This document shows, piece by piece, positions 1 to 64,000 of a DNA stretch of 64,000 bases. The translations under genes and the position numbers were made by a program. Within the stretch, counting starts at the first letter, position 1. Each line of letters starts with the position of its first letter. The notes below the pieces were generated by a model. It saw only the letters and a list, made by a program, of their open reading frames with translations, was not told the DNA's origin and did not search any database. Source of the DNA: Ancylobacter mangrovi (GTDB lineage Bacteria > Pseudomonadota > Alphaproteobacteria > Rhizobiales > Xanthobacteraceae); contig NZ_JANTHZ010000008.1 of NCBI RefSeq assembly GCF_024752355.1, positions 62,001 to 126,000 on the forward strand, read 5' to 3'.

Positions 1-102
1 CACCGACGCCCACGCTTCCGCGCGCGACGTTGCCGATGCCCGACACCCTGCCCACGCGCCCGCCCGCGCCCTGACGGGCGGACGCGTCTGACGGTTGCGG
101 GC

Positions 103-130
103 TTGCACCGCGCCGCGCCATGCCTATAGT
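103..130 (+). promoter_or_regulatory. Candidate promoter of argG
   Basis: A sigma-70-like pair is visible: TTGCAC at 103-108 and TATAGT at 125-130, separated by 16 bases, about 70 bases before the argG start. Transcription would begin near 137. The call rests only on this match and position. Confidence 0.45.
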
Positions 131-203
131 CCGCGCGCTTTCAGGCCCGGGCGCCTGCGGCCGGAGACGGCCTCGGCCCCCTCTCTCTCGTGCGGAACGG
201 AAC

Positions 204-1433
<1,230 letters not shown>

Positions 1434-1469
1434 TCCCTCCTCGCCGCGCGCAAGGATCACACAACGATA

Positions 1470-1498
1470 AAGGGCGGCCCCGCAGCGGGGCCGCCCTT
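1470..1498 (+). terminator. Hairpin terminator between argG and the convergent gene
   Basis: A 13-bp perfect GC-rich stem (AAGGGCGGCCCCG and its complement) closes around a 3-base loop, with A/T-flanked ends. It sits between the end of argG and the end of the opposing PNPOx-like gene and could serve both strands. Confidence 0.75.
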
Positions 1499-1530
1499 CG
1501 TCGTGCCGGGCCGGAGCGCGCAAGGGCGCG

Positions 1531-2031
1531 TCAGTCCAGCGGCACCTTGCGGTTCTCGCCGAGGTCCGGCTTGCGGCCGGCCATGCGCGCGCTCACCAGC
1601 TTGAGCGCGACCAGCGCGCCATTGGCCGGGCCGTCCCAATATTCCGCGTTCTCGGGCACGAAACGCAGCACCTCGATATTCGGGTCGTTCCTGCCCTGCT
1701 CGGGCCAGTAGGCCGCGGCGCCCTCGCTCCACAGATCGTCGATCTTGCGCCGATCCTGCACGACCTCGGTCTCGCCGGTGACGGACAGGAAGTCGCGCCC
1801 GGACTTGTCGACGAAGACCAGCGCCGACTGCGGTTCGCGCTGGAGCTCCTCGTCCTTGTGGCCGCGCCGGTCGGACAGGAACCAGACGCAGCCCTCCTCG
1901 CGCGCGGTGATCGCGTGCATCGGCCGGGCGCGCAGGGTGAGCCCCTGCTTCGAGACCAGCATGCAGGTGCGGATGTCGTCCATCATGCCCCAGACGTGAT
2001 CGACGGCCTTTTCCGTGCTCATCGTGTCCAT
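1531..2031 (-). CDS. Pyridoxamine 5'-phosphate oxidase-like (general stress protein 26 type) protein
   Basis: A 166-residue protein of the split-barrel flavin-binding fold. Segments such as MLVSKQGLTLRARPMHA near the N-terminus and ALVFVDKSGRDFLSVTGE in the middle resemble general stress protein 26, a small cytoplasmic FMN/F420-type binding family whose exact reaction is usually unknown. It is convergent to argG. The start could be the first Met (MDTMST) or the Met three residues later. It is unlikely to be the true pdxH, which is longer and has additional PLP-site motifs. Confidence 0.85.
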   Translation of the reverse strand: MDTMSTEKAVDHVWGMMDDIRTCMLVSKQGLTLRARPMHAITAREEGCVWFLSDRRGHKDEELQREPQSALVFVDKSGRDFLSVTGETEVVQDRRKIDDLWSEGAAAYWPEQGRNDPNIEVLRFVPENAEYWDGPANGALVALKLVSARMAGRKPDLGENRKVPLD

Positions 2032-2171
2032 GAGAAGCCTCCTCTTTGGTGAGGCAACACGAGGACGCGGCAGGGGTTCCCCGAAAGCCGCCCGGGAGGT
2101 CCGTGCAAATCCGCTGTCATGCAGGCGCGGCAGGGCTATGGTAACGCCACCCTGCCTCGAGGAGATGCCCC

Positions 2172-3314
2172 ATGCCCTGGTCGCTTACCGTCGGACATGT
2201 CTATGGCACGGCGGTCCGCATCCACGTGACCTTCCTGCTGTTCCTGGTCTGGATCTGGGCGGCCTATTACCGGCAGGGCGGCAGCGGCGCGGCCTGGGAG
2301 GGCGTCGCCTTCGTGGCGCTGCTGTTCCTGTGCGTGCTGCTGCACGAGTTCGGCCACATCGTCGCCGCACGGCGCTACGGGGTGAAGACGCCGGAGGTGA
2401 CGCTGTGGCCGTTCGGCGGCATCGCCCGGCTGGAGCGCATCCCGGAGAAGCCCTCCGAGGAGCTCGTGGTCGCCATCGCCGGGCCGCTGGTCAACGTCGT
2501 CATCGCGGCGGTGCTGCTGCTGTTCCTCGGCGGCCATGTCGGCATGGAGCACATCGAGAACATCGAGAACCCGCAGGTGAGCCTCGTCGCCAAGCTGGCG
2601 GCCGCCAACATCTTCCTTGTGGTGTTCAACCTGATCCCGGCCTTCCCGATGGATGGCGGGCGGGTGCTGCGCGCGCTGCTCGCCATGACCATGGGCCATG
2701 CCCAGGCGACCCAGACCGCGGCCTCGATCGGCCAGGCGCTCGCCATCGGGCTCGGCTTCCTCGGCATCTTCGGCAACCCGATGCTGATCGTGATCGCGAT
2801 CTTTGTCTTCCTAGCTGCCTCCGGCGAGGCGGGCTCGGTGCAGATGAAGCAGGCGGCGCAGGGGCTGCTGGTGCAGGACGCGATGATCACCCAGTTCGAG
2901 ACGCTGGGCCCGCAGGCGAGCGTGGGCGACGCGGCCGAGGCGCTGATCCGCACCACCCAGAAGGAATTTCCCGTCGTCGACGGCGCGGGGCACCTGCGCG
3001 GCGTGCTCACGCGCGACGCCATGATCCACGCGCTGCAGAAGAGCGGGCCGGCCTCCTCGGTGATCGAGGCGATGCAGGGCGAGGTGCCGACCGTGCCGGT
3101 GCGCTCCCCGCTCGACGCGGCGCTGCGCCTGCTCACCGAGAAGAGGGCGCCGGTGGTGGGCGTGCTCGACGCCGCCGGCAGGCTGGTCGGGCTGCTCTCG
3201 CCGGAGAATGTCGGCGAGATGATGATGCTGCGCGCCGCGCGCCCCGATGCGCGCTTCGGCCCCTGGGCGCGCCGCTCGACGCCCGGCCCGACCGGGCCGG
3301 GGATCGGCAGCTAG
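2172..3314 (+). CDS. Site-2 protease family zinc metalloprotease with CBS domains
   Basis: An M50 intramembrane protease of 380 residues. The zinc motif HEFGH is at residues 58-62 within a membrane helix, and the second metal ligand lies in NLIPAFPMDGG near residue 161. About six hydrophobic segments fill residues 20-220. A pair of CBS domains occupies roughly 245-355 (VQDAMITQFETL, VLTRDAMIHAL, VVGVLDAAGRLVGLLSPEN) and probably senses nucleotides. The tail is Pro/Arg-rich. The substrate is not evident from the neighbours. Confidence 0.92.
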   Translation: MPWSLTVGHVYGTAVRIHVTFLLFLVWIWAAYYRQGGSGAAWEGVAFVALLFLCVLLHEFGHIVAARRYGVKTPEVTLWPFGGIARLERIPEKPSEELVVAIAGPLVNVVIAAVLLLFLGGHVGMEHIENIENPQVSLVAKLAAANIFLVVFNLIPAFPMDGGRVLRALLAMTMGHAQATQTAASIGQALAIGLGFLGIFGNPMLIVIAIFVFLAASGEAGSVQMKQAAQGLLVQDAMITQFETLGPQASVGDAAEALIRTTQKEFPVVDGAGHLRGVLTRDAMIHALQKSGPASSVIEAMQGEVPTVPVRSPLDAALRLLTEKRAPVVGVLDAAGRLVGLLSPENVGEMMMLRAARPDARFGPWARRSTPGPTGPGIGS

Positions 3315-3317
3315 CGC

Positions 3318-3653
<336 letters not shown>

Positions 3654-3762
3654 CTATTTCGTCCGGTCGGGAACCTTCCGCCGACCGGCGCGTTGTCCTC
3701 GTCCGCCGCGCCCCTGCGCGGGCGCGTGCCGGAATCGGTGCGAACCCGTTTGCGAGGAGGAA

Positions 3763-4002
3763 ATGCGCATGACCACGGAACATGCCGCCGTGCGCCTGCA
3801 ATACTGGCCCCCATCCCACACCGTCGACGCCCCCGATACCTGGCCGGACAGCTACGAGTTCGGCTCGCTCGACGACGCCGTCGCCTTCGCCATGACGCAG
3901 GCCCCGGCCCACCGCGAGGTCGCGTGGCTGCGCACCGCCGACGGCGAGGTTTTGAAGATGCCGCAGATCCGGCGCCTGTGGGAGCTGCGCGACGAGCAGT
4001 GA
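3763..4002 (+). CDS. Hypothetical 79-residue protein
   Basis: I do not recognise a named function. A strong ribosome binding site (GAGGAGG) precedes the ATG at 3763; ATG at 3769 is an alternative start. The product is soluble, rich in Trp and charged residues, with segments YEFGSLDDAVAFAM and VAWLRTADGEVLKMPQIR that look like a small folded domain. Codon use resembles neighbours. Confidence 0.65.
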   Translation: MRMTTEHAAVRLQYWPPSHTVDAPDTWPDSYEFGSLDDAVAFAMTQAPAHREVAWLRTADGEVLKMPQIRRLWELRDEQ

Positions 4003-4076
4003 GCGCCGCGGCAGGGCCCGCGCACGCTGCGGCAGGCGCTAATTTGGGCGCTTCAGGGTGCCGCGCGGCGCCGTCA

Positions 4077-4104
4077 TTGCCTTGACGGGCGTTCTGAGTA
4101 TAGT
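4077..4104 (+). promoter_or_regulatory. Candidate promoter of typA
   Basis: TTGCCT at 4077-4082 and TATAGT at 4099-4104 are 16 bases apart, upstream of typA. The -10 is identical to that proposed for argG. The resulting leader would contain the hairpin at 4122-4147. Confidence 0.4.
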
Positions 4105-4121
4105 GCGCCGCAAAATTCATT

Positions 4122-4152
4122 GCGGGCCCGGAAGCCTTCGGGTCCGCTTTTT
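4122..4152 (+). terminator. Terminator-like hairpin in the typA leader
   Basis: A 9-bp stem (GCGGGCCCG with CGGGTCCGC, one G-T pair) with an 8-base loop is followed by five T residues at 4148-4152, ending 12 bases before the typA start. It lies between the candidate promoter and the gene, so it could act as an attenuator or mark the end of a short upstream transcript. Confidence 0.5.
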
Positions 4153-4164
4153 GGTGTTTGATTC

Positions 4165-5994
<1,830 letters not shown>

Positions 5995-6141
5995 GCCTTA
6001 CAGGGCGCCCGCGCCCTGCCGCCCCACGGCCTGTCACCGCCTGCCGAAGTAGCGGCGGTGCAACGCCCTGGTGGATCGATCGTGCGTTCGCGGAGGAAAG
6101 CCCTTGATCCCGGGGAGCGCATTTGCTCCCATCAGGGGGCA

Positions 6142-6651
6142 ATGAGCACGCTTCTTGTCGAGACTCGCCGGGCTCGCCCGACCGATGCCGCCCAGATTGC
6201 CGAGATCCACGACTCGGCCTGGCGGGTTGCCTATCGTGGCCTCATTCCCGGCGCCGAGCTGGAAAAGATGATCCAGCGGCGCGGCCCCCTGTGGTGGGAG
6301 ACGGCGCTGAAGCGCGGCTCGCGCGTGCTGGTGCTCACCCTCGGCGACGCGGTGGCCGGCTACGCCAATGTCGGGCGCAACCGCGCCCGCGGCCTGCCCT
6401 ATGAGGGCGAGATCTACGAGCTCTATCTGCGTCCCGAATATCAGGGCCTCGGCTTCGGCCGCCGCCTGTTCAACGATGCGCGCAAGGAACTGGCCAGCGC
6501 CGGCTTCGAGGGGCTCGCCGTGTGGGCACTGGCGGCGAACGAGCCGGCGCTGGGGTTCTACCGCGCGCTCGGCGGCATGGGCGTCGCCCGCTCCACAGAG
6601 ACCTTCGGCGAGCGCACGCTCGAAAAGCTGGCCTTCGGCTGGAACGGCTGA
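6142..6651 (+). CDS. GNAT family N-acetyltransferase
   Basis: A 169-residue single-domain acyl-CoA N-acyltransferase. It has the N-terminal RRARPTDAAQIAEIHDSAW segment, a central GEIYELYLRPEYQGLGFG with the acetyl-CoA-binding Q-x-x-G-x-G pattern, and the C-terminal NEPALGFYRALGG helix typical of the family. The start at 6142 follows a purine-rich GGGGG; the open frame extends upstream but without homology. The substrate is not predictable; small amines or protein termini are both possible. Confidence 0.9.
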   Translation: MSTLLVETRRARPTDAAQIAEIHDSAWRVAYRGLIPGAELEKMIQRRGPLWWETALKRGSRVLVLTLGDAVAGYANVGRNRARGLPYEGEIYELYLRPEYQGLGFGRRLFNDARKELASAGFEGLAVWALAANEPALGFYRALGGMGVARSTETFGERTLEKLAFGWNG

Positions 6652-6672
6652 AGCCGCCCTCTCCCGTGACCG

Positions 6673-6948
6673 CTAGCCCGCCACCGCCTGCTCCAGCCGG
6701 GCGGAAAGCTCGGCCGCGTCTCCGGTCAGCCTGAAGGTCTTCAGCCGCGCCGTCGCGCCCGAGACGAGCTCCACCCGCGACGGGGCAATGCCGGCGGCCT
6801 TTGCCAGCAGCCTGGCCAGCGCCGCGTTGGCCTTGCCGTCCTCCGCCGCCACCGAGACCCGCAGCTTCAGCGCCTCGCGCCCGTCGGCCAGCGTGACGAT
6901 ACCGTCGAGCGCGTCGCGCCCGCCGCGCGGCGTGGCGCGCACGGTCAC
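6673..6948 (-). CDS. DUF167 (YggU) family protein, start uncertain
   Basis: A small conserved domain: VTVRATPRGGRDALDGI, then AAEDGKANAALARLLAK and SRVELVSGATARLKTFRL are diagnostic of DUF167. The GTG at 6948 is the first usual start codon in frame. However, homology seems to begin about 10 codons earlier (WCAAPEGLL), where no ATG, GTG or TTG is in frame, so the real start may be a CTG. It lies just downstream of yggT on the same strand, as is common in Hyphomicrobiales, and probably shares its transcript. Function unknown. Confidence 0.75.
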   Translation of the reverse strand: MTVRATPRGGRDALDGIVTLADGREALKLRVSVAAEDGKANAALARLLAKAAGIAPSRVELVSGATARLKTFRLTGDAAELSARLEQAVAG

Positions 6949-7031
6949 GAGCAGCCCTTCCGGCGCCGCGCACCACGCGCGCGCGTGCCCGTCGCCCAGC
7001 GACCCAACTTCGCCCGGCGCGGGATTTCGGC

Positions 7032-7310
7032 TCAGAGCAGGATCTCGAACACGAGGTTGCGGATGAAGTAGAGGCCGATGATGAGGATCACCGGCGAGAT
7101 GTCGATGCCGCCGAGATTGGGCAGGATCCGCCGGATCGGCGCCAGCACCGGCTCGGTGACGCGCCAGAGGAACTCGCCGATGCTGCGCACGACCTGATTG
7201 TGCGGATTGACGACATTGAACGCCACCAGCCACGACAGGATGGCCGAGGCGATGAGAATCCAGACATAGAGCGTGATCAGCGTGTCGAACAGCCAGAGAA
7301 GCGAGTACAT
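7032..7310 (-). CDS. YggT family membrane protein
   Basis: A 92-residue protein with two membrane helices (residues about 3-25 and 70-90) around the family signature [24 protein letters not shown]. YggT proteins are inner-membrane proteins linked to osmotic tolerance and cell division/photosystem placement in other lineages. The start [10 protein letters not shown] was chosen over an upstream frame extension lacking hydrophobic character. It is followed on the same strand by the DUF167 gene. Confidence 0.92.
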
Positions 7311-7434
7311 CGCGAGCCTCGGAAGAGGGACCTTGGGCAGGCACCGGAGGGTATGCTTGTCATGATGCTTAAAGGCGCCGCCGCATTGCGGCAACCCCGA
7401 TTCACAAGGCCGGGGAACGGAGCGTCGAGGCGCC

Positions 7435-7464
7435 TTGACAGCGGGCGGGCGGGAACCGTACAAG
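7435..7464 (+). promoter_or_regulatory. Candidate promoter of tRNA-Ala
   Basis: A perfect -35 TTGACA at 7435-7440 and TACAAG at 7459-7464 with an 18-base spacer sit about 17 bases before the tRNA, as expected for a stable RNA gene. Confidence 0.55.
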
Positions 7465-7480
7465 GCGCGGCCTGAAGCGT

Positions 7481-7556
7481 GGGGCCGTAGCTCAGTTGGG
7501 AGAGCGCTGCAATCGCACTGCAGAGGTCAGGGGTTCAAATCCCCTCGGCTCCACCA
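7481..7556 (+). tRNA. tRNA-Ala (anticodon CGC)
   Basis: All four arms fold: acceptor GGGGCCG with CGGCTCC, D-arm GCTC-AGTTGGGA-GAGC, anticodon stem CTGCA/TGCAG with loop ATCGCAC (anticodon CGC, reading GCG), T-arm AGGGGTTCAAATCCCCT. The 3' CCA is encoded (7554-7556). Confidence 0.97.
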
Positions 7557-7867
7557 AATCGGCATTGAAATTCTTCGTGAATTTCGTCTCTCACTGATCT
7601 CATCCCAGCGCGATACACCGCTTCGCTACGACGCCGGCGAAATCCCGTGCGATGAAGCCGTGCGCGAGGCGCAGGCCACCGAACCCGACAATATCCGCCG
7701 GACGCGCGTCGGCACGCTCTCCTGCGCCGGGATGCGCACCGCACGGGCCGTGCGATGTCGACGAACCCGGCAGGATGGGAAGGCATTTTCGCAAGGCCGC
7801 GTGGCGGCGCCTCTCGCGGGCGACCGCGCTCGTCGAGAACGAGGCGGGCGCCGCGCTTGCGTCCGAG
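7557..7867. other. Gene-free stretch after tRNA-Ala
   Basis: About 310 bases between the tRNA and the end of the radical SAM gene. Open frames here lack homology or ribosome binding sites. No duplicate of the tRNA 3' end, integrase or terminator hairpin was found. Confidence 0.5.
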
Positions 7868-9481
7868 TCAGGCCGTCATGACGATGGCGGGCGTGCGCTC
7901 CGGGGCCGCCCATGAGCCATCCTCGATCGCCTCGATCTGGGAGGCGATCTCCTCGCTCACATAGCGGGCGAAGGGGCCGAGATGGGCGTAGAAAATCGCC
8001 ATCTTGACCATGGCCGGGACCGCGCCGGGATTTGTCCTCATCCCCTGGCCGATCAGCCGCGTCATCTGCAGGGCGAGCTGGGGATGCCTGAACGCGGACT
8101 TCACCATGAAGCTCGTGAAGAGGCGGGCATCCGCCATGGAGCGGCCGAAGTTGAAGCTCTTGTCCACCGCCGGCGGCGGCCTGAGCTTCTCGCCCACGCG
8201 CCGGACCCGGTCGAAGAACGAGCGGGGCGTGTAGATGGACGACACGACCTGATGATAGTCGCGCAGGATGTCGATGCGCGGACGTTTCGTGTCGAAGTTT
8301 AGCCCGGCGATACACTGGTCGCCCGACACGCCCTCGTCGACATGGTCGCTGGCGAACAGCCGGCCCTCGCGGCCCAGCCGGGTGGTGAGCTGCGTGTTGG
8401 GCAAGGCGTAGAGCAGGCCGACCATACTGACAGGTATAGCGGCATCCTCGATCAGCTCGGCCATTCTCGCGCCCGCGCCCGGCTTTTCGTCGTCGAAGCC
8501 GAGGATGAAGCCCGCGATCACGACAATGCCGGCGGCGTAGATCTTCTCGAGGCTGACGACGATGTCGCGCCGGGTGTTCTGCTTCTTCTGCGCGGACCGC
8601 AGCACGTCCTCGTCCGGGCTCTCGATGCCGACAAAGACGGTGAAGAATCCCGCCTGCGACAGCAGCGCCAGCAGGGCCTGGTCGTCGGCAAGGTTGATCG
8701 AGGCCTCGGTCGAAAACTCGAACGGGTGGCTGTGCGCCTTCTGCCATTCGATCAGCGCCGGCAGGAATGCCTTCACGGCCTTCTTGTTGCCGATCAGGTT
8801 GTCGTCGACGAAATCGACATGGCCGCGATAGCCGAGCGCGTAGAGCGCATCGAGCTCCGCGAGCATCTGCTCCGTCGTCTTGGTGCGCGGGACGCGGCCG
8901 TAGAGCTCGATGATGTCGCAGAACTCGCAGGTGAACGGGCACCCCCGCGAGAACTGGACGCCGACGAACAGGTAGTTGCTGAATGTGAGGAGATCGAAGC
9001 GGGGCACCGGCGAGCGCGTCACATCGGCCTGGAACTTCGGCGCGGTGAAGTCGCCTTTCGTCTCGCCGGACGTCCAGGCGGCGATGAAGTCGTCGATGAC
9101 GTCCTCCGCCTCCCCGAGCACGCGGAAGTCGGCAGCGGCGTAGAGTTCCGGGCTGGAGGTCGCATCCGGGCCGCCGACGGCCACGAGCTTGCCCGCGGCG
9201 TGTACGCGGTCGATCAGGCGGAGCGCATTCTCCTGCTGGGGCAGCATGCCGCTCATCAGCACGAGATCGGCCCAGCCGAGATCGCGGTCCGACAGCTCCT
9301 CGACGTTGCAGTCGACCAGCCGCAGGACCCAGTGCTCAGGCAGCATCGCTGCGACAGTGATCAGTCCGAGCGGAGGAGCCGGATAGCGCGCTCCCACCAG
9401 CGAGCATGTCTCACGGAAGTTCCAGAACGAAGGACCCGCAAACCGTGGGTACACGAGCAAGACCTTCGTCTGCTGCCGCAT
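7868..9481 (-). CDS. B12-binding domain radical SAM protein (DUF4070; HpnP-like class)
   Basis: A 537-residue radical S-adenosylmethionine enzyme. An N-terminal cobalamin-binding-like Rossmann domain spans residues 1-140. The iron-sulfur motif CPFTCEFC gives Cys181, Cys185 and Cys188. A TIM-barrel half with STEASINLADD and GIESPDEDVL follows, then a DUF4070-like C-terminal region. This architecture is shared by hopanoid C-2 methylase HpnP and several uncharacterised paralogues; I cannot say which from sequence alone, and no other hopanoid gene is nearby. The start at 9481 follows a GGAG box, while ATG 9499 lacks one. The AT-rich upstream region suggests a recently acquired locus. Confidence 0.85.
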   Translation of the reverse strand: MRQQTKVLLVYPRFAGPSFWNFRETCSLVGARYPAPPLGLITVAAMLPEHWVLRLVDCNVEELSDRDLGWADLVLMSGMLPQQENALRLIDRVHAAGKLVAVGGPDATSSPELYAAADFRVLGEAEDVIDDFIAAWTSGETKGDFTAPKFQADVTRSPVPRFDLLTFSNYLFVGVQFSRGCPFTCEFCDIIELYGRVPRTKTTEQMLAELDALYALGYRGHVDFVDDNLIGNKKAVKAFLPALIEWQKAHSHPFEFSTEASINLADDQALLALLSQAGFFTVFVGIESPDEDVLRSAQKKQNTRRDIVVSLEKIYAAGIVVIAGFILGFDDEKPGAGARMAELIEDAAIPVSMVGLLYALPNTQLTTRLGREGRLFASDHVDEGVSGDQCIAGLNFDTKRPRIDILRDYHQVVSSIYTPRSFFDRVRRVGEKLRPPPAVDKSFNFGRSMADARLFTSFMVKSAFRHPQLALQMTRLIGQGMRTNPGAVPAMVKMAIFYAHLGPFARYVSEEIASQIEAIEDGSWAAPERTPAIVMTA

Positions 9482-10067
9482 CCTGTGTCCTCCGGGCAAG
9501 GGACCTGAAATCGGGTGACCTGTCGTACACGCCCGATGACTATAGGCAGATTTTGGAAAAGTTACGACAAGTAGATAAGGTAAGAAAATGCTACTATTTT
9601 TCGACGATAATCGGCCAATCAGTGCCGCTCGCGGAGCGTTTTCTTTCTACCTCCAGTTGACCTATCGCTACCATTATACAGATTGACGGATTTTATTGTA
9701 TTTTCGTTGCCCCCGCGCAGCCATTTCGAGACGGCAACCCGGCCGGCGCGCCGAACTAGCCATCGGCCCGGCTTGCCACGCCGGCCGCCTTTGAGCGTCA
9801 CGCCCTTACCACCAAAGACGGAGGGTATCGGGTGGAATCGGCAGCAATCAGGTAGAATAATAGGGATGCCGCTACGTAATATTTGCCTTGTACCGCTTCC
9901 GACCTAGTCTCCACAAACCGCCCAAACGGTAACATTCGGCGATATCTAGAAATTTGCTTCAAATTCGGTGGCGAACATTTCTCTACGAAGTGTGACCATT
10001 AAGCACTGGTACACCAGTTGCGTGGCAGGATATTCATCGATCAGTAAATACACGCGAGGGAAGTCAC
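9482..10067. other. AT-rich gene-free region
   Basis: Nearly 590 bases, clearly richer in A/T than the neighbours (runs such as TTATTGTATTTTCG and TAATAGGG), without a convincing open frame. It separates the divergent radical SAM and porin genes and must hold both promoters, but I could not fix a confident -35/-10 pair. The porin start is preceded by a GAGGGA ribosome binding site. Confidence 0.6.
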
Positions 10068-10712
10068 ATGCGTAACGGGATACTGACGTCAGTCGCAGTG
10101 CTGCTGCTGGGCTCCTCCGCCTTCGCAGCCGACCTGCCGGTGAAGGCACCGGTCATGGCGGTCGAGCCGGTCCCCGTCTTCACCTGGACGGGCTTCTATC
10201 TGGGCGTGAACGCCGGCTATGGCTGGGGCTCCTCCGATTTCAACAGCGGGCTGAAGCTCGACAACCAGGATGGCGGCCTCGTCGGCGGCCAGATCGGTTA
10301 CAACTACCAGCTCGCCAACCAGATCGTGCTGGGTGCCGAGGCGGACCTGCAATATTCCGACCTGAGCGACAGCGCGACCTTCGACAGCGGCAGTTCGGTC
10401 AGCAGCAAGCTCCGCTATTTCGGCACGTTGCGCGCCCGGCTCGGCTACGCCTTCGACACCTGGCTGCCCTATGTGACCGGCGGTCTCGCCTATGGCTCGA
10501 ACAAGGTGAGCTTCAACTATTCGACGCCCGTCGACGAGAGCAACACCCATGTCGGCTACACGGTCGGCGGCGGCCTCGAATATGCGTTCTCGCAGAATAT
10601 CAGCGCACGGGTCGAGTATCTCTATACCGACCTCGGCGAGGAGACCTATGTCGGCCGCAAGGTGGACGTGGACTTCAACACCGTTCGCGCCGGCCTGAAC
10701 TACCGGTTCTGA
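10068..10712 (+). CDS. Outer membrane beta-barrel porin family protein (Omp25/31-like)
   Basis: A 214-residue secreted protein: signal peptide MRNGILTSVAVLLLGSSAFA cleaved before ADLPVKAP, then TWTGFYLGVNAGYGWG, which is the typical opening of the Omp25/Omp31/RopB group in Rhizobiales. Alternating amphipathic strands follow (GGQIGYNYQ, ARLGYAFD, VGGGLEYAF, ARVEYLYTDLG) and a C-terminal YRF, the phenylalanine recognised by the barrel assembly machinery. It probably gives outer membrane stability rather than forming a general pore. Single gene; the upstream region is AT-rich. Confidence 0.93.
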   Translation: MRNGILTSVAVLLLGSSAFAADLPVKAPVMAVEPVPVFTWTGFYLGVNAGYGWGSSDFNSGLKLDNQDGGLVGGQIGYNYQLANQIVLGAEADLQYSDLSDSATFDSGSSVSSKLRYFGTLRARLGYAFDTWLPYVTGGLAYGSNKVSFNYSTPVDESNTHVGYTVGGGLEYAFSQNISARVEYLYTDLGEETYVGRKVDVDFNTVRAGLNYRF

Positions 10713-10999
10713 TCGCGATGCCGGCGGCGACCCGGATGATCGGGCCGCCGCCTCGTCCGAGATCGGCATGACGTGAAGGACGCGCCGCCTGCACGACCTC
10801 CGTAGCGCTTGTTTCGCGCCGAAATGGAACGGGTCTTGTGGGAAGCGCGCGTTTCGGCTAGCATTAATCATCGATCTTGCATGTTGAACTCAGTTTTGCG
10901 CAGAGCTGCGCCGGGCGAATTTCCTCTCAAATCGATGCCAACGTGACGCTCGCGCGGTGCGGGCAATCGAATTCCTATGTCGACTGAAAGGACATCGTC

Positions 11000-11209
11000 A
11001 TGGCGACAGGTACTGTAAAGTGGTTCAACGGCCAGAAGGGCTACGGCTTCATTCAGCCCGACCAGGGCGGACCGGATGTGTTCGTCCACATCTCGGCGGT
11101 GGAGCGCGCGGGCCTTCCGGGCCTGAGCGACGGCCAGAAGATTTCTTATGAAATCGAAGCCGACCGCCGCAGTGGCAAGCAGTCGGCGGCCAACCTCAAG
11201 GCCGCCTGA
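11000..11209 (+). CDS. cspA: Cold-shock protein, CspA family
   Basis: A 69-residue single OB-fold nucleic-acid-binding protein. RNP1-like KGYGFI (residues 13-18) and RNP2 VFVHIS (about 28-33) are intact. It acts as an RNA chaperone in the cytoplasm. A leader of up to 290 bases lies between the porin gene and the start, in keeping with post-transcriptional control seen in this family. A strong terminator follows at 11271-11297. Confidence 0.97.
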   Translation: MATGTVKWFNGQKGYGFIQPDQGGPDVFVHISAVERAGLPGLSDGQKISYEIEADRRSGKQSAANLKAA

Positions 11210-11270
11210 GGCATTGTCTCCAGTCCCTGACCACGGATGTACTGGCAGGGACCGTTGAGGCATTGGGAGA

Positions 11271-11297
11271 GGCCGGGGCAACAACCCGGCCTTTTTT
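11271..11297 (+). terminator. Rho-independent terminator after cspA
   Basis: GGCCGGG (11271-11277), a 7-base loop and CCCGGCC (11285-11291) are followed by six T residues at 11292-11297, about 60 bases after the cspA stop. Confidence 0.9.
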
Positions 11298-11635
11298 CAT
11301 TTCCGGGCCGCATCCGACCGCGCGGCCCGCATCATCTTCCGGGCGCCGCCCCGCCGCGGCTGCGACATTTTGCCTCAACGATCGCACGGCGCCGTCGCGC
11401 GACCGCCATCCGGCGGGAGGCGGCCTCCCCCGCGCGGACGCTTCGGCGTCTGGCCGCCGCGGGCGAATGAAAGTATCTCCACACCGCTGAATGCGTTACC
11501 AAGGGTGACGCCGGGTGCCTGCCGACGCAGTTCGCTGCGCGCTTGACCTCCGGAACCGCGGCCATTTCTGATGGCCCGGGGCGCCGTTGCGCCGGATCGG
11601 GCCGGTCCGGTGCCGGCAGACATGCTGGGGGGCAT
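11298..11635. other. Gene-free stretch before the autotransporter-like gene
   Basis: About 340 bases with no supportable gene. A TTGACC at 11543 could be a -35 for the next gene but no good -10 follows at 16-18 bases. Frames that run through it are shadows without homology. Confidence 0.45.
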
Positions 11636-13624
11636 ATGAAAGCGGGCATTCCGAAGCGGGGCCGACGCGTCGGCGGTCTGTGCGGTCTGGTGATCCTCGC
11701 GCTGCCGTTCGCGGGCCGCGAGGCGCATGCGCAGTCGGTGTGGGATCCGGTGATCAGCGACACCTACTGGTACGTGACCGTCCCGCAGATGCTGGCCTTC
11801 GCCTCGCCCAGCACCAGCTTCGCCAACCCCATCCCCGTCGGCGACCAGACCCTGTGGTCGCTCGGCACCTCGACGAACGGCGTCTTCACCGGCACGAGCT
11901 CGGCGACGCTGGCGATTGGGCCCACCGACAGCCTCACCGACACGACCATCCAGGGCCTCGTCACGCCGGACGGCGAGATCACCATGGTGTTCACCCCCAC
12001 GGATGGCGGCACCACCACCATCGGCATCGGCCGGATGCAGGTGGAGGGCGGGACGACCACCATGGAGATGCAGATGATCACCGGCACCGACCTGCTGGTG
12101 AGCCATTGGGCCTACATGGTGCCCTACGATCCCGCGACCTTCACGCCGCCAGCCGCACAGGTGGTGCCGAGCAACCTGTCGCCGCAATGGGCGTGGACCG
12201 AAGGCACGCCGTGGCGCATCGTCAGCCCGGCCGCCTTCGGCACCAGCGAGGCGGGCACCTTCATCATCACCGGCTACAAGAGCGGCTATTTCTGGGGCCA
12301 GGGCGTCCGCCCGGACGGTACCACCTTCACGCTGCTGGGCTCGATCACGCCGCAGGGCCGGGTGCTGTTCAACACCCTCACCGACAGCAGCCTGATGAGC
12401 CTGTATGGCGGCATCGAGGGAGATGCGTCGACGGCGCAGATGCTGCTCGGCGCCTATGACGAGACCGCCCTCTTCACCGGCGACATGACCTATATCCATG
12501 TCGTCAGCCCCTATCAGAACGCGGCCACCGCCACCGCGAACTGGTCCGCCGTCGATGCCGCGCGCACGCTCTATGCCGTCGCCGGCACGGAGGCCGGCCT
12601 GACCGGCGCCATGGCGCCGGTGACGAGCGTGCTCAACGACCTGTCGGGCTATTCGCTCTCCGCCGCCCTGAGCGAGACCTTGCCCGTGCTCACCGGCGCG
12701 GCGACGCAGGCGACGGCGAACGTCCAGCGTATGCTCGGGCAGGTCGTCTCCAACCGGCTGGCCGGCACGGACGCGTACGCGGATCGCACGATCTGGGTGC
12801 AGCCCCTCGGCGGGGCCGGCAGCCAGGCCGGGCTGAGCGGCAATCCCGGCTACGACATCAGCGGCGGCGGCTTCGCGATGGGCGCCGACACGGTGCTGGG
12901 CGAGGATACGCGGCTCGGCGGCCTGTTCGCCTTCTCCAGCAATTCCGTCACGTCCAATACCGATCCGGCCAATGCGAGCATCGCCGCGAGCTCGGCGAAC
13001 CTCAAATCCTACGTGCTGGGCCTCTACGGGTCGCATGCGATCATGCCGGGGCTCGATGTCCTGTTCTCGGCCAAGGGCGGCCTCGTCGACACCTCGACCT
13101 CGCGCAGCATCTCCTTCATGGGCAGTTCGGCCGAGGCCGACTATGACAGCCGGGTGCTGGCGCTGAGCGCCGGCTTGCGGAAGACCTTCGCGGTCGGCGA
13201 TGGCGTCACCCTCATGCCGACGCTTCGGCTCGACTATCTCAAGGTCGATTCGGACGACTACCAGGAGAGCGGCGCCGGGCCTCTCGATCTCTCCGTCCAG
13301 TCGCAGGACTACAGCGAGCTGTTCATAACGGCGGAACTCGCCCTGCGCATCGAACTCTCCGACGCGCTCGATCTCACCGCGCACGGCTCGGCCGGCTACA
13401 ACACCCTCGACACGACGAGCGAGGCGACCGCGGCCTTCGCCGGCGGGGGCGGCACGTTCGTCGTTCCCGGTGCGGAGGTCTCGCCCTGGCTGTTCGGCGC
13501 CGGCGTCGGCATCACCTCGAAGGCGGCGTCCGACGTCACCGTCGGCCTGTTCTACGACGCGCAGGCGAGCGACACGGGCTATTTCAACCAGATCGGCTCG
13601 GTGAAGCTCTGGATGCGCATCTAG
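11636..13624 (+). CDS. Autotransporter-barrel domain protein
   Basis: A 662-residue secreted protein. The start at 11636 gives a signal peptide ending near FAGREAHA-QS. Residues about 30-380 form a low-cysteine, Thr/Ser-rich passenger that I do not recognise and that lacks obvious beta-helix repeats. Residues about 390-662 match an autotransporter beta-barrel: TIWVQPLGGAGSQ, GFAMGADTVLGEDTRLGGL, VLGLYGSHA, LRLDYLKVD, and a terminal SVKLWMRI strand. It is likely surface-exposed; whether the passenger is cleaved is unknown. Preceded by a GGGGGG ribosome binding site. Confidence 0.8.
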   Translation: MKAGIPKRGRRVGGLCGLVILALPFAGREAHAQSVWDPVISDTYWYVTVPQMLAFASPSTSFANPIPVGDQTLWSLGTSTNGVFTGTSSATLAIGPTDSLTDTTIQGLVTPDGEITMVFTPTDGGTTTIGIGRMQVEGGTTTMEMQMITGTDLLVSHWAYMVPYDPATFTPPAAQVVPSNLSPQWAWTEGTPWRIVSPAAFGTSEAGTFIITGYKSGYFWGQGVRPDGTTFTLLGSITPQGRVLFNTLTDSSLMSLYGGIEGDASTAQMLLGAYDETALFTGDMTYIHVVSPYQNAATATANWSAVDAARTLYAVAGTEAGLTGAMAPVTSVLNDLSGYSLSAALSETLPVLTGAATQATANVQRMLGQVVSNRLAGTDAYADRTIWVQPLGGAGSQAGLSGNPGYDISGGGFAMGADTVLGEDTRLGGLFAFSSNSVTSNTDPANASIAASSANLKSYVLGLYGSHAIMPGLDVLFSAKGGLVDTSTSRSISFMGSSAEADYDSRVLALSAGLRKTFAVGDGVTLMPTLRLDYLKVDSDDYQESGAGPLDLSVQSQDYSELFITAELALRIELSDALDLTAHGSAGYNTLDTTSEATAAFAGGGGTFVVPGAEVSPWLFGAGVGITSKAASDVTVGLFYDAQASDTGYFNQIGSVKLWMRI

Positions 13625-13856
13625 GCGTCGTCTGTGCGAATCGCGGACCGCCCGGCGCCGCGGTGTGCCGGACCGAACGTCGGCGCCATCGTCTAAGGCA
13701 TTTAGGTAACAACCGGATCGGCGCCCCCCCGGCATCGCTGTGTCGCTAAGCGAAAAACGAGGCGCCGCAAGGGTCCGCGGCGCATGTCGGGGCCGGATGT
13801 GCACGCCCGTCATGCTATCGTGCCGGGACGGCCTGGTGCGGTGCAGCGGGAGGTAT

Positions 13857-14597
13857 TTACACTTGCGAGATCGAGTTCGAGATCACCGGGCAGCCGGCGC
13901 TCACCGCCTCGGTCACCGTGGTGGTGCCGGCGGCATGGCGGTTGGTCGAGATCGGCATGATGAGCGCCGCCGCGCCGGCATAGAGCGCCTTGAGCTCCTC
14001 ATAGTCGATGCCGACCAGGAACCGGACCCACGGATTGGCCGCCTCGCGCGCGCCGTCCGACTTCTTGGAGGTCGAGACGCGGACGATGTCGAAACTCTCC
14101 GCCAGCCTGTCGACCACCGCCTCGTCCCGGTCCGCGTCGCCCACCACCAGCAGGAACGAGGAGGGCGCGCGCTCGGTCTCGAAGAAGGCGACGTCCACCA
14201 GCGGCATGGCGCGGTGCAGCTTGCGCCGGATGAACCGGTGGGAGCGCAGGTAGCGATAGGTGCGCTCGTCCATGGCGTGCACCTCCGACGCGAGGAGGCA
14301 GACGAACAGGAAGCGCAGCCACGCCACGTGCCGCCGCCAGCCATTGGTCTGCGTCGGCACGCCGAACGTCAGGAACACCAGCTTGAAGCGCGGGGCGGAA
14401 AAGATCTTCTTCAGCGAGGGCCGCCAGGTGAAATAGATGCCGTCGCCACTCAGGGTTGCTCGGAACGGCTCCGCGGTCATTCCGCAGGCCTGCGCCGCCT
14501 GCCTGATGCAGTAAAGGTAATGACGGGGGGTCTTCCGCGACCACTTCTTTCCCTGAACTTCCTGCCAGGGATCGTCATCATAGAAGACCGTCGTCAT
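13857..14597 (-). CDS. Glycosyltransferase-like protein, probably truncated at the C-terminus
   Basis: A 246-residue protein. Its C-terminal third resembles the second Rossmann domain of GT4 glycosyltransferases: [34 protein letters not shown], and [19 protein letters not shown], the usual nucleotide-sugar-binding EAxxxGxPV element. In family members this is followed by 60-100 more residues, but here a TAA stop comes six residues later and no continuing homology is seen in any frame downstream. The N-terminal part is not recognisable. It may be a decaying gene or an atypical short form. The frame itself is intact and begins at [10 protein letters not shown]. Confidence 0.6.
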
Positions 14598-14886
14598 TGA
14601 GTTTCGAACTCTCCGACCGGGGCGACAATCTCGAGCGATTTGCGACTCGCCGGCGGGTGCGCGACCGTACCGGGCTAAGGGTTCGTATAGCTTGATTTGC
14701 CGTGCGCCTCTAGGTGGTTACTCCCATTCATACCGCCGCCCGGGCGACAAGGGAGAAGCTAGGCTTTTTCGGCAACATGCGGGTGCCCGGCGGTATGCGA
14801 TGCCTGCGGGCCCTGCGCATCGGCGCTGGCCATCGGCGGGGCTGTCGCCATATAAGGGCGACGATCATCCGCCACGATCGCGAGCC
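14598..14886. other. Divergent intergenic region
   Basis: About 290 bases separating the glycosyltransferase-like gene from dapF. It should carry promoters in both directions; I see no clear consensus pair and no RNA gene. The open frame reading into dapF from 14692 shows no homology. Confidence 0.4.
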
Positions 14887-15771
14887 ATGGCAGCGCTGGA
14901 AAATCGACCCTTCGTCAAGATGAACGGTCTCGGCAACGAGATCGTCGTCCTCGACCTGCGCGACGCGCCGCTCGCGGTGCCGGCGGCGGAGGCGCGCGCG
15001 CTCGCCCGCGCCGACGTGCTGCCCTTCGACCAGATCATGGCGCTCTACCCGCCGCTCCACGAGGGCACGAGTGCCTTCGTGCGCATCGTCAATGCGGACG
15101 GTTCGGAAGCTGGCGCCTGCGGCAACGGCACGCGCTGCATCGCGCTCTACGAGGCCGGCCGCACGGGCCGCCATCACCTCGTATTCGAGAGCGTCGCCGG
15201 ACTGCTCGACTGTACGGTCAAGCCGGACGGCGTGACCGCCGATATGGGCGTGCCGCATTTCGGCTGGGCCGACATCCCGCTCGCCGGCCCGGTCGCTGAC
15301 ACGCGCGAGCTGGAACTGCAGGCCGGGCCTTCCGAGGCCCCGTTGCTGCGCGCGCCCGCCGTCGTCAATGTCGGCAATCCGCACGCCATCTTCTGGGTGG
15401 ACGACCTCGACGGGATCGACCTCGCCCAGTACGGGCCGGAGCTTGAGCACCACCCCGTCTTTCCCGAGCGCGCCAACATCTCGCTGGCGAAGATCGTCTC
15501 GCCCGAGCACATCGTGCTGAAGGTCTGGGAGCGGGGCGCCGGCCTCACCCGCGCCTGCGGCTCGGCCGCCTGCGCCGCCGCCGTCTCCGCAGCCCGCCTC
15601 GGGCGGACCGGCCGGCGCGTGCGGGTGACGCTGCCCGGCGGCGATCTGTTCATCGACTGGCGCGAGGCGGACGACCACATCCTCATGACGGGCCCGGCCG
15701 AGTACGAGTTCGACGGCCGGCTGACCGCCGCCATGCTCACCGACGACACGCCCCACGTCGAAGTGAACTGA
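14887..15771 (+). CDS. dapF: Diaminopimelate epimerase
   Basis: Interconverts LL- and meso-diaminopimelate for lysine and peptidoglycan synthesis, without cofactor. The 294-residue product carries both catalytic cysteines: Cys78 in ACGNGTRC and Cys224 in [25 protein letters not shown] at the N-terminus is typical and fixes the ATG at 14887. First gene of a tight run with mtaB (4-base gap), ftsY and yciB. Confidence 0.98.
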
Positions 15772-15775
15772 CGCG

Positions 15776-17065
15776 ATGACGGTCGAGGTGGTGACATTCG
15801 GCTGCCGGCTCAACGCGCTCGATTCCGCCAGCGCGCAGGCGCTTGCGACCCGCGCCGGGCTGGAGCGCGCCGTGGTGGTCAACACCTGCGCGGTGACGGC
15901 CGAGGCGGTGAAGCAGGCGCGCCAGTCGATCCGCCGGCTGAAGCGCGAGGACCCTTCCCGCCGCATCGTCGTCACCGGCTGCGCGGCGCAAATCGACCCG
16001 TCCGCCTTCGCGGGCATGGGAGAGGTCGACCGCGTGCTCGGCACCGCCGAGAAGCTCGATCCGATGCGCTGGGCCGAGACCCGGCAGGCGCTCGATTTCG
16101 GCCGAAGCACGGACGAGGGGGGCCAGAACGAGCGGATCGCGGTCGGTGACATCATGAGCGTGCGCGAGAGCGCGCCCCATCTCATCGACGGGGTGGGCGA
16201 GGCGATCGAGGGGCGCACGCGCGCCTTCGTCGAGGTCCAGACCGGCTGCGACCACCGCTGCACCTTCTGCGTCATCCCCTTCGGGCGCGGCAATTCGCGC
16301 TCGGTGCCGATGGGCGCGGTGGTGGAGAGCGTGAACCGGCTGGTCGAGGACGGCTATGGCGAGATCGTGCTCACCGGCGTCGACCTCACGTCCTACGGTG
16401 CCGACCTGCCCGGCGCCCCGCGGCTCGGCACGCTGGTGCGCGCGCTGCTCACCCACTGCCCCGGCATGCGGCGGTTGCGGCTGTCCTCGCTCGACGCGGT
16501 CGAGGTCGATGACGAGCTGATGGCCGCCATCGCCGGCGAGGAACGGCTCATGCCGCATCTGCACCTGTCGCTGCAGGCGGGCGACGACCTCATCCTCAAG
16601 CGCATGAAGCGCCGCCATTCGCGCGCCGAAGCCATCGCCTTCTGCGCCCGCATCCGGCGGCTGCGGCCGGACGTGGTGTTCGGCGCCGACATCATCGCCG
16701 GCTTTCCGACCGAGACCGAAGCGCATTTCCGCCGTTCACTCGACCTCGTCGACGCCTGCGGGCTGACGCATCTGCACGTCTTCCCATTCTCGCCGCGCCC
16801 CGGCACGCCGGCCGCCCGCATGCCGCAGGTGGCCGCCGGTACCGTGCGCGAACGCGCCCGGCGCCTGCGCGAGAAGGGGGCAAGCGCGCTGCTGCGCCAT
16901 CTCGCGGCCGAGGTCGGCACCACGCGCGAGGTACTCGCCGAACGCGGCGGCGTCGGCCGCACGCCCGGCTTCACGCCGGTCCGCCTGCCGCGCCCGGTGG
17001 CGCCGGGCACGCTCCTTTCCCTTCGCATCGCCGGCCATGACGGCGCGCGGCTGATCGCGGCCTGA
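15776..17065 (+). CDS. mtaB: tRNA t6A37 methylthiotransferase MtaB
   Basis: A radical SAM methylthiotransferase that converts t6A at position 37 of ANN-decoding tRNAs to ms2t6A. The N-terminal cluster cysteines are Cys10, Cys38 and Cys69; the SAM cluster CDHRCTFC gives Cys158, Cys162 and Cys165. A C-terminal TRAM-like segment (TREVLAERGGVGRTPGF) follows. At 429 residues the length fits MtaB; the short GCRLN opening separates it from MiaB. It is co-transcribed with dapF and ftsY, a common alphaproteobacterial arrangement. Confidence 0.95.
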   Translation: MTVEVVTFGCRLNALDSASAQALATRAGLERAVVVNTCAVTAEAVKQARQSIRRLKREDPSRRIVVTGCAAQIDPSAFAGMGEVDRVLGTAEKLDPMRWAETRQALDFGRSTDEGGQNERIAVGDIMSVRESAPHLIDGVGEAIEGRTRAFVEVQTGCDHRCTFCVIPFGRGNSRSVPMGAVVESVNRLVEDGYGEIVLTGVDLTSYGADLPGAPRLGTLVRALLTHCPGMRRLRLSSLDAVEVDDELMAAIAGEERLMPHLHLSLQAGDDLILKRMKRRHSRAEAIAFCARIRRLRPDVVFGADIIAGFPTETEAHFRRSLDLVDACGLTHLHVFPFSPRPGTPAARMPQVAAGTVRERARRLREKGASALLRHLAAEVGTTREVLAERGGVGRTPGFTPVRLPRPVAPGTLLSLRIAGHDGARLIAA

Positions 17066-17071
17066 GGCACG

Positions 17072-18013
17072 ATGAACGACACACCCTCCCCCCGCCCCGG
17101 ATTCTGGAAGCGCCTGACGCAGGGCCTGACGCGCACCGCGTCGAACCTGTCGACCGGCATCACCGACCTGTTCACCAAGCGCAAGCTCGACGCCGGCACG
17201 CTGGAGGACCTGGAAGACGTCCTCATCCGCGCCGATCTCGGCGTGGAGACCGCCCAGCGCATCGCCGAGGCGGTCGGCCGAGGCCGCTACGACAAGACCA
17301 TCGAGCCGGACGAGGTGCGCGCGCTGGTCGCCACCGAGATCGAGGAGATCCTGAAGCCGGTCGCCCATCCGATCGTGTTCGAGGCGCCCGAGCGCCCCTT
17401 CGTGCTGCTGATGGTCGGCGTCAACGGCTCGGGCAAGACCACCACCATCGGCAAGCTCGCCTCCACCCTGCGCGCGCAGGGCAAGAGCGTCGTGCTCGCC
17501 GCCGGCGACACCTTCCGCGCCGCCGCGATCGAGCAGCTCAAGGTCTGGGCCGGGCGCACCGGTGCCGTGGTGGTCGCGCGCGAGCAGGGCGCGGATGCCG
17601 CCGGCGTCGCCTTCGACGCATTGCAGAAGGCGCGCGCCGAGAATGCGGACGTGCTCATCATCGACACCGCCGGCCGGCTGCAGAACCGCGCCGAGCTGAT
17701 GGCCGAGCTGGAGAAGATCGTCCGCGTGGTGAAGAAGCAGGAGCCCTCCGCCCCGCACGCGGTGGTGCTGACGCTCGACGCCACGGTCGGCCAGAACGCG
17801 CTGTCGCAGGTGGAGGCGTTCGCGCGCGTCGCCGGCGTCACCGGCCTCGTCATGACCAAGCTGGACGGCACGGCGCGCGGCGGCATACTGGTGGCGCTCG
17901 CCGCCAAATACGGCATCCCGGTTCATCTCATCGGCGTCGGCGAGGGCATCGACGATCTCGAGCCGTTCGAGGCCCGCGACTTCGCCCGCGCCATCGTCGG
18001 GCTCGACGACTGA
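17072..18013 (+). CDS. ftsY: Signal recognition particle receptor FtsY
   Basis: The membrane-associated SRP GTPase that docks ribosome-nascent chain complexes. The four-helix N domain spans residues about 20-95; P-loop [10 protein letters not shown] at 116-125, DTAGRLQN near 197, and [10 protein letters not shown] near 263. It lacks the long acidic A domain of enterobacterial FtsY and has only a short basic N-terminus, as usual for this class. 313 residues. Starts 6 bases after mtaB. Confidence 0.97.
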
Positions 18014-18047
18014 GCCCCCCGAAAGCCTTCCGGAAAAGGTTGACCGA

Positions 18048-18647
18048 ATGAGCGACACGCCCGGCCAAACCAAGCTGCGCACCATGCACCCGGCGATGAA
18101 GTTCGCGCTGGAGATGGGGCCGCTCGTCGTGTTCTTCATCGCCAATGCGCGGGCGGGCATCTATGTCGCCACCGCCGCCTTCATGATCGCGACCTTCGCC
18201 GCGCTGGCGATGATGTGGCTGCTGGCGCGCAAGATCGCGGTGATGCCGCTCGTCTCGGCGGCGGTGGTGCTGGTGTTCGGCACGCTGACGCTGTGGCTGC
18301 AGGACGACCACTTCATCAAGATGAAGCCGACCATCGTCAACGCGCTGTTCGGCCTCGCGCTGCTGGGCGGGCTGGCGCTGAAGAAGCCGCTGCTGCCCTA
18401 CATACTCGGCGACGTGTTCGTGCTCACCGATCGCGGCTGGCGCGAATTGACCATACGCTGGGGCGTGTTCTTCATCGTCATGGCGGTGGTGAACGAGATC
18501 GTCTGGCGCTCGGTGTCGACCGATACCTGGGTCGCATTCAAGACCTTCGGCTACCTGCCGCTCACCCTCGTCTTCGCCATGGCGCAGGTGCCGCTGATGA
18601 CCCGGCACAGCGCCGAGCCGGCCGCCGGGGCCGACCCGAAGGAATAG
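18048..18647 (+). CDS. yciB: Inner membrane septation protein A (YciB/IspZ family)
   Basis: A 199-residue polytopic membrane protein with five or six helices. Conserved segments LEMGPLVVFFIANA, LTLWLQDDHFIKMKPTI and GWRELTIRWGVFFI(VMAV) identify the septation protein A family, which interacts with cell-envelope and division factors. It is last in the dapF-mtaB-ftsY-yciB run, 34 bases after ftsY. Confidence 0.96.
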   Translation: MSDTPGQTKLRTMHPAMKFALEMGPLVVFFIANARAGIYVATAAFMIATFAALAMMWLLARKIAVMPLVSAAVVLVFGTLTLWLQDDHFIKMKPTIVNALFGLALLGGLALKKPLLPYILGDVFVLTDRGWRELTIRWGVFFIVMAVVNEIVWRSVSTDTWVAFKTFGYLPLTLVFAMAQVPLMTRHSAEPAAGADPKE

Positions 18648-18683
18648 GGCGGAGCCGTCGCCCCGCCCGTCCCATGAGACGCA

Positions 18684-19730
18684 CTACGGCGCCGGATTGC
18701 CGCGAAGCTGGTGCACCGCGTCGATCTTCGCCGACAGCTCCGGCGTGAAGGCGACGTCGATGGCACCGATGTCGGTCTCGAGCTGCTCCATGGTGGTCGC
18801 GCCGATGATGACCGAGGCGACGAACTCCTTGGCGAGGCAGAAGGCGATGGCCATCTGCGATGGGTCGAGCCCCTGCTCGCAGGCGATGGCGAGATAGTCG
18901 TCGATCGCCTGTTCGGTGCCGGCATGCTCGTAGCGCTGGCCGCGGTTGAACAGCGCGGTGCGCGAGCCGGCCGGGCGGGCGCCCTTCTGGTACTTGCCGG
19001 TCAGGTAGCCCTGCCCCAGCGGCGAATAGGCGAGCAGGCCCACATCCTCGCGCAGGCCCACCTCGGCGAGCGCGGTCTCGTAGGTGCGGTTGAGCAGGTT
19101 GTAGGCGTTCTGCACCGAGGCGACGCGCGGGGCGCCGGTGCGCTCCGCCTCGCTGATGAAGCGCATCGTGCCCCAGGCGCTCTCGTTGGAGAGGCCGACA
19201 TGGCGCACCTTGCCCTCCTTCACCAGCTCGGCGAAGGCGTCGAGCGTCTCGGCGATCGGCACCTCCTCGCCCGCCGGCGTGGTCCAGCGGGTGGGGTTGG
19301 CGCCGAACTGCGGCACCGGGCGGCCGGGCCAGTGAAGCTGGTAGAGGTCGATATAGTCGGTCTGCAGCCGCGTCAGGCTCTTGTCGACCGCCTCGCAGAT
19401 CTGCGCGCGGTCCGGGCGGGCGGGCGCGCCGTCGTCGCGGAACCAGCTCATCTCGGAGAGCCCGCACACCTTGGTGGCGAGGATCACCTTGTCGCGATTG
19501 CCGCGCGCCTTGAGCCAGGTGCCGATGATGCGCTCGGTCGAGCCCTGGGTCTCGGCCTTGGGCGGAATGGAATAGAGCTCGGCCGTGTCGAGGAAGTTGA
19601 TGCCGCGGTCGAGGGCGTAGTCGAGCTGGGCATGGCCCTCGGCTTCGGTGTTCTGCTGGCCGAAGGTCATGGTGCCGAGACAGATGGCACTGACCTCGAG
19701 GCCGGTGCGGCCCAGCGGGCGATACTGCAT
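18684..19730 (-). CDS. NADP(H)-dependent aldo/keto reductase (Tas-like)
   Basis: A 348-residue (beta/alpha)8 oxidoreductase. The catalytic tetrad is visible: Asp in NFLDTAELY, the Tyr of the same segment, Lys in ILATKVCG and His in YQLHWP. RPLGRTGLEVSAICLGTMTFG opens the protein, and IIGATTMEQLETDIGA near the end binds the cofactor adenine phosphate. The Tas-like subfamily reduces small carbonyls; the physiological substrate is unclear. Converges with yciB and stands alone. Confidence 0.94.
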   Translation of the reverse strand: MQYRPLGRTGLEVSAICLGTMTFGQQNTEAEGHAQLDYALDRGINFLDTAELYSIPPKAETQGSTERIIGTWLKARGNRDKVILATKVCGLSEMSWFRDDGAPARPDRAQICEAVDKSLTRLQTDYIDLYQLHWPGRPVPQFGANPTRWTTPAGEEVPIAETLDAFAELVKEGKVRHVGLSNESAWGTMRFISEAERTGAPRVASVQNAYNLLNRTYETALAEVGLREDVGLLAYSPLGQGYLTGKYQKGARPAGSRTALFNRGQRYEHAGTEQAIDDYLAIACEQGLDPSQMAIAFCLAKEFVASVIIGATTMEQLETDIGAIDVAFTPELSAKIDAVHQLRGNPAP

Positions 19731-19820
19731 GTCGAATGTCCGGAAAACAGGTCGTGGTCGGGGCGCGAACCTAGCCCGGCCTACCCCGTCACCGCAAGCC
19801 GCCGGCCGGCCAGCCTGCGC

Positions 19821-20573
19821 TCAGCCGGATTTGCGCGTGGCGATGTCCTTCACGAAGGCCTCGACCACGGGCAGCATGCGCTGCACGATCAGCTTCACCC
19901 CCTCGGGCGTGGGGTGCATGCCGTCGGCCTGGTTCAGCTTGGTGCCGCCCGCCACGCCGTGGAGGAAGAACGGGTAGAGCGGCACGCCGTACTTTTCCGC
20001 CAGCTTCGGATAGATTGGATTGAAGCGCGCGGCGTAGTCCGGCCCGAGATTGGGCGGCGCCAGCATCCCGGCCAGCAGGACCGGAATGTGCCGCTGCTTC
20101 AGCCGCGCCAGCATGTCGTCGAGCGCCTTCTCGGTGATGGCCGGATCGATGCCGCGCAGCGCGTCGTTGGCGCCGAGCTCGAGGATGACGCCGTCCGTGC
20201 CGTCCGGCACCGACCAGTCGATGCGCGCGAGGCCCGCGCTCGACGTGTCGCCGGAGACGCCGGCATTCTCGATCGTCACGTCGTAGCCCTTGGCCTTCAG
20301 CGCCGCCTCGAGCACCACCGGAAAGGCCTGGTTCCCCTGCAGGCCGTAGCCGGCGGTGAGGCTGTCGCCGAACGCGACCAGATGGATCGGCTCGGCGCGG
20401 GCGGCGGCCGGCGCGATCAATCCGGCGAGAGCGAGGGCCGCAAAGGCGGCCGCCACAGCCTGCCGGGCCTTTCGTCCGCGATGCGGTGCACCATATGGTG
20501 ACCTTTCGCCCGCCGTGCTGACGCAAGGTCGCCGCAGGCCGAGTAACGCACCGACGAACGCAAAGGCCACCAT
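19821..20573 (-). CDS. SGNH-hydrolase arylesterase (TesA-like)
   Basis: A secreted GDSL/SGNH esterase. Block I FGDSLTAGYG holds the nucleophile, ENAGVSGDTS block II, ELGANDALRG block III, and DGMHPTPEG block V with the Asp/His pair. A signal peptide is formed by AVAAAFAALALAGLIAPAAARA. The ATG at 20573 gives an unusually long basic stretch before it, and its CAT overlaps the divergent ATG; a GTG at 20456 is an attractive alternative start. It is divergent from the ABC pair, as in the common tesA-ybbA-ybbP locus. Confidence 0.9.
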   Translation of the reverse strand: MVAFAFVGALLGLRRPCVSTAGERSPYGAPHRGRKARQAVAAAFAALALAGLIAPAAARAEPIHLVAFGDSLTAGYGLQGNQAFPVVLEAALKAKGYDVTIENAGVSGDTSSAGLARIDWSVPDGTDGVILELGANDALRGIDPAITEKALDDMLARLKQRHIPVLLAGMLAPPNLGPDYAARFNPIYPKLAEKYGVPLYPFFLHGVAGGTKLNQADGMHPTPEGVKLIVQRMLPVVEAFVKDIATRKSG

Positions 20574-21312
20574 GCCGTCCAGCTCCCAGTCCAATCCCGA
20601 CAGTTCCGATCCCGCCATCCGCCTCGATCAGGTCGAGCTGTCGCTCGGCTCCGGTGCGGCCCGGGTCCACATTCTCAAGGGTGTGTCGCTCAATATAGGT
20701 CAGGGTGAGGCGGTTGGCCTCATCGGACCGTCGGGATCGGGCAAGTCGAGCCTGCTGATGGTGCTCGCGGGGCTGGAGCAGGCCGACAGCGGCAGCGTCA
20801 CCGTCGCCGGCGAGGAGCTGACGCGGCTCGACGAGGACGCGCTGGCGCGCTTCCGCGGCCGCCATGTCGGCATCGTGTTCCAGGCCTTCCACCTCATCCC
20901 AACCATGACGGCGATCGAGAACGTCGCCGTGCCGCTGGAGCTTGCCGGCCGCGCCGACGCCTTCGAGCGCGCGGCTGCGGAGCTGACCGCGGTCGGCCTC
21001 GGGCACCGGCTCGACCACTATCCCGCCCAGCTTTCCGGCGGCGAGCAGCAGCGGGTCGCGGTAGCGCGCGCACTGGCGCCGGAGCCGCGCATCCTCGTCG
21101 CCGACGAGCCGACCGGCAATCTCGACGAGGCGACCGGCCGGCAGATCATGGACCTGCTGTTCGCGGCGCAGGCGCGGCGCGGGGCGACGCTGGTGATCGT
21201 CACCCACGACCCGGCGCTCGCCAACCGATGCGACCGCACGGTCCGCCTGCGTTCGGGCGAGATCGTGCCCGACGCCGGGGCGGCGGGCACGCCGGCGGGG
21301 GCGCCGGCATGA
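20572..21312 (+). CDS. ABC transporter ATP-binding protein (YbbA-like)
   Basis: A 246-residue ATPase of the lipoprotein/macrolide-export type. Walker A GPSGSGKSS near residues 50-58, signature LSGGEQQRVAVARAL, Walker B ILVADEPTGNLDEATG and the H-loop VIVTHD are complete. It works with the large permease downstream, with which its stop codon overlaps by ATGA. The ATG at 20572 is taken because homology begins shortly after; the open frame upstream overlaps the esterase gene on the other strand. Confidence 0.95.
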   Translation: MPSSSQSNPDSSDPAIRLDQVELSLGSGAARVHILKGVSLNIGQGEAVGLIGPSGSGKSSLLMVLAGLEQADSGSVTVAGEELTRLDEDALARFRGRHVGIVFQAFHLIPTMTAIENVAVPLELAGRADAFERAAAELTAVGLGHRLDHYPAQLSGGEQQRVAVARALAPEPRILVADEPTGNLDEATGRQIMDLLFAAQARRGATLVIVTHDPALANRCDRTVRLRSGEIVPDAGAAGTPAGAPA

Positions 21313-23909
21313 GCCTCACCAGCCTGCGCTCCACGGCGGGCACCGGCCGGCCGCCGGCCCTCGGCCCGACGGCACGTTCCTCGCTGGCGCTGCGCTTCGC
21401 CCTGCGCGAGCTGCGCGGCGGCCTGCGCGGCTTCGGCGTGTTCCTCGCCTGCCTCGCGCTGGGCGTCGCGGCCATCGCCGGCGTCGGCTCCTTCTCGCGC
21501 TCGCTCACCGACGGGCTGGCGCGCGAGGGCACCTCGCTGCTCGGGGGCGACGCCGCCTTCACGCTGGTGCAGCGCGAGGCGAGCGCGGACGAGATGGGTC
21601 TGCTGCGCGCCGGCGGCACCGTCTCCAGCGTGGCGACGCTGCGCGCCATGGCCCGCGCCGGCACGGGCGACGCCCTCACCTCGAGCCTGGTCGAGGCCAA
21701 GGCGGTGGACGGCCACTACCCGATGGTCGGCGCGGTCGAGCTCGAGCCGCCCCAGCCGCTGCAGGGCGCGCTCGCCCGCGAAGGCGACGCCTTCGGCGCG
21801 GTGGCGGACCCGCTGCTGGCGGAGCGGCTGAACCTGAAGACCGGCGACCGTTTCCAGCTCGGCTCGGCGACGCTGGTGCTGAAGGGGCTGATCACCCGCG
21901 AGCCGGACGTGCTGGCGACCGGCATCGGCTTCGGCCCACGGCTGATGATCTCGCTCGACGCGCTCCACGCCTCGGCCCTGCTGCAGCCGGGCAGCCTGGT
22001 GCACTGGCACTACCGGGTGAAGCTCGACCGCCCCGCGACGCTGACCGATTTCCTCGACAGCGTGCAGAAGGGCGCGCCGCAGTCCGGCTTCGAGGTCCGC
22101 ACCCGCGAGGCCGCGACGCCGCGCCTCGAAACCAACGTGAAGCGCTTCACCGAATATCTCACCCTGGTCGGGCTCACCGCGCTGCTGGTCGGGGGCGTCG
22201 GCGTCGCCAATGCGGTGAAGAGTCATCTCGACACCAAGCGCTCGGTCATCGCCACGCTGAAGAGCCTCGGCGCGCCGGGCGGAACCGTGTTCTCGGTCTA
22301 TCTGGTCGAGGTCGGCCTGATCGCGGCGGTCGGTATCGCGCTCGGCCTCGCGGTCGGCGCGGCGCTGCCCTTCGCGTTGAACGCCGCCTTCGGCTATCTG
22401 CTCCCGGTGCCGATCGAGCCGGGCGTACAGCCCATGGCGCTGGTGCTTGCGACCCTCTACGGCGCGCTGATCGCGCTCGCCTTCGCGCTGTGGCCGCTCG
22501 GCCTCTCGCACGACGTGCCGGTCTCGGCGCTGTTCCGCGACGACGTGGAGGCCGGGCCCCGCCGCCCGCGCCGCGCCTATGTGGTGATGACGGCGCTGGC
22601 CGTCGGCGCGCTGGCGGTGCTGGCGGTGCTCGCCTCCGAGGACCGGCGGATCGCGATCTACTACCTCGTCGCGGCGGCCAGCGTGCTGGTGACGTTGCGC
22701 CTGGTCGGGCTCGCCATCATGGCGCTGGCGCGCCGCCTGCCCCGGCCGCGCAACACCAGCGCGCGGCTGGCGCTCGCCAACATCCACCGGCCGGCGGCGC
22801 TGACGCCGACCATCGTGCTCTCGCTCGGCCTCGGGCTGACGCTGCTGGTGACTCTGGCGTTGATCGACCGCAGCCTGACGCGCGAACTCACCGCCAGCCT
22901 GCCGGCGCAGGCGCCGAGCTTCTTCTTCCTCGACATTCCGAGCACGCAGGAGAGCGAGTTCACCCGCTACGTGCAGGACAAGGCGCCTTCCGGCGACGTC
23001 GAGATCGTGCCCATGCTGCGCGGCCGGCTGATCTCGCTCGGCGGACGGCCGGTGGAGGACATCACCCCGCCGCCGGAATTCGCCTGGGTGCTCTCCTCCG
23101 ACCGCGGCGTCACCTATGCCCGCAAGGTGCCGGAGGGCTCCACCGTCGCCGAGGGGCAGTGGTGGGCGCCCGACTATACCGGCCCGCCCCTGGTCTCGTT
23201 CGAGAAGGAGATCGCCGACGCCTTCGGGCTCAAGATCGGCGACACCGTCACCGTCAACGTGCTCGGGCGCACCATCACCGCCAAGATCGCCAATCTGCGC
23301 GAGGTGGAATGGGAGCGGCTCTCGATCAATTTCGTGATGGTGTTCTCGCCCAGCACCTTCGCCGGGGCGCCGCACACGCTGCTCGCCACGCTGAGCCTGC
23401 CGGACGGGGGCTCGGACGCCACCGAGCGCGCCGTCGCCCGCGCCGTCGCCACCGACTTTCCCGCCGTCACCGCGGTGCGGGTGAAGGAGGCGCTGACCCA
23501 GATCGGCGAGATCGTCGGTAACCTCCTGATGGCGATCCGCGGCGCCAGCCTCGTCACCCTCGTCGCCAGCGTGCTGGTGCTCGCGGGCGCGCTCGCCGCC
23601 GGCCAGCACCACCGGGTCTATGACGCGGTGATCCTCAAGACGCTCGGCGCCACAAGGGCGCGGCTGGTGGGCGCCTATGCGCTGGAATATGCCGCGCTCG
23701 GTCTCGTCACCGCCGTGGTGGCGGTCGGCGCCGGCACGGTCGCGGCCTATGTGGTGGTGACGCAGGTGATGAACCTCGCCTTCTCGTGGTCGAGCGGGGC
23801 GGCGCTGGGCGCGGCGGGGGTCGCGCTGGTGCTCACCGTCGGCTTCGGGCTCATCGGTACGTGGCGCGCGCTCGGGCAGAAACCGGCCCGCATCCTGCGC
23901 AATCTGTAG
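21309..23909 (+). CDS. ABC transporter permease (YbbP-like, FtsX domains)
   Basis: An 866-residue inner-membrane permease with about ten membrane helices: one near residues 45-65, three around 280-420, further helices in the middle, and three at the C-terminus near 745-860. Two FtsX/MacB-type domains flank large periplasmic regions. Partner of the preceding ATPase by 4-base overlap. In E. coli the ybbA-ybbP-tesA set has been proposed to deal with toxic or misplaced lipophilic compounds; the substrate is unproven. Confidence 0.93.
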   Translation: MSLTSLRSTAGTGRPPALGPTARSSLALRFALRELRGGLRGFGVFLACLALGVAAIAGVGSFSRSLTDGLAREGTSLLGGDAAFTLVQREASADEMGLLRAGGTVSSVATLRAMARAGTGDALTSSLVEAKAVDGHYPMVGAVELEPPQPLQGALAREGDAFGAVADPLLAERLNLKTGDRFQLGSATLVLKGLITREPDVLATGIGFGPRLMISLDALHASALLQPGSLVHWHYRVKLDRPATLTDFLDSVQKGAPQSGFEVRTREAATPRLETNVKRFTEYLTLVGLTALLVGGVGVANAVKSHLDTKRSVIATLKSLGAPGGTVFSVYLVEVGLIAAVGIALGLAVGAALPFALNAAFGYLLPVPIEPGVQPMALVLATLYGALIALAFALWPLGLSHDVPVSALFRDDVEAGPRRPRRAYVVMTALAVGALAVLAVLASEDRRIAIYYLVAAASVLVTLRLVGLAIMALARRLPRPRNTSARLALANIHRPAALTPTIVLSLGLGLTLLVTLALIDRSLTRELTASLPAQAPSFFFLDIPSTQESEFTRYVQDKAPSGDVEIVPMLRGRLISLGGRPVEDITPPPEFAWVLSSDRGVTYARKVPEGSTVAEGQWWAPDYTGPPLVSFEKEIADAFGLKIGDTVTVNVLGRTITAKIANLREVEWERLSINFVMVFSPSTFAGAPHTLLATLSLPDGGSDATERAVARAVATDFPAVTAVRVKEALTQIGEIVGNLLMAIRGASLVTLVASVLVLAGALAAGQHHRVYDAVILKTLGATRARLVGAYALEYAALGLVTAVVAVGAGTVAAYVVVTQVMNLAFSWSSGAALGAAGVALVLTVGFGLIGTWRALGQKPARILRNL

Positions 23910-24073
23910 CGGGGTAGCGGCGCCTCCGGCGCCTAACGCTAGGTCAATCCTGTCGCAAACTTCACTTGCGGCGGGGCGATGGGAACCTCATATTCCTGTC
24001 GGGTTTCCAACGGAGGCCATCCGGCATCGTGTCGGAGGCTGCCCGCACAGAGGTTATTGGGAGAGGATCGTCC

Positions 24074-24856
24074 ATGTCCGACTTCAACCGCAACGTCTCC
24101 GTGCCGCGCTTCGGAGCGACGGCGACGCGGACGCAGGCCGAGATCGACCAGGGCCTGCGCGCATACATGCTGCGCGTCTACAACTACATGACGCTCGGCC
24201 TCGCCATCACCGGCGCCGCGGCGCTCGGCATCTACATGCTCGCCGTCTCGGACGTGCCGACCACGGTCGCGCTCGCCCCGAACGTCTACCTCACGCAGTT
24301 CGGCGCCGCGCTGTTCCTCAGCCCGCTGCGCTGGGTGGTGATGCTCGCCCCTCTGGCGGCGGTGTTCTTCCTCAGCTTCCGGGTCGACCGGATGAGCGTC
24401 GGCGCGGCGCAGATCGTGTTCTGGCTCTATGCGGCGCTAGTCGGCATCTCGCTGTCGTCGATCCTGCTGGTCTACACGCATGAAAGCGTGGTGCGGGTGT
24501 TCTTCATCACCGCCGCCGCCTTCGGTGCGCTGAGCCTCTACGGCTACACCACGACGCGCAGCCTGTCGGCGATGGGCTCGTTCCTGATGATGGGCCTGTT
24601 CGGCATCATCATCGCGATGGTGGTGAACATCTTTCTCGCCTCCTCGATGCTGCAGTTCGTCATCTCGGTGGCGGGCGTGCTGATCTTCTCGGGCCTCACC
24701 GCCTACGACACGCAGCGCATCAAGGAGATGTACTTCGCGGGCGACGACGACGTGGTCGCCGGCCGCAAGGCGATCATGGGCGCGCTGACGCTCTATCTCG
24801 ACTTCATCAACCTGTTCCTGATGCTGCTGCAGCTGTTCGGCAACCGCAACAACTGA
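24074..24856 (+). CDS. Bax inhibitor-1 / YccA family membrane protein
   Basis: A 260-residue protein with seven hydrophobic segments and the family-typical second half GLTAYDTQRIKEMYF, with the conserved acidic Asp residues, and LTLYLDFINLFLMLLQLFG at the end. Bacterial members are calcium-leak or stress-associated inner membrane proteins. The start MSDFNRN is preferred over the upstream frame extension. A strong terminator follows, so it is monocistronic. Confidence 0.93.
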   Translation: MSDFNRNVSVPRFGATATRTQAEIDQGLRAYMLRVYNYMTLGLAITGAAALGIYMLAVSDVPTTVALAPNVYLTQFGAALFLSPLRWVVMLAPLAAVFFLSFRVDRMSVGAAQIVFWLYAALVGISLSSILLVYTHESVVRVFFITAAAFGALSLYGYTTTRSLSAMGSFLMMGLFGIIIAMVVNIFLASSMLQFVISVAGVLIFSGLTAYDTQRIKEMYFAGDDDVVAGRKAIMGALTLYLDFINLFLMLLQLFGNRNN

Positions 24857-24880
24857 GCGGACAGCACATCCCGACGGACG

Positions 24881-24908
24881 AAGCCCCGGCGCGAGCCGGG
24901 GCTTTTTT
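24881..24908 (+). terminator. Rho-independent terminator
   Basis: AAGCCCCGGC and its complement GCCGGGGCTT form a 10-bp stem with a GCGA loop (24881-24904), running into six T residues ending at 24908, just after the Bax-inhibitor-1 gene. Confidence 0.92.
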
Positions 24909-24948
24909 CATGTGCGGACAGGTTTCTGCGCGGGCGCGGGCCGGCCGC

Positions 24949-25215
24949 CTACCAGCGCAGATTCTCCTCCAGCCAGTGGTTCACCTCGCGAAAGCCCATG
25001 CCGCGATAGGGCTTGCGCAGCAGCGCCACATAGAGGCCGTCCCGGTCCTGCGTGAAGGCGCGCAGGCGGAAGAACAGCTCCTCGTCGGTCTCGGCGGTGC
25101 TCACCGCATAGGTGGTGGGCCCGAGCTGCGTCCACGATGTGAGCTTGATGGCGTCGACCATGGCGTCGACATTGGCTGGATTCCTGAGGTCGAAGGTGAC
25201 CATGAAGACGGACAT
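24949..25215 (-). CDS. Small hypothetical protein with a Cas2-like/SinR-like beginning
   Basis: An 88-residue protein beginning MSVFMVTFDLRNPANVDAMV. The strand-helix-strand pattern with VFMVTFDL recalls the ferredoxin-like fold of Cas2 and of small standalone proteins often labelled SinR family. There is no CRISPR array or cas gene in the window, so a housekeeping or nuclease-like role is open. GGGAG precedes the ATG at 25215. Function unknown. Confidence 0.65.
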   Translation of the reverse strand: MSVFMVTFDLRNPANVDAMVDAIKLTSWTQLGPTTYAVSTAETDEELFFRLRAFTQDRDGLYVALLRKPYRGMGFREVNHWLEENLRW

Positions 25216-25287
25216 GAGAACTCCCGCACGGCATGCTGCCCCAGCGGCAAGCATGCCGCGTGCCAGCCTCCGCCGCCACCTCGCCGC

Positions 25288-26115
25288 CTAGGCCGCGCCG
25301 GAGAAGCGCTGGCGCAGCAGCGCCATATAGGCCTCCTCCGAGCCCTCGCGCCGGGCGGCGACCAGCGGACGGATATCCTCGGTGGCGACATAGCGCAGCC
25401 GGTCGCTGTCGTCGCTCGCGGCCCGGTAGATCACCTCGACCACGTCGGCCTCGCTCGCGAGCCGCTCGCCGCGCAGGCCCGCGAACAGCGCGGCAGTGCG
25501 CTCGACGAAGCGGTCATAGTCGGGAATCGAGGCGGCGCCCGCCGCCTCCTGCGTGCTGCGCCGGCCGAAATCGGTGCTCAGCACCCCGCCCGGCTCGACG
25601 AGCTTCACCCTGATGTTCTGCGAGGCGAGTTCGAAAGAGAGCGATTCCGAGAAGCCCTCCAGCGCGAACTTGCTGGCGCAGTAGAGCGAGATCATCGGCA
25701 GGGTGAACACCCCCGCGCCGGAGGAGACGTTCACGATCACGCCCCCGCCATTGGCGCGCATATGCGGCAGCACCGCCCGCGTGACATCCATCACGCCGAA
25801 CAGGTTCACCTCGAACTGCTCGATCACCTTCGCGCGCGGCGTGGCCTCGAACAGGCCGAACAGGCCGTAGCCCGCATTGTTGACGACCACGTCGATGCGC
25901 CCGAAGCGCGCAATGCCGGCATCGAGCGCCGCCGCGATGCTGTCGCGGTCCTGCACGTCCAGCCGGGTGACCAGCACGTTATCGGCAGCGAGGTCGGCGC
26001 CCGCCTCGGGACGGCGCATGGTGGCCACCACGTTCCAGCCCTGCTGCGCGAAATGGAGGGCTGCCGCGCGGCCGAAGCCGGTGGAGCAGCCGGTGATCAG
26101 AACGGTCTTCGTCAT
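25288..26115 (-). CDS. SDR family oxidoreductase
   Basis: A 275-residue classical short-chain dehydrogenase. The dinucleotide motif TGCSTGFGRAAA lies near residues 8-19, VVNNAGYG near 85, the catalytic Ser in NVSSGAGVF and Tyr-x-x-x-Lys in LYCASKFALEG near 150. Substrate unknown. It is divergent from a LysR regulator with 101 bases between, the classic layout for a regulator and its target. Confidence 0.94.
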   Translation of the reverse strand: MTKTVLITGCSTGFGRAAALHFAQQGWNVVATMRRPEAGADLAADNVLVTRLDVQDRDSIAAALDAGIARFGRIDVVVNNAGYGLFGLFEATPRAKVIEQFEVNLFGVMDVTRAVLPHMRANGGGVIVNVSSGAGVFTLPMISLYCASKFALEGFSESLSFELASQNIRVKLVEPGGVLSTDFGRRSTQEAAGAASIPDYDRFVERTAALFAGLRGERLASEADVVEVIYRAASDDSDRLRYVATEDIRPLVAARREGSEEAYMALLRQRFSGAA

Positions 26116-26216
26116 CTGTCTCGCCTCGTGAGGTGTGTAAGCGAGGGACAGATGGGTTTTGCCGTTGTGGAAATAAGCGGCATATTCCGGCACTCTTTGA
26201 TGCAGGATCGCGAACA

Positions 26217-27137
26217 ATGCGCAAGACCGGCCTGTTCGAGCTGAAGGCCGTCGCCGCCGTGGCGGCGCATCGCAGCTTTCGCGCCGCCGCCATCGAGCTC
26301 GACACCTCGCCCTCGGCGCTGAGCCATGCGGTGAGCGCGCTCGAGGCGCGGATGGGCGTGCGCCTGTTCCACCGCACCACGCGCAGCGTCGCGCTCTCAG
26401 AAGCGGGGATGCGCTTCCTCACCCGCCTCGGCCCGGCGCTGGGCGAGATCGGGCAGGCGTTCGAGGATGCGCGCTCCTCCCATGAGAGCCCCTCGGGCAC
26501 GCTGCGCATCAACGTCTCGGAAGGCGCGGCGCAGCAGATCTTCACGCCGGTCATGCTGGCCTTCCTCGGGCGCTACCCGCAGATGCGGCTCGACCTCCTC
26601 AGCGAGGAGCGCCTCGTCGACATCGTGGCGGACGGCTTCGACGCCGGCATCCGGCTGATCGACTCGGTGCCTCAGGACATGATCGCCGTGCCGGTCGGCC
26701 CGGTGCAGAGCATGGCCGCCGTGGCGACGCCGGCCTATCTCGCCGCCCACGGCACGCCGCACGTCCCGACCGATCTCTCCGGCCACGAATGCATCAGGCT
26801 GCGATTGCCGAGCGGCAAGCTCTACCGCTGGGAGTTCGGCCGCCACGGCGAGGAAATGGAGCTGGACGTCGAGGGCCGGCTCACCCTGTCCAGCCACACG
26901 CTCGGCATCGAGGCGGCGCTCGCCGGCTTCGGCATCGCCTATGCCTCGGAATGGTTCGTGCGCGAGCATCTGGCGAGCGGCCGGCTGGTGCGCGTGCTGG
27001 AGGACTGGACGCCGCCCTATGACGGGCTGGCGCTCTACTATCCCGGCCACCGGCTGGTCCCCGCCGGGCTGCGCGCGCTGGTCGAGCTGGTGCGGGAGAG
27101 CCAGCACTGGCGCCGCGCGGAGATGGCGGCTTCCTGA
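26217..27137 (+). CDS. LysR family transcriptional regulator
   Basis: 306 residues. The N-terminal winged helix-turn-helix includes AVAAVAAHRSFRAAAIELDTSPSALSHAVSALEARMGVRLFHRTTRSVAL, described here by its end points (residues about 10-60). A periplasmic-binding-like effector domain follows, with GTLRINVSEGAAQQIF at its start. Divergent from the SDR gene, which it probably controls from the shared 101-base region. The closest subfamily is the CrgA/PA0477-like group with the LFHRTTRSV wing. Confidence 0.95.
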   Translation: MRKTGLFELKAVAAVAAHRSFRAAAIELDTSPSALSHAVSALEARMGVRLFHRTTRSVALSEAGMRFLTRLGPALGEIGQAFEDARSSHESPSGTLRINVSEGAAQQIFTPVMLAFLGRYPQMRLDLLSEERLVDIVADGFDAGIRLIDSVPQDMIAVPVGPVQSMAAVATPAYLAAHGTPHVPTDLSGHECIRLRLPSGKLYRWEFGRHGEEMELDVEGRLTLSSHTLGIEAALAGFGIAYASEWFVREHLASGRLVRVLEDWTPPYDGLALYYPGHRLVPAGLRALVELVRESQHWRRAEMAAS

Positions 27138-27221
27138 TCGGGCGACGGGCCGGCCTCCTGACGTACAGTCCGGCCTCGAGGCAACGGCCGCCGGGGCACG
27201 CGGGAGGCATGAGGAGACGGG

Positions 27222-27470
27222 CTGGAGATCTTCGGCCCGGTCGCCGCGGTGCTCAGCTTCGCGACCGGGGAGCAGGCGATCCGCCTCCCACACGAGGCCG
27301 GGCTTGGCCTCGCCTGCCCGTTCTTCGCCTTCGCGTCTCGCAAGGCCGGCGCGACGGTCAGGTCGGCATCGACGCCGGCGCGATCACCACGAGGCGGCCG
27401 TTCGGCCGGTGACGAAATCCGGCATCGAGGGTTTTGGGAACGTCGAATAGGTCTGCGTCAGCCTCCCTGA
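27222..27470 (+). pseudogene. Remnant of an aldehyde dehydrogenase (C-terminal end)
   Basis: The strand reads EIFGPVAAVLSF then EQAIRLPHEAGLGLA and FFAFASRKAG, matching the succinate-semialdehyde dehydrogenase (GabD) pattern EIFGPVAPV...EEAIRLANDTEFGLA. About ten codons are then missing, the frame shifts, and VGIDAGAIT and TKSGIEGFG match the family's VGINEGLIS and VKQSGLGREG. Stops interrupt the rest. The first three quarters of the gene are absent. It is a decayed fragment, not a functional gene. Confidence 0.75.
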
Positions 27471-27475
27471 CCGGC

Positions 27476-28111
27476 TCACCAGCGCAGCAGGCGCCGGCCG
27501 GCGAAGAAGCCGGCCGTGGTCACGATGGCGATGCCCAGCATGTACCAGGTCGCCACGAAGAGCGGGCTGTCGTCCGGGCAGTGCCAGGCATAGAGCGCGG
27601 CGCCGATGGCGCTCGCCGCGAGGCCGGCGGCGGCCCCGGCAAGGCCCGGGCTGTCCGGCGCCCCCTCGCGCAGCGCGTAAAGCAGGGCACCCAGCGGCGC
27701 CAGAGACAGCACGGGGATGAAGAACACGCAGAAGGCGGCGTTCGCGCCTTCGAGGCTCGCCATCCAGTGCGCGGGCGGCACCACCATCAGTTCCGTTCCG
27801 ATCGCCGCCAGCAATACCGCCACCAGCCCCGCCAGCAGCAGCAGGCGCCGTCCCAGCGGAGCGCCGGGCCGCCCGACGCGGAACACCAGCGCCGCGGCGG
27901 ACACCGCCAGCGCAAGCGTGAAGCAGACCTTGAACAGCACCCGCGCGGTCTCGAATACGCTGACGAGATTGTGCCGCAGGCCGACCGACACCAGCAGCAC
28001 GACGGCCGACACCACCACGCCGGCGACGAGCGCGAGCGCGAGGGCGCGCCCGAGCCGCATGCGCACCGGCGCGTCGGCCGCCATCAGGCTGATGAGATCA
28101 GTCGTCTTCAC
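27476..28111 (-). CDS. nrsF: NrsF family anti-sigma factor (DUF1109)
   Basis: A 211-residue inner-membrane protein with six hydrophobic helices and a short cytoplasmic N-terminus (MKTTDLISLMAADAPV), the signature of DUF1109/NrsF, the membrane anti-sigma factor of SigF. Two Cys, in KVCFTLAL and AWHCPDD, could serve as the metal or redox sensor known for this family. It overlaps the sigma gene by 14 bases, indicating coupled translation. The pair faces a decayed operon that was probably its target. Confidence 0.9.
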   Translation of the reverse strand: MKTTDLISLMAADAPVRMRLGRALALALVAGVVVSAVVLLVSVGLRHNLVSVFETARVLFKVCFTLALAVSAAALVFRVGRPGAPLGRRLLLLAGLVAVLLAAIGTELMVVPPAHWMASLEGANAAFCVFFIPVLSLAPLGALLYALREGAPDSPGLAGAAAGLAASAIGAALYAWHCPDDSPLFVATWYMLGIAIVTTAGFFAGRRLLRW

Positions 28112-28664
28112 CGTCCGACCTCCGATAGATCGCCGCCAGCGACTTCAGCGCGCGGTGCAGGGCGACGCGCACCGCCCCCTCGCTCATGCTGAGCCGCTGG
28201 GCGGTCTCCCGCACCCCCGCGCCCTCCAGCGAGATGGAGCGGACGATGTCGCGCTGCGGCTCCTTCAGCTTGTCCAGCATGTGCTCGACGTCGATCCGGT
28301 CCGAGCCGTCGGTGCGGTCGTCGAGCGCGGGAAGCTCGGCGATGTCCTCGACCGGCACGCTGGTCTCGCGTCCACGCCGGCGCAGCGCGTCGATCAGCTT
28401 GTTGCGCACGATGGTGGCGAGCCACGGGCCGATCGGCCGCGCCGGGTCCCATGTCCCGCGCTTCAGGTGAACCGCCAGCAGCACTTCCTGCACGATATCC
28501 TCCGCTTCGCTGGCCGGCGCGCCGAATGCCGCACAGCGGCGCCGCGCCAGGCTGCGCAGATGAGGCGTCACAGCGGATAGGAAACGATGATAGGCCGCGC
28601 TGTCGCCATCGATGGCGAGACGCATCCACTCGGCCCATTCCTGCTCGCGGGCTGAACTGCTCAC
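28098..28664 (-). CDS. sigF: ECF sigma factor, SigF type
   Basis: A 188-residue group IV sigma factor. Region 2 includes ASEAEDIVQEVLLAVHLKR and PWLATIVRNKLIDALRRR; region 4 contains TAQRLSMSEGAVRVALHRAL with its helix-turn-helix. There is no zinc-binding anti-sigma partner but an NrsF membrane partner downstream, as in Caulobacter. The GTG at 28664 has GAGGA upstream; an ATG at 28625 is an alternative start. The putative autoregulated promoter at 28679-28704 lies immediately before it. Confidence 0.92.
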   Translation of the reverse strand: MSSSAREQEWAEWMRLAIDGDSAAYHRFLSAVTPHLRSLARRRCAAFGAPASEAEDIVQEVLLAVHLKRGTWDPARPIGPWLATIVRNKLIDALRRRGRETSVPVEDIAELPALDDRTDGSDRIDVEHMLDKLKEPQRDIVRSISLEGAGVRETAQRLSMSEGAVRVALHRALKSLAAIYRRSDGEDD

Positions 28665-28678
28665 CCGACATCTTCCTC

Positions 28679-28704
28679 TACGGCGCTGCGAGCGCTTTCG
28701 TTAC
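28679..28704 (-). promoter_or_regulatory. Putative SigF-dependent promoter of sigF-nrsF
   Basis: On the minus strand GTAACG (28704-28699), a 16-base spacer and CGTA (28682-28679) precede the sigF start. The same element occurs on the plus strand at 28804-28829. GTAAC-type -35 and CG-type -10 boxes are typical for ECF sigma factors and resemble those I recall for Caulobacter SigF. Confidence 0.7.
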
Positions 28705-28803
28705 CGGCCGCCCATCGAATCCGCCAGCCCCTCGCGCGCAGGACGTCTTCCGGCGCCCCACCGCGGCCGGAAAGAGATCGGCGAGAAAGTACCCGCCCCT
28801 TCT

Positions 28804-28829
28804 GTAACGTTTCCTGCGCCGGCTGCGTA
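28804..28829 (+). promoter_or_regulatory. Putative SigF-dependent promoter of the decayed DUF692 operon
   Basis: GTAACG at 28804-28809, 16 bases, CGTA at 28826-28829: identical hexamer, spacing and -10 to the sigF promoter on the other strand. A GGAGG follows but no start codon is suitably placed, and the downstream genes are broken. Confidence 0.7.
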
Positions 28830-28887
28830 GCCCTGGAGGTCCGACGAAAGAGCTGGCCTTCCCGCGGGTGACAGGCCACGAGCGGCG

Positions 28888-29156
28888 GCGTCCGGCTGCG
28901 GGCTGCTGCTCGACGTGAACAACGTGTTCGTCGCCGCCACTCGTCACGGCCGCGACCCGCGCCTACCGCCGGCGCACCGCTACTCACGACACCCCGGTCA
29001 GGGACCAGGTATGGGCGTTCTACGAAGAGGTGCTGGCACGCACCGGGCCGGTGGCGACGCTGATCGAATGGGACAACGACGTCCCCGACTGACCGGCGCT
29101 GCGCGCCGAAGCCGCCGCAGAGGCACTGCTCGCCCGGGCGGAGGAGACCAGAAGCT
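28888..29156 (+). pseudogene. Remnant of a DUF692 (BufB-like) gene
   Basis: [22 protein letters not shown] is the strongly conserved iron-site region of DUF692 proteins (read here from 28894). About 100 codons are then missing before [20 protein letters not shown] and [14 protein letters not shown], the family's C-terminal end, in another frame and interrupted by an in-frame TGA, followed by AEALLARAEE. DUF692 members are multinuclear iron enzymes, including MbnB, that modify small peptides. The N-terminal part is absent. Confidence 0.75.
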
Positions 29157-29252
29157 GGATATGCGGACGCCGCCGACTTCGCCGATTTCATAGCCGGCTC
29201 CGAACCGGTGCTCGAGTTTACCGACCTGCCCGACCTGGCGCGGCTGCCATCG
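29157..29252 (+). pseudogene. Remnant of a DUF2063 (BufC-like) gene
   Basis: About 32 codons, with ADFADFIAGSEPVLEF and TDLPDLARLPS, match the middle of DUF2063 proteins (typically YGADFPDFIA...LPYLADVARLE). Nothing before or after belongs to the family. Its place directly after the DUF692 remnant reproduces the normal DUF692-DUF2063 gene order. Confidence 0.6.
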
Positions 29253-29301
29253 GGGTGCAGGCCTAAAACGCTGCCGGCGTCTCCGGCCTTCCGGGCACGT
29301 C

Positions 29302-29700
29302 CAGGACGACGCGATCAGCCCCATCGCCCGGCTCTCCATCGCCAGCGTGATCTGGCAGTCCGGCCAGACCGAGGTCGACGGCTGGCACCTGAAGGACGCC
29401 GCGGTCCAGCTGTACGAGCACGAGTACCGGCTGCCGCTGATCGCCCCGACCCTCGCCGCCCATCTGGCCGCGACGGCCGAGCACCTGTTCCCGGTGCTGC
29501 CGGTGATCGGCCTCGCCACCCGACGCTCGGCGCTGGCGCTACTCGGCATGCCGCTGGTGATCGCGATATCTGTCTATCCCGACGCGGGCCGACACACGGC
29601 ACCTGGGCAGCGTGCCTGCTGATCATCATCGCCCGCGGTCCGGGCGTGGCCTCGCTCGACCATCTTGTTGCCCGGCGCTTCGGCCTGTCGGGGCCTGAGG
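29302..29700 (+). pseudogene. DoxX family gene broken by a frameshift
   Basis: Reads ISPIARLSIASVIWQSGQTEV, then EYRLPLIAPTLAAHLAATAEHLF and LVIAISVYPDAG. After a one-base loss near 29585 it continues in another frame as PTHGTWAACLLIIIARGPG and ASLDHLVARRFG. This is nearly the whole four-helix DoxX membrane protein that normally closes SigF-controlled DUF2282-DUF692-DUF2063-DoxX operons. No start codon or ribosome binding site remains upstream. Confidence 0.8.
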
Positions 29701-29709
29701 CTCCCGCCC

Positions 29710-30498
29710 TCAGGCGATGCCCGGCGCCAGCCGCCGGGCGAACAGCCGGCCATAGCCGGGGCGCGCGCCGTCGATGCCGGCCACCTCGAGGCAATGCCAG
29801 AACGAGGCCTGAACGGCCGAGATCACCGGCTTGCCCAGCGCCGTCTCCAGTGCCTCGATCGCGCCCGAGGAGCGGAAATTGGTGCAGGAGATGAAGATCG
29901 CCGTCGCGTCCGGGTGGTCGCAGGCGACCACATGGTCGAACACCTGCTCGAGCGGCACCTCGGCCAGCGCCCAGTCCTCGTCGATGCCAAGATTGCCGCT
30001 GTTCAGCACCGGATGGCCGTTCGATTCGAGGAAGTTGATGGCGCGCTCGTGGATGGAATCGACATAGGGCGTCGCCAGCGCCACCGGGCCGGCCTTCACC
30101 TCGCGCAGCGCCGCGAGCGAGGCGGTGGAGGCGGTGGTCGCCTTCACGCCGGGCGCCCAGCGTTCCATGCGCCCGATCAACCCCGTGTCGTAGGCGGTGC
30201 CGTAGACGAAGGAGGCGCTGGTGCCGCCGAAGCACATGACGTCGATCGGCGCCGAGCCGACGAGGCGCGCGGACTGCTCCAGCTCCGGCGCGTTCATCAT
30301 CGCGTCGATGCCTTCCAGCGTCACCTTGGGCAGGCGCAGGCGCGTGGTGTGGACGGAGAGCCCCGGTGCGGCCATCGCCGCCCACTCGGCGTCCATCACG
30401 ATGCTGGAGGCGATATAGATCAGCCCCAGCCGGCCCAGCGTGCCGTAGCCGTCATAGCGGAAGCCCGCCCGGGCCTGCGTGCCAGTGGGAAGGCTCAT
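29710..30498 (-). CDS. Maleate cis-trans isomerase / arylmalonate decarboxylase family protein
   Basis: A 262-residue member of the Asp/Glu racemase superfamily. Paired cysteines are visible: Cys89 in VMCFGGTSASF and Cys205 in FISCTNFRS, as in maleate isomerase. GRLGLIYIASSIVMDAEW opens the conserved part. The start at 30498 is preceded by GGGGA; the frame continues to ATG 30600 but those 34 residues lack homology. Likely acts on a small dicarboxylate or arylmalonate in catabolism. Isolated gene beside the decayed operon. Confidence 0.85.
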   Translation of the reverse strand: MSLPTGTQARAGFRYDGYGTLGRLGLIYIASSIVMDAEWAAMAAPGLSVHTTRLRLPKVTLEGIDAMMNAPELEQSARLVGSAPIDVMCFGGTSASFVYGTAYDTGLIGRMERWAPGVKATTASTASLAALREVKAGPVALATPYVDSIHERAINFLESNGHPVLNSGNLGIDEDWALAEVPLEQVFDHVVACDHPDATAIFISCTNFRSSGAIEALETALGKPVISAVQASFWHCLEVAGIDGARPGYGRLFARRLAPGIA

Positions 30499-30807
30499 CT
30501 GCGAAGATCCCCGATTTGCCGCAGCGTCCGCGCCGGAGATGGCGGTCGGACGGCGGGCCACGCCCGAATTGTCATGGACGACATTGAAAATATCGATCAT
30601 GGGAATAAAATTTACTCATGATCGACGCTGCCACGTCATCGCATCCGTCCCCTCGGATAGGCGATCCGCCGGCGAACGACAAGTTATTACTTTAACTAAT
30701 CTATTGAATTAAATTAGCTGATCCTGACGAGACGCCGCGACCGGCGGCCAGGAGAGGCGACCGCTCGGCGCGCACGCCGCTCCGGCATTCGGCGGGCTCG
30801 CCGCGGC
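30499..30807. other. Intergenic stretch with AT-rich core
   Basis: Roughly 310 bases upstream of the isomerase start, downstream of the DsbA-like gene. The segment around 30600-30720 is AT-rich and contains a CTAAT...ATTAG inverted repeat, a plausible promoter or operator zone for the isomerase. No gene or RNA was recognised. Confidence 0.4.
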
Positions 30808-31446
30808 TTACTTGCCCGCGGCGCGGTTGCGGGCGTCCTCGACCACCTCGCGGAACCCGTCATAGTCCAGCGCCGCCGCCACCTTGTACGGGCCGACGAG
30901 GAACACCGGCGTGCCGGGAAGCTGAAGCGCCTCGGCCTGCTCGTTGTTGCGCCGGAGCAGGGCGCCGATGTCGCCGATATGGGTCTTGAGATCGCCGCCG
31001 AGGCGCTTGCGGTCGATGTCGGTCGCCTTCAGCGCCGCTTCCAGCCGCTCCACCGAGACCGGGCCGGTGATCGACATCAGCGCCTTGTGGGCGGCCTGAT
31101 ATTTCCCCTGATACTTGGCGGCGAGCGCGAATTGCGCGGCGGTGACCGAACTCTGCGCCAGCACCGGCCAATCCTTGTAGACGAGGCGGATGCCGCCATC
31201 CTCGCGCACCAGCCGCTCCAGCGCGGGCATGGAGCGGCGGCAATAGCCGCAATTATAGTCGAAGAAGGCGACGATGGTGACGTCGCCCTTCGGGTTGCCG
31301 CCGACCGGCGTCTCGGGGTCGAACAGCAACGCCTCGACGTCGAGCGGGCGCCCGCCGAACTGGCTCGGGTCGGTCGAGGGCGCGGCGATCAGGGTCGCGG
31401 CGAGCGTGGCGCCGAGGGCGGAGCGGAGCAGTGCACGCCGGTGCAT
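30808..31446 (-). CDS. DsbA family thiol-disulfide oxidoreductase
   Basis: A 212-residue exported thioredoxin-fold protein. The N-terminus MHRRALLRSALGATLAATLIAA is a signal with a twin-basic n-region. The active site CGYC is at Cys66-Cys69 after VAFFDYN, an inserted helical domain follows, and the cis-proline loop is PGTPVFLVG near residue 185. It probably forms or isomerises disulfides in the periplasm (Com1/BdbD-like). A TetR-type regulator gene lies immediately upstream on the same strand. Confidence 0.93.
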   Translation of the reverse strand: MHRRALLRSALGATLAATLIAAPSTDPSQFGGRPLDVEALLFDPETPVGGNPKGDVTIVAFFDYNCGYCRRSMPALERLVREDGGIRLVYKDWPVLAQSSVTAAQFALAAKYQGKYQAAHKALMSITGPVSVERLEAALKATDIDRKRLGGDLKTHIGDIGALLRRNNEQAEALQLPGTPVFLVGPYKVAAALDYDGFREVVEDARNRAAGK

Positions 31447-31497
31447 GGCGACTTCCTTCCGGTGAACGGCGCGGGGCCGGCGGGCGCCCCCTCGGCC

Positions 31498-32256
31498 TCA
31501 GGCAGGCGGACGTATGCGCACGCCGTCGAGGATGATGCGCTGGATGTTGCGCACAGCCTCTTCGGCAAATCGGTCGTCGTCCAGCCCCGTATCGAGCAAT
31601 GCGTCGATCTGCACCGCGAAATCGGCGTAGTGCTGCGTCGTCGCCCAGATGGAGAAGATCAGGTGGTGCGGGTCCACCGGCGCCAGCCGGCCCTGCGCCA
31701 CCCATTCACGGATCATCGCGGCCTTGGCGTCGACCAGTTCCTTGAGCGAGGTCTCGAGTTCGCGGCGCAGCAGGGGGGCGCCCTGGACGATCTCGAGGCA
31801 GAACAGCCGCGACGCCTCCGGGTGGCTGCGCGAGAATTCCACCTTGCGCCGGATGTAGTCGGCGATCCCCTTCACCGGGTCGCTGTCGCGCTCCAGTGCC
31901 CGCAGCGGCGCCAGCCACTGGTCCAGCAGGCGGCGCAGCACGTCGACATACACCTCCTCCTTGGAGGCGAAATAGTAGAACAGGTTGGTCTTGGAGACCG
32001 CCGCCTGCTCGGCGATCTGCTCGACCGTCGTGCCATGCAGCCCGTTGCAGGAGAACAGCCCCAGCGCCGCGTCGAGGATCGCCGAGCGCTTGGCCTCGAT
32101 CTGCTTCAGCCGGCGCGGCGTCTTGGGATAGACCGAGCGCCCGCCGGGGCCCGGCACCGCCGCGCCGGCAGCGGAAGCCCCGCTCCCGGTCCGGCGTCCC
32201 GTTGATGCGGCACGTGCCAAAGACTGCTCCCGACCCTCTTGTCTTGTTCGTGACAT
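31498..32256 (-). CDS. TetR/AcrR family regulator, RutR (YcdC)-like
   Basis: A 252-residue regulator. The TetR helix-turn-helix lies at residues about 50-95 (AILDAALGLFSCNGLHGTTVEQIAEQ up to KTNLFYYF, given by its ends). The C-terminal part FSRSHPEASRLFCLEIVQGAP belongs to the YcdC/RutR domain, which binds pyrimidines in E. coli. No rut genes are adjacent, so the ligand is open. An N-terminal extension of about 40 residues is Ala/Gly/Arg-rich. The ATG at 32256 is one choice; a later start would remove the extension. Divergent from cytochrome b561. Confidence 0.88.
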   Translation of the reverse strand: MSRTRQEGREQSLARAASTGRRTGSGASAAGAAVPGPGGRSVYPKTPRRLKQIEAKRSAILDAALGLFSCNGLHGTTVEQIAEQAAVSKTNLFYYFASKEEVYVDVLRRLLDQWLAPLRALERDSDPVKGIADYIRRKVEFSRSHPEASRLFCLEIVQGAPLLRRELETSLKELVDAKAAMIREWVAQGRLAPVDPHHLIFSIWATTQHYADFAVQIDALLDTGLDDDRFAEEAVRNIQRIILDGVRIRPPA

Positions 32257-32328
32257 GGCACGGAAAACATTTGCACCGCAATATGTCCGCCGATCCGCCG
32301 GAACGAATCGCGCAAGACGGAGCCTGCG

Positions 32329-32820
32329 ATGCCGACCAAGTATGACCGTGTGGCCATCGCCCTTCACTGGGTGATCGCCGCGCTGATCCTCGTGCAGTTC
32401 GCCACCGGCTGGACATGGGGTTTCGCCGAGCGCGGCTCGGCCCCGCGCTTCTACCTGTTCCGCATCCATCTGTTCTCCGGCTACGCCATACTGGCGCTGG
32501 CGGTGCTGCGCATCGGCTGGCGGATGACGCACCGCGCGCCCGTCCTGCCGCCGGGCATGTCGCGCCCGCTGGAGATCGCCGCCCACGCCACGCACGGCCT
32601 GCTCTATCTCGCCATCGTGGTGCAGCCGGTGCTCGGCATCATCACCATTTCCGGGCTCGGCCGCACGCTCGGCTGGCCCGGTCCGGTGCATGTGGCGCTG
32701 GCCTTCGTGATCGCCGGCATCGTCGCGCTGCACGTCGCCGCCGCGCTCTGGCACCAGTTCATACGGCGCGACGCGCTCGTCGAGCGCATGCTGCCGGCGC
32801 GCGTGAAGCGCAGCGGATAG
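32329..32820 (+). CDS. Cytochrome b561
   Basis: A 163-residue four-helix di-heme membrane protein. Heme-ligand histidines are visible in VAIALHWVIAALI, YLFRIHLFSGYA, AAHATHGLLYL and IVALHVAAALWHQF. It carries electrons from quinol, probably to superoxide or periplasmic partners. The gene for a secreted esterase-like protein begins 6 bases later, so they likely share a transcript. Confidence 0.95.
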   Translation: MPTKYDRVAIALHWVIAALILVQFATGWTWGFAERGSAPRFYLFRIHLFSGYAILALAVLRIGWRMTHRAPVLPPGMSRPLEIAAHATHGLLYLAIVVQPVLGIITISGLGRTLGWPGPVHVALAFVIAGIVALHVAAALWHQFIRRDALVERMLPARVKRSG

Positions 32821-32826
32821 CTCGTC

Positions 32827-33834
32827 ATGAGGTTCGCTGTCCGCCCCCGCGCCCTCCGCGCCATCCTGTCAGCCGCCTGGCTCGCCGCCGGCACCCTCGC
32901 CTGCGCCGCGCAATCCGTGCCGGTCGAGATCACCTCCACGCCGATCCGGCGCTTCGACGCCAGCGGCGCGATCGAGTTCGGCGCGCTCCGCTTCCTGGGC
33001 GGGCTGGTGCTCACCTCCCCCGCGCCGGACTTCGGCGGGATATCGGGCATGTCGATCGACCCGGACGGCGCCGGCTTCCTCGCCGTCACCGACCACGGCT
33101 ACTGGCTGAAGGCCCGCATCGGCACGCAGGACGGCCGCCCGACCGGAATCAGCGACGCCTTCATGGCGCCGATGCTGGGCAAGAACCGCCAGCCGCTGGC
33201 GAAGTCCGGGCGGCGCGACGTCGAATCGCTCACCCGTACCCCGTCGGGCTACGCCGTCGGCATCGAGCGCAAGCAGGAGATCTGGCTGTTTCCCGACGAC
33301 GCGCCGCTGACGACGGCGGGAAGGCCGCTCGTCACCGGCGCCCCGCTCGCCGCGCTGGGCTCCAATGAGGGGATCGAGGCGCTCATCGCCCCGCCGGACG
33401 GCACGCCCGCCGCTCTGGTCGCGATCGCCGAGCAGAGCCCGACCGATCCGGCGACGCTGCCCGGCTTCCTGTTCCGCTCGCTCGATCGGGCGACACTGGC
33501 CGGCACGTTCTCGATCGCCCGCGACGACGAGTTCTCGGCGACCGACGCGGCGATCTCCGATGACGGCATGGTCTATCTGCTGGAGCGCCGCTTCGACCTG
33601 ATGCGCGGTGTGGCGATGCGCATCCGCCGCTTCCCGCTGAGCGAGGTGAAGCCCGGGGCGCAGATCGTGGGCGAGACGCTGATCACCGCGAACCGGGCGG
33701 CCTCGATCGACAACATGGAAGCGATCGGCCTCTCGCGCGACGAAGAGGGCCGGCTGATCATCACCCTGCTGTCGGACGACAATTTCTCGATGCTCCAGCG
33801 CACGCTGCTGCTGCGCTTCGCGGTGCTGCGCTAG
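32827..33834 (+). CDS. Secreted esterase-like activity of phytase family protein
   Basis: A 335-residue protein with an N-terminal signal (ILSAAWLAAGTLACAAQS) and a beta-propeller-like domain: FGGISGMSIDPDGAGFLAVTD, GIEALIAPPDG, and ASIDNMEAIGLSRDEEGRL are typical of the phytase-like esterase family. The enzymatic role is poorly established in the family. Follows cytochrome b561 by 6 bases. Confidence 0.85.
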   Translation: MRFAVRPRALRAILSAAWLAAGTLACAAQSVPVEITSTPIRRFDASGAIEFGALRFLGGLVLTSPAPDFGGISGMSIDPDGAGFLAVTDHGYWLKARIGTQDGRPTGISDAFMAPMLGKNRQPLAKSGRRDVESLTRTPSGYAVGIERKQEIWLFPDDAPLTTAGRPLVTGAPLAALGSNEGIEALIAPPDGTPAALVAIAEQSPTDPATLPGFLFRSLDRATLAGTFSIARDDEFSATDAAISDDGMVYLLERRFDLMRGVAMRIRRFPLSEVKPGAQIVGETLITANRAASIDNMEAIGLSRDEEGRLIITLLSDDNFSMLQRTLLLRFAVLR

Positions 33835-33928
33835 GACGCAGGCCGGTACGGGAGAGCTTCGGGATCGGGAGAACCGGCACCGGTATGGTCGCCGCGGTGC
33901 CGTGAGAAGTCAGCGCGCGGGCGAGAGC

Positions 33929-34552
33929 TCAGCGCGCGGGAGAACCCTGCATGCCGCCCCAGGGCTTCAGCCAGCCCATCAGCGCGCCATAGGGCACGAG
34001 CGCCAGCAGTGCGCAGGCCATCTTCACGGTGAAGTCGAAGAAGGCGAGGCCGACCCACAGCGGCACGGTGATGCCGGTGAGGTGGTAGGTGACCGGGAAA
34101 GACATGTCCGCATCGCCCGCGAAGGCGAGCGTGAAGAACAGCGCGGTGTCGAGCGCCGAGCCGAGGAAGCTGCCGGCCAGCGGCGCCTGCCACCAGCTCA
34201 TGCGGCGCAGACGGTTGAACACGCTGATGTCGAGAAGCTGGCCGACCAGGAAGGCGGTGCCCGAGGCGAGCGCGATGCGCGGCGTCGCCAGCCAGATCGA
34301 CAGCACGACGGCGAGCGCGAAGCCGGCATAGACCACCCGCCGCGCGACGGACGGGCCGAAGCGGCGGTTGGTCAGGTCATTGACCAGAAAGGCGACCGGA
34401 TAGGTGAAGGCACCCCATGTCAGCACCTCGGAAAGACCGAACTGCTGCACGGGGTACTGGACCAGCACGTTCGACGCCGCCACCACCGCGATCATCGCGG
34501 CGACGGGAATGGCGAGCTGCGAGGCGGTGACCTCGGTGCCGGCGATCTTCAT
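33929..34552 (-). CDS. Queuosine precursor transporter (VUT family, YhhQ-like)
   Basis: A 207-residue inner-membrane protein with six helices. TWGAFTYPVAFLVNDLTNRRFG is the hallmark of the COG1738 family, which imports preQ0/preQ1 for queuosine tRNA modification. It starts 4 bases after the rpmB stop on the same strand, so it is read from the rpmB promoter. The tail is basic and glycine-rich. Confidence 0.93.
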   Translation of the reverse strand: MKIAGTEVTASQLAIPVAAMIAVVAASNVLVQYPVQQFGLSEVLTWGAFTYPVAFLVNDLTNRRFGPSVARRVVYAGFALAVVLSIWLATPRIALASGTAFLVGQLLDISVFNRLRRMSWWQAPLAGSFLGSALDTALFFTLAFAGDADMSFPVTYHLTGITVPLWVGLAFFDFTVKMACALLALVPYGALMGWLKPWGGMQGSPAR

Positions 34553-34556
34553 CGGT

Positions 34557-34865
34557 TCAGGCGGCCGCTTCGGCGGTGGCCTTGGCGACGGCGCGCTTGA
34601 GCTCGGCGGCCTTCGGCGACAGCTCCTCGACGCGGGCCTTCATCAGGAACGCGTCGAAACCACCGCGATGGTCGACGGTCTTCAGCGCATTGGCGCTCAC
34701 GCGCAGCTTCACCGACCGCTTCAGCACGTCGCTGGTGAGCGTGACGTTCACCAGGTTCGGCAGAAAGCGCCGACGGGTCTTGCGGTTCGAGTGGCTCACG
34801 AGATTGCCGGTCAGAACCGCCTTCCCGGTAAGTTCGCACCGACGGGACATCGTGGACTTCCTCAA
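34557..34865 (-). CDS. rpmB: 50S ribosomal protein L28
   Basis: A 102-residue ribosomal protein, opening [22 protein letters not shown] and continuing with [15 protein letters not shown] and [17 protein letters not shown], all diagnostic. The C-terminal extension of about 25 residues beyond the enterobacterial protein is normal for alphaproteobacteria. A near-consensus promoter lies about 80 bases upstream. Confidence 0.98.
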
Positions 34866-34942
34866 GGTTCGAGCCGCAGCGCCGCAGGCTGTCTAGCAGC
34901 CGACGATCCCGCATGCGGCATCCATCAGATTAAGAGTGCGCT

Positions 34943-34971
34943 CCTATATGCAAGCGCCTCGGGCGCGTCAA
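34943..34971 (-). promoter_or_regulatory. Promoter of rpmB
   Basis: On the minus strand TTGACG (34971-34966), a 17-base spacer and TATAGG (34948-34943), about 80 bases before the rpmB start. The match and spacing are near ideal for the housekeeping sigma factor. Confidence 0.7.
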
Positions 34972-35156
34972 GGCCGGGCGGGCACGAGTGGCGATCATGT
35001 GGACTTCCCGGCCGGCGGACGGCGCCGACGGAGGCGCCTGCGCCGCTACCGCTTTCGTGAGGGAAGCGGGTCACAGTTCCGCCGCCTTCCAAGCCCATCC
35101 GAAACGGCATATTTGGAACGCTGGCGGGTGGCTGGCGATTCGGGATCGACCTCTTG

Positions 35157-35999
35157 ATGCTGCGATTGTGCCTTTCGGCAGTGGTGGCGCTTGCCGGCGC
35201 CGGGGCTGCGGCGAGCGCCGCACATGCCGACGGACGCCTCGAGGCGCGTTATCGCATGTCGATCGCGGGGCTGGAACTCGGCCGCGCCGCCTTTCTGCTC
35301 GAGGTCGACCAGGACTCCTACACCGCCTCCGGCAGCGCCCGGCTCACCGGCGTGGTGCGCGCCGTCTCCTCCGCCAAGGGATCGGCCGGGGCGCGCGGCC
35401 TCGTCGAGAATGGCGAGCTCGCCCCGCGTTCCTTCGCCATGGAGGCGGAGACCGACAAGAAGTCGGAGGCGATCCGCCTCGCGCTCAACGGCGCCGGCGT
35501 CACCGACATGAGCGTCGAGCCGCCGGTGTCGCAGTCCGACGACCGGGTGCCGGTGACCGACAAGGACAAGAAGGGCGTGTTCGATCCCATGACCGCGGCG
35601 CTCATCATGGTGCCGGGCACGGACGACCCGCTCTCGCCCAAGGCGTGCGAGCGCACGCTCTCCATCTTCGACGGCCGCCAGCGCTACAATCTCGAGCTCA
35701 GCTACGAGCGCATGGAGGACGTCAAGGCCGAGAAGGGCTATGCCGGCCCCTCCGTGGTCTGCCGCATTGCCTACCGCCCGGTCGCCGGCCACCGCCCCAG
35801 CCGCAAGGCGGTGAAGTACATGACCAGCAACAAGGAAATGTATGTCTGGCTGGTGCCGGTGGCGGGCACGCGGGTGCTGGTGCCGTTCCGCGCCTCGGTG
35901 GCGACCGCCATCGGCGTCGCCCAGCTCGAGGCGCAGAGCTTCGTCAGCGAGCCGATGGTCGGGAAGGGCCCGCGCCCGTCCCGCGCCGCGGCGCCCTGA
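35157..35999 (+). CDS. DUF3108 domain-containing exported protein
   Basis: A 280-residue protein with a signal peptide ending near ASAAHADG, then LEARYRMSIAGLELGRAAF, a beta-rich body and YNLELSYERMEDVKAEKGY. The pattern matches DUF3108, periplasmic proteins of unknown role common in Rhizobiales. The ATG at 35157 is preferred; TTG directly before it at 35154 is possible. Likely beta-sandwich lipid-binding fold, by inference only. Confidence 0.88.
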   Translation: MLRLCLSAVVALAGAGAAASAAHADGRLEARYRMSIAGLELGRAAFLLEVDQDSYTASGSARLTGVVRAVSSAKGSAGARGLVENGELAPRSFAMEAETDKKSEAIRLALNGAGVTDMSVEPPVSQSDDRVPVTDKDKKGVFDPMTAALIMVPGTDDPLSPKACERTLSIFDGRQRYNLELSYERMEDVKAEKGYAGPSVVCRIAYRPVAGHRPSRKAVKYMTSNKEMYVWLVPVAGTRVLVPFRASVATAIGVAQLEAQSFVSEPMVGKGPRPSRAAAP

Positions 36000-36150
36000 G
36001 CGCCGGCCGGCGCGCGCCAACCCGCACCTGATCGCTCCGTGCCGAACGCGACGGGCAATCGGGCGGGCAATCGGGAGCGCGGGGTCCTATATGGTGTAGT
36101 CCTGTGCTACAAGGGCCGGCACCTGCCGGCTCACGGACTGATATCGGCCT

Positions 36151-39100
36151 ATGAACATCGCCGCCCCGCCGGCCTATTCCCGCACCAGCACCGCCAAGCC
36201 GCTTCCGCCCTCGCTCCGGGCGCATGGCGTCACCGCCGTGCTCGGCCCCACCAATACCGGCAAGACCAGCCTCGCCATCGACCGCATGCTCGGCCATTCG
36301 AGCGGGCTGATCGGCCTGCCGCTGCGCCTGCTGGCGCGCGAGGTCTATCAGCGCCTCGTCGAGAAGGCCGGCGAGCACAATGTCGCGCTCGTCACCGGCG
36401 AGGAGCGCATCAAGCCGGACAGTCCGCGCTACTGGGTCTCCACCGTCGAGGCCATGCCGCGCGACCTCGACGTCGCCTTCGTGGCGCTGGACGAGATCCA
36501 GATCTCCGCCGACCTCGACCGCGGCCATGTCTTCACCGACCGCCTGCTGAATCGGCGCGGCCGCGAGGAGACGCTGCTGCTCGGGGCCGCCACCATGCGC
36601 CCGCTGGTGGAGAAGCTGCTGCCGGGGGTGAACATCCTGGTGCGCCCGCGCCTGTCGCAGCTCACCTTCGCCGGCGAGAAGAAGATCACCCGCCTGCCGC
36701 GCCGCTCGGCCATCGTCGCCTTCTCGTCGGACGAGGTCTACGCCATCGCCGAGCTGATCCGCCGCCAGCGCGGCGGCGCGGCGGTGGTGCTGGGCGCGCT
36801 CTCCCCGCGCACCCGCAACGCGCAGGTCGCGATGTACCAGAACGGCGACGTCGACTATCTCGTCGCCACCGACGCCATCGGCATGGGCCTCAACCTCGAC
36901 GTCGACCACGTCGCCTTCGCCGGCGACGTGAAGTTCGACGGCTGGCAGTTCCGCCGGCTCAATCCGGGCGAGCTCGCGCAGATCGCCGGCCGCGCCGGCC
37001 GCGCCCAGCGCGACGGCACCTTCGGCACCACCGGGCGCTGCCGCCCGTTCGACGCCGAGCTGGTCGAGCGGCTGGAGGCGCACAGCTTCGAGCCGCACCG
37101 CGTGCTGCAATGGCGCAACAGCGCCCTCGACTTCTCGACCGTCGAAGCGCTGCACCGCTCGCTAGCGCAGCCCCCGCATGAGGAAGGGCTGACGCGCGCC
37201 CCCACCGCCGAGGACGTGCTGGTGCTGGAATCGCTCGGCCGCGACCCCGACATCAAGCGCCACGCGGTGGGCGCCGACGCCATCGAAAGGCTGTGGGAAT
37301 CGTGCCAGCTTCCGGACTATCGGAAGGTCTCTCCGGCCTCCCATGCGGACCTCGTGGCGACCGTCTATGGCGACCTTATGCGCCTCGGAAGGCTCTCCAC
37401 CGACTGGTTCGCCAAACAAGTGGCCTTGGCGGACCGTGCGGAAGGTGACATAGACACCCTGTCGGGACGCATTGCGCAGATCCGTACCTGGACCTTCGCG
37501 GCGAACCGGCCGGATTGGCTCGACGACCCGGAACACTGGCAAGGTGTGACGCGGCGCGTCGAGGACCGGCTTTCCGATGCGCTTCACGAGCGGTTGGCTC
37601 ACCGCTTCGTGGATCGTCGTACCAGCGTGCTGATGAGGCGCCTGCGAGAGAACGCGATGCTCGATACTGAAATCACCAAGACCGGCGACGTCGTCGTGGA
37701 AGGCCACGTGATCGGCCATCTGCTCGGCTTCCAGTTCGCGGCCGACGCCTCGGCGGGCGGCCCGGAGGCGAAGGCGTTGCGCGCCACCGCACAGAAGGCG
37801 CTCGCCGGCGAGATCGAGGCGCGCGCCGCACGGCTCGCCGAGGCGCCCGACGACGCCTTCGTGCTGTCCTCGGACGGCACGCTGCGCTGGGTCGGCGAAC
37901 CGGTCGCCAAGCTGATCCCGGGCGAGGAGGTGCTCACCCCCCGCCTCAAGGTCATCGCCGACGAGCATCTGACCGGCCCCGCGCGCGACAGCGTGCAGGC
38001 CCGCCTCGACCTGTGGCTGAAGGCGCATATCGAGAAGCTGCTCGGCCCACTGCTGACCCTCGGCTCGGCCGAGGACATCGCCGGCATCGGCCGCGGCATC
38101 GCCTACCAGCTCGTGGAATCGCTCGGCGTGCTGGAGCGCCACCGCGTGGCCGACGAGATGAAGAGCCTCGCCCCGGACGCGCGTGCCGTGCTGCGCGGCC
38201 ATGGCGTGCGCTTCGGCGCCCATCACATCTACCTGCCGGCGCTGCTGAAGCCGGCGCCGCGCGCGCTCGCGACCCAGCTCTGGGCGCTGAAGCATGGCGG
38301 GCTGCAGCAGAAGGGCATCGACGAGCTGCCCCATCTCGCCGCCTCGGGCCGCACCTCGATCCCGGTCGACCCGGAGATCCAGAAGGGGCTCTACCGCGCG
38401 GTAGGCTTCCGCGTCGCCGGCGAGCGCGCGGTGCGCGTCGACATTCTCGAGCGCCTTGCCGACCTCATCCGCCCGGCCCTCGCCTGGCGGCCCGGCGCGC
38501 CCGGCGAGAAGCCGGCGGGCGCCTTCGACGGCAGCGGCTTCGTCGCCACCGTGGCCATGACCTCGCTGGCGGGCTGCGCGGGCGAGGACTTCGCGTCGAT
38601 CCTGCGCTCGCTCGGCTACCGCATGGAGCGCCGCCCGGCGCCGGTCGAGACCGCTCCGGCCGACACGCCGGCGGGCGAGGCGATCGCCGAGGCGCCTGCG
38701 GGCGAGACGACGGCCGAGATTTCGGCGGAAACCTCGACGGAAGAGGCCGCGACCGCCACTTCCCCGGCGAGCGAGACCGCCGCCGAAGCGCCGATGACGC
38801 CGGCCCTCGAGACGCTGGAAGCGGCATCGGCCGGCGAAGGCGGCGAGGCGGTCCTTACCGAGGCTACCGCTGCGCCGTCCGTCGAGACCACCGCCGACGC
38901 GCCCGTCGTCCTTTCGGAGGAGAGCGCGGCGGAAGCGCCGGCTGTCGAGACGGCCGACGCGGAACTCATCCCGGCCGAGCCCTCGAGCGCCGAGCTTTCG
39001 GCCAGCGAGGCGGATACGGACAGTGTCGCGGCAGTTGAAGAAGCGGCTGCGGCGGAGGCTGAAGTGACCGCCCCGGCCGAGGCCCTTGAGGCCGCTCCGG

Positions 39101-39690
39101 CTGCCGAGACCGGCGAAGCCGGCACGACCGAAGCCGATACGACCGAAGCCGCGCCGGCGGAGCCGACCGAGCCGGCGACGATCGAGGTGTGGCGTCCCGG
39201 CCGTCCGCCGGGGCAGTCGCGCCCCGGCCATCACCGCAAGGGCGCCGGCCGCAACAGCGGACGCGGTCCGGCGGCGGAGGCGACCGGCGGCGAGCGCCCG
39301 GAAGGCGAGGAGCGCGGCCGTCGCCCGTTCCGCGACGACCGGCGCGAGAACCGCGGCCCGCGCCAGGCGGAAGCCCGCGAGCCGCGCCGCGACCGCCAGG
39401 AGGGGCGCGGCGACGACCGCCGGGCGGACGGCGGCCAGGGCAATCGCGGGCAGGAGAACCGCGGCCAGGAAGGTCGGGGTCAGGAGAACCGGGCTCAGGA
39501 GAACAGGGGCCAGCATCGCGGGCCTCGTCCCGGGAAGGACCAGGGCAACCGCCAGCGCTCCTCCCAGGACCGCTTCTCCTCCGGCCCGCGCCCGGATTCG
39601 CGCCGCGACCGTCCGGTGGATCCCGATTCCCCGTTCGCCGCCCTCATGGCGCTGAAGGAGCGCATGGAGGCGGACAAGAACGGCGGCTGA
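36151..39690 (+). CDS. SUV3-like superfamily 2 helicase with long disordered tail
   Basis: A 1179-residue RNA/DNA helicase-like ATPase. Walker A GPTNTGKT at residues 32-39, DEIQ near 114, and motif VI QIAGRAGRAQRDG near 280 resemble mitochondrial SUV3. A helical C-terminal core extends to about 830. The last 350 residues are low-complexity: an Ala/Glu/Thr-rich stretch (about 835-1010) and an Arg/Gly/Gln/Asn-rich stretch with tandem NRGQE-like units (about 1095-1130), probably for RNA binding. Alphaproteobacterial homologues commonly sit beside the S4/fdxA/carD set, as here. Confidence 0.92.
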   Translation: MNIAAPPAYSRTSTAKPLPPSLRAHGVTAVLGPTNTGKTSLAIDRMLGHSSGLIGLPLRLLAREVYQRLVEKAGEHNVALVTGEERIKPDSPRYWVSTVEAMPRDLDVAFVALDEIQISADLDRGHVFTDRLLNRRGREETLLLGAATMRPLVEKLLPGVNILVRPRLSQLTFAGEKKITRLPRRSAIVAFSSDEVYAIAELIRRQRGGAAVVLGALSPRTRNAQVAMYQNGDVDYLVATDAIGMGLNLDVDHVAFAGDVKFDGWQFRRLNPGELAQIAGRAGRAQRDGTFGTTGRCRPFDAELVERLEAHSFEPHRVLQWRNSALDFSTVEALHRSLAQPPHEEGLTRAPTAEDVLVLESLGRDPDIKRHAVGADAIERLWESCQLPDYRKVSPASHADLVATVYGDLMRLGRLSTDWFAKQVALADRAEGDIDTLSGRIAQIRTWTFAANRPDWLDDPEHWQGVTRRVEDRLSDALHERLAHRFVDRRTSVLMRRLRENAMLDTEITKTGDVVVEGHVIGHLLGFQFAADASAGGPEAKALRATAQKALAGEIEARAARLAEAPDDAFVLSSDGTLRWVGEPVAKLIPGEEVLTPRLKVIADEHLTGPARDSVQARLDLWLKAHIEKLLGPLLTLGSAEDIAGIGRGIAYQLVESLGVLERHRVADEMKSLAPDARAVLRGHGVRFGAHHIYLPALLKPAPRALATQLWALKHGGLQQKGIDELPHLAASGRTSIPVDPEIQKGLYRAVGFRVAGERAVRVDILERLADLIRPALAWRPGAPGEKPAGAFDGSGFVATVAMTSLAGCAGEDFASILRSLGYRMERRPAPVETAPADTPAGEAIAEAPAGETTAEISAETSTEEAATATSPASETAAEAPMTPALETLEAASAGEGGEAVLTEATAAPSVETTADAPVVLSEESAAEAPAVETADAELIPAEPSSAELSASEADTDSVAAVEEAAAAEAEVTAPAEALEAAPAAETGEAGTTEADTTEAAPAEPTEPATIEVWRPGRPPGQSRPGHHRKGAGRNSGRGPAAEATGGERPEGEERGRRPFRDDRRENRGPRQAEAREPRRDRQEGRGDDRRADGGQGNRGQENRGQEGRGQENRAQENRGQHRGPRPGKDQGNRQRSSQDRFSSGPRPDSRRDRPVDPDSPFAALMALKERMEADKNGG

Positions 39691-39707
39691 GCGAGGGCGC
39701 AGCCGCC

Positions 39708-40022
39708 TTGGCATCGTCGCCCGCGACGCCGCTCCCCGAGCGCCATCGGCTCGATCTGTGGCTGTGGCATGCGCGCTGCGTGCGCAGCCGCACCAGCGCC
39801 GCCGAGCTCGTTCGCGCGGGCCGCGTGCGGGTGAACGGCAGCCGCGTCACCGCCCCCGCCCATGCGGTGCGGCTCGACGACGTGGTGACGGTGGCGCTCG
39901 ACGGACGGGTGCGCATTCTGCGCGTGATCGGCTTCATTGCGCGGCGCGGGGATGCAAAGGCGGCCGCCACCACCTATTTGGAGATAAGCCCGGACGATCT
40001 GCCGGGCAGCCATGCGCCCTGA
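39708..40022 (+). CDS. S4 domain RNA-binding protein (Hsp15-like)
   Basis: A 104-residue protein. RLDLWLWHARCVRSRTSAAELVRAGRVRVNG (residues about 14-44, given by its ends) is an S4 domain as in Hsp15, which binds stalled 50S subunits with tRNA. The start is probably the TTG at 39708, preceded by GAGGG; no ATG is in frame after the helicase stop. It follows the helicase by 17 bases and precedes fdxA. Confidence 0.88.
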   Translation: MASSPATPLPERHRLDLWLWHARCVRSRTSAAELVRAGRVRVNGSRVTAPAHAVRLDDVVTVALDGRVRILRVIGFIARRGDAKAAATTYLEISPDDLPGSHAP

Positions 40023-40109
40023 CCGACCGCTGGCGCCTTGCGCCCTGCGAATCGGTGCGCTAGGGGATGGCCGCGGCTAAATCACACGTCCCGCACGGAG
40101 ACCGGCTGA

Positions 40110-40445
40110 ATGACCTACGTAGTCACGGACAATTGCATCAAGTGCAAATACACGGACTGCGTGTCGGTATGCCCCGTGGACTGCTTCTACGAGGGCGAGA
40201 ACTTCCTCGTCATCCATCCCGACGAATGCATCGACTGCGGCGTGTGTGAGCCCGAATGCCCGGCCGAGGCGATCAAGCCCGACACCGAGCCGGGGCTCGA
40301 TGCGTGGCTGAAGATCAACGCCGATTATTCCAAGGTCTGGCCCAACATCACCGACCGTCGCGACCCGCTGCCGGAGGCGAAGGAATGGGATGGTGTGCCC
40401 GACAAGCTACAGTATCTGTCGCCCGAACCGGGTAAGCAGGACTGA
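40110..40445 (+). CDS. fdxA: Seven-iron ferredoxin FdxA
   Basis: A 111-residue ferredoxin with one 3Fe-4S and one 4Fe-4S cluster. Cysteines at 9, 12, 17, 21, 25, 40, 43, 46 and 50 lie in [18 protein letters not shown] and [12 protein letters not shown]. The C-terminal extension typical of FdxA, after residue 60, is present. Transfers electrons in the cytoplasm; the partner is not indicated. Confidence 0.97.
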
Positions 40446-40816
40446 CCGGCGCACCCGCCGGAAGCCCCCACCGCCACGCTGGCCTGGCCGCGAGCGGGGG
40501 CGGAGCTTGCGCGCTGCATTGCGGCAGTATTTTGATTCTCACCGGATTTGTGTTATAAGACTGCCCGTGCAGTCGAATGGGTTTGCCATGGTGCAACGCT
40601 CCCGAACCGGAGCGCCCTTCCCGGAATTTATATCGGGTCCTCGTTCAACGACCGGCTCAAGCCGGGCGCTGGGCTTCCCTGAATTTTCCGTCGACGGCTG
40701 AAGTACGGCTCGACATCCGTCGGAGCCGGGGCGTTTCTTTACCCGCAGGCCGCCCTTGCGGGTCAGCTGCGCGCCACATGGCGCGCCGCGAACCGAGACC
40801 CAGGAGCAGACGAAGC
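40446..40816. other. Long leader/intergenic region before carD
   Basis: About 370 bases without a gene, holding a candidate promoter at 40532-40559 and so a possible 250-base leader for carD. No known riboswitch motif was recognised. Confidence 0.5.
40532..40559 (+). promoter_or_regulatory. Candidate promoter of carD
   Basis: TTGATT at 40532-40537 and TATAAG at 40554-40559 with a 16-base spacer, in an AT-rich patch of the intergenic region. Confidence 0.5.
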
Positions 40817-41404
40817 ATGACCTCGATGAAGAAGCCGGCCAATAACATCCGCCAGGGTTTCAAGACGGGCGAGCACATCGTCTACCCCTCCCACGGCGTC
40901 GGGCGTATCACGGCGATCGAGGAACAGGAAGTGGCGGGCTTCAAGCTCGAGCTCTTCGTCATTCATTTCGAGAAGGACAAGATGACGCTGCGCGTTCCGG
41001 TGCCGAAGATCGCTTCGGTCGGCATGCGCAAGCTCTCCGAGCCGACCATCGTCAAGAAGGCGCTCGAGACCCTGAAGGGCCGCGCCCGCGTGAAGCGCAC
41101 CATGTGGAGCCGCCGCGCGCAGGAGTACGAAGCCAAGATCAATTCCGGCGACCTCGTCGCCATCTCCGAGGTGGTCCGCGACCTCTACCGTTCCGAGGCC
41201 CAGCCGGAGCAGTCCTACAGCGAGCGCCAGCTCTACGAGGCCGCGCTCGACCGCATGGCGCGCGAGCTCGCGGCGGTCGACAACCTGACCGAAACCGAGG
41301 CGATCAAGCTGATCGAGACCAACCTGCTCAAGGGCCCGCGCCGCGTCGGCAAGAACGAGACCGAGGCTGAGGCGACCGAGGAGGAATCCGAAGAGGCCGC
41401 CTGA
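40817..41404 (+). CDS. carD: CarD family transcriptional regulator
   Basis: A 195-residue RNA polymerase-binding factor. The N-terminal Tudor-like RNA-polymerase interaction domain includes FKTGEHIVYPSHGVGRI and KDKMTLRVPVPK. A helical DNA-binding domain follows (VKRTMWSRRAQEYEAKI, ALDRMARELAAVDNLTE). The tail is Glu-rich. It stabilises open promoter complexes, often at rRNA genes. The ATG at 40817 was chosen because the frame upstream lacks homology. Confidence 0.95.
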   Translation: MTSMKKPANNIRQGFKTGEHIVYPSHGVGRITAIEEQEVAGFKLELFVIHFEKDKMTLRVPVPKIASVGMRKLSEPTIVKKALETLKGRARVKRTMWSRRAQEYEAKINSGDLVAISEVVRDLYRSEAQPEQSYSERQLYEAALDRMARELAAVDNLTETEAIKLIETNLLKGPRRVGKNETEAEATEEESEEAA

Positions 41405-41433
41405 CGGTTTCCGCCGTCTTCTCCTGAACACAG

Positions 41434-41457
41434 AGCCCGGCTTCGCGCCGGGCTTTT
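41434..41457 (+). terminator. Rho-independent terminator after carD
   Basis: AGCCCGGC (41434-41441), a 5-base loop and GCCGGGCT (41447-41454), then TTTTGTTTG. Located 30 bases after the carD stop. Confidence 0.85.
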
Positions 41458-41660
41458 GTTTGTCTGCTCCCGCCCCCCTTCCCCGCTCGCTCTGCCGCGC
41501 GCCCCCAGAGACATGGGCCGTTCGCACCCGTCGCCGCTTTTTGCGCGACGACGCGCGCGCGGGCGGAACCATTCGCCCGCCGCCGCGTTTGCATCCGGAT
41601 TAGCCCGGCGCATGCGCCATGAAGGCCAGTGCCGGCCCGCTATCTCTTCCGGAGCGGCGA

Positions 41661-42545
41661 ATGAGCGACGTGGCCAACATTCACAACCCTCTCCTGCGGG
41701 CGGCCAGCAAGGCCCCCCTGCTCGATCGCGACGAAGAGTATGCGCTCGCCCGCCGCTGGTCCGAGAACGGCGACCAGAAGGCGCTGCACAGCCTCATCCA
41801 CTCCCATATGCGCCTCGCCATCGCCACCGCGCGGAGGTTTCGCAGCTACGGCCTGCCCATGCCGGATCTCGTCCAGGAGGGCCATATCGGCCTTCTGGAG
41901 GCGGCCGCGCGCTTCGAGACCACCCGCGACGTGCGCTTCTCCACCTACGCCACGTGGTGGATCCGCGCCTCGATCCAGGACTATGTGCTGCGCAACTGGT
42001 CCATCGTGCGCGGGGGCACCTCGTCGGGCCAGAAGGCGCTGTTCTTCAACCTGCGCCGCGTGCGCGCGCAGCTGGAGCGCGCCAATGGCAGCGCCACCCC
42101 GGCGCCGCGGGAGGAGATGCACCGCACCATCGCCGAGAATCTCGGCGTCAGCGCGGTCGAGGTCGCCCGCCTCGACGCGCGGCTCAACGTGCCCGACCTC
42201 TCGCTGAACGCCCCCATCGCCGCGGGCGAGGAGGATGGCGCCGAGCGGCTCGACCAGCTCGTGGCGTCCGATCCGCTGCCCGACGAGCAGGCCTCGAGCC
42301 ATATCGACGGCGAGCGCCGGCAGCGCTGGCTGAGCGACGCGCTGCGGGCGCTGAACGAGCGGGAGATGCGCATCATCACCGCCCGCCGCCTCACCGAGGA
42401 CGGCGAGACGCTTGAGGTGCTGGGCGCACGGCTCGGCATCTCGAAGGAGCGCGTGCGCCAGATCGAGAGCCGCGCGATCGAGAAGCTGCGCGTCGCCCTC
42501 ACCCAGGGCCCGGGCGTGCCGCGCGGGGCCTTCAGCTCGGTCTGA
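41661..42545 (+). CDS. RNA polymerase sigma-32 family factor (RpoH-type)
   Basis: A 294-residue group 3 sigma factor. Region 2 contains DLVQEGHIGLLEAAARFE and FSTYATWWIRASIQDYVLR. The RpoH box QKALFFNLRR is intact. Region 4 has LEVLGARLGISKERVRQIES. Several Rhizobiales carry more than one RpoH; this one resembles the RpoH2 type, linked to oxidative stress and photo-oxidative response, but assignment needs a tree. The start MSDVAN follows GGAG; the earlier ATG at 41619 is less likely. Confidence 0.93.
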   Translation: MSDVANIHNPLLRAASKAPLLDRDEEYALARRWSENGDQKALHSLIHSHMRLAIATARRFRSYGLPMPDLVQEGHIGLLEAAARFETTRDVRFSTYATWWIRASIQDYVLRNWSIVRGGTSSGQKALFFNLRRVRAQLERANGSATPAPREEMHRTIAENLGVSAVEVARLDARLNVPDLSLNAPIAAGEEDGAERLDQLVASDPLPDEQASSHIDGERRQRWLSDALRALNEREMRIITARRLTEDGETLEVLGARLGISKERVRQIESRAIEKLRVALTQGPGVPRGAFSSV

Positions 42546-42578
42546 AGGCGCTCCTCTACGGTCCCTTCCCGCGCGCCC

Positions 42579-44102
42579 CTATTCGGCGATGATCTTGTAT
42601 TCCTCGCCATAGGAGAGCTTGGCCCCGTGGTCGAGGCCGTTGAGGATCAGGAAGCGCTCCAGCGCCCTGTCCTGCACGTCCATCTTGGCCGCCAACCTCT
42701 CGGGCGTGTCCGTCAGGCCCGCCTTGACGATGCGCACCCGTAGCGGCCTGACGTTCTCCGCCTCCTCTATCGACACCCGCCGGAACGTATCCGCCGCCTC
42801 GCGGAACGAGCGGTCGAGCTCGGGCGTCAGGTCACGGGCGGCGAAGATCAGCCGGTAGACGTCGCTGCCGAAGCGTATGGCGAACATGCGGAACGACCAC
42901 TGGTCGCCGCGCGCCACCGCCGTCGCGGCGGGAAAGCCGTTCAGCACCAGGCTCTCGACCGAGGAGATCTCCACCCCTTCGATCCAACCCGAGGAGAGAT
43001 ACTGCGCCAGCGACTGGTCGCCGGTCACCCGCACCGCATCGAGGCGCAGCGCCTCGCGGCCGGAGGAGCTGGCGCCGAGCACCGCCTGCGAGGTGTTCTC
43101 CAGCGAGAAGCCCTCCGGCGCGGTGAAGGTGAAGCCGAGCTTGGGATGGAAGAAGCGCCGCCCGCGGATGAAGCCTTCCTTCGGGTCGTCGCCATAGACC
43201 AGCCCGTCGATGGCCTCCATGTACTGCTTGCGGTCGCGCTCGCCCGACTTGCCGCGCGAGGTGTATTCCTGCGCATTCGCCATCACGATGGAGATGCGCT
43301 CGGGCGTCGCCGGGTGGCTGGAGAGGAAGTCGGTCTGCTCGGTGCTGGCGTTCTGGCTGACCGAGGAGCTGGAGCGCAGCGACGCCTGGCGGCCCATGGT
43401 CTTGAGGAAGCGCTCGGCCCCGAACGGGTCGAAGCCGGCCCGCGAGCTGATGCCGACGCCGATCGCGTCCGCCTCCAGCTCCTGCCCGCGCGAGAAGCTG
43501 GCCAGCGAGACGCGGCTGCGCGCCAGCGCCAGCGCGCCGAGATCGGGGTCGTTGACCACGTCCGAGATCACCCGGCTCACCAGCACCGCCTGCTTCATCT
43601 GGTCCTCGCGGGTGGCCGCGTGGTTGGCGATGACATGGGCCATCTCATGCGACAGCACCGAGGCGAGCTCGGATTCGTCCGAGGCCAGCGCCAGCAGGCC
43701 GCGGGTGACGTAGAGCGAGCCGTTGGGCAGGGCGAAGGCGTTGATCACCGGCGAATTGAGGATCGTCACGCGGTAGCTGAGTTCGGGCCGCTCGGAAGAG
43801 GCCACGAGCCGCGTCACCATGTTCTGGATCAGCGCCTGCAGCTTGGGGTCGTCATAGGTGCCGCCATAGGAGGCGACGAGCCGCTCGTGCTCCTTGCGCT
43901 GGGCCGGAGTGAGCACCTCTTCCAGCTTGGGCGGGGGATGGGGGACGTTGGCATCGGCGGATTTGGGCTCGACGAGGCCGGCGCAGGAGCCCGCGAGCAG
44001 CGCGCTGCCCACGACGAGGGCGAGCGCCAGCATCCGGCGCGCGGCCTGCCAGCCCGCCCGCACCGATCGCGTTGCCCCTCCGCATCGCTCTGGTGTCTTC
44101 AC
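42579..44102 (-). CDS. M48 family metalloprotease lipoprotein
   Basis: A 507-residue secreted zinc protease. The lipobox LLAGSC follows a hydrophobic signal. The HEMAH motif lies in LASVLSHEMAHVIANH, the third zinc ligand in GQELEADAIGVG, and a C-terminal region beyond the catalytic domain holds GGDQWSFRMFAIRFG-like beta structure. It resembles BepA/LoiP-type proteases that act on outer-membrane protein assembly. The GTG at 44102 forms a GTGA overlap with the stop of the upstream gene, which supports this start. Confidence 0.9.
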   Translation of the reverse strand: MKTPERCGGATRSVRAGWQAARRMLALALVVGSALLAGSCAGLVEPKSADANVPHPPPKLEEVLTPAQRKEHERLVASYGGTYDDPKLQALIQNMVTRLVASSERPELSYRVTILNSPVINAFALPNGSLYVTRGLLALASDESELASVLSHEMAHVIANHAATREDQMKQAVLVSRVISDVVNDPDLGALALARSRVSLASFSRGQELEADAIGVGISSRAGFDPFGAERFLKTMGRQASLRSSSSVSQNASTEQTDFLSSHPATPERISIVMANAQEYTSRGKSGERDRKQYMEAIDGLVYGDDPKEGFIRGRRFFHPKLGFTFTAPEGFSLENTSQAVLGASSSGREALRLDAVRVTGDQSLAQYLSSGWIEGVEISSVESLVLNGFPAATAVARGDQWSFRMFAIRFGSDVYRLIFAARDLTPELDRSFREAADTFRRVSIEEAENVRPLRVRIVKAGLTDTPERLAAKMDVQDRALERFLILNGLDHGAKLSYGEEYKIIAE

Positions 44103-45040
44103 CAGTTCCCCGCCTGCTCGTCCGTCACCCTTGGCCTGAGTTCCACTTGCTCCGCCCAGCGAATATCGATCGCCGGGCCGCCCGCTTCGAACACGACACC
44201 GCGCGCCATGACCACCCGCCCCGCGAGGTCGCCCACCGCCACGCCGGTATCCTCCAGCGCGGCGCGCGAGTCGTGTGTCATACGCAGGGTGGCATCCTGA
44301 CGCCAAACCCGGCCGAAATTGAGGTAATCCACCGCACGTCCGCTTCCAACCCCGGCGACCCGTCCTTCCATGATTGTGAAATGCCCCGCCTGCGCGCGCA
44401 GTGCGTCTTCGTCGCGCGCGTCGATGGGCAGATTCCGCCAGAGGCCCAGCCGCGCCACACGCGCCGGGCCTTCCGCTTCCAGCAGCGTGGCCATGCAGCC
44501 GAGATAGCCCGGCTCCGGCAGCGCCACCGCGACGCCTTCGCCCAGCGCCCGCCGCTGCAGGCCGGCGGCGCCTGCGTCGTCGTTCCCCGCAAGGCGCGCG
44601 AGGCCGACGAGGCGGCCATAGCGATCCGGCACTGGGGATGAGGCGACCTCGATCTCACGGCCGGCCGCCTCGCGGGCCAGCATGGCGCGGAATTCGGCGC
44701 GGGCGTCGGGCTCGCCCGACGCGACGACCAGCGCCGCGAGACGCAAGGTGCGCCCGTCCGCCAGCAGGAGATCGCCGAAATCGTTGACGCCGGCGACGCG
44801 TACCGGAGCGCCATAGCCCTCCGGGCACGCCGCCCCGCCCGCCGGCGCGGCCGAAGCCGGCGCGAGGAAGGACGACGTGAGAACGACGCCCAACGCGAGG
44901 GCACGGAGCCTGCCCGCGCTGGCGGCGACGGCCTGGCGAAGCGGGATGAGGATGGCGGCCGCGCGGTCACACGCCGACGGCAACGGCGAGCGACCTCCCG
45001 CCGCCGGGTGCATCTCGCGCTGGGTCGAACCCGACCTCAT
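44099..45040 (-). CDS. Thermonuclease (SNase)-like exported protein
   Basis: A protein of about 313 residues with a signal region (ALALGVVLTSSFLAPASAAP) and a staphylococcal-nuclease-like OB fold: DGRTLRLAALVVAS, REAAGREIEVASSPVPDRYGR and LYEAEGPARVARLGLW-like segments. The strict catalytic Arg/Glu set is not clearly complete, so activity is uncertain. The ATG at 45040 is chosen for its GGGAG box; 45058 and 45013 are alternatives. It overlaps the M48 protease gene by 4 bases, so the two form an operon. Confidence 0.72.
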   Translation of the reverse strand: MRSGSTQREMHPAAGGRSPLPSACDRAAAILIPLRQAVAASAGRLRALALGVVLTSSFLAPASAAPAGGAACPEGYGAPVRVAGVNDFGDLLLADGRTLRLAALVVASGEPDARAEFRAMLAREAAGREIEVASSPVPDRYGRLVGLARLAGNDDAGAAGLQRRALGEGVAVALPEPGYLGCMATLLEAEGPARVARLGLWRNLPIDARDEDALRAQAGHFTIMEGRVAGVGSGRAVDYLNFGRVWRQDATLRMTHDSRAALEDTGVAVGDLAGRVVMARGVVFEAGGPAIDIRWAEQVELRPRVTDEQAGNW

Positions 45041-45169
45041 CCAGCCGCTCCCGGTCATCCCGAATGCGATAATACCACAATGCGAAGCTGGAAAAGACCT
45101 CCTGCGGCAAAGCGGGCGCTCCGGCGCCCGGGAAGCCCCCGCATGTTTCAACGGCGGGGAACGCGGCCC

Positions 45170-45198
45170 TTGATCCGCGCACCCGATTGGAGTCATCT
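45170..45198 (+). promoter_or_regulatory. Candidate promoter of tRNA-Arg
   Basis: TTGATC at 45170-45175 and TCATCT at 45193-45198, 17 bases apart, immediately before the tRNA. The -10 is weak. Confidence 0.35.
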
Positions 45199-45209
45199 AC
45201 GCGCGGTCT

Positions 45210-45286
45210 CTCCCGGTAGCTCAGCAGGATAGAGCACAGGTTTCCTAAACCTGGGGTCATAGGTTCGAATCCTATCCGGGAGGCCA
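45210..45286 (+). tRNA. tRNA-Arg (anticodon CCT)
   Basis: Acceptor CTCCCGG/CCGGGAG, D-arm GCTC-AGCAGGATA-GAGC, anticodon stem CAGGT/ACCTG with loop TTCCTAA (anticodon CCT, reading AGG), T-arm ATAGG-TTCGAAT-CCTAT, encoded CCA at 45284-45286. Confidence 0.97.
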
Positions 45287-45405
45287 CGGCCGGCCCCCAT
45301 CTGCAGGGCCCGCATATAGCGCCCTCTCCATGCCTCCCATTTTACCTTGGAACGGCAGCGCATCCGCGCCGGTTGTCACGGGACACGGGAAAACGGGAGG
45401 TTCAC

Positions 45406-45576
45406 ATGATCATCGTGGATCAGCACAAGCCGGCCAAAGCGGCCAAGTCGGAGAATCGCCGCAAGCGCTCGCACGAGCGCAAGGAGGCGGCGAGCGCCGG
45501 CTCCAGCCAGCATCACGGCGAGACCATCGCCGAGGAGAACCAGCGCACCCGCGAGGAAGAGGCGCAGGACAAATAG
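45406..45576 (+). CDS. Small highly charged hypothetical protein
   Basis: A 56-residue protein beginning MIIVDQHKPAKAAKSENRRK, rich in Lys, Arg, Glu and Gln, without hydrophobic segments, probably disordered or helical. A strong GGGAGG lies 7 bases before the ATG at 45406. No function is recognised. Located downstream of tRNA-Arg. Confidence 0.65.
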   Translation: MIIVDQHKPAKAAKSENRRKRSHERKEAASAGSSQHHGETIAEENQRTREEEAQDK

Positions 45577-45618
45577 GGGCGAAGGCCCGGTCGGTTGCCG
45601 GTCACGCGCGGGGCGAGG

Positions 45619-45732
45619 CTAGTCCTTGTCGCCGCTCGCGACGATGTCGACGACCACGATCACCATGCCGGTGGCGCCGAGCGCGAACATGCCGGCAACG
45701 ATCGTGAAGGGCTGAAAACCGAAAAGAGCCAT
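45619..45732 (-). CDS. 37-residue small membrane protein
   Basis: A very short frame: MALFGFQPFTIVAGMF then ALGATGMVIVVVDIVASGDKD. One membrane helix spans roughly residues 9-31, with a charged GDKD tail. GAGG lies 8 bases before the ATG at 45732. I infer a real gene from the ribosome binding site and clean helix pattern; the family and function are unknown. Confidence 0.6.
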   Translation of the reverse strand: MALFGFQPFTIVAGMFALGATGMVIVVVDIVASGDKD

Positions 45733-45960
45733 CGCAGGAGCCTCGCATATGAGCGCGCCCCCCCGCACGGTCGGCCTGACTTCTGCAACGGCGATGCGGC
45801 CCGATTGAGACGGCCGGGCCGGATGAACAAGGCGTGATCGCCGGCGAGCGGCTGGACAGTTGCACGCGCCGCGGGCGTAACGCGATCAAAAATCGACATC
45901 CCGCGAAAATGCCGTTTCGGCTACAGGACGCAGCCTCACTTCCAAGAGGAGGAACTGCTC

Positions 45961-46173
45961 ATGCGCATGACACTCGTCGCGCTCGTCCTGGCCGCTTCCG
46001 CAAGCTTCGCCCACGCCCAGGAGGGCGATTTCGCGAAATACTGCAAGGCCGACATCGAGCGCCTCTGCCAGGGCATCCAGCCCGGCGGCGGCAATCTGCT
46101 GAAGTGCCTGAAGTCGCACAGCAAGGAAATGTCGGTCGGCTGCGCGCAAGCGCTGCAGAAGCTCAAGGGCTGA
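45961..46173 (+). CDS. Exported cysteine-rich repeat protein
   Basis: A 70-residue protein: signal peptide MRMTLVALVLAASASFAHA, then one GLG1-type cysteine-rich unit with four Cys (YCKADIERLCQGIQPGGG, LLKCLKSHSKEMS, VGCAQAL). Such small secreted proteins are frequent in alphaproteobacteria and of unknown role; the cysteines probably form two disulfides in the periplasm. An AGGAGGA ribosome binding site precedes the ATG. Confidence 0.85.
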   Translation: MRMTLVALVLAASASFAHAQEGDFAKYCKADIERLCQGIQPGGGNLLKCLKSHSKEMSVGCAQALQKLKG

Positions 46174-46370
46174 CGCGCAGGCCGCGTCCGGCGGCGACTT
46201 CCCTGATCGGTGCCCGGCACCCATGGGCAGCCGCGCGCCGATCGCGGGGAGATGTGACGTCGCCTATCGCCGTACCCGCGAAGCGCACGGAATGCGATGC
46301 GCCCGGGCGGCGGAAGTCACAGGCGAGCCAACTTGTCAGGCGGGGAGGCTGTTCGGTGTCTCGCCGCTTT

Positions 46371-46751
46371 TCAGCGCCCCGCCTCACAAGTCCGCACGCG
46401 GATCGGAGCGCCGGCGCTCGCGCCGAGGGTCCGGCACGCGCTGCCCGGCCAGCCGCCCTCGCACAGGTGCCAGCCGCCGACCGTGGCACCCGAAGCGGCG
46501 AGCACCAGCTCCGGCACCGGGCCGAGGGTCGGCTTCCACACCCACCATTCGCCCTCGAGCCGCGCGCCCTCGCCCGGGTCCATACCGGCCCCCGAGCCCA
46601 TGACCCGCGCCTCGACGAGTTGCAGGCCCGCCTTCTCGACGCGATAGGTCTCCGACCAGCCGGTGCGCTCGACCGAATGGGTCCAGGAGAGCGTGAAGGT
46701 GCTGGCGGCCAGCATCACCGCCTTCGCCCCCACCATGAGACAGGCACCCAC
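46371..46751 (-). CDS. DUF1850 domain-containing protein
   Basis: A 126-residue protein with a hydrophobic N-terminus, then TFTLSWTHSVERTGW, VEARVMGSGAGMDPGEG and the C-terminal GGWHLCEGG. DUF1850 proteins are encoded next to TAXI-type TRAP transporters and are thought to assist them. The start is probably the GTG at 46751, 6 bases after the permease stop; an ATG at 46736 is possible. Confidence 0.85.
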   Translation of the reverse strand: MGACLMVGAKAVMLAASTFTLSWTHSVERTGWSETYRVEKAGLQLVEARVMGSGAGMDPGEGARLEGEWWVWKPTLGPVPELVLAASGATVGGWHLCEGGWPGSACRTLGASAGAPIRVRTCEAGR

Positions 46752-46757
46752 CGGGCC

Positions 46758-48866
46758 TCAGGCCTGCGCGGCCGTGGGGGCGCGGTTGCGCCGCCAGATG
46801 TGGAAGGCGAAGCCGGCGCACAGCACGAAGCCGACCTCGTCGGTCAGCGGCAGCGCGGCGACGAGGGTGAAGGCGGCGGCCATGGCGACCAGCCGCTCGA
46901 CCAGGCCGAGCCGCACGCCGAGCCAGCCGATCACCGTGGCCCCCCACAGGCCGATCGCCAGCAGCGCCTTGACGACGATATAGGCCACCGCCGGCACATA
47001 GCCGATCTCGCTCGCCAGCGCCCCGCCGTCCTGCAGCATCAGCGCGGGCGTGTAGACCGCCATGAACGGCACCACGAAGCCGGCGGCCGCGACCTTGATC
47101 GCCTCGAAGGAGATCTTCAGCCCGGATTCTCGCGCGATCGGCGCCGCCGCGAAACAGGCCAGCGCCACCGGCGGCGTCAGGTCGGCGAGGATGCCGAAAT
47201 AGAACACGAACATGTGGCTGACGATCAGCGGCACGCCGAGCGCCTTGAGCGCCGGCCCGGCGATCGACGAGGTGATGATGTAGTTGGGGATGGTCGGAAT
47301 GCCCATGCCGAGCACGATGCAGGTGATCATGGTCAGCACCAGCGAGGCGAACAGGTTGGTCTCGCCGACGCTGACGATGAACTGGCCGAAGGTGGTGGCA
47401 ACGCCGGTCAGCGTCATGGTGCCGATGATGACGCCCACCAGCGCGCAGGCGATGCCCACCGGCAGCGCGGTCTTGGCGCCCTCGGCGAGGCTGTCGCGGC
47501 AGATGATGAGCGCCTCGCGCCCGCCCTTGGTGAAGATGTTCCAGACGATCAGCACCGCCATCGCGCCGACGATGACGCGTATGCCGTATTCGAAGAAGCC
47601 CGCCGCCACCACGCCGAGGCCGATCCAGAACACATAGCGCAGCAGCGTCGACGGCAGGCCGAGCGCGATCGACCCGCCGAGGATCAGCATGATGGTGAGC
47701 GCGAGGCCGATGGTGCCGGAATAGAGCGGCGTGTAGCCGGAGAACAGCAGGTAGACCAGCACGGCGAGCGGCAGGATCAGGTACCAGCGCTCCCGGAGCG
47801 CGCGGCCCGGCGAGGGCAGCTCGGACCTGTCCATGCCGCGCAGGCCCCACTTGCCGGCCTCCAGATGCACCATCCAGAAGGCGGAGGCGAAGTAGAGCAG
47901 CGCCGGGATCAGCGCCGCCTTGACCACCTCGTGGTACGAAACGCCGAGCGTCTCCGCCATGATGAAGGCGACCGCGCCCATGACCGGGGGCATGATCTGC
48001 CCGCCCATCGAGCTCGTCGCCTCGACCCCACCGGCGAAGGCGGCGCGGTAGCCGAAGCTCTTCATCAGCGGAATGGTGAACTGGCCGGTGGTCACGACGT
48101 TGGCGACGCCCGAGCCGGAAATCGTGCCCATCAGGCCGGAGGAGAACACCGCGACCTTGGCGGCGCCGCCCTGCCGGTCGCCCACCAGGCCGAGCGAGAC
48201 GTCGGTGAAGAGGCGGATCATGCCCGCCTTCTCGAGGAAGGCGCCGAACAGGATGAACAGGAAGATGTAGGTCGAGGAGACGTAGACCGGGATGCCGTAG
48301 ATGCCCTCGGTGCCGTAGCTCATGTGCTCGACCACCTGGGTGAAGGCATAGCCGCGGGTCTCGAACGGCGAGGGCAGATATTCGCCCCAGAAGCAGTAGG
48401 CGAGGAACAGTCCGGCGATGATCGGCAGCGCCGGCCCCATCAGCGCCCAGGCGGCGCAGAACACGACAACGAGGGCGATGACGCCCATCACGATGTCGGC
48501 CTGGTTGGGATCGCCGGCGCGCAGGATCAGCGGGCCGTACTCGACCCACTGGTAGATCGCGACCGCGACGCTGCCCGCCGCGAGCAGCCAGAACACCGCC
48601 TTCGCCGCCGGCCCCTTGCGGTGGACCAGCGCCAGCAGCGGGAATCCGAGCAGGCCGAGGAAGCCGACATGGATGGCGCGGATGACCTGGCTCGGCAGGT
48701 CGGTCAGGTGCGCGGCGGTGGCGATCTGGAACAGCGAGAACGCGACCGCGATCCAGTAGAGGGTGCGCCCCTCCATGCCGGCCGGGAAGCTGTCGCTGAG
48801 CGGATCGTGCAGGCCGAGGTCGGCCGCCTCGGGCGGCATCTGGTGCTGGTCGCTGTCGTGCTGCAT
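46758..48866 (-). CDS. TRAP transporter fused permease (DctQ-DctM)
   Basis: A 702-residue inner-membrane permease with the four-helix DctQ part fused to the DctM part, about 17 helices in all. GTISGSGVANVVTTGQFTIPLMK and GGQIMPPVMGAVAFI (given in part) are conserved DctM ion- and substrate-path segments, repeated as the ADLTPPVALACFAAA inverted half. Works with the TAXI-type binding protein encoded upstream, using a sodium or proton gradient to import a substrate not identifiable here. Confidence 0.95.
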   Translation of the reverse strand: MQHDSDQHQMPPEAADLGLHDPLSDSFPAGMEGRTLYWIAVAFSLFQIATAAHLTDLPSQVIRAIHVGFLGLLGFPLLALVHRKGPAAKAVFWLLAAGSVAVAIYQWVEYGPLILRAGDPNQADIVMGVIALVVVFCAAWALMGPALPIIAGLFLAYCFWGEYLPSPFETRGYAFTQVVEHMSYGTEGIYGIPVYVSSTYIFLFILFGAFLEKAGMIRLFTDVSLGLVGDRQGGAAKVAVFSSGLMGTISGSGVANVVTTGQFTIPLMKSFGYRAAFAGGVEATSSMGGQIMPPVMGAVAFIMAETLGVSYHEVVKAALIPALLYFASAFWMVHLEAGKWGLRGMDRSELPSPGRALRERWYLILPLAVLVYLLFSGYTPLYSGTIGLALTIMLILGGSIALGLPSTLLRYVFWIGLGVVAAGFFEYGIRVIVGAMAVLIVWNIFTKGGREALIICRDSLAEGAKTALPVGIACALVGVIIGTMTLTGVATTFGQFIVSVGETNLFASLVLTMITCIVLGMGIPTIPNYIITSSIAGPALKALGVPLIVSHMFVFYFGILADLTPPVALACFAAAPIARESGLKISFEAIKVAAAGFVVPFMAVYTPALMLQDGGALASEIGYVPAVAYIVVKALLAIGLWGATVIGWLGVRLGLVERLVAMAAAFTLVAALPLTDEVGFVLCAGFAFHIWRRNRAPTAAQA

Positions 48867-49080
48867 GGGCGGCCTCGCCGCGAGAGCCTGCCGCGCCGGA
48901 TCGGACGTTCCGGAGCGGCAGGCTCAAGCCGTGGAAGTTGGGGTGGGTGCAAATGGACCGGAAGGCCGCCCGGCCGGCGCTCCCGCAGGCCCGAAGGCTC
49001 GCGGGCCCGCACCCGGCGGGTGGGACGCCGACGCTGGCGGCCGACCCGGCCCGGGCGCGGTCATCGCAGGCGCCGTGCCG
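48867..49080. other. Spacer between the TAXI protein and the permease
   Basis: About 215 bases without a gene, very GC-rich, inside the TRAP operon. Complementary stretches could fold in RNA and set different levels for binding protein and permease; no U-tract terminator is present. Confidence 0.35.
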
Positions 49081-50052
49081 CTATTTCAGGATGCCCTTTT
49101 CCTTGTAGTAGCGCTCCGCGCCGGGATGGAGCGGGATCGGCATGCCCTTGGTGGCGTCCTCGAGCTTGATCTGCGACGCCGCCTTGTGCGCCGACTCCAG
49201 CGTCGGGAGATTGTCGAAGATCAGCTTGGTCATCTGGTAGGCGACGTCGTCGGAGACGCCCTCGCGGGTGACGAGGAAGTTCACCACGGCGACGGTGTCG
49301 ACGCCCTCGCTCTGGCCGTCATAGGTGCCGGCCGGGATATTGGCGCTCACATAGGGCGGGCCCAGCTTGTCGACAACGGCGGCGGGAACCGAGACCACGG
49401 TGATCGGCAGCGAGGAGGCGAGGTCGCGGATCGAGGCGACGCCGAGGCCGGCCGACTGCAGCGTGGCGTCGAGCTGGCGGTTCTTCATCAGTTCGACCGA
49501 CTCGCCGAACGGCAGGTACTCGACCTTGCCGAGGTCGTCATAGCTCATGCCGGCCGCGGCGAGGATGGCGCGGGCGTTGAGCTCGGTGCCGGACTTGGGC
49601 GCGCCGACCGAGACCCGCTTGCCCTTCAGGTCCTGCAGGGTCTTGATGCCGCTGTCCTTGGAGGCGACGATCTGGATGTAGTTGGGATAGATCGCGGCGA
49701 TGCCGCGCAGCTTGCCGAGCTTGGACTTGAAGCCGACCTCGGTGTCGCCCTCCCAGGCGAGCTTGACCGAGTCGCCGAGCGAGAAGGCGAGTTCGCCGCG
49801 GCCCTGCTCGAGCAGGTTCAGGTTCTCGACCGAGGCCTTGGTCGACTGCACCTGCACCTTCGAGTCGGGAATGTTGTCGGCATAGACCTTCGAAATCGCG
49901 ACGCCGAGCGGATAATACACGCCCGAGGTGCCGCCGGTCAGGATGTTGATGAACTCGGTGGCCTTGGCCGATCCGGGCGCCAGGGCGGGCGCGAGCACCA
50001 GCGCCAGCGCCGCGACCGCCGCCCGGCCGAACTTCGGCTTGAAAATCTGCAT
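49081..50052 (-). CDS. TAXI family TRAP transporter solute-binding protein
   Basis: A 323-residue periplasmic protein. The signal peptide ends near APGSAKA. EFINILTGGTSGVYYPLGVAIS is the standard TAXI opening; DLKGKRVSVGAPKSGTE and HPGAERYYKEKGI near the end are also typical. The ATG at 50052 stands 7 bases after GGAGG, better than ATG 50058. Captures the ligand for the fused permease downstream. Confidence 0.95.
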   Translation of the reverse strand: MQIFKPKFGRAAVAALALVLAPALAPGSAKATEFINILTGGTSGVYYPLGVAISKVYADNIPDSKVQVQSTKASVENLNLLEQGRGELAFSLGDSVKLAWEGDTEVGFKSKLGKLRGIAAIYPNYIQIVASKDSGIKTLQDLKGKRVSVGAPKSGTELNARAILAAAGMSYDDLGKVEYLPFGESVELMKNRQLDATLQSAGLGVASIRDLASSLPITVVSVPAAVVDKLGPPYVSANIPAGTYDGQSEGVDTVAVVNFLVTREGVSDDVAYQMTKLIFDNLPTLESAHKAASQIKLEDATKGMPIPLHPGAERYYKEKGILK

Positions 50053-50229
50053 GAGCATTCCTCCGCTTCGACGTGCCGTTTGCCTGCATAATGGGGCACT
50101 TAAAGCGCGAGGCTACAATCGCGTCGGGGGAATGCAAAGAGCACTAAAGTCGGTGCGCGGGCGGCACGTCGCGCGGGAAGCCTGCGCGGCGACGCCGGCC
50201 GGGCCCCGCTGCCGGCCCGTGCCCCAGCG

Positions 50230-51183
50230 TCAGGGCAGCGCCCGCGGCGACGAAGCGAGGCCGCCCGCGGTCGCGACACCCGCCGACGTGGTGTCGCGCG
50301 AAACCTGCGTCTTGCCATCGACCGGCCCGACCGAAACGGTCGCCGTCAGCCCGGCGACGAGACGCACGTCGGCCGGCGTCTGGTCGAAGGCGATGCGCAC
50401 CGGCACGCGCTGGGCGAGGCGGACCCAGCTGAAGGTCGGGTTGATGTTGGCGAGCAGCCCGTCGCCGACGGTGCGCTCGCGGTCCTCGATGCCGGCGGCG
50501 ATGCTCTCGACATGGCCCTCCAGCGTCTCGGGTTGGCCCATCAGCTTGATCGAGACCGGCGCGCCGACATGGATGCGCGCGAGCTTGGTCTCCTCGAAAT
50601 AGCCTTCGATCCTGAGCGAATCCGTGTCGACCAGGGCGAGCCTGGCGGTGCCCGTGCTCACATAGTCGCCTGGCCGCATGGAGAGGTTGGTGATGGTGCC
50701 GTTCACCGGCGCCTTCACGTCGCACCGCTCGAGGTTGAGCCGGGCGAGGTCGCGGTCGGCGAGCGCCTGCTGGTAGGAGGCGGCGGCCTCCGCCTCCTCC
50801 ATCCGCGCCTGCTCGGTCTTCTGCTGCGAGACGACGTCCTTGAGCTGCTCGTAGCGCTCGCGATCGCGCTTGGCCTGATCGAGCGAGGCCTTGCGCCCCG
50901 CGACCACCGCCTCGGCCTGGTCGAGCGCGATGGCGAAGCGGGCGCGGTCGATGCGGAACAGCACGTCGCCCGCCTTCACCGCCTGGTTGTCATGCACCAG
51001 CACCTCGCTCACGAAGCCCGAGACGTCCGGCGCGACGCCGACGATATCCGCGCGCACCTTGGCGTCGCGTGTCCACGGGTCGTTCATGTAGTGCCCCCAC
51101 AGCTCGCTCCCGGCTCCGAGCGCGGCGAGGACGATGAGGAGAGTGACAGCGACGCGGAACGCGCCGCGCAGCGAGAAGGTCAT
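50230..51183 (-). CDS. HlyD/EmrA-type efflux adaptor subunit
   Basis: A membrane-fusion protein of 317 residues: one N-terminal membrane helix (VAVTLLIVLAALGAG), the biotinyl-lipoyl halves AKVRADIVGVAPDVSGFVSEVLV and CDVKAPVNGTITNLSM, and a coiled-coil hairpin between them (about residues 85-150). It links the inner-membrane FUSC pump to an outer-membrane channel. The ATG at 51183 overlaps the DUF1656 stop by 4 bases. Last gene of the MarR-FUSC-DUF1656-HlyD operon. Confidence 0.93.
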   Translation of the reverse strand: MTFSLRGAFRVAVTLLIVLAALGAGSELWGHYMNDPWTRDAKVRADIVGVAPDVSGFVSEVLVHDNQAVKAGDVLFRIDRARFAIALDQAEAVVAGRKASLDQAKRDRERYEQLKDVVSQQKTEQARMEEAEAAASYQQALADRDLARLNLERCDVKAPVNGTITNLSMRPGDYVSTGTARLALVDTDSLRIEGYFEETKLARIHVGAPVSIKLMGQPETLEGHVESIAAGIEDRERTVGDGLLANINPTFSWVRLAQRVPVRIAFDQTPADVRLVAGLTATVSVGPVDGKTQVSRDTTSAGVATAGGLASSPRALP

Positions 51184-51389
51184 GACAGCCACCATTGGGA
51201 CAACAGGGACATGCCCTGCAGCAGAAGGACATAGAGGGCGACGTCGAACAGGCCGCGATGCCAGACGAAGGCATAGGCCCCGAGACGGGCGAGCCCCCGG
51301 CGCAGCAGCAGGCTCACCGGAAGGGTGAGCAGCATCAGCGCCAGCAGATTGGGAATGTAGACGCCGTAGACGTCGATTTCGCCGGACAT
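51180..51389 (-). CDS. DUF1656 small membrane protein
   Basis: A 69-residue protein with two membrane helices; EIDVYGVYIPNLLALML and RRGLARLGAYAFVWHRGLFD are diagnostic of DUF1656 (AaeX-like), the small partner of aromatic-acid efflux systems. Four bases separate it from the FUSC gene and it overlaps the HlyD gene by 4 bases. Confidence 0.93.
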   Translation of the reverse strand: MSGEIDVYGVYIPNLLALMLLTLPVSLLLRRGLARLGAYAFVWHRGLFDVALYVLLLQGMSLLSQWWLS

Positions 51390-51393
51390 GGCA

Positions 51394-53454
51394 CTACTCC
51401 GCCGCCATCAGGGCCGGGCGGCGCTCCGCCGGCACGAAGTCGCCGGCAGGGCCCGGAACGCCCGGGAACAGCACCCGCCGCAGCCCGATGAGCGCGTCGA
51501 GCGCGCGCCGCGCCTCGCCGCTGCCGTCATGGGCAATGCGGCGCAGCGCGGTGTCGAGCGCGTCGCACAGCTCCCCGGGCGGGGAAACGAGGCTGCGGCG
51601 CGCCACCCGGGCGCGGTAGAGGGCGGAGATGCCGGCCAGCACCGCGTCGATCGCCGCGCGCCCTTCCGGCGGGAGGCGCCGGCGCGTCTTCTGCAGCTCG
51701 ATGATATTGAAGCCCGAGCGCACCTCGGCGAAGCCGTCGACACCGGACAGCTCGCGGTCTTCCATCGCCGCGAGGCGCGGCACGAGCTGGCCGAGCCGAT
51801 CGAGCATCCGCCCGGCGAGCTTCTGGCTGTCGTCGCGCCGCAGCCCCCCGACGGTGTCCGCGAGGTCGGCCCAGCCGGCCCGCACCAGCCGCCGCGCGGC
51901 GATCTCGGCACCGAAGGGGCGCGTCGCCACGCTCCACACGAAGGCGAAGATGATGCCGGCCATCGCCGCCAGCCCCTGATTGACGAAGCTGCCGAAATCG
52001 ATGTCGTAGCGGTTCTGCAGGGCGACGAAGGACGCCGTGTTCACCGCCATCAGCATGCCGAGCATGGTGTATTGCGGGCGCGCGATGATCAGACCGAGCA
52101 CGAGGAACGGCGCGGCGAAGACCAGCACCAGCATCTCGAAATCGTGCACGAAGGGCAGGATGGCGAACAGGTAGATCGCCGAGACTATGAGGCTGACGCC
52201 GCTCCAGTTGGCCATGAAGCGGATGAAGGGCGCCGGGCGGTCCATCGCCGCGAAGAACGAGCACGCCACCGCGGTCATCATCACCGCGCCGGCGCCGCCG
52301 GACCAGCCGGTGGCGATCCAGAACGCGCAGACCGCGAGCGTCGCCAGCACGCAGGAGCCGGCCGAGAACAGCATCAGGCCAAAATCATAGTGCCGCGCCG
52401 CGCCGACCACCTGGCGGTGGCGGAAGCGCGGCCGCCACGGGCCGGCATGCTGGCCGCGCTGGATGTCGGCCCGCAGCGTCAGGCAGTCGCTCCACACCGA
52501 GACGACCTCGCCCAGCCGGTCGAGCGCGCTGGCGCGCATCAGCGCGTCCCAGTCGCCCGGGGTCGCCGGGCGCAGCGCCTTCATGGCCGCGAGCAGCAGG
52601 TCGGCTTCATCGGGGTTGGCGGCGTTCCGGCGCCCTAGCCAGTCGGCGACGCGGGCGAGCAGCGCGGCAAGGTCGGCCGGCAGCGCGCCCTCCTGCGTCT
52701 TCAGCGCATGCAGCCGGTCGGCCAGCGAGGAGAGCAGCGGCAGCAGGATGAGCAGCCGGCCGCGCAATTCGCGCGCATGGCGGACCACGTCGCGCGTCGC
52801 CGCGTCGTAGGAGAGCTGGCTGATGACCATGTCGAGGCCGGAAATGTCGGCGGCGAGCTTCTGGCGGCGCAGCGGCGTCGCCGGCAGCGCGCCCTCCCCG
52901 CGCAGTATCTCGCCGGCCCAGGAGGCGGCGTCGTCCAGCCAGCCGCTGATGCGCGCGGACAGCGCAGTGCCGACGCTGGTCGGAAACACCACCGCACCGA
53001 CGACGCTGGCGCAGGTGATGCCGATGATGATCTCCTCGCTGCGGGCCAGCGCGACGTCGAAGATCTGGTCCGGCGCGCCGACCTCGGGCAGCGCGATCAG
53101 CGGCAGGCTGTAACCGGCCAGCATGAAGACGTAGCTGCGCGGGGTGCGGTCGAGCATCGAAATGTAGAGCAGGCAGCCGGTCCACAGCGCCACGACGAGG
53201 CTGAGCAGCTCCGGCGCGTTGACGAAGAGCGGCACGAAGAACACCGCCGCGGCCGCGCCCAGCAGCGTGCCGAGCGCGCGGTAGAGGCCCTTGGAGCTGG
53301 TGGCGCCCGCCAGCGGATTGGCGACGACATACACCGCCGCCATCGCCCAGTAGGGGCGCGGCAGGTCGAAGGCCAGCGCGATGTAGAGCGCGAGCATGGA
53401 GGCGAGGAAGGCCTTGCCGGAGAACAGCCAGTCCCGCCAGGCGGGAAGTGTCAC
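51394..53454 (-). CDS. FUSC family efflux permease (AaeB-like)
   Basis: A 686-residue membrane protein with two sets of five to six helices (about residues 10-170 and 350-520) each followed by a cytoplasmic helical domain. RDWLFSGKAFLASMLALYIAL and RPYWAMAAVYVVANP open the first set. It resembles AaeB, which exports hydroxylated aromatic acids; the substrate here is inferred only by type. The GTG at 53454 follows GGAGGAGG by 7 bases and overlaps the marR stop by GTGA. Confidence 0.92.
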   Translation of the reverse strand: MTLPAWRDWLFSGKAFLASMLALYIALAFDLPRPYWAMAAVYVVANPLAGATSSKGLYRALGTLLGAAAAVFFVPLFVNAPELLSLVVALWTGCLLYISMLDRTPRSYVFMLAGYSLPLIALPEVGAPDQIFDVALARSEEIIIGITCASVVGAVVFPTSVGTALSARISGWLDDAASWAGEILRGEGALPATPLRRQKLAADISGLDMVISQLSYDAATRDVVRHARELRGRLLILLPLLSSLADRLHALKTQEGALPADLAALLARVADWLGRRNAANPDEADLLLAAMKALRPATPGDWDALMRASALDRLGEVVSVWSDCLTLRADIQRGQHAGPWRPRFRHRQVVGAARHYDFGLMLFSAGSCVLATLAVCAFWIATGWSGGAGAVMMTAVACSFFAAMDRPAPFIRFMANWSGVSLIVSAIYLFAILPFVHDFEMLVLVFAAPFLVLGLIIARPQYTMLGMLMAVNTASFVALQNRYDIDFGSFVNQGLAAMAGIIFAFVWSVATRPFGAEIAARRLVRAGWADLADTVGGLRRDDSQKLAGRMLDRLGQLVPRLAAMEDRELSGVDGFAEVRSGFNIIELQKTRRRLPPEGRAAIDAVLAGISALYRARVARRSLVSPPGELCDALDTALRRIAHDGSGEARRALDALIGLRRVLFPGVPGPAGDFVPAERRPALMAAE

Positions 53455-53909
53455 GATGACACCTCCTCCGCCACGGGAACGGGCGAATCGTCGAAAAGCT
53501 TCAGGACCCGGAGGGCGGCCTCGAGATCGGAGGCGCTGACGCCGGCGAGCACGCGGCTGCGCACTTCCGTGAGCAGGTCCTCGATGCGGGCGGCCAGCCG
53601 CTCGCCGGCCGCGGTGAGCCAGATGGTCTTGGCCCGGCGGTCGGTCGGGTCGTCGCGGCGCTCGATCAGGCCGGAGGTCGTGAGCTGGTCCAGCAGGCGC
53701 ACCAGCGAGGGACCCTCGATGCCGACATAGGAGGCGAGCGTCACCTGGCGCACGCCTCCGCCAAGACGGTGCGTCCACAGGAGCGGCGCGGCGCAGGCCT
53801 CGGAAATGCCCAGCACCTCGAGCTCGCGCTCGGCGACCCGCCGCCACTGGCGGCCGGCCTGGAGGAGTTGCGCCGTCAGGGCGCGCCGGAGGGCTTCGAT
53901 CTCATGCAT
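53451..53909 (-). CDS. MarR family transcriptional regulator
   Basis: A 152-residue winged-helix repressor. GVRQVTLASYVGIEGPSLVRLLDQL is the recognition helix region and GLIERRDDPTDRRAKTIWLTAAG the wing. First gene of the efflux operon. Its promoter at 53916-53944 overlaps an imperfect AT-rich palindrome, so autorepression relieved by an aromatic ligand is likely. Confidence 0.93.
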   Translation of the reverse strand: MHEIEALRRALTAQLLQAGRQWRRVAERELEVLGISEACAAPLLWTHRLGGGVRQVTLASYVGIEGPSLVRLLDQLTTSGLIERRDDPTDRRAKTIWLTAAGERLAARIEDLLTEVRSRVLAGVSASDLEAALRVLKLFDDSPVPVAEEVSS

Positions 53910-53912
53910 GAC

Positions 53913-53944
53913 TAATTAATAGGATACGAATTATTATCTTGCAA
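53913..53944 (-). promoter_or_regulatory. Promoter with overlapping palindrome of the marR efflux operon
   Basis: On the minus strand TTGCAA (53944-53939), a 17-base spacer and TATTAA (53921-53916) just before the marR start. An imperfect AT-rich inverted repeat covers 53913-53936 and so the -10 box, a usual place for a MarR operator. Confidence 0.6.
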
Positions 53945-54163
53945 GCCTGCTTGTGGACAAACGTTCTTACGGTGTCGTGATCGGGTGTTAAGCGGCGGGC
54001 ATCCGGGCCCGAGGCCGGTCCGCCGGGCGCATTTGCCGGCCAATCACGGACAAGTCCCTTCCCATGCCGGGCTGTTGTTGGAACAATCCGGGCGGTGCGT
54101 TCGTTCCCGCCAACCGGTCGGCATCGTGCCACCGTCCCGAACGACCGCTCCAGGGGGGATCTC

Positions 54164-55090
54164 ATGATCACGAGCATTAACCGCCGCCGCCTCTTGCTTT
54201 CGCTCAGCGCAGCGGCACTGCTCCCGATGGGCGCGGCCTACGCCGCCGACCCCGTGGTGGTCGGCTCCAAGATCGATACGGAAGGCGCGGTGCTCGGCAA
54301 CATCATCGCGCTGATTCTCGAGCATGCGGACATCCCGGTGACGCGGCGCCTGCAGCTCGGCCCCACCAAGATCGTGCGCTCCGCGCTGCTGGCGGGCGAG
54401 ATCGACGTCTATCCCGAGTACACCGGCAATGCCGGCTTCTTCTTCAACATGGCCGACGACCCGGTGTGGAAGGACGCGAAGAAGGGCTACGAGGAGGCGA
54501 AGAAGCTCGACGCCAAGAACAACCTCGTCTGGCTGACGCCCGCACCCGCCGACAACACCTGGGGCATCGCCGTGCGCGGCGACGTCGCCGAGAAGGAGAA
54601 GCTGGCCACCCTCGACGACTTCGCCCGCTGGGCCAATGACGGCGGCACGGTGAAGCTCGCCGCCTCGGCCGAGTTCGTCGAGAGCGCGGCGGCGCTGCCC
54701 GCCTTCCAGAAGGCTTACGGCTTCAAGCTGGCCGGCCCGCAGCTGCTGGTGCTCTCGGGCGGCGACACCACCGCCACCATCAAGGCCGCGGCGGAAGGCA
54801 CGTCGGACGTCAATTCCGCCATGGTCTACGGCACCGACGGCGCCATCTCCGCGCTCGGCCTGAAGGTGATGCAGGACACCAAGCACGTGCAGCCCGTCTA
54901 CCAGCCCGCGCCGGTGATCCGCAAAGCCACGCTCGACGCCTATCCCAAGATCGCCGGGCTGCTCGCCCCCGCCTTCGAGGGGCTGACGCTCGAGACGCTG
55001 CAGCACCTCAACGCGCAGGTGCAGCTCAACGGCATGGAGGCCCGCTCCGTCGCGCAGGACTATCTGCGCTCGAAGGGGCTGCTCGGGTGA
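54164..55090 (+). CDS. Osmoprotectant-type ABC transporter substrate-binding protein
   Basis: A 308-residue periplasmic protein of the OpuAC/YehZ family. The signal MITSINRRRLLLSLSAAALL (start) has a positively charged n-region and ends near AAYAAD. VVVGSKIDTEGAVLGNIIALI and LLAGEIDVYPEYTGNAGFF are the conserved quaternary-amine-binding elements. It feeds the two permeases and ATPase that follow. Ligand class: glycine betaine, choline or related; not proven. Confidence 0.93.
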   Translation: MITSINRRRLLLSLSAAALLPMGAAYAADPVVVGSKIDTEGAVLGNIIALILEHADIPVTRRLQLGPTKIVRSALLAGEIDVYPEYTGNAGFFFNMADDPVWKDAKKGYEEAKKLDAKNNLVWLTPAPADNTWGIAVRGDVAEKEKLATLDDFARWANDGGTVKLAASAEFVESAAALPAFQKAYGFKLAGPQLLVLSGGDTTATIKAAAEGTSDVNSAMVYGTDGAISALGLKVMQDTKHVQPVYQPAPVIRKATLDAYPKIAGLLAPAFEGLTLETLQHLNAQVQLNGMEARSVAQDYLRSKGLLG

Positions 55091-55102
55091 GAGCGGCGGG
55101 GC

Positions 55103-55120
55103 GGCGGGAGGCCGCCCGCC
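55103..55120 (+). other. GC-rich hairpin between binding protein and permease genes
   Basis: GGCGGG and CCCGCC pair around a 6-base loop, inside a wider GC-rich imperfect inverted repeat (55093-55143). No T-tract follows. Such hairpins often protect the 3' end of the binding-protein mRNA so that it is made in excess over the permease. Confidence 0.45.
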
Positions 55121-55172
55121 GGCGTCCGGCGCCGCCCCCCGCCCCGGTGCGGGCCCGGGCGGCGGCCTGACG

Positions 55173-56366
55173 ATGTCGGCCTTGCGTTCAGCCCTGTCCT
55201 CGCGTTCGGGCCCGCCGGCGCTCGCCCTGCCGGTGCTGCTGGCCGCCTTCGGCCTGGCGGCGGCCCTTCTCGGCGGCTTCGTTGTGATCGCGCCGAACCG
55301 GCTGCTCTCCGGCACGCCGCTCGGCCTGTGGGCGGCGGCCGGTCCGGCCGGCACCGCCGCCGTGCTGGCGCCGCTGACGGCGATGGCCGGCCTCGGCCTC
55401 GCGCGCGACTTCGCCCTGCGCCACATGCTGCTAGGCCTCGCCGCCGGCGCGCTGATGCTGGCCTCGACCGGCATCGCCGGCCATGCCGCCATGGTGCACG
55501 GCGCCGATGCCGGGCCGCTGACCCGCGTCTCGCTCGGCGCCGGCTTCTGGTGCCTGCTGGCGGCGGGCTTCTTCACCCTCGCCGATGCGGTGGAGCGGGC
55601 GCGCACGCTGGCGCAGAAGGCGGTGCCGGTGCTCGCCACGGCGGCCGGGCTTTTCGCGCTGGCGGCGGGCGGTGCATTGTCCGAGCTCTCGCTCGCGCGC
55701 GAATTCTCGGTGCGCCAGCACGCTTATCTGAACGAGCTGTTCCGGCATCTCGAGCTGACCGGGGCGGGTCTCGTCGTCGCGGTGGCGGTCGGCGCGGCGA
55801 TCGGCTTCATGGCCTATCGCCGCCCGCGCCGGGCGGGGGCGGCCTTCGCCGCGCTCGACATCGTACAGACCATCCCCTCCATCGCCCTGTTCGCGCTGCT
55901 GATCGGCCCGCTGACGACGCTGACCGCCCTCGCCCCGGCGCTGCGCGGGCTCGGCATCGGCGGCATCGGCCCGTTCCCGGCGATCGTCGCGCTGGCGCTC
56001 TACGGCCTGCTGCCGGTCGCGCGCGGCGTCCATGCGGGCCTGTCGGGCGTGCCGCGTGCGGCGGTGGACGCGGCGCGCGGCATGGGCATGACCGGGCGAC
56101 AGATCTTCACCAGCACCATGGTTCCGCTCGCGCTTCCCACCTTCTTCCAGACCCTGCGGATCACGCTGGTTCAGCTCATCGGCCTCGCCACGCTGGCGGC
56201 GCTGATCGGCGCAGGCGGGCTCGGCACCTTCATCTTCCAGGGGCTCGGCCAGACCGCGAGCGACCTCGTCCTGCTCGGCGCACTGTCCGCCATCGGGCTC
56301 GCGCTGCTCGCCGACCTCAGCCTGCGCGGCGTGGCGCTGGCGCTGTTCCGGAGGCCGGCGACGTGA
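55173..56366 (+). CDS. Osmoprotectant ABC transporter permease (YehY-like)
   Basis: A 397-residue permease. The first 180 residues form extra helices, as in YehY; the second half is the BPD-type core with TVGRAIGFMA-like membrane helices and the EAA-type loop DAARGMGMTGRQIFTSTMVPLALP. It pairs with the second permease two genes on. Its TGA overlaps the ATPase GTG by 4 bases. Confidence 0.92.
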   Translation: MSALRSALSSRSGPPALALPVLLAAFGLAAALLGGFVVIAPNRLLSGTPLGLWAAAGPAGTAAVLAPLTAMAGLGLARDFALRHMLLGLAAGALMLASTGIAGHAAMVHGADAGPLTRVSLGAGFWCLLAAGFFTLADAVERARTLAQKAVPVLATAAGLFALAAGGALSELSLAREFSVRQHAYLNELFRHLELTGAGLVVAVAVGAAIGFMAYRRPRRAGAAFAALDIVQTIPSIALFALLIGPLTTLTALAPALRGLGIGGIGPFPAIVALALYGLLPVARGVHAGLSGVPRAAVDAARGMGMTGRQIFTSTMVPLALPTFFQTLRITLVQLIGLATLAALIGAGGLGTFIFQGLGQTASDLVLLGALSAIGLALLADLSLRGVALALFRRPAT

Positions 56367-57295
56367 TCCGCTTCGACGCCGTCACCAAGAGCTTCGGCGG
56401 CCGCAAGGCGGTCGACGACGTGTCGTTCGCGGTCGAGCCCGGCACGGTGTGCGCGCTGGTGGGCACGTCGGGTTCGGGCAAGTCCACCCTGCTGCGGATG
56501 GTCAACCGGCTGGAGAACCCCGATTCCGGCCGCATCCTGTTCGACGGCGTCGACATCGCCGGGCTGGCGCCGGTCGAGCTGCGCCGGCGCATCGGCTATG
56601 TCATCCAGTCGATCGGCCTGTTCCCGCACTGGACCGTGGCCCGCAACATCGCCACCGTGCCGCGCCTGCTCGGCTGGGAGCGCGGGCGCGTCGAGGCGCG
56701 GGTGAGCGAGCTGCTGGACCTCGTCGGGCTGGAGCCGGAGATCCACGCCCAGCGCTACCCGGACCAGCTTTCCGGCGGCCAGCAGCAGCGCGTCGGCGTC
56801 GCCCGCGCGCTCGCCGCCGACCCCGAGCTGCTGCTGATGGACGAGCCCTTCGGCGCGGTCGATCCGCTCACCCGGCGCAGCCTGCAGGAGAGCCTCGCGG
56901 CGATCCAGAAGCGCACCGGCACCACCGTGCTGCTCGTCACCCATGACGTCGAGGAGGCGATCCGGCTCGGCGGCACGATTGCCATGCTGGAGCATGGCCG
57001 GCTGGTGCAGGCCGGCGCGCCGGCGGCCGTGCTCGCCCATCCGGCCAGCGAGCAGGTGGCGCGCTTCTTCGGCGGCCCGCTGCTGGGGCTTCACCTGCTG
57101 CAGGTGCTGAATGTCGGCGAGCGTACCGACTTCTCGGCCGCGCCGGCCGCCGATGGCGAACCGATCCCCGCCGGCGCGACTCTGGAGGAAGCGCTGGCGC
57201 GCATGATCGCGGACGGCGTCGCGCATCTGCCGGTGCTGGACGCGGCGAACGGGCGCCGCGGCACGCTTAACCTGACGGACCTCGTCGGACGATGA
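56363..57295 (+). CDS. Osmoprotectant ABC transporter ATP-binding protein (YehX-like)
   Basis: A 310-residue ATPase. Walker A GTSGSGKST, signature LSGGQQQRVGVARALA, Walker B LLLMDEPFGAVDPLTR and H-loop LLVTHDVEEAI are intact. The C-terminal 70 residues form a CBS-like or regulatory extension. The GTG at 56363 gives VIRFDAVTKSFGG, the usual beginning. Overlaps both neighbouring permease genes. Confidence 0.95.
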   Translation: MIRFDAVTKSFGGRKAVDDVSFAVEPGTVCALVGTSGSGKSTLLRMVNRLENPDSGRILFDGVDIAGLAPVELRRRIGYVIQSIGLFPHWTVARNIATVPRLLGWERGRVEARVSELLDLVGLEPEIHAQRYPDQLSGGQQQRVGVARALAADPELLLMDEPFGAVDPLTRRSLQESLAAIQKRTGTTVLLVTHDVEEAIRLGGTIAMLEHGRLVQAGAPAAVLAHPASEQVARFFGGPLLGLHLLQVLNVGERTDFSAAPAADGEPIPAGATLEEALARMIADGVAHLPVLDAANGRRGTLNLTDLVGR

Positions 57296-58050
57296 CCCCC
57301 GGGCGACGGCAGGCCGGCCTCGTACGGCTGTTGGGGCGTCCGGTGCTGTGGGTCGGCGCGCTGTTCCTCGTCCTCACCTTCACCATGGACCGCATCGCGC
57401 CCCATCTCGGCTTCCTGTTTCCGCCCGGCACCCGGCTCGTCTACAGCCGGGCGAGCTTTCCCGAGCTCGTCGCCTCGCACGCGATGCTGACGGGGCTCGC
57501 CAGCCTGGTCGCCATCGTCGTCGGCCTCGCCGCCGGCGTCTTCGCCACGCGGCCGGCGGGGCGGGACTATGCGGCGACGCTGGAGATGCTCACCGCCGTC
57601 GCCCAGACCTTCCCGCCGGTGGCGGTGCTGGCGCTGGCGGTGCCGGCGATGGGCTACGGCGCCGCGCCGACCGTGCTGGCGCTGGTGCTCTACGGCGTGC
57701 TGCCGGTGATGGGTGGCGTCGTCGCGGGCCTGCGGAGCGTGCCGGCGCCGGTGCTGGACGCGGCCGACGGCACCGGCTTCTCGGCGGCGGGCAAGCTGTG
57801 GCGGATCGAGCTGCCGCTCGCGGCGCCCATCATCCTCGCCGGCGTGCGCACCTCGGTCACGATCGGCATTGGCACCGCCACCATCGGCTCGACCGTGGGC
57901 GCCCTCACCCTAGGCTCGCCGATCATCGACGGGCTGTCGGGCAGCAACCCGTCCTATGTGCTGCAGGGGACCGTGCTGGTGGCGCTGTTCGCCGTCACCG
58001 TCGACCTCGCCTTCGGGGAGCTCGAGGCGCTCTACCACCCCCGCCGCTGA
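57292..58050 (+). CDS. Osmoprotectant ABC transporter permease (YehW-like)
   Basis: A 252-residue inner-membrane permease with five or six helices; VLDAADGTGFSAAGKLWRIEL is the ATPase-contact loop, and TSVTIGIGTATIGSTVGA lies in the last helices. Forms the second half of the transmembrane pore with the YehY-like subunit. Starts in an ATGA overlap with the ATPase gene. Confidence 0.93.
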   Translation: MTPGRRQAGLVRLLGRPVLWVGALFLVLTFTMDRIAPHLGFLFPPGTRLVYSRASFPELVASHAMLTGLASLVAIVVGLAAGVFATRPAGRDYAATLEMLTAVAQTFPPVAVLALAVPAMGYGAAPTVLALVLYGVLPVMGGVVAGLRSVPAPVLDAADGTGFSAAGKLWRIELPLAAPIILAGVRTSVTIGIGTATIGSTVGALTLGSPIIDGLSGSNPSYVLQGTVLVALFAVTVDLAFGELEALYHPRR

Positions 58051-58071
58051 GCGAGCCGGGCGGAGCGTCTC

Positions 58072-59451
58072 TCACTCCGCCGGCTCCATGCCCTCCAGCA
58101 GGGTGGGAATGAGCTCGGACACGGTGGGGTGGATCGGCACCGCGCGCTGGAAGAAGGTCCAGGGCAGGTCCGCGTTCATGGCGTCGAGCAGGCCGTGAAT
58201 GGCCTCGTCGCCGCCGGTGCCGAGAATGGCGGCGCCGAGGATGCGCTGCGTCTGCGCGTCCACCACCGCCTTCATGAAGCCCCGAGTCTCGGCCTTCTCC
58301 TGCGCCCGGCCGACCCGGCTCATCGGCCGCTTGCCGATCAGCAGCGGCCGGCCGGTGGCGCGCGCCTGCGCCTCGCTCATGCCGACCCGCCCGAGCGGGG
58401 GATCGGTGTAGAGCGCATAGCCGGGGATGCGCTCGCTCAGCTTCCAGCCCTTCCCGTCCAGCAGGTTGGCGGCGACGATCTCGTAGTCGTTATAGGCGGT
58501 GTGGGTGAAGGCGCCGCGCCCGTTGCAGTCGCCCATGGCGTAGACGCCGGGCACGCTGGTCTGGAGATGGTCGTCGACGGTGATGTAGCCGCGCTCGTCG
58601 GTCTCGATGCCGGCCGCCGCGAGCCCCAGATCGTCGGTGTTCGGCCGCCGGCCGATCGCCAGCAGGACGTCGGAGCCGGGAATCCGCGCCCCGCCGCCCG
58701 ACCCGTCGACATGCACCGCCAGCCCGTCCTCATGGCCGGAGAAGCTGATGCATTCGGCGCCGGTGTGCACCTCGATGCCCTCGGCCTCCAGGATCTCGCG
58801 GATCGCCGCCGAGACGTCCTCGTCCTCGCGGCCGACGAGGCGCGGGCCCTTCTCGACCACGCTCACCCGCGCGCCGAAGCGGCGGTACATCTGCGCGAAT
58901 TCGAGCCCGATATAGGAGCCGCCGACCACCACGAGATGGGCCGGAAGCCGGTCCAGCTCCACCATGGTGCTGTTGGTGAGATAGGACACCTCGTCGAGCC
59001 CGGGCATGTCCGGCACCGCCGCGCGCCCGCCGACATTGACAAAGATGAGCGGTGCGCTCAGCGCCTCGCCGTCGACCGTCACCTCGTGCGGGCCGGTGAA
59101 GCGGGCATGGCCCCGCAGCACGGTGCAGCCCTCCATGCCCTCGAGCCAGCTCTCGATGCCGGCGCGGCTGTCATGGATGATCTTGCCCGCGCGCGCCGCC
59201 ACCGTGTTCATGTCGATGCCCGGCGCGCCCTTCAGCACCACGCCGAAATCCGCCGCCCGCTGGGCCATCCGCGCGGCATAGGCGCTCGCGACCAGCGTCT
59301 TGGTGGGGCGGCAGCCGGTGTTGACGCAGGTGCCGCCGAAATAGTGGCGCTCGATGACGGCGACGCGCTTGCCAGAAGCGGTCAGCCGCCCGGCCAGCGG
59401 CGGGCCGGCCTGCCCGGCGCCGATGACGATCGCATCGAAGGGGCGTGTCAT
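58072..59451 (-). CDS. FAD-dependent pyridine-nucleotide disulfide oxidoreductase (mercuric reductase-like)
   Basis: A 459-residue class I flavoprotein. FAD site AIVIGAGQAGPPLAGRL near residues 7-23; redox pair Cys42/Cys47 in GGTCVNTGCRPTKT; NAD(P) site VVVGGSYIGLEFA near 175; C-terminal interface helix with HPTVSELIPTLLEG. It lacks the N-terminal HMA domain and the C-terminal Cys pair of MerA, so mercury reduction is unlikely; it resembles the uncharacterised MerA-like/SthA-like group. Confidence 0.92.
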   Translation of the reverse strand: MTRPFDAIVIGAGQAGPPLAGRLTASGKRVAVIERHYFGGTCVNTGCRPTKTLVASAYAARMAQRAADFGVVLKGAPGIDMNTVAARAGKIIHDSRAGIESWLEGMEGCTVLRGHARFTGPHEVTVDGEALSAPLIFVNVGGRAAVPDMPGLDEVSYLTNSTMVELDRLPAHLVVVGGSYIGLEFAQMYRRFGARVSVVEKGPRLVGREDEDVSAAIREILEAEGIEVHTGAECISFSGHEDGLAVHVDGSGGGARIPGSDVLLAIGRRPNTDDLGLAAAGIETDERGYITVDDHLQTSVPGVYAMGDCNGRGAFTHTAYNDYEIVAANLLDGKGWKLSERIPGYALYTDPPLGRVGMSEAQARATGRPLLIGKRPMSRVGRAQEKAETRGFMKAVVDAQTQRILGAAILGTGGDEAIHGLLDAMNADLPWTFFQRAVPIHPTVSELIPTLLEGMEPAE

Positions 59452-59581
59452 CGCATTCTCCCTGCACGGCGGATCGGAGGACGAACCACGGAGCATGGCG
59501 CGCTTCGCGCCATGTGGGCAAGCCGCCGAACCGAGGCGCACCGTACGCGCGCTCCGGTTTCTCCGCCGCGGGGCTAACCGC

Positions 59582-60733
59582 TCAGTGCGGCGCGACGTTC
59601 CCCACGATCTCGTCCGTGTGCTCGCCGAGCAGCGGCGCCGGGCGTATGGGGAGTTCGCCCGAGCCGAGGAAATGCACCGGCTGCGGCACCACGGGGATCG
59701 CGCCGGCCACCGGGTGCAGCACGGTGCGCACCAGCCCGCGCGCCTTGGCGTGGGCGCTGGCGACCACCTGATCGATCGTCAGGATCGGCGAGGCCGGAAC
59801 GCGCGCCGCCTCCAGCGCCGCCACCGCCTCGGCGACGCTGTGCTGGCGCGTCCAGCCCTCGAGAACCGCCTTCAGCGCCGCCTCGTTGCCCTTGCGGGCC
59901 TGGTCGGTGGCGAAGCGCGGATCGACTGCCAGCTCCGGCCGGCCGATGGCGGCGGCGAGGTCGGCGAACAGCGTGTCGTTGGCGACCGCGATGATGAGAT
60001 GCCCATCCGCCGCCTCGAAACTGTCGAGCGGCGCGCTGATCGGGTGCGTGTTGCCGATCCGCCCGGGCACCTCGCCGGTGAACAGATATTGCGACAGCGC
60101 GGTCATCATGATCGAGAAGATGGAATCGAGCATGGCGATGTCGAGATGCTGGCCGCGCCCATCGCGCTCGCGCCCGTGCAGGGCGGCGAGGATGGCCCAG
60201 GTCGCCTGCAGCCCGGCGATCAGGTCGCCCACCGATTCCCCGACCCGGTTCGGGCCCGAGCCCGCCGGGCCGTTCACGCTCATGATGCCGCTCATCGCCT
60301 GGGCGATGATGTCGTAGGCCGGGCGATGCGAGAGCGGCCCCTCCTGGCCGAAGCCGGAGATGCTGGCATAGACCAGCTTCGGGTTGATGGCGGCGAGGCT
60401 CGCATAGTCGATGCCGAGGCGCGCGGTGACGCCGGGGCGGAAATTCTCGACCACGATGTCCGCCCCGGCGGCGAGCTCGTGCACGGCGCGCCGGCCCTCC
60501 TCGCTCTTGAGGTCGAGCACCACCGAGCGCTTGCCGCGGTTGATCATCAGGAAATAGGTGCTCTCCCCGCCCGCCCGCGGCGCGAAATGACGCGCGTCGT
60601 CGCCGTCCGGGCTCTCGATCTTGATGACGTCGGCGCCGGCATCGGCGAGCAGGGCGGTGCAGAAGGGGCCGGCGAGCATGCGCGAGAAATCGAGCACGCG
60701 CACGCCCGCGAGCGGCGGCGGCAGGGGAGCCAT
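59582..60733 (-). CDS. CaiB/BaiF family CoA-transferase
   Basis: A 383-residue family III CoA-transferase. The N-terminal GVRVLDFSRMLAGPFCTALLAD and GADVIKIESPDGDD are standard; the catalytic Asp is in GRGQHLDIAML near residue 165. It would activate an organic acid by CoA exchange. It lies 7 bases after the MmgE/PrpD gene, so it is the third gene of the urocanase-like operon and may supply a CoA ester of that pathway's product. Confidence 0.94.
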   Translation of the reverse strand: MAPLPPPLAGVRVLDFSRMLAGPFCTALLADAGADVIKIESPDGDDARHFAPRAGGESTYFLMINRGKRSVVLDLKSEEGRRAVHELAAGADIVVENFRPGVTARLGIDYASLAAINPKLVYASISGFGQEGPLSHRPAYDIIAQAMSGIMSVNGPAGSGPNRVGESVGDLIAGLQATWAILAALHGRERDGRGQHLDIAMLDSIFSIMMTALSQYLFTGEVPGRIGNTHPISAPLDSFEAADGHLIIAVANDTLFADLAAAIGRPELAVDPRFATDQARKGNEAALKAVLEGWTRQHSVAEAVAALEAARVPASPILTIDQVVASAHAKARGLVRTVLHPVAGAIPVVPQPVHFLGSGELPIRPAPLLGEHTDEIVGNVAPH

Positions 60734-60740
60734 GGTCAGG

Positions 60741-62138
60741 TCAGGCCTCGTGGTTCAGGTCGTCGAACAGATCGCGCAGGTTCGCCCGCGTCTCGATCGC
60801 GTCGAGGCGGGCGAGCAGCCGCTCCACTGCGCCGGGCGGCAGCAGGAGGCCGGCGCAGGCGCGGAACTTGGCGGCAAGCGCCTCGGGCGGCAGCGGATCG
60901 CCGGCCGCGCCGCGCGGGATGGCGCGGAAACCCTCGAAGGCGCGCCCGTCGGCGAGTTCCACCCGCACCCGCGCCCCTTCGGGCGCGTGCCTGCGGGTCT
61001 CCTCGTCCCAGGAGGCGCCGGTGTGCATCTCCACGCGCTCCATCAGGGCGGCGACGGCGGGGTCGCGGATCACCCTTTCGTCGAGGTCGGACAGCGTCAC
61101 ATCGCCAAGCACCAGCGTGGCGGCAAGCGCGAAGGGCATGGAGAACTGCGCCTGCTGGGGCGTCGACGGCCGGTCGTGGATGAGGTTGGCGACGATCACC
61201 GGCGGCACGTCGCAGACGATGCGCGCCACGTCCCCCGCGCCGAAGCCGTGCGCGCGCGCCAGCTCGGCCACCACGTCGACGCTGGTGTGCGCGGACAGGC
61301 AGACCGGGATGCGCTTGACGTCGATGCCGGGATCGAGGAGGCGCCAGCGCGTGCCGGGCGCCTCGAGTGCGCTCTCGTCGAACACGCCGTCGTTGAACAG
61401 TGCCGCGAAGCCGCGCGGATGGGTAGCGACGTCGGGCGGGCCGCTCGCTCCCTCGGCGGCGAGCAGGGCGGCGACGACGCCCGCCTCGGCGGCGCGGCCG
61501 GCGAGCAGCGGCTTGGCATCGGTGCCGAAGGCGGCCTTGGCCCCGCCCGCGCCGGCGAGCGCGATGCCGATGGCCGCGTCCATCGCCTGCGCGTCGAGGC
61601 CGAGAAGCCGGCCGGCGGCGACCGCAGCACCGACCGGGCCGAGCACGGCGGTGGTCCACCAGCCCTTCTCGTAGAGGCTCATCGTGGCGGCGGCGCCGAG
61701 CGCATATTCCGCCTCCGACCCGGCGATGATGGCGTCGACCAGCGCGCCGCCTGACGCACCGACCTGCTGCGCGACGGCGAGCGCCGCGGGCACGATGATC
61801 GCCGAGCCGTGCACCACGCCGGCATAGCAATTGTCGTCGAAGTCGAGCGCATGGGCGGCGGTGCCGTTGGCCATGGCGGCGCCGGGCGGGGCGAGGCGAA
61901 GCCCGGTGCCGGGCACGGCCGCGGCACCCGGGGCGCTGGCGAAGCCGGCGACGCGCTGCGCCTTGCGCGCGACCGGCGCCGTGGCGCCGGCAAGGGCGAC
62001 GCCGAGCGTGTCCACCAGGCAGTTGCGCGCCACCGCCCGCACCTCGGGCGGCACCTCGCCCGGCGTGAAGCCGGCGCACCACTGCGCCAGCCGCCCGATG
62101 GCGGTCGGGGCCCCGATGCCGGCCGAAGCCCCGCTCAC
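60741..62138 (-). CDS. MmgE/PrpD family protein
   Basis: A 465-residue member of the 2-methylcitrate dehydratase/cis-aconitate decarboxylase superfamily. [40 protein letters not shown] and [24 protein letters not shown] (last in part) mark it. True PrpD is longer and shows propionate-operon context, absent here. The start is the GTG at 62138, overlapping the hydratase stop by 4 bases. Probably a dehydratase, decarboxylase or isomerase for an unsaturated acid. Confidence 0.92.
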
Positions 62139-63805
62139 GGGGCGGACGAGGCCGATCGGGTCAGCCCTTCGCGCTCGACGGTGGCGATGGCTTCCTCGTA
62201 GCCGGCGTCCGCATGGCGGAACACGGCGACGGAGGAATCGTTCGCCAGCACGCGGCGCAGGCGCCGGGCCGCGTCCTCGCTGCCGTCCGCCACCACCGCG
62301 AAGCCGGCATGCTGCGAATAGCCGATGCCGACGCCGCCGCCATTGTGCAGCGACACCCAGGTCGCGCCGCTGGCGCAGGCGGTGAGCGCGTTCAGCATCG
62401 GCCAGTCGGCGACCGCGTCGGAGCCGTCCAGCATGCCCTCGCTTTCGCGGTTCGGGCTGGCGACCGAGCCGGAGCTGATGTGGTCGCGGGTGACGATGAT
62501 GGGCGCGGCGACCTCGCCGGAGGCCACCATCTCGTTGAGCGCGAGGCCCGCGGCGACGCGGTCCTGCAGCCCCATCCAGTAGCTGCGCGAGGGCAGGCCC
62601 TGGAACTGGATGCGCTTCTCCGCCATGTCGATCCACCGGGCGAAGCTCGGATCGGCGACGATGCCCTTCAGCTTGCGGCTCGAATGCAGGATGTCCTGCT
62701 GCTCGCCCGACAGCGCGATCCAGCGGAACTGGGTGCGGCCCCGGCAGAATTGCGGGCGCACATAGGCGCTGATGAAGCCGGGGAAGTCGAACGCCTCCTC
62801 GACGCCGGCATCGCGCGCCATCTGGCGGATGTTGTTGCCGTAGTCGAACACGGGAATGCCGCGCGCGCGGAACTCGAGCATCGCCCGCACCTGCCGCGCC
62901 ATGGTGTGTTTGGCGGCGGCGATGGTGCCCTCGGCGTCGGTCTCGCGCCGGCGCTCCCACTCGGCGATGCTCCAGCCGGCAGGGATGTAGCCGAACAGCG
63001 GGTCGTGGGCGGCGGTCTGGTCGGTGACGAGGTCGGGCAGCGTGCCACGCGCGAGGATCTCCTCATAGACCTCGGCTGCGTTGCCGATGAGCCCGATGGA
63101 GAGCGCCTCGCCGGTGCGCCGCGCTTCTGCGATCATCGCCAGCGCCTCGTCGAGGCTGCCGGCCTTGCGGTCGAGATAGCCGCCCTGGATGCGCCGCTCA
63201 ATGCGCTCCTCGCGCATCTCGATGGCGAGCACCGAGCAGCCGGCCATGACGCCGGCGAGCGGCTGCGCCCCGCCCATGCCGCCGAGCCCGGCGGTGAGCA
63301 GCCAGCGGCCGGAAAGATCGCCGCCATAATGCTGGCGGCCGGCCTCGACGAAGGTCTCGAAGGTGCCGCCGATGATGCCCTGGCTGCCGATATAGGTCCA
63401 GGAGCCGGCCGTCATCTGGCCGTACATCATCAGGCCCTTGCGCTCGAGCTCGTCGAACACTTCCTGCGTCGCCCAGCGGCTGACGAGGTTGGAATTGGCG
63501 ATCAGCACGCGCGGGGCGTCGGCATGGGTGCGGATGACGCCGACCGGCTTGCCGGACTGGATCAGCAGCGTCTCGTCCTGGTCCATCGCCTTCAGCGTGG
63601 AGACGATGCGGTCGAAGCATTCCCAGTTGCGCGCCGCCCGCCCGCGTCCACCATAGACCACCAGATCCTCGGGGCGTTCGGCGACCTCGGGATCGAGGTT
63701 GTTCATCAGCATGCGCAGCGGGCCTTCGGTCTGCCAGCTGCGGGCGTTGAGGACGGTGCCGCGCGGGGCGCGGACGATCCGGCTGTTCTTGGTGGCGGCG
63801 GTCAC
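62135..63805 (-). CDS. Urocanase (HutU)-like hydratase with altered active-site motifs
   Basis: A 556-residue NAD-dependent hydratase of the urocanase family: [50 protein letters not shown] and [20 protein letters not shown] are conserved. The urocanase signature FQGLPxRICW reads [10 protein letters not shown], so Tyr409 replaces the active-site Cys. Further on, RDHLDSGS has become RDHISSGS (Ser444) and HHGGG has become HNGGG (Asn488). This points to a substrate other than urocanate, for instance thiourocanate. GTG start at 63805 behind GAGGAG. It leads an operon with PrpD-like and CoA-transferase genes; hutH and hutI are absent. Confidence 0.85.
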
Positions 63806-63882
63806 GCAGGGCTCCTCATGCTGGTCGATCGCGGGGGGGCGACGAGCGGCACCATAGGAAGCGTATCGAATTAAGTGTACTA

Positions 63883-63894
63883 ATGAATTTTCAT
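63883..63894. promoter_or_regulatory. Inverted repeat upstream of the urocanase-like operon
   Basis: ATGAA-TT-TTCAT in an AT-rich patch between the regulator-like gene at the window edge and the hydratase. A candidate operator; no clear -35/-10 pair was found. Confidence 0.3.
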
Positions 63895-63924
63895 ATATTG
63901 GATAAGACGAGTTTATTCAGAACG

Positions 63925-64000
63925 TCACGTCGCCCCGCGGCCGCGGAAGTAGTCCTTCGCGACGGTGACGAAGGCTTCGGCCGCGCGCGTCATCGGCGCG
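63925..64000 (-). CDS. C-terminal end of a gene, perhaps a LysR-type regulator (partial)
   Basis: The last 25 codons of a minus-strand frame cut by the window edge: PMTRAAEAFVTVAKDYFRG then a short Arg/Gly tail and stop. The helical ending with AAxAF is typical for LysR-type regulators, but the fragment is too short for certainty. It lies 119 bases upstream of the urocanase-like gene on the same strand. Confidence 0.45.
   Translation of the reverse strand, partial: APMTRAAEAFVTVAKDYFRGRGAT

Follow-up and report, generated by a model that had tools for sequence, protein, structure and literature searches.

A urocanase paralogue with an altered active site in a conserved non-hut gene set of Ancylobacter mangrovi

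The window (the whole stretch of DNA that was analysed, 64,000 nucleotides in length) belongs to contig C21 of the 4.9-Mb genome of Ancylobacter mangrovi and contains, close to its end, an intact open reading frame for a urocanase paralogue, here called UROC', as stated in a preliminary description. On the minus strand a LysR-type regulator gene is followed by UROC', an MmgE/PrpD-family gene, a gene for a CaiB-type CoA-transferase and a gene for an FAD-dependent oxidoreductase; further genes run divergently from the LysR gene beyond the end of the window (Table 1). The best-scoring solved relative of the MmgE/PrpD protein was IDS-epimerase. A relative of the FAD oxidoreductase also trails the island genes in a second genome of the same genus (G021).

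Table 1. Genes of the UROC' island in the window and on the adjoining part of locus L003.
Feature	Position	Strand or orientation	Remarks
Ureohydrolase AGM2	L003 11868-12827, outside window	divergent from LysR	
Dpp-type ABC transporter	L003 6230-11819, outside window	divergent from LysR	
Ureohydrolase AGM1	L003 5194-6156, outside window	divergent from LysR	
RpiR	L003 4070-5197, outside window	divergent from LysR	
Acyl-CoA dehydrogenase	L003 2898-4073, outside window	divergent from LysR	
LysR-type regulator, 3' end of gene	63925..64000	-	continues beyond window (L003 1926-2834)
UROC' (urocanase paralogue)	62135..63805	-	556 aa, GTG start; Tyr409, Ser444, Ser408, Gln359, Gly146, Phe149, Arg54
MmgE/PrpD-family protein	60741..62138	-	probable GTG start overlapping the UROC' stop (GTGA)
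CaiB/BaiF-type (family III) CoA-transferase	59582..60733	-	383 aa; 7 bases past the MmgE stop
FAD pyridine nucleotide-disulphide oxidoreductase	58072..59541	-	start uncertain; island membership uncertain

The three Pfam urocanase domains were all found in UROC' by profile search. The nearest homologue listed (P0001, named as a protein of Ancylobacter pratisalsi) is of equal length and 92% identical, and the identity to the HutU of the same genome is 63% (tblastn). An AlphaFold2 model, used for the fold only, has a mean pLDDT of 87.5, its weakest stretches (45-57, 129-134 and 491-494) being loops with NAD-contact positions; urocanase-family chains make up all of its 17 best PDB matches (TM 0.82-0.94 to the query). 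The dN/dS of the gene is 0.09-0.26 against six relatives, two of which have a dS near or above 1, close to saturation; values this low argue against a gene in decay. Taken together, the Pfam domains, the identity to the genome's own HutU, the confident urocanase-fold model and the low dN/dS exclude a chance resemblance. UROC' also passes the HutU equivalog model TIGR01228 (844 bits, cut-off 375); diverged relatives tested pass this model as well, so that a pass is not specific to HutU.

Direct reading confirmed the three changes described earlier, namely Tyr409 in place of the signature Cys (within the ten-residue former Cys signature), HISSGS with Ser444, and HNGGGVG. An alignment of 122 proteins (UROC', the genome's own HutU and the best 120 of 8000 scored homologues) was divided into group A (23 rows with Tyr409), group B (40 other rows with Gln359) and group C (the remaining 59 rows); position 444 played no part in the grouping. 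Among these 122 rows, every one of the 63 A and B rows has Ser at position 444, and every one of the 59 C rows has Asp there. Tyr409 occurs in 23 of the 63 Ser444 rows, group B keeping the signature Cys alongside Ser444. Four further changes, Gln to Gly146, Tyr to Phe149, Pro to Gln359 (which turns GPFRW into TQFRW) and Ile to Ser408, are fixed in the 23 A rows and occur in none of the 59 C rows of this best-120 set, in which Arg54 is found in 23/23 A, 35/40 B and 6/59 C rows and the identity of UROC' to the 59 canonical rows is 62-69%.

The NAD-contact positions (HAMAP/UniProt numbering) are largely kept in the clade and in the canonical rows; position 409 is the clear exception, and positions 53, 201, 265, 273 and 274 vary in some rows. 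The earlier statement that the NAD scaffold is retained thus holds for the most part, whereas the accompanying statement that all other motifs are kept does not, given the changes at G146, F149, Q359 and S408. HNGGGVG is present in UROC', but as a feature of the clade it was rejected: with one row from a metagenome-assembled genome (MAG) added, HN stands in only three of 24 Tyr rows, the other 21 having HH, and in two of 59 canonical rows. Three Bacillota rows (L024, L032 and L017) also have no aligned Asp (His or a gap), but keep the Cys and lie far from the UROC' clade.

Among solved proteins, HutU (TIGR01228; P. putida 1uwk/1uwl, Legionella 7jfz) shares with UROC' the three Pfam domains and most NAD-contact positions. 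The top PDB match of the model is 7jfz (61% identity, TM 0.94), the values for 1uwk being 61% and 0.88, and 61% is also the identity to most solved HutU chains listed. UROC' differs from HutU in Cys to Tyr409, Asp to Ser444, Ile to Ser408, Pro to Gln359 and Gln to Gly146, and in its position outside a hut operon. The thiourocanate hydratase of Paenibacillus (7ned) and the S-methylthiourocanate hydratase of Variovorax (8q9u/8q9v) are specialised members of the same family which have likewise lost the Cys; in both 7ned and 8q9u the motif reads ARIGW, with Gly for Cys and the Asp kept, whereas UROC' has Tyr and Ser (47% identity to 7ned, 50% to 8q9u/8q9v). Another urocanase homologue of a specialised catabolic cluster is the plasmid-borne protein of Paraburkholderia graminis (locus L146; 44% identity), which keeps both Cys and Asp (RICF, DNLD), is accompanied by a lyase, two amidohydrolases and a Zn-dependent hydrolase, and falls below the cut-offs of both curated models considered in the next paragraph. 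Among the characterised family members compared, the replacement of Asp by Ser is without precedent; the loss of the Cys has one, but as Gly.

From the altered motifs the preliminary description had concluded that the substrate is probably a different imidazole acrylate, such as thiourocanate from ergothioneine, or another unsaturated acid. A substrate other than urocanate is likely on the evidence given further below; thiourocanate as the leading reading was discarded on model scores, residues and gene context, and the proposal that UROC' hydrates thiourocanate or S-methyl thiourocanate is highly improbable, although both solved hydratases also have no Cys. Against the model for thiourocanate hydratase (NF058530, cut-off 930) UROC' scores 667 bits and the genome's own HutU 682, and against that for S-methyl thiourocanate hydratase (NF058531, cut-off 880) the scores are 675 and 705, i.e., at the level of an ordinary HutU and far under the cut-offs; 23 urocanases from 120 sampled genomes of another order, that of clade genome G003, give 660-722 with NF058531. 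None of these 120 genomes has a protein above the NF058531 cut-off, 23 having any match at the threshold used. The residues (Tyr and Ser against Gly and Asp) point the same way. In Acidisoma silvae, the divergent operon encodes an ammonia-lyase family protein without the MIO-forming triad, with QEDH kept, and ergothionase is described as lacking MIO (PMC13405746), which would fit a thiourocanate route. With this Acidisoma lyase as the one query, however, the window's genome yields only canonical HutH, and no match above 42% identity was obtained in the other 10 of the 11 clade genomes (the MIO triad being examined, among those ten, only in the HutH of the window's genome). A lyase of the same type accompanies CaiB and beta-oxidation genes in Rhizobium, Agrobacterium and Sodalis, where the stretch shown has no urocanase. 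The Acidisoma lyase occurs in the island together with 3-hydroxyacyl-CoA dehydrogenase (3HCDH) and enoyl-CoA hydratase (ECH) genes and is another conceivable source of an acrylate; a HutH paralogue as a general partner of UROC' was ruled out, Acidisoma being the only genome with one in the island.

With the signature Cys and the conserved Asp both gone, UROC' might instead have lost hydratase activity and serve as a different NAD-dependent enzyme or as a binding or regulatory protein, and the change of Asp to Ser could mean altered chemistry or no hydration. The NAD-contact residues are nevertheless largely kept under a low dN/dS, the gene overlaps a catabolic gene, and group B has the same Ser444 yet keeps the Cys; moreover, since the solved 7ned and 8q9u hydratases do without the Cys, its loss is compatible with hydration. 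Loss of activity is judged improbable on these grounds; in the reading favoured below, NAD+-dependent hydration of an imidazole-type acrylate has very probably been retained.

A tree of 56 rows (quick IQ-TREE run with SH-aLRT support only; 11 of 24 Tyr rows and 14 of 40 group-B rows included) placed groups A and B together as one group inside canonical HutU (SH-aLRT 99) and group A as one group inside B (SH-aLRT 98), the long outgroup branches falling outside the clade. A position among genuine HutU proteins had been named beforehand as counting against a changed substrate; the clade does nest inside canonical HutU, yet as a derived, separately conserved branch. The order of change was presumably Asp to Ser first and Cys to Tyr last, with the residue before the Cys changing in between.

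The clade is rare. A diagnostic DNA pattern, in which the signature has a residue other than Ile preceding Cys or Tyr, matched 53 stretches in the named genome set, nine of which are clade members by RDHISSGS: Roseovarius confluentis, a Pseudorhodoplanes MAG (group B), a betaproteobacterial MAG, Ancylobacter moscoviensis, Bosea sp. 117, Acidisoma silvae, Skermanella stibiiresistens, an alphaproteobacterial MAG and Acuticoccus mangrovi. The remaining stretches are other urocanases or have no urocanase match. The pattern was present in 1 of 385 genomes of the class sample and 2 of 397 of the order sample (the window's own counted), and a paralogue of at least 90% identity was present in 4 of 61 genomes of the genus of the window and its kin. 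Many of the clade proteins carry the name urocanate hydratase in their source records.

A second, canonical hutU, suggested earlier as something to look for, was found in the genome. It is the only other urocanase (C18:219317) and lies in a hut operon with HutG, HutH and HutI, HutF being divergent, and these four proteins all exceed their family cut-offs. This HutU retains both the Cys and the Asp and scores 977 bits with TIGR01228, against the 844 of UROC'. A urocanase with RDHLD(S/A)GS is likewise present in 9/9 named clade genomes, and the second urocanase of G021 is 96% identical to the HutU of the window's genome; all 11 clade genomes examined thus also encode either a HutU that has Cys and Asp or a protein closely matching such a HutU. 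The sequences support UROC' as a true paralogue of HutU.

The genes around UROC' form a conserved set that is not that of a hut operon. Ten other paralogue loci (12.6-20 kb) were compared with 11 canonical hutU loci (12-20 kb) from the same ten genomes and that of the window. MmgE was found in 9/10 paralogue loci (one cut by a contig end) against 1/11 canonical loci (partial), CaiB in 7/10 against 2/11 (one partial), the acyl-CoA dehydrogenase in 8/10 against 0/11, and LysR (at least 60% identity) in 7/10 against 0/11. An SBP_bac_5 protein occurs in 7/10 paralogue loci and a weak SBP match (26%) in 1/11 canonical loci; a ureohydrolase of at least 60% identity occurs in 6/10 paralogue loci, and one of the 11 canonical loci has AGM1 and DppB/DppC. 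HutG, HutH, HutI and HutF gave no match in nine of the ten paralogue loci, the tenth having a HutH relative (41%), and no imidazolonepropionase-like gene was recognised in these loci, so that opening of the ring would fall to HutI, MmgE or a ureohydrolase. Two genomes show mixed arrangements. In Skermanella, CaiB and part of MmgE adjoin hutU-hutG-hutI at one contig end, and UROC' lies at a second contig end with a further part of MmgE. The Pseudorhodoplanes MAG has part of CaiB, hutU-hutG-hutI-hutF, RpiR, AGM1 and DppB-DppC in one place.

An orthologue of the dehydrogenase is present in all 11 clade genomes, in one copy each at the threshold used (64-88% identity in the ten others), and on the contig of UROC' in nine. 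AGM2 has an orthologue in 9/11 and CaiB one of at least 66% identity in 8/11; elsewhere CaiB is 54% identical inside the island (G003), is present only as a 57% copy off the island (G021) or gives no match above the threshold (G002). Among the 61 relatives, the dehydrogenase and UROC' co-occur in the same four genomes. As these four also lie within the 11 (the positions in G012 and G031 being those of G005 and G004) and the genes of the island are linked, the co-occurrence is not independent evidence of function. The consistent change of the active site, the non-hut gene set and the co-existing HutU together make a substrate other than urocanate likely, and UROC' probably handles a compound related to, but different from, urocanate.

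The CaiB-type protein of the island resembles CoA-transferases of dicarboxylates and oxalate, well under every cut-off. Among its plasmid relatives (5 of 42 matching records inspected), those of Sodalis, Rhizobium and Agrobacterium occur with MIO-less ammonia-lyase-like proteins, 3-hydroxyacyl-CoA dehydrogenase and enoyl-CoA hydratase, that of Paracoccus with a HutH-annotated lyase and a MaoC dehydratase, and that of Mesorhizobium with a 65%-identical acyl-CoA dehydrogenase, an amino acid transporter and HutC, the hutC gene lying four genes from the CaiB-dehydrogenase pair, across the transporter. On plasmids, a relative of the dehydrogenase gene immediately follows a CoA-transferase gene in 6/6 records inspected (of 10 matches); hut genes are visible in two of these six, and LysR regulators or a Rieske/HisC-like set in the remaining four. 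The genes of Thioclava nitratireducens run hutI-hutH-hutG-CaiB-dehydrogenase-hutU, HutC and HutF being encoded divergently. The pairs of this organism and of Mesorhizobium sp. AR02 (CoA-transferase 53-54% and dehydrogenase 62-65% identical to those of the island) thus lie with hut genes including HutU and near hutC, respectively, with no UROC' within the stretches shown. The pair may convert an acid of the imidazolepropionate type to the acrylate.

These relatives of the pair, with their hut surroundings in Thioclava and Mesorhizobium, also fit a reading in which UROC' is a separately regulated (LysR) isozyme that hydrates ordinary urocanate, the CaiB-dehydrogenase pair supplying this urocanate from imidazolepropionate; the HutU equivalog score of 844 against a cut-off of 375 fits it as well. 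Ser444 is, however, fixed across the clade, part of which has also lost the Cys, a canonical-type HutU is already present in all 11 genomes, and such a route needs neither ureohydrolases nor MmgE. An isozyme is possible but unlikely.

By score, AGM1 and AGM2 belong to the agmatinase/guanidino-acid hydrolase group and not to the formimidoylglutamase group; at the agmatinase cut-off of 174, AGM1 passes (187) and AGM2 fails (156). In Chelatococcus, a relative of AGM2 shares a gene run with a urea carboxylase-associated protein, which is in line with urea as the product. Relatives of AGM2 also occur with RidA and ArgE-like genes and without a urocanase within the stretch, so that a separate branch of the island may account for the guanidine part and the ureohydrolases may serve a different compound.

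The explanation we favour, with about even confidence, is that UROC' is a neofunctionalised urocanase which has kept the NAD+ fold and hydrates, with NAD+, a ring-modified urocanate made by the CaiB-dehydrogenase pair. We infer the catalysis, the step order and the substrate class of such a route as follows. The CaiB-type CoA-transferase would load CoA onto the propionate, the acyl-CoA dehydrogenase would dehydrogenate the thioester, and the CoA would be handed on to the next substrate molecule with release of the acrylate, which UROC' would hydrate to an imidazolone-propionate; once the ring is open, urea or an amide would be split off by the agmatinase-type ureohydrolases, leaving glutamate or a relative of it. 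The ureohydrolases hint at a guanidine-bearing ring. Points that weigh against this explanation are the lack of a recognised imidazolonepropionase-like gene in the paralogue loci, the restriction of hut genes to two of the six inspected records of the pair, the presence of CaiB at 66% or more in only 8/11 genomes and the occurrence of AGM2 relatives without UROC'. In its most far-reaching form, the island would be an undescribed pathway for a guanidine-bearing imidazole acid (for example one of the 2-aminohistidine- or 2-aminoimidazole-propionate type), leading from Dpp import over CaiB and the dehydrogenase to 2-amino-urocanate, which UROC' would hydrate to a creatinine-like ring, and finally, by way of the agmatinase-type enzymes, to urea and glutamate; this version is rather doubtful. 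The remaining probability lies with something outside the readings considered here.

In the titles and beginnings of abstracts searched, which cover few subscription journals, no paper was found on the UROC' clade, on a CaiB-dehydrogenase route for imidazolepropionate or on the urocanase active site, which is weak evidence of absence.

The chemistry of urocanase, in which NAD+ acts as an electrophilic catalyst, is very unusual. A clade without the conserved Asp and, in part, without the Cys, in which the fold is kept, is a natural experiment on the role of both residues, and the ladder from group B to group A (Asp, followed by the residue ahead of the Cys and lastly the Cys itself) is testable residue by residue. 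The naming of clade proteins as urocanate hydratase may misassign a pathway. Imidazolepropionate is a metabolite linked to human cardiometabolic disease, and we know of no genes for its oxidation to urocanate. The linked CaiB-dehydrogenase pair offers concrete candidate genes for the oxidation of imidazolepropionate in bacteria, and if the guanidine-imidazole reading is true, the pair in the hut operon would be the genes that oxidise imidazolepropionate to urocanate.

The Betaproteobacterial metagenome-assembled genome G003, which holds a member of the urocanase paralogue clade, carries three urocanase loci in a single genome (contigs C85 and C16). A HutU with the motif RDHLDAGS lies about 11 kb from the paralogue on the same contig, and the match to an additional HutU is in two pieces. 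Relatives of the window's glycine betaine-type ABC transporter likewise adjoin the conserved gene set of the paralogue (the island) in Ancylobacter pratisalsi (G021).

Features of the window and of related loci
Feature	Record	Position	Strand	Setting
Glycine betaine-type ABC transporter (OpuAC substrate-binding protein)	window	54095-58050	+	convergent with the island
Ammonia-lyase family protein	L110, Acidisoma	13176-14717		operon with acyl-CoA dehydrogenase, 3HCDH, ECH
Ammonia-lyase family proteins	L164 (Sodalis), L165 (Rhizobium), L166 (Agrobacterium), plasmids			operons with CoA-transferase, 3HCDH, ECH
Divergent urocanase (44%), HutH-like lyase, two amidohydrolases, Zn-dependent hydrolase	L146, Paraburkholderia graminis plasmid	4153-11746		
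CaiB-type CoA-transferase, acyl-CoA dehydrogenase	L173, Thioclava nitratireducens plasmid NZ_CP019438.1	2276-9793		within hut operon, flanked by hutG and hutU

The ammonia-lyase family proteins of the Sodalis, Rhizobium and Agrobacterium plasmids and of Acidisoma lack the MIO-forming Ala-Ser-Gly and retain QEDH; in this feature they resemble ergothionase. The P. graminis plasmid holds another specialised cluster with a urocanase, which scores under the cut-offs of both the thiourocanate and the S-methyl thiourocanate hydratase models.

On the Mesorhizobium (L168) and Gemmobacter (L171) plasmids, the CoA-transferase/dehydrogenase pair is adjoined by a Rieske dioxygenase, a 2Fe-2S protein, an aminotransferase (annotated as hisC in Gemmobacter) and an FAD oxidoreductase; this set is suggestive of an N-methylated amino acid. 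In T. nitratireducens, where the hutU match is split over two frames, the pair is a gene candidate for imidazolepropionate oxidation.
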